Positions 1-36,372 of a stretch of DNA of 36,372 nucleotides are shown in pieces. A model generated the notes under the pieces. It ran no database searches and was not told the DNA's origin. It saw only the letters and a list, made by a program, of their open reading frames with translations. Every line of letters starts with the position of its first letter. Within the stretch, counting starts at the first letter, position 1. Origin of the DNA: Nitrospirota bacterium (lineage in GTDB: Bacteria > Nitrospirota > Nitrospiria > Nitrospirales > Nitrospiraceae); NCBI GenBank assembly GCA_016200355.1, contig JACQEY010000020.1, positions 1-36,372 of the forward strand. The letters run 5' to 3'. A program made the translations under genes and the position numbers.

Positions 1-155
1 CAGATTCATGGATATTGGCTCCTTGTAAAAGTATGGATAAGAACTCGGTTCTGTAGAGCAGTGCCCATCATATCATCCCGGGCAGGCAAAAATGGAAGGG
101 GATGAAGCCTGATGATCTTCTATGCTCGCGCAACGCGCGGCCTCCGAAGGATTGG

Positions 156-275
156 GAGGGAGCGGCCAGGTGCTCTTCTTGCTCGCAGAACGCGCACGGT
201 GAAATGGTGCTCGTTCGATGCGCGTAGCAAAGGACTGCCTTGGCCACTCCTTTGAAGAGATGTATAGAGAATTGG
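156..275. repeat. Dispersed intergenic repeat, copy A
   Basis: This stretch shares long blocks with 1453-1570, including GAGCGGCCAGGTGC, CTTCTTGCTCGCAGA and CTTGGCCACTCCTTT in the same order and spacing. Together with copy B it brackets the exported-protein gene at 413-1447. Open frames inside it come from repeat composition and are not genes. I see nothing else in positions 1-412 apart from the translation signals of the next gene. Confidence 0.7.
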
Positions 276-412
276 GGGAGCCTCGTTCAACCGTCGCCAA
301 CACAAGGTGCAATCTGACGGTTCTCGAATATTAGACTTTCCTGAGGCTAGTTCTGCTAGGATGGTGGCTTGTAGTTGATAGATCTGCGACAGCGATAGAA
401 AGGAAGCTTATC

Positions 413-1447
413 GTGAACACAACAAAACTCATTGCCGCAATTATCGTGATTGCTTTGATCGGGGTCCCGACTGTGTCCTTTGCGAGGGCGAGAGGCGGAG
501 GATATGGTGGCGGATATTCAGGCAGTTCAAGGGGGTATAGCGCCCCCGAGAGCATGGGTAGTCGCGGATCACGCACCTATGACCAGAACGGCGCGAAGCC
601 GATTGAACGGTCGGTCACACCAAAACCGTCCGGGGCCGCACCACAATCAGCCCCCGGCAGCGCTGCGCCAAATACCCAGACCGCGCCTGCAATGCAGCCC
701 TCGTTTATGCAACGTAATCCCCTGTTGGCTGGTCTCGCAGCCGGTATCGCCGGATCATATATCGGCAATATGTTGTTCGGAGCGACGGAGAGCAGCGCGC
801 GTACCACAGATACCGGTGAACATGTCGGTGAAACCGACAAGGCCGCCGGGGCTTCCAACTCCATCGGACTACTCCTCATCCTCATGCTCCTGGGAGCCGG
901 GGCGTTCTACTATTTTTTAAGAGTGCGGCGGTCGCCTACTGCTGATTTTTCTGGGATCACACGAAGCAGTGCATTGAGTGATACCTTGCCGGCAGCACCT
1001 TCCGGCACAACCCTGCGCACAGCGACGGTTGACGCCGAGGTCACCTCTGCTGACAAGACGGCCTTTCAACAACTGTTGATCGATATTCAAACGGCCTGGA
1101 GCAAGCAAGACTTGGCCGATTTGCGTCGATGTGTCACGCCGGAGATGCTGGCGTATTTCAGCACCGCCTTGGCCGAACAGACCAGTCTAGAGATCGCGAA
1201 TCATGTCGAAGATGTGGTGCTCCTCCGTGCAGATGTCAAGGAGACCTGGACCGAAGATGCGACGCACTACGCGACGATAGGGCTTTACTGGAGTGCCCGT
1301 GACTACACCGTGTCCTTGACGAAGCGGCGAGGAAAGCCAGGCTATCTCGTCGAGGGCAGCGAAGAGACGCCAACCGAGTCCAACGAAGTGTGGACATTCA
1401 TGCGATACCAGAATGGAAAATGGTTGCTCTCTGCAATTCAGCAATAA
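413..1447 (+). CDS. Tim44-like domain exported membrane protein
   Basis: A 344-residue protein with an N-terminal hydrophobic signal or anchor (about residues 5-25), a Gly/Ser/Pro-rich low-complexity stretch, a short hydrophobic segment near 100-120, a clear membrane segment near 145-168 and a C-terminal soluble domain from about 215. The C-terminal domain has the Tim44-like (import-subunit/ribosomal L45-like) pattern: an aromatic helix about an assembly role, 'LRRCVTPEM', then beta strands ending in 'EVWTFMR...GKWLLSAIQ'. The start is GTG with AGGAAG eight bases upstream. In bacteria this family is exported or membrane-tethered and its function is unknown. It stands alone, flanked by dispersed repeats on both sides. 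The family call is from pattern recognition and fairly firm; the role is not known. Confidence 0.75.
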   Translation: MNTTKLIAAIIVIALIGVPTVSFARARGGGYGGGYSGSSRGYSAPESMGSRGSRTYDQNGAKPIERSVTPKPSGAAPQSAPGSAAPNTQTAPAMQPSFMQRNPLLAGLAAGIAGSYIGNMLFGATESSARTTDTGEHVGETDKAAGASNSIGLLLILMLLGAGAFYYFLRVRRSPTADFSGITRSSALSDTLPAAPSGTTLRTATVDAEVTSADKTAFQQLLIDIQTAWSKQDLADLRRCVTPEMLAYFSTALAEQTSLEIANHVEDVVLLRADVKETWTEDATHYATIGLYWSARDYTVSLTKRRGKPGYLVEGSEETPTESNEVWTFMRYQNGKWLLSAIQQ

Positions 1448-1452
1448 GAGAG

Positions 1453-1570
1453 GAAGGAGCGGCCAGGTGCCCTTCTTGCTCGCAGAGCCCCCACGATGAA
1501 GCTGTGGTCGCTCGATGCGCGCAGTAAAGGGGCAACCTTGGCCACTCCTTTAAAGGGAGGTATAAAGAAT
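1453..1570. repeat. Dispersed intergenic repeat, copy B
   Basis: Second copy of the repeat at 156-275, beginning six bases after the stop codon of the Tim44-like gene. Blocks GGAGCGGCCAGGTGC, CTTCTTGCTCGCAGA, CGATGCGCG and CTTGGCCACTCCTTTAAA are conserved, with small insertions and deletions between them. Confidence 0.7.
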
Positions 1571-1660
1571 CGAACGGGCCTCTTTCGACGCGCGCAATCG
1601 AGGATCAGCCAAGCCCTCCTGGCAAAAGAAAAAGAAGCACGCTTGGAGGGAGTATTTAGA

Positions 1661-1725
1661 TTGATGCCGGTCGCTTGATACGCGCAGTACAGGACAATCT
1701 CGGCTACTCATCTTAAGAGGGATGG
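1661..1725. repeat. Dispersed intergenic repeat, degraded partial copy C
   Basis: The series GATGCCGGTCGCTTGAT, GCGCAGTA, AGGACAATCTCGGC and TACTCATCTTAAGAGGG follows the second half of copies A and B with many changes. The rest of the gene-free stretch 1448-2150 holds this, the hairpin at 1830-1866, and nothing else I recognise. Confidence 0.45.
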
Positions 1726-1829
1726 CAGACAAGGTTCCCGCCTTCATCGTATTCTCGTCACGTAGCAGCCCGATTGCAAGGCGCACGGTCAGGCAATGGC
1801 CCTGCTATTTGACCCCTTTATCTCGTCTG

Positions 1830-1866
1830 TTTGGTTTATCTGATTCATTGGACCAGATAAACCAAA
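1830..1866. repeat. 9-nt-unit hairpin repeat, copy 1
   Basis: Perfect 13-bp inverted repeat: arm 1830-1842 (TTTGGTTTATCTG) and arm 1854-1866, loop of 11 nt. It belongs to the same family as 3949-4017, 17189-17253 and 27829-27894. Translated frames through it give leucine/phenylalanine-rich or Asn/Gln-rich spurious peptides. Confidence 0.75.
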
Positions 1867-2150
1867 AGAACCACCCGTCGGCAGCGAGAATCTGACTGAC
1901 CGGAGTATCCGCCCGATCAGTTCGCTATGGCAACGGTATGTGTGGTATAATGTTGGTTCAATACTGATGCCCCCCATGGGATCGTGTGTATAGCTCGGCT
2001 GTTCCTCCATCAACGACGGGCTAACTCATTTCGTGCTCAATTCGAAGCCACTCGCAGGAGAGAGGCGCTACAATAGCTCCGCAACGGCGGGATAGGCGAT
2101 GAAAAACCGGTAGTTACTTTTCACTCCATAACAGCAGACAGGGAGAGACC

Positions 2151-2495
2151 ATGACCACGAAGCCCGTGAAGCCCGGACAGCCCAGAACAACCACGGCCTG
2201 GGTCCGCATTCCTGATGGTACGAAGGTCAAGCACCGGCATGAAGGACATGTCGGATTCATCGATGGGCTCACCGAGATCGTCAGCGGCCCCAACCGGAAT
2301 CCGGATGGAAAGACGCAATATCGTATGAATATTGGGGCGCCGGATCGGCAGCTCGTGACCGAGGGCGACTTGTCTATCTTAATCGACGATGAAGACCTCG
2401 TCATCATGCTGCGACAGAAGGCGCCCTATCGCCGCGCGGTCACACAATCGCTGCACAGCGTGCTGGCACCGGATCGTTTCGTCAAGCCGGCCTAA
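2151..2495 (+). CDS. Small hypothetical protein (114 aa)
   Basis: A 114-residue soluble protein with no signal peptide. A good ribosome site (AGGGAGA) precedes the ATG by 5-6 bases. The middle looks like a small beta-rich fold ('AWVRIPDGTKVKHRHEGHVGFIDGLTEIV...DGKTQYRMNIG') rather like a KOW/SH3-type barrel with charged strands, and the C-terminus is helical and basic. I do not recognise a named family. It sits alone, 66 bases before another small gene on the same strand. Composition looks normal for the neighbourhood. Likely a real gene; function unknown. Confidence 0.6.
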   Translation: MTTKPVKPGQPRTTTAWVRIPDGTKVKHRHEGHVGFIDGLTEIVSGPNRNPDGKTQYRMNIGAPDRQLVTEGDLSILIDDEDLVIMLRQKAPYRRAVTQSLHSVLAPDRFVKPA

Positions 2496-2561
2496 CAACA
2501 CCCGTCGTGCGCAGGAAACGCTGGATAACTTCTTCAGCACCCTGCGCAATCTGAGGCAACC

Positions 2562-2810
2562 ATGACAGAAACCTGCTACGCCAAAGGACAAAAAGTTACC
2601 TTGGTCACCAGCCAGATCAAAAATGGCACATGGTTGTGCAAATTTTCGATTTCAGGGTTCAGAGATCTTGACGGCGGCCTGCACGGACAAGCTTCGTTGA
2701 ACGGCCACAAGACAGAATGGGAAGCGAGAACTGATGCGTTTCAGCGCGCCAAGCTGTTCCTGGATGGATCACAAGGCATAGCGCAGGGACACCCTCTGGA
2801 GAGGGCTTAA
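2562..2810 (+). CDS. Small hypothetical protein (82 aa)
   Basis: An 82-residue soluble protein, start ATG; a weak purine-rich stretch (GAGGCAACC) lies just upstream. The sequence alternates short strands and polar turns ('KVTLVTSQIKNGTWLCKFSISGFRDLDG') with a helix near the end ('EARTDAFQRAKLFLDG'). No motif or family recognised. It follows the 114-aa gene by 66 bases and may share its transcript. Plausible but not proven as a gene. Confidence 0.45.
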   Translation: MTETCYAKGQKVTLVTSQIKNGTWLCKFSISGFRDLDGGLHGQASLNGHKTEWEARTDAFQRAKLFLDGSQGIAQGHPLERA

Positions 2811-2942
2811 CCCGTAATATTCTTAACGGCTTGTCGCGAAATCACAGAGAAGACGTTCCCTCTGACCACCTCTAGCCTCTGACCCCGTACCTCTCACCTG
2901 AGCATTGGTCGTTGCAGTAGAAACCTTCGTAAATGATGTACG

Positions 2943-3287
2943 TCATACCCAGGTTCGGTGGACTTCGCTGACGTGCTCTATCCCGCCCACAGCGCTGATT
3001 TCCCACCGAACGTCATCCGGGATTGCGACCACCCGCAACTCTGCGCCATGACCATTGGCAGCTCCGCCGAGTTCCTCCACGACTTGGGCTAGCTTCAAAT
3101 CATCGCGTGGGATGAGTTTTCCGCACTGATTGAGGCTCGGCTCTCTCGGCGCCGCCGCATCCGGCCAGTAGGCACCGAGATCCGTTTCCTTGAGCGCGTC
3201 CTGCTGGCCTAGCTCACGCAATCGTAGAAACGCCTGATGACTCAGGCAAAAACTGTTGTAACTCTTATTGATCACAATCTTTTTCAT
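2943..3287 (-). CDS. Conserved phage-type small hypothetical protein
   Basis: A 114-residue protein. AAGGA lies seven bases before the ATG. The start 'MKKIVINKSYNSFCLSHQA' and the end 'ELRVVAIPDDVRWEIS...EHVSEVHRTW' match a recurring layout of small proteins found in phages and bacterial genomes: an N-terminal strand, a short helical middle, then 'LxVVEIPDDVxWxIxxxxGxExVxExHRxW'. The function of that group is unknown to me. It stands alone between 2810 and the CsbD-like gene, both gaps being short and without visible signals. The family resemblance is from memory and cannot be confirmed here. Confidence 0.65.
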   Translation of the reverse strand: MKKIVINKSYNSFCLSHQAFLRLRELGQQDALKETDLGAYWPDAAAPREPSLNQCGKLIPRDDLKLAQVVEELGGAANGHGAELRVVAIPDDVRWEISAVGGIEHVSEVHRTWV

Positions 3288-3388
3288 AGACTGATCCTTT
3301 CTGCTTCGTCAAGGTTCTCGGTGTCGCGCTTTTCATAACCAGGCCGTGCATCAGCCCCACTTCCCTGACGATCAGCCTGCGCCGTTCG

Positions 3389-3634
3389 TCAGCCTACCTT
3401 TACCGGATCTGCATACTTACTAGTGTAGTTCCCGGACCAATGGGAATAGCGTCGGTTGGCCCAGGTGTTGACTTCGGCATTCTGGGTTGTGCCATAGCGT
3501 TTCGCCAGCACAGCGGTGAATGTGTCAAGATTCCCCTCTATCTCCAGCAGATCCGCATCCGTGATCTTCTCCCACTTCGCTTTGAGTGGCGCCTTGAGTT
3601 GAATCCAAAACGCTTTGAATTGCTCTTGATTCAT
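3389..3634 (-). CDS. CsbD-like family stress protein
   Basis: An 81-residue protein. The frame stays open upstream to 3724, but the ATG at 3634 has AAAGGAG seven bases before it and begins exactly where family members begin ('MNQEQFKAFWIQLKAPLKAKW'). The core 'KWEKITDADLLEIEGNLDTF' and 'LAKRYG' match the CsbD-like pattern (KWGKLTDDDL..IEG......LQERYG). CsbD-like proteins are small, helical and usually general-stress induced; biochemical role unknown. The C-terminal third (from about 55) is more divergent and aromatic than usual. No partner gene is adjacent. Confidence 0.8.
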   Translation of the reverse strand: MNQEQFKAFWIQLKAPLKAKWEKITDADLLEIEGNLDTFTAVLAKRYGTTQNAEVNTWANRRYSHWSGNYTSKYADPVKVG

Positions 3635-3948
3635 ATGGCACTCCTTTCTCGCGTGATTGATTACGAACGTCGAGCAGCATGACCCTGCGTCCCATCGGTT
3701 GGGAACAACGCATGCGGCAACCAATGGGCACTCCGGCGTAGAAGCGGCGGGGACTGGAGAATCAGACGCACAGGAACGTGGGAGGGAGTGCAGTGCGAGA
3801 GATGGGACAGTCGACGTGGCTCAGTGCGTTATAATTCATCCTACAGGGCGCAGAGGGGAGGAGTCAATGCGAGAGAGACAAGAACTGGCTCTGTCGACAG
3901 GATGTCGAGGGTCCGCACGTGTGGGACAAGCCAGGTCTCTCTGGTTAG

Positions 3949-4017
3949 TCTGGTCTATCTGGTTCATCTGGTGAGTTTCGTTCAACCAAACACACGGGAC
4001 AGACCAGATAGACCAGA
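3949..4017. repeat. 9-nt-unit hairpin repeat, copy 2
   Basis: Arms 3949-3963 and 4003-4017 pair over 15 bp without mismatch. The left side is a tandem of 9-mers: CTGGTTAGT, CTGGTCTAT, CTGGTTCAT, CTGGT. It lies about 20 bases past the stop codon of the uracil-DNA glycosylase gene, where a terminator would be expected. The stretch 3635-3948 contains no gene I can support. Confidence 0.8.
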
Positions 4018-4037
4018 TGAACAAGACGGACTGGCAG

Positions 4038-4718
4038 TTAGATATCTGGGATCTGCCAATCAATCAGAGCCAGCCCAGCATTGGCAAGGTCTCGGTTGAT
4101 CTGCGAGAAACACCGGCATCCGTAAAACTTTCTGACTGACAAAGGCGAGGGATGTGCGTTTGCAATCACGGTATGGCGTGATTGCGTGATCAATAGCCGT
4201 TTCTTCTGAGCTTCGCGCCCCCACAGCACGAAGACCACACGTGTGTGCTTCGCCGCAACCAATTCGATAATACGATCGGTGAGTCGCTCCCAGCCTCGTC
4301 CCTGGTGAGAATTGGCTTGGCCAGCCCGAACCGTGAGGACCGTGTTCAGCATGAGAACACCCTGTCTAGCCCAAGGTTCCAGATACCCGTTATTGGGGAT
4401 CCGACATCCGACATCGTTATGGAGCTCCCGATAGACGTTTCGTAACGAGAAGGGCAACGGCCGAACAGTCGGCTGCACGGAGAAACAAAGGCCATGCGCA
4501 TAGCCAGGGGTTGGATAGGGGTCCTGGCCGACAAGCAGCACGCGGACCTGGTCATAGGACGTTGAGGCTAATGCGTTGAAGATGTCCTGGCGGGCCGGCA
4601 GGATGGTCTGTCCACCGGCCAGTTCTCTCTCAAGAAATGCATCAAGCGCGCGATAATACGGTTTGCGCGTCTCTTCTTTGAGAAAGGATCGCCAGCCCCG
4701 AGGAATGGGAGGGAGCAT
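4038..4718 (-). CDS. ung: Uracil-DNA glycosylase, family 1
   Basis: Removes uracil from DNA by cleaving the N-glycosidic bond, the first step of base excision repair, in the cytoplasm. The catalytic water-activating motif GQDPYP lies near residues 64-69 and the minor-groove loop HPSPLS near 190-195; 'WARQGVLMLNTVLTVRAG' and 'VVFVLWG..AQKK' are family-wide. With the ATG at 4718 the length is 226 residues, close to the 229 of E. coli Ung. The frame also offers a GTG at 4784, adding 22 residues with no counterpart in the family; neither start has a strong ribosome site. Single-gene unit, followed by a hairpin repeat. Confidence 0.93.
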   Translation of the reverse strand: MLPPIPRGWRSFLKEETRKPYYRALDAFLERELAGGQTILPARQDIFNALASTSYDQVRVLLVGQDPYPTPGYAHGLCFSVQPTVRPLPFSLRNVYRELHNDVGCRIPNNGYLEPWARQGVLMLNTVLTVRAGQANSHQGRGWERLTDRIIELVAAKHTRVVFVLWGREAQKKRLLITQSRHTVIANAHPSPLSVRKFYGCRCFSQINRDLANAGLALIDWQIPDI

Positions 4719-4862
4719 GGGGGAAACTGATAACACAGAGCCAACTATAATGCTCTCCCAAAATGAAGCCCCTACTCGATCCACTCCCTTATGCAGACCA
4801 TTCCGTCAACAGATTGTTTCTATTGTTTCTAATGGGACGGACTCCCCCGTTTGGATATCCTG

Positions 4863-6065
4863 CTAGGACGCGCCGCTCACAATCTCCTGATAGTACGATT
4901 CCAGTATGAGCGCGCGGGCTGGTTCGACGATCACCAACTGGCGTTGATCAAACGTGTTGGCGCAATACAAATAGACCATCTCTTCCGACTGACCGAGTTC
5001 GACATGCAGCTGGCGGCCATCTGGCTCCTGGCGCGTGGTCTCTTTGAGGAGGTGCTTATCATGCAACTGTTCCCATGCGCGCTGTGCGGAAGGCCAATGG
5101 TTCTCATAGAGCGGCGCGTCAGGATCGGTTGAACCGGTCTTCAGCTGGGATCGATTGAACGGATGGCCTTCGTCTGGTTCCGGCGATTCATCCCAGACAA
5201 TCTGACGCGACGCTCCCCTCCCTAACACATAGAACGGTCCATCGTCGGCAATTTCTTCGATGATACGATATCGAATCAATTCCGGCTGCTCGATCGGGCC
5301 AAGATCCCGTGCCGCCAAGGCCCGCTGCAACGGAACTCGTCTAGCCAACTGACGGGTCTTCTCAAACACGATCATGCGACCCGTCTGGGCCAAAGATGCG
5401 CTAAGCCGATCCAGTCGTACGTTGATGCCCGTTCGCCGCTCAAAATCTGCTTGCTGTTGACCCGCTTCGGCACGGTCGAAAGTACTCCAACTGCGACTGG
5501 GAATGCCCGAGTCCTGCTCAGCTTGCACGAGAGCATGCGTGGCAAGGATCAGATCATAGGAGCGAGTGGGCGCCGTGTGATCGAGATCAAGACATTCGAA
5601 CCGTACGTTGGTCAGGCCAAGTGCCTTCAATTGTTCTTGCGCTCGTACAATCGAGTCCCGTGAGCGATCGATCCCGACGAAGGTCTTATCGGGATACTGC
5701 CTCGCATAGAATGTTGTGAGGATGCCGACCCCACAGCCCACATCCAGTATGGACCGGGCTTCACCGATGCAATCTGCTATACGCGCGCCGATGGCCAGAT
5801 AATAGTCGTACTGTTGGCTATAGAGTACCGGCAGGATGTTCGAATGGGTGGTGGCATCATAGAACGCAACCTCGTCGGCAGAGGATCCGCCACGCTTCTG
5901 CTCCACCTGCCGATGCAGTGCTGTGATCTCGGCCGGTGAGAGAGTCTCCCTCTGCCACTGGAAATAGGCCTCGTCAGACGTGAACCGCTTGAGGCCCCAC
6001 CAGACCAAGTGGGCTTCTAGCGCGTGAAGCGTCGTTCGTATCTCGTCTTTCGTATCACGATACAC
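4863..6065 (-). CDS. Class I SAM-dependent methyltransferase
   Basis: A 400-residue cytoplasmic protein. An N-terminal helical region (1-100) precedes a Rossmann methyltransferase core: motif I 'ILDVGCGVGIL' at 106-116, the acidic end of strand 2 'FVGIDRS' near 129-135, then 'FECLDLD' and 'YDLILATHAL'. The C-terminal 150 residues do not fit the core and may bind the substrate, with strands near the end ('QLHVELGQSEEMVYLYCANT'). The substrate cannot be read from the sequence. Start GTG with AGAGGG close before it. It lies 39 bases downstream of the proA-like gene on the same strand, so the two may be co-transcribed. Confidence 0.8.
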   Translation of the reverse strand: MYRDTKDEIRTTLHALEAHLVWWGLKRFTSDEAYFQWQRETLSPAEITALHRQVEQKRGGSSADEVAFYDATTHSNILPVLYSQQYDYYLAIGARIADCIGEARSILDVGCGVGILTTFYARQYPDKTFVGIDRSRDSIVRAQEQLKALGLTNVRFECLDLDHTAPTRSYDLILATHALVQAEQDSGIPSRSWSTFDRAEAGQQQADFERRTGINVRLDRLSASLAQTGRMIVFEKTRQLARRVPLQRALAARDLGPIEQPELIRYRIIEEIADDGPFYVLGRGASRQIVWDESPEPDEGHPFNRSQLKTGSTDPDAPLYENHWPSAQRAWEQLHDKHLLKETTRQEPDGRQLHVELGQSEEMVYLYCANTFDQRQLVIVEPARALILESYYQEIVSGAS

Positions 6066-6103
6066 ACGTCCCTCTCGACGACATACGCTTCACATTTCAC
6101 GTT

Positions 6104-7468
6104 TCACGGCCTTTTCAGCATGATCGCGTCAAAGTATGCCTCCGGCACCGGGTGCGGGTAGCGCAGCTGTCCCGACCCGAAGCCAACATACTTTTCACAG
6201 GTTAATTGCTCAAGGCCGATCGGGCCCTTGGCATGGAGCCGCGAGCCGCTCAGCCCGATATCGGCGCCCATCCCGTAGCTGTCACCGGCATTGAGCCGGG
6301 ACGATGCATTGACGAACACCGCGCTCGCATCCACTTCACGGGTGAACCGCAAGGCTGACTCATAGTTCGTGGTCGCGATGACGGCTGTGAGACAGGGACC
6401 ATGCGCCACGATGTGCGCCAAGGCCTCATCTATGTTCGCGACCATTTTGACGGCCAACACAGGCCCCTGAAACTGTGTGTGCCAGTCCTCTTCCTTTGCC
6501 GGAATAATCGAAGAATGTCCGGTCATTGCCATTTGCCCCATGAGGGCCATCGTCTTGGGACAGGCCCGCACCTCGATCTTGAACTCTTCGAGCATGCGGT
6601 TGACCAGCGGAGGCAAAAACTGCCGCCCGATCACCTGTTCTACAAGCAGTGTATCAAGCGAATTCGATGCCATGGCCTTCTGTACCTTGGAATTGATCGC
6701 CACGTTCTGTGCCATCGGCATATCGGTGTCGGCATCCACGTACATATGCGTGAGCCCCCCGTCGTAACACAGCACAGGCATCTTCGCTTGCTCGATGACG
6801 GCTTTCCGGAGACCGGACCCGCCACGCGGGATAATCGCGTCGAGACTTTTTCCCGCACGAATCAACTCAACCGCCACCTCTTTTTCGGGACGGTCAATGA
6901 TGATCCATGCCCCTGACGGCACCCCATTCTGTTCCGCGGCTTCGCGCAGTCCCATTCCAATAACTTGCTGTGTCAGACCCCATTCCGGCGCGCCACGAAA
7001 GACACATAGGTTACCCGACTTGAAGCAGAGCGCGATTGACTCCACCGTCACGAGTGGACCCAGTTCTGACACGACGCCGATCACCCCGATCGGAACACGA
7101 ACACGGCTGACTTGCAATCCGTCAGGACGTTCCCGTCGTGAGGTGACGGCGCCGACCGGATCTGGCAGATCCGCAATCATGCGAAGCCGATCGACTATTT
7201 CCTTGATATCGTCTGTAGTCATACGCAGGCGGGCCACGGCGGCTTTCATCCGGTCCTTCATGACATCGGCCTCGAAGGACTTCCCAACTGCATCTACATC
7301 CTTCTCGTTCGCTGCCAGAATTGTTTCTTCGTCAGCGGCTAATCGATCCGCCATCGCCCGCAAAGCTTTCTCTTTAACAGGGCCAGATAATAGTGTGAGC
7401 GTGCGTGCGATGTTACGACAATCTTTCAGCAGCTTATCAATGTAGAGCTTAACTGGAACTTCAGGCAT
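6104..7468 (-). CDS. ProA-like dehydrogenase with Cys-to-Ser active site
   Basis: Related over its length to glutamate-5-semialdehyde dehydrogenase (gamma-glutamyl phosphate reductase, proline synthesis). It has 454 residues against about 417 in E. coli ProA, with a C-terminal extension. The frame runs on to 7675, but the ATG at 7468 has an AGG six bases upstream and starts in the family's position. Conserved: 'RVPIGVIGVV', 'IPRGGSGLRKAV', 'VFVNASSR', 'SGSRLHAKGPIGLEQLT'. In ProA the nucleophile is the Cys of 'SACNTVETLLV'; here the aligned stretch is 'MASNSLDTLLV', and the codon at 6667-6665 reads TCG, Ser268. 'YEARPNVT' is also altered to 'SELGPLVT'. It may be a divergent paralogue without reductase activity, so I give no symbol. 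Confidence 0.8.
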   Translation of the reverse strand: MPEVPVKLYIDKLLKDCRNIARTLTLLSGPVKEKALRAMADRLAADEETILAANEKDVDAVGKSFEADVMKDRMKAAVARLRMTTDDIKEIVDRLRMIADLPDPVGAVTSRRERPDGLQVSRVRVPIGVIGVVSELGPLVTVESIALCFKSGNLCVFRGAPEWGLTQQVIGMGLREAAEQNGVPSGAWIIIDRPEKEVAVELIRAGKSLDAIIPRGGSGLRKAVIEQAKMPVLCYDGGLTHMYVDADTDMPMAQNVAINSKVQKAMASNSLDTLLVEQVIGRQFLPPLVNRMLEEFKIEVRACPKTMALMGQMAMTGHSSIIPAKEEDWHTQFQGPVLAVKMVANIDEALAHIVAHGPCLTAVIATTNYESALRFTREVDASAVFVNASSRLNAGDSYGMGADIGLSGSRLHAKGPIGLEQLTCEKYVGFGSGQLRYPHPVPEAYFDAIMLKRP

Positions 7469-7695
7469 CTTAAACCTCATGCAAGGTGAGACGTCAAATG
7501 CAAAATGTGTCTTCACACAGTGAATGCAGCACAATGAGCAGGGACTATAGCATGCGATTTTTTCGCACGTAAAGCAGGATGAGGCTACCTTGTCGGGCCA
7601 GGACCATCCCACCCAATCCCGGAGCTGCGCCGGCGAACCAGAACCCGTTACTAACCACCCTGCAGTAACCGACACTCCCTCCCAAGAAGAAAATT

Positions 7696-7704
7696 TGCTA
7701 GAAT
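7696..7704 (+). promoter_or_regulatory. Candidate extended -10 promoter for ltaE
   Basis: TG-C-TAGAAT (TG at 7696-7697, hexamer 7699-7704) is an extended -10 element about 35 bases before the threonine aldolase start. No convincing -35 is present, which is usual for extended -10 promoters. The divergent region 7469-7745 otherwise shows no clear signal; a proA-side promoter could not be identified. Confidence 0.35.
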
Positions 7705-7745
7705 GCGCCGGACGAAGGGACTTGTAGCATACTCACGGATATTTG

Positions 7746-8777
7746 ATGATCGACCTGCGCAGCGATACGGTCACGAAACCCTCTGAAGCCATGCGAAAAG
7801 CGATGGCACGCGCCGAAGTGGGAGACGATGTCTACGGTGAAGACCCCACCGTGAATCGCCTCCAAGAGATGGTGGCCACGATGTTTGGGAAAAAGGCCGC
7901 ACTCTTCGTGCCCTCTGGCACCATGGGTAATCAACTCGCCATTCGCCTCCATACGCAACCGGGACAAGAAGTGATCGTCGAAAGCTCGGCGCATATCGTC
8001 CGCTATGAACAGGGCGCCGCCGGGGCGCTGGCAGGCGTACAACTTCATTGGATCGCAGGAAGACGAGGCCTCATCTCACCCGAGCAGGTTGAAGCGGCAA
8101 TCCGCCCACAAGAGCCGAATACGATTCAAACGGCGCTGATCTGTCTGGAAAACACCCATAATAGTGGCGGCGGAACGATTTACCCGCTGGCGACGATCGA
8201 ACGAATTCGCGCGGTGGCTGCCACCCATGGCATCCCGATGCATTTGGACGGCGCACGGCTGTTCAATGCCATCGCTGCCACCACCCTACCGCCAGCCTCC
8301 TATGCCCAGCACTTTGATACCCTGTCGGTCTGTCTCTCGAAAGGGCTGGGGGCACCGGCAGGCTCTCTCCTCATGATGAATGATCTGGCCTTGCTCGATA
8401 AGGCCAAGCGACTGCGCCGTATGTATGGCGGTGCGATGCGGCAGTCCGGCATCCTCGCTGCCGCGGGCATCTATGCGCTCGAGCACCATATCGGACGATT
8501 GAAAGTGGACCATGATCATGCCAAGCAGCTGGCGCGACACCTGCAACAAATTCCAACGGTCGGGATCAACCCGCAGGATGTCGACACGAACATCGTCATC
8601 TTCGAGATAATCGGCCACCGTCTGGCTCCCCCAACGATCGTCGCCGCCTTGAAACAGGAAGGGGTCTTGATCAATGCCATCGGCGGCAACAGTTTTCGCG
8701 CCGTCACCCACTTAGATATTTCCAGTGCCATGACTGAAGAAGCCTGCGAGATCTTTACCCGTATATTGATGAACTAG
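7746..8777 (+). CDS. ltaE: Low-specificity L-threonine aldolase
   Basis: PLP enzyme that cleaves L-threonine and allo-threonine to glycine and acetaldehyde, in the cytoplasm. 343 residues, normal for the family. The opening '[21 protein letters not shown]' and '[16 protein letters not shown]' are characteristic; '[10 protein letters not shown]' holds the Asp that contacts the PLP ring nitrogen, and '[14 protein letters not shown]' holds the Schiff-base lysine, about residue 199. The ATG at 7746 is preferred over the TTG just before it; the ribosome site is weak. Divergent from the proA-like gene. Its stop codon lies inside the hairpin at 8774-8800. Confidence 0.93.
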
Positions 8778-8800
8778 CCCGCATGATTCATGCGGGCTAG
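8774..8800 (+). terminator. Palindromic hairpin over the ltaE stop codon
   Basis: Thirteen-base arms 8774-8786 and 8788-8800 form a perfect inverted repeat around one base (CTAGCCCGCATGA / TCATGCGGGCTAG). The stop codon TAG is in the left arm. No T-tract follows, so it is a weak intrinsic terminator at best; it separates ltaE from the promoter that begins 12 bases later. Confidence 0.5.
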
Positions 8801-8811
8801 ACGTCTGCGCA

Positions 8812-8840
8812 TTGACACTTCTTCCACTGAAATCTAGAAT
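8812..8840 (+). promoter_or_regulatory. Sigma-70-type promoter for the 8860-9875 operon
   Basis: TTGACA (8812-8817), 17-base spacer, TAGAAT (8835-8840). The -35 is a perfect consensus and the -10 matches in four positions. Transcription would start near 8847, which rules out the in-frame TTG and ATG starts at 8812 and 8839 and points to the ATG at 8860. Confidence 0.75.
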
Positions 8841-8859
8841 GCCACGCAATGGAGTATCA

Positions 8860-9087
8860 ATGCCGCTAGAAGTTGTCTCATTCAAACACATCAGCCGGAT
8901 ACTTGAGATCACCGACTCGCTCGGTCTGAACCGCGAGTGGGTCGAAATTCCGTTGTCTCCGGCAAGCCCAGGTGTCGTCCGGCGGTTGACTAACGGCAAG
9001 TTGGAAATCATCGTCGATGCAGACCAACCGTTCGAGGATTGGCTGGGGTCGCTCCCGAAACATATTCAGCTCATACAGGGAGCTTAA
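8860..9087 (+). CDS. Small hypothetical protein (75 aa), first gene of operon
   Basis: A 75-residue soluble protein. The start at 8860 is chosen because GGAG lies six bases before it and because a strong promoter (8812-8840) covers the earlier candidate starts. The sequence suggests a small alpha/beta fold: 'LEVVSFKHISRILEITDSLGL', then 'VVRRLTNGKLEIIVDADQPFEDWLGSL', ending in a helix. No family recognised. It stops two bases before the ATG of the nucleotidyltransferase gene, so the two are almost certainly co-translated. A regulatory partner of the nucleotidyltransferase is possible but unproven. Confidence 0.65.
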   Translation: MPLEVVSFKHISRILEITDSLGLNREWVEIPLSPASPGVVRRLTNGKLEIIVDADQPFEDWLGSLPKHIQLIQGA

Positions 9088-9089
9088 CA

Positions 9090-9875
9090 ATGGATAGCCC
9101 AGTCACCCACTCTACCCCTACGTCAGAAGAATTGCAGGCAGAACTCCTGGCGATGCCGGAGCCGCCCGAACAGCCGGACCCGATCGACGAACCGGGATTC
9201 GAAGAACTTGTCGTAGTGGCCTTGCGCCACGTCCGTGGCCGCCGCGGGGGCGATCTCGTCAGCGTGATCCTCGTGGGGTCCAGCGTTCGGCGCGCCATCA
9301 CCACTCACAGCGACATCGATCTCATTGCGCTCGTGAAAGGGCAGGCCGATGGCCACGAGATCGTCCGTGTCGCCGATCGTCTGGCCGACATCCGCTATCG
9401 TGGGCATCAAGAACTTGAGGAGGATCTCCCCCACTCGCCACGCCTCCCGTCTCTCTTACGGAAAGCCCGCATCCTTTTCGATCACGAGAACATCGGCGCC
9501 AAGCTTGTTGAACGGGCCAACCAACGGTTTCGACAGGGACCGCCTCCTGTCAGTATCAATGAACAGATTCGGATGAAGGCGGAGTGTTTCCATTGGCTGG
9601 GAAAGGCGCGGGATCTGGCCGACAAGCCGGCGACTGCACAGTATCTACTCTCGATATTTTTCGACGACGCCATCAGCGCGTTCTTCCGGCTACGGGGCTT
9701 CTGGCTGACCGCGCCTGGTGACGTACCAAAGTTCATCGCTTCCCGCGATGCAGGGCTGGGTGACCTGGCTGCGCGGTTCCTGATTGCGGCGACCTTGCCG
9801 GAACGGCTCAACTTAGGCCGCGATCTGGCCGATACTCTCTTTAAGGACGTACCGAATCCTGCCAGAATCGACTGA
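9090..9875 (+). CDS. Nucleotidyltransferase-domain protein
   Basis: A 261-residue protein. An acidic N-terminus leads into a DNA polymerase beta-type nucleotidyltransferase domain (about 40-110) with the signature 'ILVGSSVRRAITTHSDIDLIAL': the GS motif and the DxD metal ligands are intact. The C-terminal half (about 150-250) is all helical ('MKAECFHWLGKARDLAD', 'QYLLSIFFDDAISAFFRLRGFW') and resembles a HEPN-like helical bundle, so the protein could be an MNT-HEPN-like fusion. The substrate is unknown. An upstream in-frame start at 9039 would overlap the 75-aa gene and is unlikely. Second gene of a two-gene operon under the 8812-8840 promoter. Confidence 0.75.
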   Translation: MDSPVTHSTPTSEELQAELLAMPEPPEQPDPIDEPGFEELVVVALRHVRGRRGGDLVSVILVGSSVRRAITTHSDIDLIALVKGQADGHEIVRVADRLADIRYRGHQELEEDLPHSPRLPSLLRKARILFDHENIGAKLVERANQRFRQGPPPVSINEQIRMKAECFHWLGKARDLADKPATAQYLLSIFFDDAISAFFRLRGFWLTAPGDVPKFIASRDAGLGDLAARFLIAATLPERLNLGRDLADTLFKDVPNPARID

Positions 9876-10025
9876 CAGGGCTCCGGGATCAATCGTCAGA
9901 CTGCTGTCGCATGGGACTTACCAGCCATTCAGTCTCGCAGGGCTGAATAATAGAGGACAAGCGCCGTATAAAAGTCGTGATCCGCAGGATGTCGTCCAAT
10001 CATGATCTCACCAGAAGGAGTCCCT

Positions 10026-10919
10026 ATGGAAATCGGCTTCATCGGTCTTGGGAAAATGGGCATGAACATGGTCACCAGGTTACAGCGTGACCAGCATCGA
10101 GTCGTTGTCTACGATCGTTCGGCAGACCTGATCAAGCAGGCCGTAGGCGTTGGTTGCATCGGAGCATCCTCATTAGCGGACCTCGTCGGCCAACTTAAAG
10201 CCCCGCGCGCGGTCTGGGTCATGGTTCCATCCGGAACGCCGACTGAGGAGACCGTTCAAACCATCGCGGCACTGCTCCAACCAGGCGACACGGTAATCGA
10301 CGGTGGTAATACCAGATTTCACGACGACGTCCGGCGGGCTGCGGACCTCAAGAAGAAACAGCTTCACTATGTCGATGCCGGGACCAGCGGAGGCATCTGG
10401 GGATTAAAGATCGGTTACTGCCTGATGGTCGGTGGCGACGAAGCACCGGTGAAACAGCTCGCGCCGATCTTCACCACGCTGGCGCCGGAACAGGGCTGGG
10501 CTCACGTCGGCGGAGTCGGCGCCGGGCATTACGTGAAAATGGTGCATAATGGAATCGAGTACAGCATGATGCAGGGATATGCGGAAGGCTTCGAGCTGAT
10601 GGCGAAAAGCGATTACCAGCTCAACCTTGCCAACATTGCAGACCTCTGGATGCATGGGAGTGTCGTCCGGTCCTGGCTCTTAGAATTGGCGGCCGGCGCC
10701 TTGAAAGAGGATCCACGGCTGGAACAGTTGAAAGGCTACGTGCAGGATTCCGGCGAGGGGCGCTGGATGATCGCCGATGCCATCGAGAAGGATGTACCGG
10801 TCCCGACGCTCGCGACAGCATTGTTCACTCGATTCCGATCACGACAAAGCGAGTCCTTTGCTGAAAAGATGCTGGCGGCGTTGCGGAATGCCTTTGGCGG
10901 CCATGCGGTCCGCCGTTAA
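10026..10919 (+). CDS. gnd: 6-phosphogluconate dehydrogenase, decarboxylating (short NAD type)
   Basis: Oxidises and decarboxylates 6-phosphogluconate to ribulose 5-phosphate, in the cytosol. 297 residues, the length of the short YqeC/GndA-like group and not the 470-residue E. coli type. The N-terminal Rossmann motif 'GFIGLGKMGMNMVTRL' with an acidic residue at the end of strand 2 ('VVVYDRS') suggests NAD rather than NADP. 'DAGTSGGIWGLKIGYCLMVG' is the substrate loop and 'GAGHYVKMVHNGIEY' holds the catalytic Lys. AGAAGGAG stands 6-7 bases before the ATG at 10026; the longer start at 10002 is less likely. The zwf gene begins 12 bases after the stop. Confidence 0.92.
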   Translation: MEIGFIGLGKMGMNMVTRLQRDQHRVVVYDRSADLIKQAVGVGCIGASSLADLVGQLKAPRAVWVMVPSGTPTEETVQTIAALLQPGDTVIDGGNTRFHDDVRRAADLKKKQLHYVDAGTSGGIWGLKIGYCLMVGGDEAPVKQLAPIFTTLAPEQGWAHVGGVGAGHYVKMVHNGIEYSMMQGYAEGFELMAKSDYQLNLANIADLWMHGSVVRSWLLELAAGALKEDPRLEQLKGYVQDSGEGRWMIADAIEKDVPVPTLATALFTRFRSRQSESFAEKMLAALRNAFGGHAVRR

Positions 10920-10931
10920 CACCGGAGCCCT

Positions 10932-12476
10932 ATGCCACCGAATAGCCCGCGTATCGATATCAGCCCCTCACAGGAAACGATTCCCCCGGTCGAGCCCTGT
11001 ACCCTCGTCATCTTTGGAGGGTCCGGAGATCTGGCGCGTCGACGTCTGATTCCTGCCCTCTACAACTTGCTCCTCGACGGACTCCTTCCGCCGAACTATA
11101 CCGTGATCGGGCTGGGCCGCAAGTCGATGACTGACGAGGAGTTCCGTGCCACGCTTCGTGACGGCGTCGTGGCGCATTCCCGGCAAGCCTTGGCAGAAGA
11201 GAAGTGGAAGGATTTCGCACAACGTCTTTTTTACGTATCGGGAGGAAACGATGACCCGAACACCTATGCCAGACTGAAGTCTCGAACAGAAGAGATTGAG
11301 CGGAATCTCCAATTGCCCGGTAACCGGATCTTCTATCTGAGCATCCCTCCCAGTTCATTTGCGTCCGTGTGCGAGGGGCTTGAGCACGCCGGATTGGCGA
11401 CGAAGCCGGGAGCTCATACGCCCTATGCTCGCATCATTGTCGAAAAGCCTGTCGGCCGCGATCTGGCCTCCGCCCAGGCTATCAACGGCGTGACGGGGCG
11501 CGTGTTCGACGAATCGCAAATCTTCCGCATCGATCACTATCTGGGGAAAGAAACCGTTCAGAATCTCATGGTCGTCCGATTCGCCAACAGCATCTTCGAA
11601 CCGATTTGGAACCACAAGTACATCGATCATGTGCAGATCACGGTGAGCGAAGCGGAAGGTGTCGGGAGCAGAGCCAGCTACTACGAAGAAGCCGGCGCGT
11701 TGCGCGACATGGTACAGAACCACATGCTGCAACTGCTCTGCTTGGTGGCGATGGAGCCCCCCTATTCACTCGATCCGAATGTGGTGCGCAACGCCAAGAT
11801 GGAAGTCCTCCGCTGCCTCAGACCCATCACCGACCAGGATGTCGAGCACGTCACCGTCCGTGCCCAATACAGTGCAGGCACGGCCCATGGCACGCCCATC
11901 CCTGGCTATCGTCGCGAGAACGGGATTCATCCAGATTCGACGACGGAAACCTATGTCGCACTCAAATGCTTTGTAGAAAACTGGCGATGGGATGGTGTGC
12001 CCTTCTATCTGCGCACTGGGAAAGCGCTCCCTCATCGCGCCAGCGAGGTCGCGGTACAATTCAAGGACATCCCGCACATCCTGTTCAATACCAATGCACA
12101 ACAGCCGCAACCACCGAATGTCTTGGCGCTACGCATTCAGCCGGAGGAAGGGCTCTCTCTCCGCATCGTCTCGCGCGTGCCGGGCACACGCGCACAGACA
12201 CACCCAGTGGAAATGGACTTTCAATACAGCGACGTCTTCGGCCGTCCATCGCCGGAAGCCTACGAGCGATTGCTCCTTGACGTGATGGCAGGCGATGCCT
12301 CCCGGTTCATGCGACGCGATGCCGTTGAAGCCTCCTGGGCCTGGGTCACCAAGATTCTGGAAGGCTGGCACCGGCAAGGATTGCGGTGGTTGCCTGAATA
12401 CCAGGCAGGATCCTGCGGGCCGGTCGAAGCAGATCGCCTCATTGAGAAGGATGGGCGGACCTGGCGGACCCTGTAG
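10932..12476 (+). CDS. zwf: Glucose-6-phosphate 1-dehydrogenase
   Basis: First step of the oxidative pentose phosphate pathway: glucose 6-phosphate to 6-phosphogluconolactone, reducing NAD(P). 514 residues. The nucleotide-binding 'LVIFGGSGDLARRRLIPALYN' is at 26-46 and the active-site 'RIDHYLGKE' near residue 200; 'IIVEKPVGRD' and 'RDMVQNHMLQLL' are family-wide. It follows gnd by 12 bases, placing both NAD(P)H-producing steps in one operon; no lactonase gene is adjacent. Start ATG with CGGAG upstream. The stop lies 9 bases from the end of the convergent thioredoxin-like gene, leaving no room for a separate terminator. Confidence 0.96.
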   Translation: MPPNSPRIDISPSQETIPPVEPCTLVIFGGSGDLARRRLIPALYNLLLDGLLPPNYTVIGLGRKSMTDEEFRATLRDGVVAHSRQALAEEKWKDFAQRLFYVSGGNDDPNTYARLKSRTEEIERNLQLPGNRIFYLSIPPSSFASVCEGLEHAGLATKPGAHTPYARIIVEKPVGRDLASAQAINGVTGRVFDESQIFRIDHYLGKETVQNLMVVRFANSIFEPIWNHKYIDHVQITVSEAEGVGSRASYYEEAGALRDMVQNHMLQLLCLVAMEPPYSLDPNVVRNAKMEVLRCLRPITDQDVEHVTVRAQYSAGTAHGTPIPGYRRENGIHPDSTTETYVALKCFVENWRWDGVPFYLRTGKALPHRASEVAVQFKDIPHILFNTNAQQPQPPNVLALRIQPEEGLSLRIVSRVPGTRAQTHPVEMDFQYSDVFGRPSPEAYERLLLDVMAGDASRFMRRDAVEASWAWVTKILEGWHRQGLRWLPEYQAGSCGPVEADRLIEKDGRTWRTL

Positions 12477-12485
12477 CATCTCCAG

Positions 12486-12800
12486 TCATGTCAGTCGCAA
12501 CTGCTTGCGAATCTCCTCTCTAGTTCCCAGCCCACCGATAAACCGCTCGAACACTCCCTCGCGATAGAGAGCCAACGCCGGCAACGACCGAACATCCAGC
12601 TCCGCTGGAATCTGGAAGTTCTCCTCAACATTCATTTTCAGGACCAGCACCTTGCCGATCACATCAAGCTCCAGTTTCTCAAGCTCTCGCATTAGCGCTC
12701 GGCAACTCCCGCACCCTGGTTTCCAGAATTCCACCAGCACAGGCGACCCGGCCTGTTCTACAATGCGGTCGAAGTTCCGATCAGTGACCTCACGCACCAT
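12486..12800 (-). CDS. Thioredoxin-like protein with CGSC active site
   Basis: A 104-residue single thioredoxin domain without a signal peptide, so cytoplasmic. The active site is 'FWKPGCGSC', whereas classical thioredoxin has 'WCGPC': the CxxC pair is kept, the Pro is replaced by Ser, and a Pro-Gly precedes the first Cys. The cis-Pro loop is 'VRSLPALAL' and the end 'IGGLGTREEIRKQL' is typical. These changes should shift the redox potential or partner choice. The ATG at 12800 overlaps the 3' end of the SGNH hydrolase gene by 11 bases, indicating translational coupling. Reductase or electron-donor partners are not nearby. Confidence 0.85.
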   Translation of the reverse strand: MVREVTDRNFDRIVEQAGSPVLVEFWKPGCGSCRALMRELEKLELDVIGKVLVLKMNVEENFQIPAELDVRSLPALALYREGVFERFIGGLGTREEIRKQLRLT

Positions 12801-13452
12801 GATCCCCTCTCGTCACAATCCTCCCACCAACACCGCCAACAAATGCCTCCTGGTACAACCGTTCAGCCATGAGCCGATATCCGGCTGTGGTCAGATGCAG
12901 CCCGTCGTTGGAGTATCGGGCCGCAAGTTGTTGGGTTTCTGGTTCTGCTGTGGCGGCAAAGAGATCGAAGGCTGTCAACTCTTTTGATTCTGCGTAGCGA
13001 AGAATGAATCCGTTAAGCGCACGCCGCCGTTCAAGATGCTCTGCAAACCACCGACGCCCCTCCTCACTGCGAAGATCGTCACCCACTCTGATCGACGGGA
13101 CGGTCACCGGCACAGGCCTGATCCCGGCCGCTAGGGCCAGTTCATACATCTTGAGGAGGTTGCGAAAAATATCTGCCGGCGCTGCGTTCCACCCAAGATC
13201 GTTCGTTCCACCGAGAATCACCACATGCGTCGGGTGGTGTATCAGCACAGCCGACCGAAACCGCATCGCCATCTCACCGGTCAGTTCACCGCAGATACCG
13301 CTCACAGACACGCGTACGGCAGGCCCAGTCAATTCTTGCAGGAACCGCCCATACGGCGTCTCAGTGCCTTCAGGATTGTCGTCAGCGGGCGATTGAAACC
13401 CGGCTGTGAGGCTATCTCCAAAACACACGATGTGGCTCTGGGCAATCGTCAT
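12790..13452 (-). CDS. SGNH/GDSL-type hydrolase
   Basis: A 220-residue lipase or esterase of the SGNH superfamily. Block I 'IVCFGDSLTAGF' holds the nucleophile Ser; block II 'SVSGICGELTGEM' holds the oxyanion Gly; block III 'VILGGTNDLGW' holds the Asn; block V 'SNDGLHLTTAGYRLMAE' holds the catalytic Asp and His. No clear signal peptide is visible, unlike E. coli TesA. The substrate cannot be told. It overlaps the thioredoxin-like gene, which follows on the same strand, by 11 bases. The divergent gap 13453-13609 separates it from the HEAT-like gene. Confidence 0.85.
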   Translation of the reverse strand: MTIAQSHIVCFGDSLTAGFQSPADDNPEGTETPYGRFLQELTGPAVRVSVSGICGELTGEMAMRFRSAVLIHHPTHVVILGGTNDLGWNAAPADIFRNLLKMYELALAAGIRPVPVTVPSIRVGDDLRSEEGRRWFAEHLERRRALNGFILRYAESKELTAFDLFAATAEPETQQLAARYSNDGLHLTTAGYRLMAERLYQEAFVGGVGGRIVTRGDHGA

Positions 13453-13609
13453 ATGAAACGGATTCTACCGACCTAGCCAGGAGGTTCACAATGCCCTCCT
13501 GTCCATGACTCAAGACTGAAGGAATCTCTCCGCAATTTCTCAGTGAGAAACTGGTGAAGAGCGGCTATTTTCTTGACGATTCAGCACCTCCAGAGTACGA
13601 CTAAGCATC

Positions 13610-15484
13610 ATGGACGAGCACTTGACAGAAAGCGGCGCATGGCCGATCGCGCCTGCAAAAGAGCCGCTTAATCCGGAGTTGACCTCCGTCAAGCGAGTCC
13701 TCGCGCTCTTAGACAAAACCGCTAAATCACGCCGGACGTACGGAACAGCGAACCCTGTAGCGCAGAAGTTCTTCCAAGAGTTGTTCGAGGGACTCACGGC
13801 TCACCTTGCCACCTACTCCAAAATGGCGTTTCTTATTCAGCGCTCCGAGCTGTACTTCAACGGGGAAGTCGTCTACCAAGCCGAGCAAGGATCGAGTAAT
13901 GAAAGCGTCGCGTTCAAGCTCTATGCGGATGGCATTCGGGAGCTCGCATTCCTCGATGGTCTTTCCACTGAAGACCTCTCGTTCTTGCTTGATTCGTTGT
14001 GGGGCAGTCTCGATCCCGAAGAAGATGATGATGACATTGTGACTCGTTTATGGTCCAAGAACCTCTCTACCATCACCATGGTCACCGCCGAAGAAATCGC
14101 CAAAGCCTCGACCAGTGGAGACGTCTTTGCGCTGTCTACTGCCGAGATGGGGGATGTCTTTACGCTGCCTACTGCCGGAATGATGGAAGCGCCGGAATCG
14201 AGCTTGCGGGACCTTCTGGACCGGGAGCAAGCCCGTGCCAAGATGGGAGAAGGGGCAGGGCTTGGGGGAGGTGGTGGCTCAGAAACTGGTACTGGCGGGT
14301 CCCCAGCCGGAGAGGGAACCGGAGGGAGTATCAGCAGACAAGCTAGTCGATTCAAGTCTGGTCACGCGGGCTACGAGGTCTCTGACAAGGAGTTAGCCGA
14401 ACTGGCGAAGGAGATCGAAGCTGAAAGCGCCAGAGATAACATGACATACCTTTTGGATATGCTCACCGCAATCCTGGCATCGGAAAAATCTCCTGCGATC
14501 CTCACCAAGTTGCTCGACCTCTGGGGAAACATCCTCGACTCATTGACTGCCCAGGGCAAATGGACCGTGTTAGACAGCGTACTTGGACTATTACATGTCA
14601 CCGTTGGGGTCAGACCGGATCTCAACGACGATCACAAGAAACAACTGGCGGTCCTGCTCGACAATCTTGGCCGACCTGAACACATGAAGATGATCGAGAC
14701 CTATTTGAACAAGACCCCCGACGCAACGACAGAAGGATTGCCAGCCGTTCTGCTGTCGATGACGCCGGCAGCCGTCTCTGCCTTGTGTACCCTCTTGGGA
14801 AACCTGGAGGCGCCGACCCATCAGGCGATCGTGGCTGAAGCCCTCGAGACACTCGCGAAGGACCAGCCGGATCACGTGCTTCGCGGTTTGTCAGACCGCC
14901 GCCCGCGTTATGTGAAAAACCTGCTCGCGATCCTTCTCAAATGGAACAATCCCCGATTTGCAGACGCCGTTGAAAGGCTGGTGCGCTATCCGGACATGCA
15001 GGTACGAAAGGAGGTCGTGCGGGCAATCGGGATATTCCGTCCTAACGGGAACGGAACAAAGCTGGTCGCATTTTTGAATGATACCGAGGAATCAGTCCGG
15101 TTTGCAGCACTGAAGTTGCTCATGACCGGCCACTATACGGCTCCATATTCCACCTGGTCACCCCTCGTATCCGCAGAGACATTCATGGATCGAAATCTCG
15201 GTGAAAAACGCGCGGTATTCCAAGCCCTGCGCGCCACCAGCGGCGATGAGGTCATTCCATTCTTTGAGAGTTTGCTCACGGAACGGTCCTGGACTAACCG
15301 GAAGAAAAAAGAAGAGCTCGCTATCCTCGCCGCTGAAGCATTGGGCAAATTCCCCACCCCTGCCGCCCTTACCGCCCTTGAACTGGGTCAGAAAAAAGGT
15401 GGTGGCGCCACTGTAAGACAAGCCTGCATCGCAGCACTCGCCCAGGCTCAACGACAACAGCAACTCAAGCAGGCTGCATCATAG
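13610..15484 (+). CDS. HEAT-repeat-like protein paired with HD-GYP protein
   Basis: A 624-residue soluble protein. The N-terminal 150 residues form an alpha/beta region ('LIQRSELYFNGEVVYQ...FKLYADGIRELAFLDGLSTEDL'). A low-complexity Gly/Thr linker lies near 205-245, and from about 255 to the end there are repeated helical hairpins that fit HEAT/armadillo repeats ('VERLVRYPDMQVRKEVVRAIGIF', 'LNDTEESVRFAALKLL'). No catalytic motif is seen; such proteins are usually scaffolds. The ATG has no Shine-Dalgarno sequence. The HD-GYP gene begins 15 bases after its stop, and both share a similar N-terminal arrangement, so the two probably act in one signalling complex. Confidence 0.7.
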   Translation: MDEHLTESGAWPIAPAKEPLNPELTSVKRVLALLDKTAKSRRTYGTANPVAQKFFQELFEGLTAHLATYSKMAFLIQRSELYFNGEVVYQAEQGSSNESVAFKLYADGIRELAFLDGLSTEDLSFLLDSLWGSLDPEEDDDDIVTRLWSKNLSTITMVTAEEIAKASTSGDVFALSTAEMGDVFTLPTAGMMEAPESSLRDLLDREQARAKMGEGAGLGGGGGSETGTGGSPAGEGTGGSISRQASRFKSGHAGYEVSDKELAELAKEIEAESARDNMTYLLDMLTAILASEKSPAILTKLLDLWGNILDSLTAQGKWTVLDSVLGLLHVTVGVRPDLNDDHKKQLAVLLDNLGRPEHMKMIETYLNKTPDATTEGLPAVLLSMTPAAVSALCTLLGNLEAPTHQAIVAEALETLAKDQPDHVLRGLSDRRPRYVKNLLAILLKWNNPRFADAVERLVRYPDMQVRKEVVRAIGIFRPNGNGTKLVAFLNDTEESVRFAALKLLMTGHYTAPYSTWSPLVSAETFMDRNLGEKRAVFQALRATSGDEVIPFFESLLTERSWTNRKKKEELAILAAEALGKFPTPAALTALELGQKKGGGATVRQACIAALAQAQRQQQLKQAAS

Positions 15485-15499
15485 TAAGGAGCCTTTGCC

Positions 15500-17146
15500 G
15501 TGAGTGACATCAAGATCAAAGAGACCCCGGTCGAGGATGAACAGGCCCAGCCGATCCTGACCCACGAAAAGTCCCTGTCTCAGAAAATCGCCCACGGATC
15601 GGAAGCCAGCGACATCCTTGATCAGCAGATGGTCTCGCTGGGAATTCAACTGGTCACACAGTTGAACGTCTTGATTAAAACCTCCCGCATCTATGAGCGC
15701 ACCAACAAGGCACTGGATAAACCCGTTGATGCGATGCTGACCCTGATCAAGACCATGGCACACGACCAACCGATCACACTTCGCCTACAAAACGATTTCT
15801 TATTTCTTGGGGACAGCCATTTGAAAGTGAACGCGCAGCAGATGGCCGTGGCTACCAGTATCATCGATGTTTTGAACACCTGGAAGATCGGTGGAATGAC
15901 CTTCTCATTAGCCGCGGAGTCGAAGGATCTACGTGAATTTGCCGCGCTCTTTGTCAGCTTTGACCCTGGCAACAAAACCATCGAAGACCTTCAGAAAGAA
16001 ATCAGAGCAAGAGGGATCGCCGGCATCGACCTAGAAGAACAACGACAGCTGCAAATCCGAAAAGGACCAGGAACAGCAGGAAACACGGGGCCCGGAACAG
16101 CGGGGAATACGGGGCCCGGAACAGCGGGGAATACGGGGCCCGGAACGGCGGGGAATACGGGACCGGACGGCACAGAAAACGCCGATCCAAAAATGCAACG
16201 AAAAGCGAACGGCAGGAACGCCTATGCCAGAGTGGGCGGAGCAGTCGGAACACTGACACAGTCAGCCCGTGAGGGAGGAACGGTCAGCTTTAAACAGGCC
16301 CGGCGGGCAATCCAAAACATCATCGATCTCATGGTGGATGATGAAGCCTCGATCCTCGGTCTCACGACCCTTCGCTGCCACGATCAGTACACACATAACC
16401 ATTCAGTCAATGTGTCGTTACTGTCCATCGCGCTGGCCAATCGAGCCGGTTATCCCAAAGTTGAACTGGCCGACCTGGGCCTTGCGGCGCTGTTTCATGA
16501 CATGGGCAAATCCACCATTCCCATGGAGGTCCTAAACAAACCGGGCGAGTTTACTGATGAAGACTGGGTGGCCATGCGCAATCATCCCACGGAGGGAGTG
16601 CTGAGCCTTTCAAAAATGAGAGGGATCACGAATCTACCAGGCCGCATGGCCGCGGCCTCCTTCGAACACCACATGAACCTGGACTTCTCCGGATATCCAA
16701 AACTTACCGTACCCTGGACAATCTCACTGACTGGCCGCATCCTCACGATCGCAGACTGTTACGACGCCATGACCTCCTCCCGTGTCTACCGCCGGGAACC
16801 CATGTCCCCATCGAAAGTGTTGAACATGATGCTTTCAAAGTCCGGAAAGTCGTTTGACGCGGTACTGCTCAAGCTATTCGTGAACTGTGTCGGCATCATC
16901 CCCATCGGCAGCCTAGTGATGCTGGATACGAACGAATTGGCAGTCGTGCTCAAGCCCGCTGTAGACAAGGCCAACACCGAACGACCGTTCGTCAAAGTCA
17001 TTACAGACCCGCAGGGGAACTCGGTCGATCACGGGCGCGAGATAGACCTGACCGAAAAAAATGAGACTGGAGATTTCCGCGATAACATTATCCGGCTGAT
17101 CGACAATACCGAATACAAGTTCGACACCAGCCGATACTTCGTCTAG
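15500..17146 (+). CDS. HD-GYP domain cyclic-di-GMP phosphodiesterase-type protein
   Basis: A 548-residue cytoplasmic protein. Residues 1-185 form an N-terminal region similar in layout to that of the preceding protein; a repeat linker (GPGTAGNT four times) spans about 189-220; the HD-GYP domain follows. Metal ligands are visible: 'HNHSVNVSLLS', 'LFHDMGKSTIP' near 333, 'NHPTEGV', 'FEHHMNLDFSGYP' near 390-400, and 'ILTIADCYDAMTSSRVYR'. The family hydrolyses c-di-GMP to GMP; this copy keeps the GYP motif, so activity is likely. The start is GTG, with AAGGAG nine bases before it. No receiver or membrane domain is present, so the input probably comes through the HEAT-like partner. Confidence 0.88.
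   Translation: MSDIKIKETPVEDEQAQPILTHEKSLSQKIAHGSEASDILDQQMVSLGIQLVTQLNVLIKTSRIYERTNKALDKPVDAMLTLIKTMAHDQPITLRLQNDFLFLGDSHLKVNAQQMAVATSIIDVLNTWKIGGMTFSLAAESKDLREFAALFVSFDPGNKTIEDLQKEIRARGIAGIDLEEQRQLQIRKGPGTAGNTGPGTAGNTGPGTAGNTGPGTAGNTGPDGTENADPKMQRKANGRNAYARVGGAVGTLTQSAREGGTVSFKQARRAIQNIIDLMVDDEASILGLTTLRCHDQYTHNHSVNVSLLSIALANRAGYPKVELADLGLAALFHDMGKSTIPMEVLNKPGEFTDEDWVAMRNHPTEGVLSLSKMRGITNLPGRMAAASFEHHMNLDFSGYPKLTVPWTISLTGRILTIADCYDAMTSSRVYRREPMSPSKVLNMMLSKSGKSFDAVLLKLFVNCVGIIPIGSLVMLDTNELAVVLKPAVDKANTERPFVKVITDPQGNSVDHGREIDLTEKNETGDFRDNIIRLIDNTEYKFDTSRYFV
16064..16159 (+). repeat. Four 24-bp tandem repeats in the HD-GYP gene linker
   Basis: Units at 16064-16087, 16088-16111, 16112-16135 and 16136-16159; units two to four are nearly identical and unit one has diverged. 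Each encodes GPGTAGNT, and the array stays in frame. The unit length of 24 allows copy-number change without frameshift. Confidence 0.9.
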
Positions 17147-17188
17147 CAGGATGTTGAAACAGCCCGCCAGCAGCAGAAGACCGTTATT

Positions 17189-17253
17189 TGGTTTGTCTCG
17201 TTTGTTTGGGTAAACCAGACAAACAGGATGAACCAGAAATACAAAACAAACCA
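17189..17253. repeat. 9-nt-unit hairpin repeat, copy 3
   Basis: An imperfect member of the family: TGGTTTGT at 17189-17196 pairs with 17246-17253, and GTTTGTCT (17191-17198) can alternatively pair with AGACAAAC at 17217-17224. The right side reads as 9-mers AAACCAGAC, AAACAGGAT, GAACCAGAA. It starts 43 bases after the HD-GYP stop codon. The rest of 17147-17368 shows nothing recognisable. Confidence 0.65.
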
Positions 17254-17368
17254 GTTTGAGCATCCTGCGCGAGGGTCCTCCTGTTGTGCCACATGTGCGA
17301 ACCAACAAAGTTCTTGCGTACCATCATAGTTGTTCCGCCACCGTCTAGCCCCCGAGCAGCCCAATCCC

Positions 17369-17397
17369 TTGACAGAGCCTGGCCTCCCAGCTATTCT
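17369..17397 (+). promoter_or_regulatory. Sigma-70-type promoter for the Skp gene
   Basis: TTGACA (17369-17374), a 17-base spacer, TATTCT (17392-17397). The -35 is perfect. The start of transcription would fall near 17404, about 42 bases before the ATG, leaving room for the AAGGAG ribosome site. Confidence 0.75.
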
Positions 17398-17445
17398 CGC
17401 TACGGTCACACAGACCGCACTGTTTACTAACAAGGAGCGCGTGTT

Positions 17446-18009
17446 ATGCGTATAACGGGAATCTTCTTGGGGCGGATCACCCTCCCCTTGGCCGCTGCAG
17501 GCATGCTGTTACTCGCATCTCTTCCAGCTGCACAGGCTACCGAGGCCTTCAAAATGGGCGTCGTCGACCCTCAGACCGTCTTAGAGAAATCGAAAGCGGG
17601 CAAAAAAGCCTTGGACGGGCTCAAAGAGTATGTCTCCACGAGGCAGAAGCTGTTGTCCGGTGATGAAGAGGACTTGCGTAACACGGAGAAGACACTCAAG
17701 GATCAAGTCGCGAAGTTAAGCGACACCGAGAAAAAAGATAAAGAGACACAATTTCGCACCAAGGTCCAAGAGTTTCAGAAACGCGCGCAGGAATTTAACC
17801 AGGAACTGCAGGTCAAGCAGAAGGAATTGGTCGATGAATACATGAAGAAAATTTCCTCCGCCACGAAGACTGTGGCGGAAAAAGGTGGGTTTGCCCTTGT
17901 CGTCGATAAGGGCAGCGAACAGACGGTCAAGATCGTGATCTACAATAAGGACACCATCGATCTAACCGACCAGGTAATCAAGGAATTTGATCGAGCCAAC
18001 AGCAAATAA
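17446..18009 (+). CDS. OmpH/Skp family periplasmic chaperone
   Basis: A 187-residue periplasmic chaperone that holds unfolded outer-membrane proteins on the way to the BAM complex. A cleavable signal peptide (about 1-31, ending 'LPAAQA') is followed by 'FKMGVVDPQTVLEKSKAGKK', the family's first strand and helix, then a long charged coiled coil (about 60-145) forming the tentacles, and the closing 'GFALVVDKGSEQTVKIVIYN...DLTDQVIKEF'. AAGGAG lies eight bases before the ATG and a strong promoter stands at 17369-17397. It is not next to bamA or lpxD here, so it stands apart from the common operon. Convergent with the rhodanese gene. Confidence 0.9.
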   Translation: MRITGIFLGRITLPLAAAGMLLLASLPAAQATEAFKMGVVDPQTVLEKSKAGKKALDGLKEYVSTRQKLLSGDEEDLRNTEKTLKDQVAKLSDTEKKDKETQFRTKVQEFQKRAQEFNQELQVKQKELVDEYMKKISSATKTVAEKGGFALVVDKGSEQTVKIVIYNKDTIDLTDQVIKEFDRANSK

Positions 18010-18034
18010 CCCTCCCGAACGCGAATGGGGCTTC

Positions 18035-18049
18035 GACCTCTCCGAGGTC
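18035..18049. terminator. Candidate bidirectional terminator hairpin
   Basis: GACCTC (18035-18040), loop of three, GAGGTC (18044-18049) in the 43-base gap between the convergent Skp and rhodanese genes. The stem is short and there is no T-tract, so this is tentative. Confidence 0.3.
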
Positions 18050-18052
18050 CCA

Positions 18053-18421
18053 TCAATGCTCCGTCGGATAACCAGCATCCCGCCAGCCTTTGATTCCTCC
18101 ATCCATCGACACCACATTCGTATAGCCCATTTGCTGAAGTGCATCTGCGGCTAGGGCCGATCGATAGCCGCCTCCGCAATACAACAAAATGGCCTCCTCT
18201 TTGTTGGGAATGAGCGTTTCCACATCGCGTTCGATAATGCCTTTTCCCAGATGACGAGCGCCCTTCGCATGATCCTTCGCAAACTCGTGGTCCTCACGCA
18301 CATCGAGGAAGTGCAGCGCCTCACCTCGATCGAGCCGGGCCTTTGCCTGCGCCACCGTACATTCCTTGACTCGCGCTCGCGCCGCATCCACTAGCTTGAG
18401 AAAACCAGGATTATGTTTCAT
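18053..18421 (-). CDS. Rhodanese-like sulfurtransferase domain protein
   Basis: A 122-residue single rhodanese domain without a signal peptide. The CH2A-like segment is 'ALHFLDVREDHEFAKDHAKGA' and the active-site loop is 'LLYCGGGYRSALAADAL', where the Cys would carry the persulfide; the end 'VVSMDGGIKGWRDAGYP' is characteristic. The active loop CGGGYR is the type seen in single-domain GlpE-like proteins, which move sulfane sulfur to acceptors such as cyanide or thioredoxin. The gene follows the radical SAM gene by 24 bases on the same strand and probably shares its transcript. Confidence 0.88.
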   Translation of the reverse strand: MKHNPGFLKLVDAARARVKECTVAQAKARLDRGEALHFLDVREDHEFAKDHAKGARHLGKGIIERDVETLIPNKEEAILLYCGGGYRSALAADALQQMGYTNVVSMDGGIKGWRDAGYPTEH

Positions 18422-18445
18422 CCCCGCTCCCTTCCCTGTCTTGCT

Positions 18446-19459
18446 TCAAAATAAAGCAGTCTGCTCAATCCCTGGCCTGTGAAACGTGGCAGGAACCGCT
18501 TCGTCGTGCAAGGCTGATAATCCTGCCTTGCGTCTAGAGACCTCGAACAATTGTTCGATCATCGCCCAATAGGGACCTACGCCACGGTGACGTTCGAAGA
18601 AGGCCCCCTCGCTCATTGCTCCACCACGCATGTCACGAATCCGGTTCGTAATTTTGGTGATTCGATCTGGAAACGCAGCAGCCATTCGCTCCATGAACAC
18701 CGGCTCTACAGGGCCAGACAGGCGCAACAACGTCGCCATCGCCTCAACCGCCCCGGCTTGTTTCGCTCGGGCCAACAGATCAGGTACATCCTCATCGTTA
18801 AGGCCAGGAATGATCGGAGACAGCGAGATGCCGGTGAGAATCCCAGCGTTCGCCAAAATCGCCATCGTCTCAAAACGTTTCCGGCTGGAAGGCGCATGAG
18901 GTTCGACCTTGCGTGCCACCTCATCGTCTGAAAACGGGATGCTGAAATACACATGAACCGACGCCGTCTGATGCAACCGACGCAGCACATCCAGATCGCG
19001 CAACACCAGCACCCCTTTCGTGATAATCCCGACCGGATTCCGATACTCGGCACAGACCTCCAGGCAAGCCCGCGTCAACTCCAGCGAGGCTTCCAATGGC
19101 TGATAACAATCGGTGTTCCCCGAGAAGAGAATCAGTTCGCCCTTCCACGAAGGTTTCTCGAATGTCCGTCGGAGCAGAGTCGCGGCCTCTCGCTTCACGA
19201 TGATCTTGGATTCGAAATCAGTCCCAGCACCGAACCCCCAATATTCATGCGTGGGTCTGGCGTAGCAATAGGCGCAGGCGTGGAAACATCCGCGATACGG
19301 GTTGAGGCTCCATCGAAACGGCAAATCGGGACTCTCGTTTCGACTGAGAATCTCACGCGTCGCATCCTCAAACACTTGCAGCTGCACTTGGGGAGCAGGC
19401 TCCAGGAGATCTCGGTGCTGTGATTCAAATGGATTAGGTGGATTCATCACCCTGCGCAT
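18446..19459 (-). CDS. PA0069-family radical SAM protein
   Basis: A 337-residue enzyme with the [4Fe-4S]/SAM motif 'PYRGCFHACAYCYARPTHEY' (CxxxCxxC) near residues 53-72, and then 'FSGNTDCYQPLE', 'VGIITKGVLVLRDLDVL', 'SIPFSDDEVARKVEP' and 'SLSPIIPGLND', the order found in the PA0069/Rv2578c group, distantly related to spore photoproduct lyase. The reaction of this group is unknown to me. Start could be the ATG at 19459 or the one four codons later; neither has a clear ribosome site. It is divergent from serS and followed closely by the rhodanese gene. Confidence 0.85.
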   Translation of the reverse strand: MRRVMNPPNPFESQHRDLLEPAPQVQLQVFEDATREILSRNESPDLPFRWSLNPYRGCFHACAYCYARPTHEYWGFGAGTDFESKIIVKREAATLLRRTFEKPSWKGELILFSGNTDCYQPLEASLELTRACLEVCAEYRNPVGIITKGVLVLRDLDVLRRLHQTASVHVYFSIPFSDDEVARKVEPHAPSSRKRFETMAILANAGILTGISLSPIIPGLNDEDVPDLLARAKQAGAVEAMATLLRLSGPVEPVFMERMAAAFPDRITKITNRIRDMRGGAMSEGAFFERHRGVGPYWAMIEQLFEVSRRKAGLSALHDEAVPATFHRPGIEQTALF

Positions 19460-19540
19460 GGGGCTATGGTCCTCGATCCTCCCGCTTCTGTCAACGGGGC
19501 GAACTGCATCTGCTAAGGCCGACTGCCATGGCTCGATTGA

Positions 19541-19569
19541 TTGACTAACCCCTACCTCGATGCTAGATT
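19541..19569 (+). promoter_or_regulatory. Sigma-70-type promoter for serS
   Basis: TTGACT (19541-19546), a 17-base spacer, TAGATT (19564-19569). It covers the in-frame ATG at 19560, which therefore cannot be the translation start from this promoter; transcription would begin near 19576, leaving the ATG at 19596 as the start. Confidence 0.65.
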
Positions 19570-19595
19570 CCAGCCGCTTTCAGGAACTTCCTACG

Positions 19596-20879
19596 ATGTA
19601 TGATCTCCGTGCGCTCCGCGATAATTTAGACGCTATCAGGGAACAGCTTGGCCTTCGTGGCGCCGACGTCCCTTGGGATAGACTTCGCGCACTGATCGAA
19701 CAACGCCGGACCTTGACCAGCCAGGTTGAGCAACTTCGATCCGAGCTGAACAAGGGGTCGGAAGAGGTCGCCACGTTGAAGCGGGCAAAGCAACCGGCAG
19801 ATGCCGCCATGGTTGCCATGAAGTCCATCGGCGAACGGATCAAGAGGATAGAAGATGAATTGAGGGGTATTGAGGAAACGTTGACCGATTTGAATCTCCG
19901 CATACCGAATCTTCCACATGCCTCGGTCCCAGCAGGGAAAGACGCGGACAGCAACGTAGAAATCCGGCGGTGGGGATCCCCACCCATCTTGCCCATACCA
20001 GCCAAGAGCCATGGGGATCTCGGAGAAGCCCTCGGTATTCTGGACTTCGACCGGGCAGCGAAAATCGCCGGGGCACGATTTGCGGTCTTGACTGGGGCCG
20101 GCGCGCGACTCGAACGAGCCCTCATCAACTATATGCTCGACCTTCATACGACACAGCATGGCTATCGGGAGGTCCTGCCGCCATTCCTGGTGAATCGCTC
20201 GAGCATGACCGCGACCGGCCAGCTACCCAAGTTTGAAGAGGATCTCTTTCGACTGCGAGACGAAGACTATTTTTTAATTCCGACGGCAGAAGTGCCGGTA
20301 ACGAATCTCCACCGTAATGAGACGCTCAACGAGAGTGCCTTGCCAATCAGATACACGGCTTATACCCCCTGTTTTCGCCGCGAAGCAGGATCCTATGGAA
20401 AAGACACCAAAGGACTTATTCGCCTCCACCAATTCAACAAAGTGGAGTTGGTGGCGTTTACAATACCTGAACAGTCGTACGAGGAACTGGAACGGTTGAC
20501 CAACCATGCCGAGGCAATCTTGCAGGGATTGGGACTACATTATAGAGTCGTTACCCTCTGCGCTGGCGATATGGGGTTCTCCGCGGCAAAAACCTACGAT
20601 ATCGAAGTCTGGCTCCCTTCCCAGAACCACTACCGGGAGATCTCCTCCTGCAGCAACTTTGAAGGATTTCAGGCCAGGCGGGCCAGTATTCGGTATAAGG
20701 ACACCGGCGGAAAGAAGGGACAGAAAACAGAGTTTGTTCACACCCTCAATGGGTCCGGGCTGGCCGTTGGTCGTACGCTGATGGCCATCCTCGAAAACTA
20801 TCAGCAACCGGATGGAAGCGTCACAATACCCGAGAGATTACGGCATTACATGGGCGGGGTGGAGCGGATCAAGAAATAA
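19596..20879 (+). CDS. serS: Seryl-tRNA synthetase
   Basis: Charges tRNA-Ser (and tRNA-Sec) with serine in the cytoplasm. 427 residues from the ATG at 19596, which matches the usual start 'M(L/Y)DLRxLRxN' and lies downstream of the promoter at 19541-19569. The N-terminal antiparallel coiled-coil arm that grips the long variable arm of tRNA-Ser spans about 30-100. Class II motif 2 is '[16 protein letters not shown]' with the following 'LHQFNKVE', and motif 3 is '[16 protein letters not shown]'. Its substrate tRNA-Ser(UGA) is encoded 71 bases downstream on the same strand. Confidence 0.97.
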
Positions 20880-20949
20880 TGAGAGACTCAATGTTATTAT
20901 CCCGTCGCAAAAGTAATCGTACGGACCCTGGTCAGGTCAAGCATGGTAT

Positions 20950-21039
20950 GGAGGGGTGACGGAGTGGCCGAACGTGCCAGTCTTGAAAACTGGAGACCTC
21001 GCAAGGGGTCCGCGAGTTCAAATCTCGCCCCCTCCGCCA
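20950..21039 (+). tRNA. tRNA-Ser(UGA)
   Basis: A class II tRNA of 90 bases including an encoded CCA. The acceptor GGAGGGG pairs with CCCCTCC; the anticodon stem CCAGT/ACTGG encloses CTTGAAA with TGA as anticodon; the long variable arm and the GTTCAAATC T-loop are present. It follows serS directly. Its 3' side carries the remains of an integrase gene (21092-21291), so it has probably served as an integration site. Confidence 0.95.
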
Positions 21040-21091
21040 TATTTTCCCGTGTAATTTGAGGTTTTTGACTCGGAGTTCTCGAAATTGTGGC

Positions 21092-21291
21092 TCAACTGTG
21101 GCTTAACTTAATGGTCCTCCGTAACGACTGGTCCAGGATCGTGAGCTTCTTGAGACCTTCCGTCAGATCCGCTTCACAGACAATCGCATACCGCCGGTAG
21201 ACCGCTTCGGTCTTGTGGCCTGTCAGCTTCATCGCTACGGAACGCGGCACCCCTGCCCGTTCCAGATTCCTCACCGCTGCGTTTGCGAGAA
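21092..21291 (-). pseudogene. Tyrosine recombinase (integrase), C-terminal remnant
   Basis: About 65 residues of an integrase end: 'AVRNLERAGVPRSVAMKLTGHKTEAVYRRYAI' contains the late catalytic-box GHK motif (the usual GH[S/K/T]) and the nucleophile region 'YRRY'. The conserved R and HxxR boxes and everything upstream are missing; the sequence changes abruptly to transposase-like sequence on the other strand at about 21292. It reads toward tRNA-Ser(UGA), 52 bases away, as expected for the integrase of an element inserted in that tRNA. Confidence 0.8.
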
Positions 21292-21297
21292 TAGGCG

Positions 21298-21450
21298 GTG
21301 AGCCGTGTGCGCTTGGGCTATCGACGGCTCACGGTCTTGTTGCGACGGAACGGCTGGCGCGTGAATGCGAAACGAATCTATCGACTTTATACGGAAGAAG
21401 GGCTGCCGGGGCGGACAAAACACCGCACGAAGGCCGCGGGCCGGCACCGC
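21298..21450 (+). pseudogene. IS3-family transposase (OrfB) fragment
   Basis: The frame reads 'RLGYRRLTVLLRRNGWRVNA' followed by 'KRIYRLYTEEGLPGRTKHR', which is the helix-turn-helix-like N-terminal part of IS3-group OrfB (RYGYRRLHVLLRREGW.VN.KRVYRLYREEGL). The DDE catalytic core that should follow is absent in all frames. The frame continues open to 21888 but without resemblance to a transposase. Confidence 0.75.
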
Positions 21451-22156
21451 GTTTGTTGCCGAGTGGGTCGCGGCGACCACGCCGACGGACCAGGACACCC
21501 CTGCATTACTGGAACCCCTCACGTGAGCTATGCTAGGTTCACATCGCCGCATGGGCGGCCCAAACCGATCACGTGCAGATCAATTTCTCAGGTCTCGTTC
21601 GGTCTACATTCGCGAGGCGGGTCAAAATTGCGCCTGACTCACATTGCGGCTGGTACAACTACAGGGGACAGGTCAAGCGGATCATTGAGAGGGGACAGCG
21701 GCTGCCGAAGGGCACGACAGGCTGAATCCACGTTGCGCGGAACAGACCGAAGAGGAATGAGCCGAACTCAAAATAATGGGAGCAAGCGATACCGTCTGAC
21801 AACAAGCAGGGTCACCAGAAAATATCACCGCGTAGAGCGGAATACCTTGAGAAATTCAAAGACCCCCCTTGGCAAAAACGTAGATTGAATATTTTTGAGC
21901 GAGAGTAGTTTTCCTGCACAATTTGCTCCGATAATACGTCCACGCTTCATGTCCACCACAGATATTACGAATCTGACAAGAAACCTTGGGACTATCCCCT
22001 GGAAGCATTAGTGACACTAAGTGAAACCTGCCATGCTGAGGAAACCGAGAACCGCCCAGCCGAGGAACGAACACTCTTGCGAGCAATGAAACAGCACTTT
22101 TTTCAGCGGAAGTAAATACCTCGCCCCTTTGGCGCACAAACGCAACAAGTAATATC
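21451..22156. other. Accessory debris, no gene recognised
   Basis: About 700 bases between the transposase fragment and the nuclease remnant. Open frames are present but short of recognisable motifs, ribosome sites or domain-like composition. The base composition becomes more AT-rich from about 21780. Probably decayed inserted DNA. Confidence 0.5.
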
Positions 22157-22344
22157 GATGGTGAATCCACTAACGCCAACCACGCACTGCTCAAAGACGG
22201 CTTGCGTTGGTGGTATCGGAAGTATGCGCCAGGGGATACGTTCTGGAAGGGCTAGAAGCCGAAGCACGCGCGGGACGGAAAGGCTTGTGGACGGATCCCC
22301 AGCCGGTGCCGCCGTGGGAGTGGCGAAATAGACAAGAGCATTAA
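22157..22344 (+). pseudogene. Thermonuclease-like (SNase) C-terminal remnant, frameshifted
   Basis: Frame one reads 'NANHALLKDGLRWWYRKYAP' then GDT; after one missing base the next frame reads 'LEAEARAGRKGLWTDPQP' and 'VPPWEWRN'. Joined, they give the family's C-terminal pattern (NH.LVKDGWCWWYRKYAPGDTVLE.LE.EAR..KKGLWADP.P.PPWEWR). The catalytic N-terminal part is not present upstream. A second, shorter tail of the same kind lies at 25979-26029. Confidence 0.8.
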
Positions 22345-22520
22345 CCACACTCGATGACATACGTGCATTTTCTCCGCTCATCGCATTAGCTAGCACCAGA
22401 CTCACCGTTCCCCCCCCAACAAGGGTATTGCACTCTTGTGTGTTGAGGCACAGAATTGCTCTATTAGTGCTGTGACATCTCGTTACCATCACCTCACCAC
22501 ACAGGAGAACACCATCTCCG

Positions 22521-22889
22521 ATGTCCAGCGCTATTCGTGTCCTTCTTACGCTGAGTGTCCTTCTCTCCAGCACGAGCTTATTCTTGACTGCCTGCGAAAC
22601 CAGTAGCCCTTCAATATCGAACATGGCAGAGAACAGCACGGTGCGTATGATGGCCCAACCATTCGTTCCCGGGGAGGTATTGGTCAAATTCAAGCCTTCC
22701 GTGTCCCCAGCACGCATCGACGCCATTCTGAAGGAAAGCGGGACGGAGCTGATTACCGAGAATAAGGGCATTGGCGTCCATCACGTTCGAATCGTGGGCA
22801 AGGAATCTGTTGAATCTGTGGTGAAGAAATTATTCACCTTCCAGGAGGTTGAATTTGCCGAGCCGAATTTCCGATTCCGGACCCAATAA
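22521..22889 (+). CDS. Lipoprotein consisting of a stand-alone subtilisin propeptide domain
   Basis: A 122-residue protein. It has a lipoprotein signal (hydrophobic 'LLTLSVLLSSTSLFLTAC', lipobox Cys near residue 25), a short linker, and then a single propeptide-like domain: 'VPGEVLVKFKPSVSPARIDA', 'VESVVKKLFTFQEVEFAEPN'. The same arrangement is seen in the next protein ('VPGELIVKFRDAASAATIAA', 'AVEYAEPNYLY'), where it is the prodomain of an S8 protease; here no protease follows. Known stand-alone propeptides of subtilases act as inhibitors or folding helpers in trans, so a regulator of the neighbour is likely. The protease start is 34 bases downstream. An AGGAGA lies 13 bases before the ATG. 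Confidence 0.8.
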   Translation: MSSAIRVLLTLSVLLSSTSLFLTACETSSPSISNMAENSTVRMMAQPFVPGEVLVKFKPSVSPARIDAILKESGTELITENKGIGVHHVRIVGKESVESVVKKLFTFQEVEFAEPNFRFRTQ

Positions 22890-22923
22890 ATGGCGCCGAA
22901 ACTCTTCCTCGAAGAGGCCCTGG

Positions 22924-25194
22924 ATGAAGGCACTGGTTGTCGCGCTCCTCGTCGTCTCCTCCATCTGTGTGGTCTGGACCAGCGCCAGGACGGCTGATAC
23001 CAAGCGGCCGAGTGGGGCGTTTACGCGGCTCTCCGGAAGCGAGTCACAGCCCGCTCAGTATGTGCCTGGCGAGCTCATCGTGAAATTCCGAGACGCGGCC
23101 TCGGCGGCCACGATTGCGGCGGCGCATAGTGCCGCAGGGGGCCGTGCACACAAGACCTTTGCGGCCGGTACCAGCAGGCTCCATCATCTCAAGCTCAATC
23201 CGGAGGTAGTCGTCGAAGATGCGGTGAGCAAGTATCAACAAAGCCCGGCGGTGGAATATGCCGAACCCAACTATCTGTACCAAGCGTCGATGATTCCCAA
23301 CGATCCTCAGTTTACGTCGCTCTGGGGACTGCACAATACCGGTCAGACCGTCAACGGCACTGCCGGCACCGCCGGCGCTGACATCGAGGCCCCACACGCC
23401 TGGGACCTCACCACTGGCAGTTTCAACGTGATCATCGGCGTGGTGGATACCGGCATCGCCTATGACCATCCTGACCTCGCGCCGAACATGTGGATCAATA
23501 CGGGGGAGAGTCCCAATGATGGTCTCGACAATGATGGCAATGGGTTTATCGACGATGTGAACGGCTATGACTTTGTCAATAATGACCCCGACCCCATGGA
23601 CCCTCCGGACCCTCAAGGCAATCCAGGACATGGTACGCACGTGGCTGGAACAATCGCCGCGGTCGGGAACAACGGCCTAGGCATCACGGGGGTGATGCAC
23701 ACAGCCAAGCTGATGGCCTTGAAAGCCGGAGATGTGAACGGGAGCTTCCCCCTCTCTGCCATCCTCCAGGCAGCGGATTATGCGCGCATGAACGGCGCTC
23801 GCGCCATCAATGCCAGCTTCGGAAGATCCGGTGGCCCTTGCAGCCAAGCGGAATATGACATGGTCAGCGCCCTCAATACGGCCGGGGTTATGTTGCTTGT
23901 CGCCGCCGGCAATGCTAGTGCGAACAACGATGTGACCCCGAGCTATCCGGCGCAGTACAGTGTGGCGACCGCTTGTGGGCCGGGTCTGCCCAACGTCATC
24001 GCGGTCGCCGCGATTGATCAGAACGGCAACAGGGCGAGTTTTTCAAATTTTGGTGCCACCTCCGTGCAAATTGCCGCGCCCGGCGTGAACATCAATAGCA
24101 CCAGACCAACATCGACTGTCACCTTTGCGCTGTTCCATAACTACGACTCAAATCCTGGCGCACTCGGCTATACCACCACCGGCACGAATAATAGCTGGGG
24201 TTTCACGAACAATGTCTCCTTGAGTCCTCCGACGAGCTTGACGGACAGTCCGGCAGGGAATTACCTCAACAACACCGATTCATTTGCGACCGGTCCGATG
24301 TTCAGCACAGTGGGACTGCGAGGCTGCCGACTTGTGGGCGACATACGACTCGCAACCGAGTTGAACTTCGATGGGTTTCTTCTTGATCTATCCCGGAACG
24401 GGGGAGCGACCTGGACTACGGTGGCCGGCGTCTCGGGATCGACAGGCGGTACGTTCGTCAACCTTGCATTTTCGGACATTCCCGATAGAAGTGCGAATAC
24501 CCAGTTCCGCGTCAACTTCATTTCGGACAGTAGCAATGTTGACGACGGCGGATATTTCGACAATGTGCAGGTCCGTTGTACGTCCGGCACGCCGTCCGGA
24601 ACGACTGATTATCAATTTCTTAAAGGCACGTCGATGGCGACGCCCCATGTGACGGGAGTCGTAGGGTTGGTCCTCGCTGCGAATCCAAACCTGGATATAG
24701 ACCAAATTCGAAACGCCATCCTCAACACGGGTATTCCCGTTCCTGCATTGAATGGAGTCGTCTCCACAGGCCGCCGGCTGAATGCTCGCAACGCTGTTGT
24801 CAGTGTGCTGAATAACTTCACTGTCACCGTCACCAAGGCCGGAACTGGCACGGGGACCGTAACCTCTAGCCCGTCCGGAATCGATTGCGGCGCATCTTGC
24901 AGCAGGGCATTCCCGTCACCGGGCTCTGCGACTCTCTCAGCGACAGCCACAGGTGGTTCGACATTCGAGGGCTGGACCGGCGGAGTCTGTGCTGGAACCG
25001 GCACTTGCGTGGTCAGTGCCAACGCAAACGTGATGGCGACCTTTACAGCCGCACCGGCTGCCCCGCCCCCAGCCGATGGTGGCGGCGGAGGTTGTACGTT
25101 GGCTCAGGCTGGCACGAGCGATGCCCTGATGCCGACCCTGCTCCTTGTGACACTAGGATCACTGATTTGGAGAGTCAGACGTCGATGTAGTTAA
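22924..25194 (+). CDS. S8 family serine protease with JDVT-CTERM-type sorting tail
   Basis: A 756-residue secreted subtilase. Order: signal peptide (1-25, 'MKALVVALLVVSSICVVWTS'), propeptide ('VPGELIVKF...VEYAEPNY', about 45-120), catalytic domain with Asp in 'GVVDTGIAYDHPDL' (near 176), His in 'GHGTHVAGT' (near 239) and Ser in 'GTSMATPHV' (near 570), an inserted beta-rich domain between His and Ser (about 395-560), a divergent InlB-like B-repeat ('TVTSSPSGIDCG...FEGWTGG'), and a tail: GGGGGCT, hydrophobic stretch, RVRRR. The tail fits JDVT-CTERM, which is processed by MrtJ; such a gene follows. The start at 22924 is chosen for its signal peptide; the frame is open to 22849 (TTG). Confidence 0.9.
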   Translation: MKALVVALLVVSSICVVWTSARTADTKRPSGAFTRLSGSESQPAQYVPGELIVKFRDAASAATIAAAHSAAGGRAHKTFAAGTSRLHHLKLNPEVVVEDAVSKYQQSPAVEYAEPNYLYQASMIPNDPQFTSLWGLHNTGQTVNGTAGTAGADIEAPHAWDLTTGSFNVIIGVVDTGIAYDHPDLAPNMWINTGESPNDGLDNDGNGFIDDVNGYDFVNNDPDPMDPPDPQGNPGHGTHVAGTIAAVGNNGLGITGVMHTAKLMALKAGDVNGSFPLSAILQAADYARMNGARAINASFGRSGGPCSQAEYDMVSALNTAGVMLLVAAGNASANNDVTPSYPAQYSVATACGPGLPNVIAVAAIDQNGNRASFSNFGATSVQIAAPGVNINSTRPTSTVTFALFHNYDSNPGALGYTTTGTNNSWGFTNNVSLSPPTSLTDSPAGNYLNNTDSFATGPMFSTVGLRGCRLVGDIRLATELNFDGFLLDLSRNGGATWTTVAGVSGSTGGTFVNLAFSDIPDRSANTQFRVNFISDSSNVDDGGYFDNVQVRCTSGTPSGTTDYQFLKGTSMATPHVTGVVGLVLAANPNLDIDQIRNAILNTGIPVPALNGVVSTGRRLNARNAVVSVLNNFTVTVTKAGTGTGTVTSSPSGIDCGASCSRAFPSPGSATLSATATGGSTFEGWTGGVCAGTGTCVVSANANVMATFTAAPAAPPPADGGGGGCTLAQAGTSDALMPTLLLVTLGSLIWRVRRRCS

Positions 25195-25227
25195 CTTGAC
25201 GCTCAATTCTCCAACCCACTATCCTGT

Positions 25228-25260
25228 CGAGGTTCCCAGGGACAATTCATGGGAACCTCG
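25228..25260 (+). other. Intercistronic hairpin between protease and MrtJ genes
   Basis: Perfect 11-bp inverted repeat: CGAGGTTCCCA (25228-25238) and TGGGAACCTCG (25250-25260), loop of 11. It sits 33 bases after the protease stop and ahead of the GTG (25268) and ATG (25292) starts of the next gene. No T-tract follows, so it is more likely an mRNA processing or stabilising hairpin than a terminator. Confidence 0.55.
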
Positions 25261-25267
25261 GCGAGAT

Positions 25268-25771
25268 GTGAACACCACCACGTCCCATATCATGTCGGCA
25301 CTGTGCGAACTACTTGGACTCAAACAGGTGCCGGGCTTTTATCGTTCCCCGATTTTTCTCTCCTGTCTCGCTGTAGGCGCGGCCTTCTGGGGGGTGTTGC
25401 CGCTCCTGGTGGCCGTCCAGCCCTTACCCTGGCATCGCATTGTGTCCCTGGCCTTCTTCTTGGCTGTGGTCTGGCAGCCGATTGTCGAAGAGCTCTTGTT
25501 CCGTGGATGCCTGCAAGGGTTCCTGTCCATTCGTGAATGGGGACAGCGATCCTTGGTCGCGATCAGCATCGCGAATCTCCTGACTTCTGTGATGTTCACC
25601 GGTGCGCACATCGCGACACATTCGCTCCTTTGGGCAGCGTTGACGTTGTTCCCCTCGCTGCTGTTTGGGGTGCTGCGCGATCGGTTCGGTTCTGTCTTCC
25701 CTCCAATCGCACTGCATATCATCTACAACGCAGGGTACTTTATGCTGACAGGGGGTTCGTCGCTGGTCTGA
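25268..25771 (+). CDS. mrtJ: CPBP/glutamic intramembrane protease, probable MrtJ
   Basis: A multi-pass membrane protein of about 167 residues (GTG at 25268) or 159 (ATG at 25292). The longer frame from TTG 25196 would translate through the hairpin and is unlikely. CPBP motifs are all present: 'EELLFRG' (EExxxR), 'FTGAHIATH' (FxxxH) and 'LHIIYNAG' (HxxxN), set in hydrophobic segments. CPBP enzymes use a Glu and two His to cleave within the membrane. Given the adjacent substrate with a Cys/TM/Arg tail, it most likely cleaves that tail, as proposed for MrtJ. The symbol depends on that pairing. It directly follows the protease gene. Confidence 0.75.
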   Translation: MNTTTSHIMSALCELLGLKQVPGFYRSPIFLSCLAVGAAFWGVLPLLVAVQPLPWHRIVSLAFFLAVVWQPIVEELLFRGCLQGFLSIREWGQRSLVAISIANLLTSVMFTGAHIATHSLLWAALTLFPSLLFGVLRDRFGSVFPPIALHIIYNAGYFMLTGGSSLV

Positions 25772-25978
25772 GCACGCGCGATAGGACGGAAGAAGAAACC
25801 AACCTTGATCATGAAGCCGTAAACAGATTCTGTCAGAGGATCACAGGATAATGGCGGTGGATAACTCCTCATGTTCCTGCGGACGAAGTCGTTGCTGGAT
25901 CTCAGCCGTTTTTTACCTTTTGATCTTGGTCAACGTATGTTAGGAGACGTTCACGAGGCTATTCGCGAACTCTTTGCC

Positions 25979-26029
25979 ATCGTTGGCGGATCCGCAGCCG
26001 ATCCGCCGTGGGAGTGGCAAAAGCCTTAA
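25979..26029 (+). pseudogene. Second SNase-like tail remnant
   Basis: The stretch reads as the last dozen or so residues of the nuclease family ('PPWEWQKP' then stop) after 'GGATCCGCAGCCG', which parallels GGATCCCCAGCCG at 22292-22304. A base is missing between the two parts relative to the intact frame. The rest of 25772-26216 shows no recognisable gene. Confidence 0.5.
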
Positions 26030-26216
26030 TCGCCTGCGTATGAGCGTCCGCAAATCAGGACCGTTACGCGTCCCGCGTAACCCAGCTCTCCACATAACCC
26101 CTACTTAAGATTACTTGCTTTGTTTGTGGGAAAGACCCTGGAGTGGCCCATTTCTCAGGGGCAGCGCGCAGACAGACAATGGTGTGTCGATCATATTCCT
26201 GTATGGAAGGTCTGGG

Positions 26217-26414
26217 ATGAAACCAATGGGCAGGCTCGTTCTTTTGGTACCCATCACCCTTGCGTTGACCGCCTGCATGTCTAACTTAGAAGCCAAGAAA
26301 ATGCCCGGCACGGACTTATCAGCAGCGAAGACCATTTATGTTCAGAAATTGACCGCCGATGAACATGGCGTCGATCAGTTGATCACTAACCAGTTGACCC
26401 GCATGGGGTACTGA
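26217..26414 (+). pseudogene. Truncated lipoprotein gene
   Basis: Sixty-five residues: lipoprotein signal 'LVLLVPITLALTACMSN' with lipobox Cys near residue 20, then 'AKTIYVQKLTADEHGVDQLI' and 'TNQLTRMGY' followed at once by a stop. The end of a helix followed by 'MGY' is where comparable lipoproteins continue into 'QATTG...' and a beta-rich domain. The stop TGA is the first three bases of an IS-like end (TGACCCTCCCCCG at 26412), so the gene was cut by an insertion. The missing part does not reappear downstream. The family resemblance is from memory. Confidence 0.6.
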
Positions 26415-26564
26415 CCCTCCCCCGATTTTACAGACACCTCCATAAGGGGGAGAATGGTGAAATCGGAGGTGACCATGTCTGATCCTCCCCCGGAATAGTG
26501 GACACCTCGAAAAGGGTGGGGCATGCTCACCCCGGAGGTGTCCACTATTCCGGGGGAAGATCAG
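26412..26564. mobile_element. IS-end remnants, including a 30-bp inverted-repeat hairpin
   Basis: A TGACCCTCCCCCG end at 26412 is followed by an IS-end pair: arms 26479-26508 and 26535-26564 match in 29 of 30 bases and enclose 26 bases. Both ends share the TGA-C/T-CC-TCCCCCG start seen at IS3-group termini. No transposase gene lies between, so these are solo ends, an internally deleted IS, or a MITE. Positions 26565-26808 hold nothing recognisable. Confidence 0.65.
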
Positions 26565-26808
26565 ATACCTCCTGACTGAGATAATGTTTTCCATATCATA
26601 GGCACCTAGAACGACAATAGTTTGCACTGCACACGCCTGAAATCACTTTGATCCATACACATACCCCTCGAAGATTGCTTGCGGAACGCTAATCCCCCTC
26701 TTTAGTTCGGCCTCACCTACCTCTACGGTATTTTCAAAAATTCTGCCCTGCCCCAATATCCCACTCAATAGCCCGCTTCACGGATATCGTTTCCAGGAGG
26801 ACAGACCA

Positions 26809-27009
26809 ATGCACAAACAGATTGGGAAGATCGGGGCCATTCGCCGGGAGCTAGACGGCAAAGCCTGTCCCTTCTGCGGAGGCCATAAGTATCAGCTCGT
26901 GCTTCGCGGAAACATACAGCCCCAAACTGGAGGACTCTTCGCCCGCTGTTCTCAGTGCCAGCGCCCTCGCGGACTCGATGAGGACCTCGGACGAATACTC
27001 TGGATGTGA
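26809..27009 (+). CDS. Small zinc-ribbon protein
   Basis: A 66-residue protein. CAGGAGGAC lies about six bases before the ATG. Two Cys pairs, 'CPFCGG' and 'CSQC', spaced about 30 residues apart, form a zinc ribbon; 'KYQLVLRGNIQPQTGGLFAR' lies between them as strands. Such tiny zinc ribbons are common in accessory regions and usually bind nucleic acid or proteins; the role here is unknown. Confidence 0.65.
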   Translation: MHKQIGKIGAIRRELDGKACPFCGGHKYQLVLRGNIQPQTGGLFARCSQCQRPRGLDEDLGRILWM

Positions 27010-27048
27010 AAACACTTCCGCATCACCTCAACACAGAAGGAAGACACG

Positions 27049-27390
27049 ATGCACGTCCTCTCTTCCTCAATCGAAGCCAGAAAGTTACGCGGCACACATA
27101 AGAAACAGAAACGAACTGCACTGCGCATGTTAGCACTCAGCGGTGTCGTCAGACCCAGCCATGTTGAACTCCATTACACGACACCCATTACCGGCATGAC
27201 CACCTCCCGGGCGCAGCCAACTGCGATCGGGTATCCGCAGACCCACCCTCTCCCTTTGCCGTCATGGGACCATACCACCACACTCAACATGAAACAGACA
27301 CGCCAATGGACGCGCACCCTCTCATCCTCCCTCGTCCAACTTGCAAAAATACCAATCGTTCTTCGGTGGGCCAAGCAGTTAGACCGGTAA
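27049..27390 (+). CDS. Doubtful small hypothetical protein
   Basis: A 113-residue frame with a good ribosome site (AGAAGGA, eight bases before ATG) 39 bases after the zinc-ribbon gene. The N-terminus is basic ('KLRGTHKKQKRTALRML'), the rest has low-complexity Thr/Pro stretches and no motif. On the opposite strand a GTG-started frame (27174-27473) begins 'ILPQALWEVQAIREEDQEKL' and looks gene-like for its first 35 residues. Only one of the two can be right over 27174-27390; I favour this one only for its ribosome site. Confidence 0.3.
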   Translation: MHVLSSSIEARKLRGTHKKQKRTALRMLALSGVVRPSHVELHYTTPITGMTTSRAQPTAIGYPQTHPLPLPSWDHTTTLNMKQTRQWTRTLSSSLVQLAKIPIVLRWAKQLDR

Positions 27391-27497
27391 GCCTTTGCCA
27401 TCTTCTCCGAGAGTTTTTCTTGATCCTCCTCGCGAATCGCTTGTACCTCCCACAAGGCCTGGGGTAAGATCACCGCTCGCTTGCTGGTCTTCCTAGT

Positions 27498-27674
27498 AGC
27501 CAGGATTATTCATGAATGCCGTCGCGAGGCGTTCGAGACCGAAACCCGCCGGGGCTTCTCGCAAGTAAGGCCGACGTAGGCGTGCTGGCAGCCCGTCGAG
27601 GAGGCCGAACGAGAAAAGCCCCGCCGGGCGAGAGGATCGAGCGACGTAGCAGGTATTCATGAATAGTCCTGGCT
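27498..27674. mobile_element. MITE-like element with 23-bp terminal inverted repeats
   Basis: The ends 27498-27520 (AGCCAGGATTATTCATGAAT...) and 27652-27674 are inverted repeats matching in 21 of 23 bases; each contains the palindrome ATTCATGAAT. Inside, CCCGCCGGGGCTTCTCG and CGAGAAAAGCCCCGCCGGG form a second inverted pair. It is 177 bp, codes for nothing, and ends 56 bases before tRNA-Ser(GCU). The stretch 27391-27497 is featureless. Confidence 0.75.
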
Positions 27675-27730
27675 AGGGTCATCAACTGCGTCGCAGATGA
27701 CTGGGAACCCCGCATAGAGCTGAGATCAGT

Positions 27731-27822
27731 GGAGAGGTGGCCGAGTGGCCGAAGGCAGCAGTTTGCTAAACTGCCGTAGGGGGAAACTTCTACCGAGGGT
27801 TCAAATCCCTCCCTCTCCGCCA
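27731..27822 (+). tRNA. tRNA-Ser(GCU)
   Basis: A 92-base class II tRNA with encoded CCA. Acceptor GGAGAGG pairs with CCTCTCC; anticodon stem GCAGT/ACTGC encloses TTGCTAA with anticodon GCT; the variable arm is long (CGTAGGGGGAAACTTCTACG); the T-loop is GTTCAAATC. Confidence 0.95.
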
Positions 27823-27828
27823 CAGCCT

Positions 27829-27894
27829 ATCTGGTTCATTTGGTTTGTTTCGTTGGTTTGGTTCAACCAAATAAACAAACCAAATGAACCAGAT
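27829..27894. repeat. 9-nt-unit hairpin repeat, copy 4
   Basis: The best member: arms 27829-27850 and 27873-27894 are perfectly complementary over 22 bp. It begins seven bases after tRNA-Ser(GCU), and a TTTTT run follows at 27910-27914. The inner loop contains a further small palindrome (GGTTCAACC). Confidence 0.9.
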
Positions 27895-27962
27895 ATACCA
27901 GGTAACTTGATTTTTCTCGGACGATCCTGTAACAGTGCCTCGCTCTTCTTTCCCTGAACCGT

Positions 27963-28038
27963 GCCGAGGTAGCTCAGTTGGTAGAGCACAGCCCTGAAAA
28001 GGCTGGTGTCGACAGTTCAATTCTGTCCCTCGGCACCA
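27963..28038 (+). tRNA. tRNA-Phe(GAA), prophage integration site
   Basis: A 76-base tRNA with encoded CCA: acceptor GCCGAGG/CCTCGGC, anticodon loop CTGAAAA with GAA, T-loop GTTCAATTC. The minus-strand integrase frame runs into it and ends at 27974, so the tRNA 3' part is the likely attachment core. The duplicate core expected at the far end of the prophage was not found in the window. Confidence 0.95.
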
Positions 28039-29185
28039 TCTTTCCACTACTTACGCGATTTTGAATTAGTTCTACGTAGGATGGTGGCACCTCTAGTGGC
28101 ACCTGGAAGGCTTTTTCCTGCTTTTTGGCACCGATTTTTTCACGTAGTTTCTGCTCGGTCAAGACAGCGAGCCGGGTGACCGCATCACGTAATCGTGAAT
28201 CCCAATCATGAATGTACAAGTCACCAGTTCCGGGAAGTCGATGGCCGAGAAGTTTTTCGATCACGATATAATCCACTCCGGCTTCGAGCAACCACGTTGC
28301 AAAGGTATGCCGTAGGTCATGGAAGTGGAGTTCATGCACCCCTGCCCGTTCAATCGTGTCGAGCCACCGATGCTTGAAGGAGTTCGCGTCCTTCCACCGC
28401 CAAAAGAACCGACCACCGGGTCTAGGGAGATCCCATCGCAACGCCGCACGGGCGAGGTCATTGATCGGAATGGCCTTCGCAACACGTTTGTTGGAGCTCC
28501 GTCCAGGCGACGGAGCGAGCCACAACCCATCCCCCCGCTGCACTAACCATTCTTCATGCATGTCGATCAGCTTGCTTTCCCGCATTCCGGTCTGAAGCGC
28601 GAGAATGACCACGCGCCAGACCTCCTGTGAGGCAGCTTGCTGGATCTTCTGTAATTCCCACGATTCTGCGACGCGTTCCCGCTTCACATACTGTGGGACA
28701 TGCAACCGCCGGAGTCGATTCTTATCCAGCGCTTCACACTCAACGGCCAGATTGAGCACCGCACTCAACACCGCACACTCTCGCTCGATGGTGCCCTCAG
28801 CCGCTTTTTCCGCTCGCCGTTTCTCCAAATACACTAAGCCATCTTCCATTCGCACATCGGCGAGCCGCTTTAATCCGAAGTGCGGAATGAGGTGCAGCGT
28901 TAACGCCTTCTCATTCCGATGATCTAAATCACGGCGCTTAGCTTTCATGTATTGCAAATACGTGGGAACGAAGGTGCCGAATGTCGGGCTCTCAGGAGGG
29001 AGGGCTCGTGTAATCTGCTTTTCAGCGGTATTTTTATGAATGGCTGTGATTATCTTAAGGGCCGCGTCTCGTTCCTTATCTGTGCTCAAGTTGATACCAA
29101 GGAATGGACGATATCGAATTCCTTGATACCAGTATGTGAGGACGGAACGAGTTCCTTTGGAAGTTGGGGTGCGGCGAATGTTCAT
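27974..29185 (-). CDS. Inovirus prophage tyrosine integrase
   Basis: A 403-residue site-specific recombinase. A SAM-like core-binding domain (about 65-165) precedes the catalytic domain with Arg in 'LQTGMRESKLIDMHEEW', the HxLR box 'FHDLRHTFATWLLEAG', 'KLLGHRLPGTGDLYIHDW' with the GH motif and a Tyr candidate. The last 20 residues are translated from the antisense of tRNA-Phe, so the gene acquired its current stop on integration or carries the tRNA core. The excisionase-like gene ends eight bases upstream. The closing GH[R/L] box has an unusual insert ('RLPGTG'); the nucleophile Tyr should be checked. Confidence 0.9.
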   Translation of the reverse strand: MNIRRTPTSKGTRSVLTYWYQGIRYRPFLGINLSTDKERDAALKIITAIHKNTAEKQITRALPPESPTFGTFVPTYLQYMKAKRRDLDHRNEKALTLHLIPHFGLKRLADVRMEDGLVYLEKRRAEKAAEGTIERECAVLSAVLNLAVECEALDKNRLRRLHVPQYVKRERVAESWELQKIQQAASQEVWRVVILALQTGMRESKLIDMHEEWLVQRGDGLWLAPSPGRSSNKRVAKAIPINDLARAALRWDLPRPGGRFFWRWKDANSFKHRWLDTIERAGVHELHFHDLRHTFATWLLEAGVDYIVIEKLLGHRLPGTGDLYIHDWDSRLRDAVTRLAVLTEQKLREKIGAKKQEKAFQVPLEVPPSYVELIQNRVSSGKMVPRDRIELSTPAFSGLCSTN

Positions 29186-29193
29186 GAGGACCG

Positions 29194-29424
29194 CTAGGAT
29201 CTCCCTAAAGAGAACAGAGGATTCCGATGGTACCCGTTCAGCTTACTCTCGTCAACCGCCTCAACTGCCACTTCCCGCTGCGCGCGAACCCATTGTTCCA
29301 AATCTTCCTCAATAAACATCACCCGATGCCCATAACGCACCCGTGGAATGTCGAGGCGCTGATATAGCGTCCTCTTGGTAAGCCGTAAGAACCGTGCGGC
29401 TTCATCAATGGTCAGGAGCGTCAT
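29194..29424 (-). CDS. Excisionase-type helix-turn-helix protein
   Basis: A 76-residue protein with a MerR/AlpA-like winged helix-turn-helix: 'LTIDEAARFLRLTKRTLYQR' then 'IPRVRYGHRVMFIEEDLEQW'. Such proteins direct excision (Xis) or regulate prophage promoters. AGG lies about six bases before the ATG. The integrase gene follows after eight bases on the same strand, so the pair is an int-xis operon. Confidence 0.8.
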   Translation of the reverse strand: MTLLTIDEAARFLRLTKRTLYQRLDIPRVRYGHRVMFIEEDLEQWVRAQREVAVEAVDESKLNGYHRNPLFSLGRS

Positions 29425-29490
29425 GTAACCTCCAAAAGCTTAGTACCGTCCTACTCACTTATATTCCGTTCTCGCAATTCGCTCTGAACC

Positions 29491-29512
29491 GGGGGAGTCT
29501 TACGACACCCCC
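29491..29512. other. Hairpin in prophage intergenic region
   Basis: GGGGG-A-GTC-TTAC-GAC-A-CCCCC: an eight-pair stem with one A/A mismatch. It lies between the excisionase-type gene and the RadC gene, which are transcribed away from each other. With the nested hairpin at 29654-29716 it makes the region resemble the structured intergenic region of filamentous phages. Confidence 0.55.
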
Positions 29513-29653
29513 ATACCCCCACGATGCGCCCGCATGGCCGCCGGCGTCGGATTCGGACTGCACTCCCAGTGGGTGCGAACTGGCGCTGCAGAGCAGCGGC
29601 CAGGCCTTCCGGGTGCCACTTCAGGCCTGTCCCCCGCGAGCGCACCATTCCGC

Positions 29654-29716
29654 CTTCTTCATCGACGCCCCACCCCTGTGCTGTGAAGGGTGGGGCTAAA
29701 CATCTTGATGAAGAAG
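29654..29716. other. Nested hairpin, candidate inovirus origin or packaging signal
   Basis: Outer arms CTTCTTCATC (29654-29663) and GATGAAGAAG (29707-29716), inner arms GCCCCACCC (29667-29675) and GGGTGGGGC (29688-29696), loop of 12. The outer right arm overlaps the ribosome site of the RadC gene. Filamentous phages keep their replication origins and packaging signal in such hairpins; this is the only gene-free stretch of about 300 bases inside the prophage core. Confidence 0.5.
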
Positions 29717-29725
29717 GAGACGGAC

Positions 29726-30232
29726 ATGGCCATTCACGGTTCACAGGGCATGCTGAATGGGCAACAGCAGACGCAGCCGAGGCATGAATACGCTGTGCCT
29801 CGATACCGGGTCACACTGGTGCGTGACAATCGGGCCATGCCGCCCTCATCACCACTGAACACCTCGGTCACCGCGGCAGCCGTCCTCAGACCGCTCTTTG
29901 CGGGACTGGACCGGGAACAATTCCTCGTCTGCGGATTGGATGCCAAGCATGCCATCATCGGCGTCAACGTCGTCTCGATCGGCTCCCTGACGTTGGCGAT
30001 CGTGCATCCGCGCGAGGTGTTCAAACCGCTGATCCTGATGAACGCGGCCGCCTGGATTTGTGCGCACAATCACCCGTCCGGCGGCGATGCGACGCCCAGC
30101 CTGGAGGATCGTGTGCTCACCAGCCGACTCCGGCAGGGGGCCGACCTGCTCGGCATCACCTTGCTCGACCATCTCATCCTCACCGACGAGCGCTGCTACA
30201 GCTTCGCAGACCAGGGCTGGCCCGGCGCATAA
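29726..30232 (+). CDS. RadC/JAB (MPN) domain protein
   Basis: A 168-residue protein. The start at 29726 is chosen for AAGGAG six bases before it; upstream in-frame starts lie in the hairpin. The JAB/MPN metal site is present: 'WICAHNHPSGGDATPSLEDR' (HxHPSG...D), preceded by 'VVSIGSLTLAIVHPREVFKP'. RadC-type proteins occur widely in mobile elements; despite the name, a DNA-repair role was not upheld, and the biochemical role is open. It is the only plus-strand gene in the prophage core and meets the coat-like gene 30237-30380 tail to tail, four bases apart. Confidence 0.85.
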   Translation: MAIHGSQGMLNGQQQTQPRHEYAVPRYRVTLVRDNRAMPPSSPLNTSVTAAAVLRPLFAGLDREQFLVCGLDAKHAIIGVNVVSIGSLTLAIVHPREVFKPLILMNAAAWICAHNHPSGGDATPSLEDRVLTSRLRQGADLLGITLLDHLILTDERCYSFADQGWPGA

Positions 30233-30236
30233 GGGC

Positions 30237-30380
30237 TTAGGCCCGCATGAGCCGGAGGACCCAGATCACAGCGGAGGCCGTCAGCGCGATTCCAATCACC
30301 GCCGCACCCCATCCGATGAGGTCCGCTGCAAGTGCATTCCCGAGTTGATGCAAATCCGTGGCTACGGTCGCGAGTACCAT
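30237..30380 (-). CDS. Pf3-like small coat-type protein without signal peptide
   Basis: A 47-residue protein: a polar N-terminal helix ('VLATVATDLHQLGNALAADL'), one membrane segment ('WGAAVIGIALTASAVIWVL') and a basic end ('RLMRA'). This is the design of a filamentous-phage major coat protein, and the lack of a cleavable signal recalls phage Pf3 (44 residues). GGAGGGGTGAT precedes the ATG, close to an extended Shine-Dalgarno sequence, consistent with high expression. It lies at the end of the structural operon, after the gene for a coat protein with a signal peptide. Which of the two is the main coat is open. Confidence 0.65.
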   Translation of the reverse strand: MVLATVATDLHQLGNALAADLIGWGAAVIGIALTASAVIWVLRLMRA

Positions 30381-30443
30381 CGATCACCCCTCCCACCAGA
30401 CAAGACGGCAGCCCGTGCACAGACTGCCGTCCCACCGACCCGA

Positions 30444-30644
30444 TTAATGCACCAACGACTTGACGCGCTTGTACGCGAAAATCGTCAGGGCCACCCCAAT
30501 GAACACCACACCCCACGCGACGATGTCACCCTTGACGCTGGTGATCGTGGTGGTTGTCGACGCGTCCACTGGGAACACCTGCGCCATGGCCTCTTGCGCC
30601 ATCAGCGCGAGCCCCAGCACGGCCACACTCACGTTCTTCCACAT
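30444..30644 (-). CDS. Inovirus major coat protein (pVIII-like), with signal peptide
   Basis: A 66-residue precursor: a signal peptide 'MWKNVSVAVLGLALMAQEAM' cleaved after about residue 21 (AMA), then a 45-residue mature protein with a polar N-terminal part ('QVFPVDASTTTTITSVKGDI'), a membrane segment ('VAWGVVFIGVALTIFAY') and a basic C-terminus ('KRVKSLVH') that would contact DNA. Length and layout match the Ff/CTX major coat. GAGGAACG precedes the ATG. It lies downstream of the Zot-like gene, whereas in Ff phages the coat gene lies before gene III. Confidence 0.85.
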   Translation of the reverse strand: MWKNVSVAVLGLALMAQEAMAQVFPVDASTTTTITSVKGDIVAWGVVFIGVALTIFAYKRVKSLVH

Positions 30645-30660
30645 CGTTCCTCACCCCCTC

Positions 30661-30771
30661 TCACTCCATTCTCCCGAGCAACAACTTCACGATCACACCG
30701 ACCGCAAAGCCTCCCAGGAAACACGCCCCCGCCCAATACACCAGGGCATCGACGGCCGCTTGATTCATCAT
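30661..30771 (-). CDS. Small inovirus membrane protein (36 aa)
   Basis: Too short for standard gene calling: 36 residues, tandem ATG start with GAGGGG just upstream, one membrane segment ('FLGGFAVGVIVKLLLGRME') and a polar N-terminus. It sits between the Zot-like and coat genes on the same strand, 8 bases before the Zot stop and 16 bases ahead of the coat gene start. Likely a minor virion or assembly protein; no specific assignment can be made. Confidence 0.5.
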   Translation of the reverse strand: MMNQAAVDALVYWAGACFLGGFAVGVIVKLLLGRME

Positions 30772-30779
30772 GCACCCCT

Positions 30780-31943
30780 CTAGAGTCCTGGTGGAGTCGC
30801 CAATAAGCCAGGAGGCGACGCGAGCAACCCCGGAGGACTCGCCAAGAGGTCCGTCTGTCCAGGCACCGCCGCAGGAGGAGGCTCAGTCGGTGCCATGCTC
30901 AGCGCACGGTCGCTCGTCGGCGTCTCCGCAGGCGACGAAGGAACCATGCCCGACGCATACGCTGGCTCCGATCGTGTGCCGCCGTAGATCACCCCCGTGC
31001 CAGACAGTACCCGCACGCCGCGCACCATGCGCGAGGACACCGTCCCGCCGGACTCCCCCGCGATCTCGTCCTCCGTCATCAGGTGTCCGTCCTCCGACAC
31101 CCATAGCCACACCACCTGACCACCCTGTATGGTCGTCATGCCGCCTTGAATGCGCACCGGCCGCACCGCCGAGGGCACCACGACCGGCACAGGCGCCACG
31201 GGCTGAGACACTGGGGCCACAGACAGCGGCGGCGGGAGTTTCGAGACGACAGCCGCTGGTACAGGCTTCACTCCAGAGAGCCAGCCCCCAAACGCAAACC
31301 ACCCGATCGCCACGACCAAACCAAGTACCCCTATGAGCAACGTCGGACTTTTCAACATGGAGCCTCCCCGCGCAGTTTCGCGCACCGTGGCTGAGGAATA
31401 GCTGGAATAGTAGGCGTAGAGCTTCGGCTCGTACTTGCCCGAGAACATCCGGATCACTTCCAACTCTTCAGGGTTGCCTCTCACCGAGGCCTGATACCGA
31501 TTCTTCAACCCAAACCGATCCAACCGGCGAAACTTTGTGGTCGCTTCCACCAACCGATTCACCCCGAGCGTCACTTGCCCATACTGTTGACACATCAGCA
31601 CCAGATCGATGCCCCTATGCCGATGGGTTTCGAGCCACCGCAGCAGTGCAGGGTCCGTCTTGTCTCTCGATCGGAACACGGTTTGCACCTCGTCAATCAA
31701 CACCGCGGACCCAGGCTCAACATCAAGCAGTCCAGCCTTCACGTCCTCACCGGAGTTCCAGAGCGTAATTTGTTGTTGCAACACCGCCAGCTCGGCACCC
31801 TCAAACAACGCGAGACGATCCAGGTAGAAGCCATCGACGAACACATAGACGCGCCGACCGGCACGCACCCACTTGAGCAATCGCTCTGACACCGCGTAGT
31901 AGGACTTCCCTGACCCTGGGACGCCTTCCAGCATTTCAATCAT
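30780..31943 (-). CDS. Zot-like assembly ATPase (pI family)
   Basis: A 387-residue inner-membrane ATPase that drives virion extrusion. The frame is open to 32228, but the ATG at 31943 overlaps the previous gene by four bases (ATGA) and puts the Walker A 'EGVPGSGKSYYA' at residues 5-16, as in the family; Walker B is 'GSAVLIDEVQTVFRSR'. The cytoplasmic ATPase domain is followed by a membrane segment near residue 195-215 ('LLIGVLGLVVAIGWFAFGGW') and a periplasmic tail rich in Pro/Val. The tail ends in a 7-residue repeat, LLASPPG, about three times. No pIV secretin gene follows. Confidence 0.93.
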   Translation of the reverse strand: MIEMLEGVPGSGKSYYAVSERLLKWVRAGRRVYVFVDGFYLDRLALFEGAELAVLQQQITLWNSGEDVKAGLLDVEPGSAVLIDEVQTVFRSRDKTDPALLRWLETHRHRGIDLVLMCQQYGQVTLGVNRLVEATTKFRRLDRFGLKNRYQASVRGNPEELEVIRMFSGKYEPKLYAYYSSYSSATVRETARGGSMLKSPTLLIGVLGLVVAIGWFAFGGWLSGVKPVPAAVVSKLPPPLSVAPVSQPVAPVPVVVPSAVRPVRIQGGMTTIQGGQVVWLWVSEDGHLMTEDEIAGESGGTVSSRMVRGVRVLSGTGVIYGGTRSEPAYASGMVPSSPAETPTSDRALSMAPTEPPPAAVPGQTDLLASPPGLLASPPGLLATPPGL

Positions 31944-32215
31944 GAGCCCCACCGCACAAACGGCACCGATTGCAAGAGAAATCGCACCCCCATCGCCCCC
32001 GCAATAATCGCAATCGCCTGCGACAGACCGGTTGCCCCCAGCAGCCAGGCGTACTGATCCGCGATCACCGGCACAGCCAGCGCACCAGTACCCACCGAGG
32101 CCAGGAGCGCATCCACCGGACTCAGGACCGAATCCCAGCCGATCAGCCAGATGTCTTTGAAGCTGGCGATCATGTCCATCAGAAAGCAGTAGATGAGATT
32201 CAACAGTGCGGTCAT
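31940..32215 (-). CDS. DUF2523-type protein, pVI-like
   Basis: A 91-residue hydrophobic protein with three likely membrane segments ('LLNLIYCFLMDMIA', 'GTGALAVPVI', 'LSQAIAIIAGAMGVRFLL'). It fits the DUF2523 family that lies between the adsorption protein and Zot in many inoviruses and takes the place of pVI, the end-cap protein that joins pIII to the coat. It overlaps both neighbours by four bases, so all three are translationally coupled. Confidence 0.8.
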   Translation of the reverse strand: MTALLNLIYCFLMDMIASFKDIWLIGWDSVLSPVDALLASVGTGALAVPVIADQYAWLLGATGLSQAIAIIAGAMGVRFLLQSVPFVRWGS

Positions 32216-33459
32216 CGTGCCCCCACAAAGATCATGCGATACGCCACGAAGCCCGCGATCGCGATAACGATCGATCGAATCGCGGTCAGCATGCCGGACC
32301 AGGCCGAGAAATCCAGCGTGAAGTTACCCAATAAATTCGACTGCAATGAGTAGGTCGGAATCGTCGTGGGCCACGTCAGCGTTTTCAGCAGATTCAGCGC
32401 AGAGAGTAGCCCGCTCCCAGTCCAGAGGTTCATATGTTCTTGCAGAATGCTTCCGAAGGTGCGTGGCTCATGATTGCCCGCCGCACAGGACACCGGAGCC
32501 GTGTCCTGACCGGTCTCTGTCGAGGTCGTGGTGACGGACCCATCCGGGTTGGTGGTCGTGGTCGTCGTGGTGGTTTTCGTGCCCGTCGTCGGTTGGGTTT
32601 GCGTTTTGGTGGTGACCGTTCCCGTAGGAGGATTGACGTTTGGGTTCACCACGAGGTCTGTGGGTTGCACGCTCGTCGCCGGGACTACGGTCGTGGCCAG
32701 ACCCGTCTCCGGCACCGGGACTGCACTGGTCGAATCCGCCGGCGTCGGTTGCGACTGCGCGCCCACCAACTGGGTATTTGATTCGAGCGACAACGGATCA
32801 CTCGCCGGCAAATTGCCGAGATAGCTTTGTACTTGTGCCGGTGTCGCTGGGGACGCCGCGCCCTGGACCGGAACAGGTGACGCACTGCCACTTCCTCGAA
32901 TGGCGTGGCAATTGTTTCCGAATGAAAACCACCCCGACCAGCCTGATGGGACGGCACCCGCGGCACTCGGATTACAGCCTATGACCCCAGCGGCAGACGG
33001 GACTAATATATAATGCGTGGTATTGGCAAACGGACAGGGTCCTCCCACAGACGTACAAGCCCCAATTGTTGACCCCGCAGGCTCCACATACCCAGGAATG
33101 TCCCACAATCCTGGCGGAGCCGCCGCCGTTTTCAACGCGGCCACTTTTGTTTGATCGTACACGTACATGGCCAACGTCATGCCCGCGACAATGCCCAAGA
33201 CCGGCCACCCCACCGAGGACGCGACCAACCGCACCGCCACAGACCCCGCCGTAGACGCGCTGATCCCCGTCGCCAAGGAGGCCACCGTCGCCGCCCGTTG
33301 CGCCGTCAGCATCGTGGAGACGGCCGCTTGTGAGGCGACGCGCACATACCCCGTGGTCGATGACGACACTTGAAACGCATAGGCAGGGAGCACGACGAGG
33401 TATAATGCGATGAGATCAACACACACGAGATAGAGGGCCCGCGTTAGTGTTTTCCGCAT
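32212..33459 (-). CDS. pIII-like minor coat / adsorption protein
   Basis: A 415-residue protein: signal peptide (about 1-29, 'LVVLPAYA'), a hydrophobic region near 75-100, a Cys-containing domain (about 125-200), a long Thr/Pro/Gln-rich linker with 'TTTTTTTTNPDGSV', and a C-terminal part ending in a membrane segment ('AIRSIVIAIAGFVAYRMIFV'). Position and layout match the receptor-binding protein pIII: N-terminal binding domains, low-complexity linker, C-terminal anchor. The host receptor cannot be read off. The 31-aa gene overlaps its start by 16 bases. Confidence 0.8.
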   Translation of the reverse strand: MRKTLTRALYLVCVDLIALYLVVLPAYAFQVSSSTTGYVRVASQAAVSTMLTAQRAATVASLATGISASTAGSVAVRLVASSVGWPVLGIVAGMTLAMYVYDQTKVAALKTAAAPPGLWDIPGYVEPAGSTIGACTSVGGPCPFANTTHYILVPSAAGVIGCNPSAAGAVPSGWSGWFSFGNNCHAIRGSGSASPVPVQGAASPATPAQVQSYLGNLPASDPLSLESNTQLVGAQSQPTPADSTSAVPVPETGLATTVVPATSVQPTDLVVNPNVNPPTGTVTTKTQTQPTTGTKTTTTTTTTNPDGSVTTTSTETGQDTAPVSCAAGNHEPRTFGSILQEHMNLWTGSGLLSALNLLKTLTWPTTIPTYSLQSNLLGNFTLDFSAWSGMLTAIRSIVIAIAGFVAYRMIFVGAR

Positions 33460-33539
33460 ACCATCCCCACCAAGAAACAGAGGACGAACAACGCCGCAAA
33501 TTCGAGCTGCTGCACGACTGTGAGCACGGTCCAGATCAT
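33444..33539 (-). CDS. Tiny membrane protein in the pIX position (31 aa)
   Basis: 31 residues, start ATG, with GGAAGGGTGAAGG upstream. One membrane segment ('FAALFVLCFLVGMVCG') and a short basic end ('KH'). Its place between the ssDNA-binding gene and the pIII-like gene, its size and its hydrophobic design parallel Ff pIX (32 residues). Sequence identity with pIX is not claimed. It overlaps the pIII-like start by 16 bases in another frame. Confidence 0.6.
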   Translation of the reverse strand: MIWTVLTVVQQLEFAALFVLCFLVGMVCGKH

Positions 33540-33549
33540 CGCGTGTCCT

Positions 33550-33621
33550 TCACCCTTCCATGAGCAGGCCGGAAAGGAAAGCCAGGAGCAGGACCATGAT
33601 CATGATGCTGGTCAGGTCCAC
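33550..33621 (-). CDS. Tiny membrane protein in the pVII position (23 aa)
   Basis: 23 residues from a GTG start with GGAGGAAGG 4-5 bases before it: 'MDLTSIMIMVLLLAFLSGLL' and MEG. Almost the whole peptide is one membrane helix. It lies 23 bases after the ssDNA-binding gene and 10 bases before the 31-aa gene, the place of pVII in Ff phages (33 residues). Confidence 0.5.
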   Translation of the reverse strand: MDLTSIMIMVLLLAFLSGLLMEG

Positions 33622-33644
33622 TGGCCTTCCTCCCGTCCCGTGCC

Positions 33645-33908
33645 TTACTTCACAATTTCCAGCGCGACGAGATCGAAGAAGATCTTGCCGGTGAGCTCGA
33701 ACTTGCGAATCTCCACCGACGCGCGCGCCTGCTTCCCTTCCGACTGCTTACAGACCTCGATCAGGTTGTGATGCTCCTCCGGAATGTTCAGCCGCAGGTT
33801 CCCCGGATCTTTGCCCTTCACGTACAGATCCATCGACCGGTATACCCGGTTCTCCTTGCCCTTCCGTTCGACATACCCCTGCACGCTGCCTTCGGCTTTC
33901 ACCATCAT
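33645..33908 (-). CDS. pV-like ssDNA-binding protein
   Basis: An 87-residue protein, the same length as Ff pV. The frame extends to 34010, but AGGAGG lies eight bases before the tandem ATG at 33908. It has alternating strands and basic residues ('AEGSVQGYVERKGKENRVYR', 'MDLYVKGKDPGNLRLNIPEE', 'ARASVEIRKFELTGKIFFDL') in the way of an OB-fold. It should coat the phage single strand before packaging. The call rests on position, length and strand pattern; no catalytic motif exists to confirm it. Overlapped by the zinc-ribbon frame. Confidence 0.65.
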   Translation of the reverse strand: MMVKAEGSVQGYVERKGKENRVYRSMDLYVKGKDPGNLRLNIPEEHHNLIEVCKQSEGKQARASVEIRKFELTGKIFFDLVALEIVK

Positions 33909-34086
33909 GATGCGGACCTCCTGATTGAGATGACGGATCAGAGACATTTCTGACCCAGTGGCCCCGGCCCACCGACCGGGTTTTTGGTAGAAACGTAAAT
34001 TCCGAATCACAGTCCCGGCAGGTCAGGACTAACGCGCCATTGATCCACCGGCAACCGCAGCCTCTCGCTCCACAGCCTGGACACAT
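33748..34086 (-). CDS. Zinc-ribbon protein overlapping the pV-like gene
   Basis: A frame of 112 residues; AAGGAG lies nine bases before the ATG at 34086, 14 bases after the rep stop. The first 35 residues form a Cys-rich zinc-ribbon ('CPGCGARGCGCRWINGALVL' then 'TCRDCDSEF'). The remaining 60 or so residues, from about 33905 on, are read through the pV-like gene in another frame and look compositionally biased (Gly/Arg/Glu). The N-terminal part looks real; whether the long overlapping tail is used is open. Confidence 0.5.
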   Translation of the reverse strand: MCPGCGARGCGCRWINGALVLTCRDCDSEFTFLPKTRSVGRGHWVRNVSDPSSQSGGPHHDGESRRQRAGVCRTEGQGEPGIPVDGSVREGQRSGEPAAEHSGGASQPDRGL

Positions 34087-34099
34087 GCGTTGCAACTCC

Positions 34100-35089
34100 T
34101 TAGACAGGACGGAGGACATAGGGTCGTGGCTTTCTGCCTTCGTGCAGCATGGCGAGGTGCCGAGCTTTCCATTTTTTCGAGCCGGCGTAGATCAACTCCT
34201 GGAGAAATTGATCACCACGGCGAAAGTAGGCCAGGGCTAACATCGCGCTGATGGACTGGCCCAGCCACTGGCACACCTCATCGAGCGTCTGTTGGACCTT
34301 CTCCACAACGAGCCGGCGTCGTGTGAAACCTTCGGTCAACGAGGCCCACCACGCGAGCAGCGGGGCCCGATACTTCTCCCAAGGTTCCGCTTCATGGGTG
34401 GTCTCGCGAAAATCGACATATGAGCGGAGCACACCGACGAGAAATTCTCGCCAATCCTCCGGCTCCAGCGTGAGCAACGCTTTCGCGCAAGCTTGCGCGC
34501 GGTCTTTTTTCAGTTCCAATTCCCACCGGACGCCATAGTCCTTCGCCTCTTCACGGCCTTTCTGTTCAAGTTCCAGTCGTTTGTCGTAGACGCGCAACAT
34601 GGTTTGACTCTCCCGACTGCCGAAATAGAGCGTGTCGCCAGTGGAGGCCCCATCGCGCAACGAGGACCCGGCAAGGACCTGGAACTTCTGTGATCGCGTC
34701 ACGGCTTGTCCTGCGTCCACGGCCTGCTTGACCTGTGCGATGGAGACCCCCGCCGCTCGATCATCCAAGGCCACATCCATCCGGGTCACGTGTCCCCCAC
34801 GGGTAAAGATCCAGGCCAGGACGCTGCGGATTTTCGATTCATCCCAGGTGGAGACGATCCCCCCTGAGAGATCCACGTGAACTTCTTTGCGATTGCGAAG
34901 GGCTCCCGTCCCGAGCTTGCCGACGCCATGACGGCCTTGATTGGTGAGCCAACAGGTGGGATAGCCACGAAAGCCCGTCGTCGTCTCGAACCACTCCCCA
35001 CCGACGACGGAACTCAGCTCGTCAACCGTCGCCTGAGGGACGGTGAAGGCGAGCCAATCAATGGTTTCTGTAAAAATTTGGTGCTCCAT
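34100..35089 (-). CDS. Rep, phage replication initiation protein (RstA-like)
   Basis: A 329-residue protein of the replication initiation factor family (Rep_trans-type, as in CTXphi RstA and plasmid Rep): 'FTETIDWLAFTVP', 'GFRGYPTCWLTNQGRHGVGKL', 'VTRMDVALDD', 'DTLYFGSRESQTMLRVYDKR', 'VRWELELKKDRAQ'. It should nick the double-stranded form to start rolling-circle synthesis; a Tyr nucleophile is expected and 'RVYDK' is the best candidate. The start at 35089 has AGGA six bases before it. It lies 22 bases after the HTH gene. Confidence 0.85.
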   Translation of the reverse strand: MEHQIFTETIDWLAFTVPQATVDELSSVVGGEWFETTTGFRGYPTCWLTNQGRHGVGKLGTGALRNRKEVHVDLSGGIVSTWDESKIRSVLAWIFTRGGHVTRMDVALDDRAAGVSIAQVKQAVDAGQAVTRSQKFQVLAGSSLRDGASTGDTLYFGSRESQTMLRVYDKRLELEQKGREEAKDYGVRWELELKKDRAQACAKALLTLEPEDWREFLVGVLRSYVDFRETTHEAEPWEKYRAPLLAWWASLTEGFTRRRLVVEKVQQTLDEVCQWLGQSISAMLALAYFRRGDQFLQELIYAGSKKWKARHLAMLHEGRKPRPYVLRPV

Positions 35090-35111
35090 GAACGGTCCTA
35101 CTGCTCCTCTG

Positions 35112-35393
35112 CTATACAAGCCCCCGTCTTACCGAACGGGGGCGTTTCTGCTGTGCGCGCCGCCGGCTGGCGCTGGCGATCGCGCCCTGCGGTGTCGAGT
35201 TACCATTGAGACGACGCATGCGGCTTCGTCCGTTGCGTGCCATCGCCCGTCGGACTTTCGCGAGATCGAACCGCGCCATGCGACACAACCACTCAACGGG
35301 TATTTCCCCATTACGGTACCCCCGTTGAATCGACTTCACGCTCATACGAAGTTCAGCTGCCAGTTCCTTGACCGTGAGCAACTCCTTTTTCAT
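35112..35393 (-). CDS. Helix-turn-helix DNA-binding protein of the prophage
   Basis: A 93-residue protein: 'LLTVKELAAELRMSVKSIQR' and 'GYRNGEIPVEWLCRMARFDL' form an excisionase-type helix-turn-helix, then a strongly basic tail ('ARNGRSRMRRLNG...ASRRRAQQKRPRS'). AAGGA lies eight bases before the ATG. It is the first gene of the minus-strand operon that leads into rep, so it most likely regulates replication or lysogeny. It is a second HTH of the same type as 29194-29424. Confidence 0.75.
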   Translation of the reverse strand: MKKELLTVKELAAELRMSVKSIQRGYRNGEIPVEWLCRMARFDLAKVRRAMARNGRSRMRRLNGNSTPQGAIASASRRRAQQKRPRSVRRGLV

Positions 35394-35912
35394 GCCCAGT
35401 CCTTTCTGCCGGTACGGCTCAGCACCGCGCTGACCATACCGGTGTGAGATGATGGTGAGAAGTACCCTGCTTACGCCTACTTAAGACAGTTAGGAACCAT
35501 TATGGACAACGGTCCCGAAGCGAGCGGGAGGGAGATGCAACTTCAATGCACAACGATAGGAAGACGTAATATTAAGAAAAGAGAGCAATCATGGATGTAG
35601 TAGGCGGTCGGTGGCGCAAAAGGGAAGAAGTTGAGCAAAAAACGGTCTCACCGTGACAATTCCAGCAGGAGTGAACGCGAGTGACGGGGATGAATGGTTC
35701 CATTTCAGAGCCACGCCCTCCCAAGTTGGGGTGCTTTCCTGCGGAGAAAGGGGTATTCTTCGGCTGGAAAATTGGATGGGAACCTAACCTATCTGTGGCT
35801 GTCTAGGACAAAACAAGCAGGGAAGTTTGCGATCTCTGGATTAATGTATGATCGCAAGACCAAGGGTTTCCCGGGGACACCCATTATTGATGCAGTTCGT
35901 ATACGCTGACCT
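35394..35912. other. Gene-poor stretch between prophage and CRISPR array
   Basis: About 520 bases, presumably with the promoter of the prophage operon and the prophage's right border. A frame at 35694-35909 is open but has no recognisable motif or ribosome site. No copy of the tRNA-Phe 3' end and no cas-like sequence were found. It is the trailer side of the CRISPR array. Confidence 0.5.
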
Positions 35913-36369
35913 GAGTTCATCCCCGCGCTCGCGGGGAACATGTATCCGTCCCCGAGGCAAACGCCTGCATCGGCGGTTCATCCCCGCGCTCGCGGGGAAC
36001 ATAAATGCGTGGAGATCAAGAGCACGGACAGTGCCGGTTCATCCCCGCGCTCGCGGGGAACATATCATCAACCCGACTTCTTGCGCCCGCGCCGTCTGGT
36101 TCATCCCCGCGCTCGCGGGGAACATCTCTGCCTGGTAATCGGGTCAGACCTGGATTGCGGTTCATCCCCGCGCTCGCGGGGAACATTTCTATTCCTGGAT
36201 CTCGAAGGAGCCGGCCGGCGGTTCATCCCCGCGCTCGCGGGGAACATCTCGGTCCCGAACATGATGAAGAGACGCAGGGCGGTTCATCCCCGCGCTCGCG
36301 GGGAACATACGAAATATGTGCGGGCACAATCTGCTGATGTCGGTTCATCCCCGCGCTCGCGGGGAACAT
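35913..36369 (-). CRISPR. Type I-E CRISPR array, eight repeats visible, trailer end
   Basis: 29-base repeats at 35913, 35974, 36035, 36097, 36158, 36219, 36280 and 36341, with seven spacers of 32 (one of 33) bases. The core CCCCGCGCTCGCGGGG is palindromic. Read on the minus strand, the repeat ends ATGAACCG, matching the I-E crRNA 5' handle (E. coli ATAAACCG), so transcription is from right to left. The left-most repeat is degenerate at its 3' end (GAGTTC for CGGTTC on the plus strand), as expected at the trailer. The array continues past 36369; no cas genes are in the window. Confidence 0.97.
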
Positions 36370-36372
36370 AAA

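Follow-up and report, generated by a model that had tools for sequence, protein, structure and literature searches.

A three-gene locus of Nitrospirota encoding a lipoprotein prodomain, an S8 protease with a JDVT-CTERM-type tail and the intramembrane protease MrtJ

The JDVT-CTERM/MrtJ sorting pair is already known, and the rule that JDVT-CTERM proteins are encoded beside MrtJ is supported in PMC11980579, which names beta- and gammaproteobacteria, a different phylum from the one studied here. The same source reports that cleavage by the myxosortase MrtX requires Cys and that export proceeds through the type II secretion system (T2SS). ORF2 of Aeromonas is described as both chaperone and inhibitor of the subtilase ASP, with the ORF2 C-terminus at the active site (PMC5638518). 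Membrane-bound T2SS chaperones (PMC4713064) and GspN, for T2SS lipoproteins (PMC12802150), have also been described.

We analyzed a stretch of 36,372 nucleotides (the window) from a Nitrospirota bacterium (GCA_016200355.1, contig JACQEY010000020.1, positions 1-36,372 of the forward strand). Three adjacent plus-strand ORFs at 22521-25771 encode, in this order, a prodomain-type lipoprotein, a JDVT-CTERM-tailed S8 protease and MrtJ (Table 1). The three ORFs of the module proposed in the initial annotation were found at the positions first noted, and its interpretation as a whole is supported.

Table 1. Features of the trio in the window.
Feature	Position	Strand	Basis
Predicted lipoprotein: signal, lipobox, short linker, single subtilase-type prodomain	22521..22889	+	ORF, PF22148
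S8 subtilase precursor: signal peptide, own PF22148 prodomain, catalytic domain, JDVT-CTERM tail	22924..25194	+	Pfam, motifs
JDVT-CTERM sorting tail (borderline): GGGGGC, hydrophobic stretch, RVRRR	25078..25191	+	NF033191
MrtJ, CPBP-family glutamic intramembrane protease	25268..25771	+	NF033192; ORF reaches up to TTG 25196

The three gene products

The first gene encodes 122 amino acids with a hydrophobic signal followed by an LTA|C lipobox and the residues E-T. The bacterial lipobox pattern is [LVI][ASTVI][GAS]C, which the LTAC of the window fits; many relatives carry STSC, a weaker box. A Cys follows the hydrophobic stretch in all S8-adjacent lipoproteins (n = 33) except the truncated L140, and an Asp or Glu directly follows the lipobox Cys in 24/32 lipoproteins (the Cys of L157 was assigned by hand). 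The only Pfam domain is PF22148, Fervidolysin_NPro-like, at 54.1 bits (gathering cut-off 21), a gathering score that the lipoproteins of four other loci do not reach (L016, L188, L200, L205). The top fold matches are the prodomains of fervidolysin, PC1/3 and subtilisin, and 3wqb_B (ASP-ORF2) is also among the matches. RRM and ACT domains appear in the same search, so fold alone is not decisive for the identity of the prodomain. By sequence search the lipoprotein weakly matches the BPN' prosegment (E 0.0043). It stops 6 residues past an E-x-N motif, and 6-7 residues separate the conserved E-x-[ND] from the C-terminus in 32 of the 33 S8-adjacent lipoproteins, the remaining one being interrupted. 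This end would roughly match the point of cleavage between a prodomain and its enzyme. Lys is the terminal residue in 25 of the 33. At locus L188, by contrast, the prodomain extends 13 residues beyond E-x-D.

The S8 protease matches PF00082 at 190.8 bits and carries its own PF22148 prodomain (61.1 bits). The gene probably does not begin at the listed TTG (22849), since the ATG at 22924 opens a signal peptide. We located the subtilase motifs VVDTG at 23440, GHGTHVAG at 23626 and GTSMATPH at 24625. The nearest solved catalytic domain is that of deseasin MCP-01 (3vv3, E 1.8e-69). At the C-terminus the Gly run, Cys, hydrophobic stretch and Arg cluster that had been noted are all present, with about 20 mostly hydrophobic residues between GGGGGC and RVRRR and a very end that reads RVRRRCS. 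Against the NF033191 JDVT-CTERM model (cut-off 27) the isolated tail scored 31.1 bits, the genome search 29.9 and the whole protein 25.4, so the proposed JDVT-CTERM assignment stands for the isolated tail and falls slightly short for the whole protein. Membership of the tail is therefore borderline on model scores, and the assignment is not refuted. The tails of three relatives scored 29.4-32.4 bits on whole proteins.

The third product reached 100.8 bits on the MrtJ model NF033192 (cut-off 75), in line with its earlier identification as a probable MrtJ, or 101.2 bits when counted from GTG 25268. This GTG is a likelier start than TTG 25196 and gives 167 amino acids, as in relatives that are 84% and 74% identical. 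EExxxR, FxxxH and HxxxN, reported for the CPBP protein right after the subtilase, are indeed there, with key residues invariant in 16/16 aligned homologues. Two CPBP structures, SpdC and Rce1, rank above all other fold matches, and the archaeal Rce1 fold was recovered. A viral origin of MrtJ was discarded, as no relative was found among the viral contigs searched. Beyond what the initial annotation noted, the same genome also holds a second system, in which a JDVT substrate is fused to its MrtJ in one ORF.

A promoter and terminator scan gave no signal above chance. That a single gene had been split by a frameshift artefact was rejected, since the same overlapping or abutting pair of frames recurs across many loci.

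Conservation of the trio and its link to type II secretion

In a survey of 395 genomes of the phylum we found 48 MrtJ matches, 32 of which follow an S8 gene with a JDVT-type tail. The upstream lipoprotein gene is intact at 24 of these 32 S8-JDVT/MrtJ loci, damaged at 3 and absent from 5, so the lipoprotein is dispensable. Conservation in relatives had been named as a check on the gene pair, and both the pair and the three-gene order are kept. Among 40 MrtJ loci fetched from Proteobacteria, 3 also have the trio, one of them within a T2SS operon. Together, the HMM scores and the conservation across genomes exclude a chance origin of the trio.

A stand-alone prodomain is present in 24/32 MrtJ-positive genomes as compared to 1/20 MrtJ-negative genomes. 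A genome that lacks both MrtJ and gspE (G027, locus L178) retains the lipoprotein beside an S8 protease without the tail, indicating that the presence of the lipoprotein follows that of the protease, and the presence of MrtJ that of the tail. These counts bear on whether MrtJ is a general CPBP protease that is adjacent by chance, with the tail a plain C-terminal membrane anchor. The marginally low whole-protein JDVT score would fit such an arrangement, but the isolated tail exceeds the cut-off, MrtJ follows a tailed S8 gene in two thirds of its matches in the phylum, and the sole relative found with a lipoprotein and a tailless S8 protease has a genome without MrtJ. We consider a chance neighbor very improbable. 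The expectation of one dedicated MrtJ beside each JDVT-CTERM protein held for adjacency at the 32 loci and not throughout: in G240, G323 and the C31 locus of G215, the lipoprotein and S8-JDVT pair has no MrtJ within ~4 kb and MrtJ lies elsewhere in the genome, so one MrtJ need not serve its neighbor alone. One to three JDVT tails above cut-off were found in 12 of the 13 genomes of the phylum searched and none in the other.

The damaged and missing copies could suggest that the lipoprotein is a decaying remnant of a prodomain duplication with no function today. This is improbable given that the signal Cys, the motif and the C-terminal end are preserved in nearly all copies, and that the lipoprotein is frequent in MrtJ-positive genomes, occurs with two protease types and is also found in Proteobacteria. 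Fine matching of each lipoprotein to the prodomain of its own locus was not borne out in either set: in the main group, identity was no closer within a locus than between other pairs (30.7 vs 31.5%), and in a second set of six the same-locus likeness was not significant (57/720 permutations as high). The lipoproteins of protease type II and the own prodomains of these proteases cluster in the tree (97/96), which rests on 82 columns and in which long branches meet. An independent origin of the lipoprotein in each protease type was not upheld, as a single origin was not rejected (AU p 0.39).

The trio is also linked to secretion genes, a connection that the initial annotation did not include. 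gspE is present in 36/39 MrtJ-positive genomes vs 11/20 MrtJ-negative genomes. MrtJ or the whole trio adjoins gsp genes at four loci (L017, L018, L023, L167), and MrtJ sits between gspF and gspG at six (L031, L181, L185, L186, L188, L190). The latter arrangement was observed in 6 of 18 loci from the order of a Thiobacillus genome, once with the whole trio, and is evidence at the genomic level for a path from MrtJ sorting into the T2SS. Embedding in T2SS genes was absent from all 23 loci fetched for the class of L036 and was observed at few Nitrospirota loci, where the flanks are short. A GspN candidate in the genome of the window scored 20.9 bits, under the Pfam cut-off of 29.6. The domains, the motifs, the gene order, this genomic link and the two associations, lipoprotein with protease and MrtJ with tail, are read from the sequences themselves.

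A proposed surface-display cassette

We propose that the three genes form a cassette for surface display of the S8 protease, with a tethered prodomain acting in trans, tail cleavage by MrtJ and export by the T2SS, and we give this reading a probability of roughly two in three. Lipidation, cleavage, inhibition and every other biochemical step in it are what we infer from the genes. Sec would export the protease precursor, which the JDVT-CTERM helix would retain in the inner membrane. The upstream lipoprotein would serve as a second, membrane-tethered prodomain copy. Like other subtilase prodomains, it would bind the catalytic domain and place its C-terminus in the active-site cleft, aiding folding, holding the protease inactive in the periplasm, or both. 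The tail Cys may then be lipid-modified, and MrtJ would cut beside it and remove the helix. Finally, the protease, folded and anchored by its lipid, would reach the outer surface through the T2SS while the tethered prodomain stays behind.

The lipoprotein might instead be mainly a folding chaperone, its inhibition incidental, in the manner of ASP ORF2 or of T2SS chaperones bound to the membrane. Secreted proteases with a dedicated chaperone encoded next to them are known (PMC5638518, PMC4713064), and ASP-ORF2 is among the fold matches. We regard this as rather unlikely: the protease's own PF22148 prodomain should be enough for folding, and 5 of the 32 loci manage without the lipoprotein. Alternatively, the lipoprotein could be an immunity-like guard that shields the cell's own envelope from the protease and takes no part in maturation. 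In E. coli, an Asp after the lipobox Cys tends to retain lipoproteins in the inner membrane; the frequent acidic residue at this position would place the guard where the precursor is predicted to sit, although the E. coli rule may differ in this phylum and some loci lack the lipoprotein. Stand-alone propeptides are known as inhibitors (PMC6993865). A guard without a maturation role is likewise doubtful.

A more specific form of the surface-display cassette is a spatial gate, in which a prodomain fixed in the inner membrane beside MrtJ would block protease activity up to the moment of tail cleavage and removal of the enzyme by the T2SS, so that release and activation would be a single coupled step. 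Such a gate would have evolved repeatedly, from a prodomain recruited separately in each protease lineage, with secretion coupled closely enough for residence in a T2SS operon in some genomes. We advance it tentatively, at less than even odds. A membrane-tethered prodomain acting in trans would be a new means of safeguarding a protease during export, up to its exit from the cell. The trio also lends itself, as a small system whose parts can be separated genetically, to tests of Cys-type C-terminal sorting, in which the acyltransferase, the MrtJ cut site and the route of a lipid-anchored enzyme to the surface can be addressed.

Comparison with known systems

The combination of a lipidated propeptide with JDVT/MrtJ had been thought undescribed, and none was found in the open-licence literature searched. 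By title and start of abstract, the same literature holds no lipidated stand-alone subtilase prodomain and no MrtJ in a T2SS operon; the main MrtJ paper lies outside this scope and may contain a T2SS link.

The locus shares with described JDVT-CTERM/MrtJ pairs (NF033191, NF033192) matches to both HMMs, a substrate gene followed by MrtJ, and a tail of Cys, hydrophobic helix and Arg cluster. It differs by the third gene, and among its relatives some substrates lie away from MrtJ, some genomes hold MrtJ inside T2SS operons, and one ORF fuses substrate and MrtJ. The MYXO-CTERM/MrtX system likewise has a Cys-containing tail, a CPBP protease and, in the published model, T2SS export (PMC11980579). 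In contrast, the MYXO-CTERM HMM reaches 11.5 bits here (cut-off 20) and the MrtX HMM 27.2 (cut-off 180), and M. xanthus has 35 MYXO-CTERM proteins according to that source, as compared to one to three JDVT tails in the 12 genomes with such tails here. In the GlyGly-CTERM/rhombosortase system (PMC6219818, PMC13393428), an intramembrane protease likewise acts on the C-terminal tail of a serine protease that the T2SS secretes, but it is a rhomboid protease rather than a CPBP glutamic protease.

Among lipoprotein and prodomain partners, ASP-ORF2 (PMC5638518; 3wqb) is likewise a separate gene adjoining a subtilase. ASP is described as propeptide-deficient, secreted and extracellular, with ORF2 downstream, whereas the window protease retains its own PF22148 prodomain, unlike the client of an external chaperone of this kind, and the extra prodomain is an upstream lipoprotein. 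In dentilisin (PrcB-PrcA-PrtP), a surface subtilase likewise has a lipoprotein encoded upstream, which it needs, but there PrtP itself is acylated and PrcB is reported to be without homologues outside oral treponemes (PMC8167434); the window protease scores 73.4 bits on the PrtP HMM (cut-off 300). The stand-alone inhibitors SUB1-ProM, Pleurotus POIA1, yeast proteinase B inhibitor, Arabidopsis SPI-1 and TgMIC5 likewise have the prodomain fold in a gene product of its own (PMC6993865). They share with the lipoprotein the helix-capping Glu and Asn/Asp, and SUB1-ProM adjoins subtilase genes. Those named in that source are eukaryotic, and none is described in its account of them as a lipoprotein tied to a sorting tail.

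Conservation of the three-gene module

The initial annotation had read three genes of the window as a propeptide lipoprotein, an S8 protease with a JDVT-CTERM-type tail and a probable MrtJ sorting protease. HMM and Pfam matches (see table) bear this module out, its gene order is kept in relatives, and both the observation and its interpretation hold. Against the JDVT-CTERM HMM (NF033191, cut-off 27 bits) the isolated protease tail scored 31.1 bits, and 29.9 bits in the genome search, whereas the whole protein, at 25.4 bits, falls under the cut-off. The source genome is a draft of 2.94 Mb in 242 contigs (completeness 92.6%), and the nearest named loci are in Nitrospira-type metagenome genomes, for example REEB81 (MrtJ identity 85%). 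On this basis the genus, family and phylum sampled here are taken to be Nitrospira-like and Nitrospirota.

Table. Positions of the trio, of features around it and of two further loci
Sequence	Positions	Feature	Content
Window	22521-25771	Trio, all genes in one orientation	
Window		Gene 1, lipoprotein	one PF22148 (Fervidolysin_NPro-like) prodomain only (Pfam)
Window	better-fitting start ATG 22924	Gene 2, S8 protease	own PF22148 prodomain and JDVT-CTERM tail
Window	better-fitting start GTG 25268	Gene 3, MrtJ	HMM match (NF033192)
Window	24100-24600	Insertion in S8 catalytic domain	~160 residues, ahead of the Ser motif
Window	20950-21550	tRNA-Ser(tga)	followed by integrase and transposase fragments (read by eye)
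Window	27731-36372	Phage-like region	tRNA-Ser and tRNA-Phe genes, phage-type integrase
Window	30780-32228	Zot-family gene	
Window	34100-35119	Rep_trans replication gene	
L010 (contig C39 of the window's genome, G000)	5686-8586	Single ORF of 966 aa	glucose/sorbosone dehydrogenase-like domain, PKD, JDVT tail, complete MrtJ core
L188 (outside the phylum)	6261-8769	Entire trio	inside a type II secretion (T2SS) operon, flanked by gspF and gspG

MrtJ is present in 4/32 genomes of the window's genus and in 37/395 genomes of the phylum (48 matches). We fetched the surroundings of all 48, a few of them clipped by contig ends (L150 to 2.5 kb), and searched each one with profiles made for this analysis. 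An S8 gene with a JDVT-like tail precedes MrtJ in 32 of the 48 loci, and the upstream lipoprotein prodomain gene is intact in 24 of these, damaged in three (fragments in L140 and L143, an internal stop in L154) and absent from five (L131, L138, L139, L144 and L149). The remaining 16 loci have other substrates, tail remnants or no profile-detected tail. Beyond this sample the trio is complete in genome G028 (L018) and has a truncated MrtJ frame, with some bases masked, in RSF6 (L023); in G025 (L017) the contig stops within the locus. Tandem copies of the trio occur at L159, where one MrtJ copy has an internal stop, and at L168, where both appear broken or partial; a third MrtJ (L153) lies ~17 kb away on the L168 contig.

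Outside the phylum we searched the order to which the Thiobacillus locus L031 belongs and the class that includes L036; MrtJ occurred in 17/399 genomes of the order (18 matches) and in 53/369 of the class (55 matches). Forty of these loci were fetched, 17/18 from the order (the 18th being L031 itself) and 23/55 from the class, and three (L188, L200, L205) have the trio. The lipoproteins of L188 and L200 gave weak profile matches (24 and 33 bits), that of L205 was identified only by eye, and none of the three exceeds the PF22148 Pfam cut-off. With the JDVT-CTERM HMM the L200 tail passes (35.2 bits), the L188 tail falls under the cut-off (26.6 bits) and the L205 tail gave no match at E 0.001.

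The region of the window at 27731-36372 looks like an integrated filamentous phage. From the tRNA-Ser(tga) gene and the integrase and transposase fragments that follow it, the trio may be part of a genomic island with a tRNA gene on either side.

Partners of the protease and of its tail

A lipoprotein-prodomain profile, run on 32 genomes with MrtJ and 20 without, found a stand-alone copy (open frame <230 aa) in 24/32 and 1/20, respectively (Fisher p 4.9e-7, only a guide because the genomes are related to each other and the negatives were taken from the top of the list). In the lone exception, G027, the S8 protease (1511 aa counted from its first start) has no JDVT-like tail at its end, and genome profile searches found neither MrtJ nor an over-cut-off gspE. 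A lipoprotein and S8-JDVT pair is present in G240, G323 and G215 (C31 locus); the 4 kb fetched downstream of each pair contains no MrtJ, which is located elsewhere in the genome. Because of these loci and of G027, we conclude that the lipoprotein goes with the protease and MrtJ with the tail. Contig C16 of G419, the genome of L031, encodes four over-cut-off JDVT-CTERM proteins and a single MrtJ; one MrtJ may therefore serve several substrates.

Judged from its sequence, the ORF at L010 would combine substrate and sorting protease in a single chain: its JDVT tail scores 28.4 bits isolated and 20.4 bits in the whole protein (cut-off 27), and its MrtJ core 91.8 bits. Unfused pairs occur in the relatives L025, L026 and L028; L025 has these two parts as separate genes, and compared with it the fusion is without the stop codon and ~35 N-terminal MrtJ residues. 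None of the other MrtJ matches (48 in the phylum, 18 in the order of L031, 55 in the class of L036) lies in a frame >451 aa, and the fusion, known from one draft genome only, could still be an assembly error.

Association with type II secretion genes

At L031 the gene order is JDVT protein, gspC, gspD, gspE, gspF, MrtJ, gspG and onward. Using nine gsp query proteins in ~13 kb per locus, we found MrtJ between gspF and gspG in 6/18 loci of this order (L031, L181, L185, L186, L188, L190) and in 0/23 fetched loci of the class of L036. Of the relatives of the window, G028 and RSF6 have the trio flanked by gspC and gspE, and G025 has MrtJ adjoining gspC; G284 has gspC-gspD-JDVT protein-MrtJ, then gspE within 3 kb. 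The other fetched Nitrospirota loci, with short flanks, had no visible gsp gene, and the window's own genome has a T2SS operon on a different contig. An over-cut-off gspE was found in 36/39 genomes with MrtJ and 11/20 without (p 0.0015, with the same caveat on the choice of negatives).

Comparison with known prodomains and sorting systems

In a fold search the top matches of the window lipoprotein were the prodomains of fervidolysin, PC1/3 and subtilisin. In known propeptides, the residues corresponding to the E-x-[ND] motif of the lipoproteins are a helix-capping Glu and Asp or Asn (PMC6993865). Of 33 stand-alone genes adjoining S8, with named duplicates omitted, 32 stop 6-7 residues past this motif, and the remaining one is interrupted. 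The subtilisin BPN' prosegment also ends 6 residues past its capping Asp. Four proteases grouped by eye as type II (L016, L155, L178, L144) have prodomains that differ from those of type I. Lipoproteins and own prodomains are 31% alike in type I (28 and 35 sequences) and 29% in type II (3 and 4), and lipoproteins of the two types are 14% alike (incomplete L140 and L154 omitted). A 70-row prodomain tree grouped the type II lipoprotein and own prodomains (support 97/96) and did not reject a single origin of the lipoproteins (p-AU 0.39). Neither deseasin MCP-01 nor, as judged by eye, the relative at L018 has the insertion seen in the window's S8 catalytic domain.

Aeromonas ORF2 is a trans chaperone and inhibitor whose C-terminal Lys lies at the catalytic centre (PMC5638518). 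A C-terminal Lys likewise ends 25/33 of the stand-alone prodomains, whereas the window copy ends in Gln. A class of membrane-bound chaperones encoded beside T2SS effectors has been proposed (PMC4713064), and a lipoprotein cargo of a T2SS requires GspN (PMC12802150). The MYXO-CTERM model comprises Sec export, tail anchoring, Cys lipidation (itself a hypothesis within the model), cleavage by a protease of the CPBP family and transport through the T2SS (PMC11980579). Carried over to the trio by analogy, the S8 protease would be exported by Sec and anchored by its JDVT-CTERM tail, the tail Cys would be lipidated, MrtJ would cleave the tail and the T2SS would transport the protease; to this scheme we add the lipoprotein as a putative tethered trans prodomain. 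The JDVT-CTERM/MrtJ sorting pair is of an already known kind, found here in a phylum unnamed in the available part of the published account (PMC11980579); as far as the literature searched goes, the novelty lies in the tethered cognate prodomain and in the embedding among T2SS genes.
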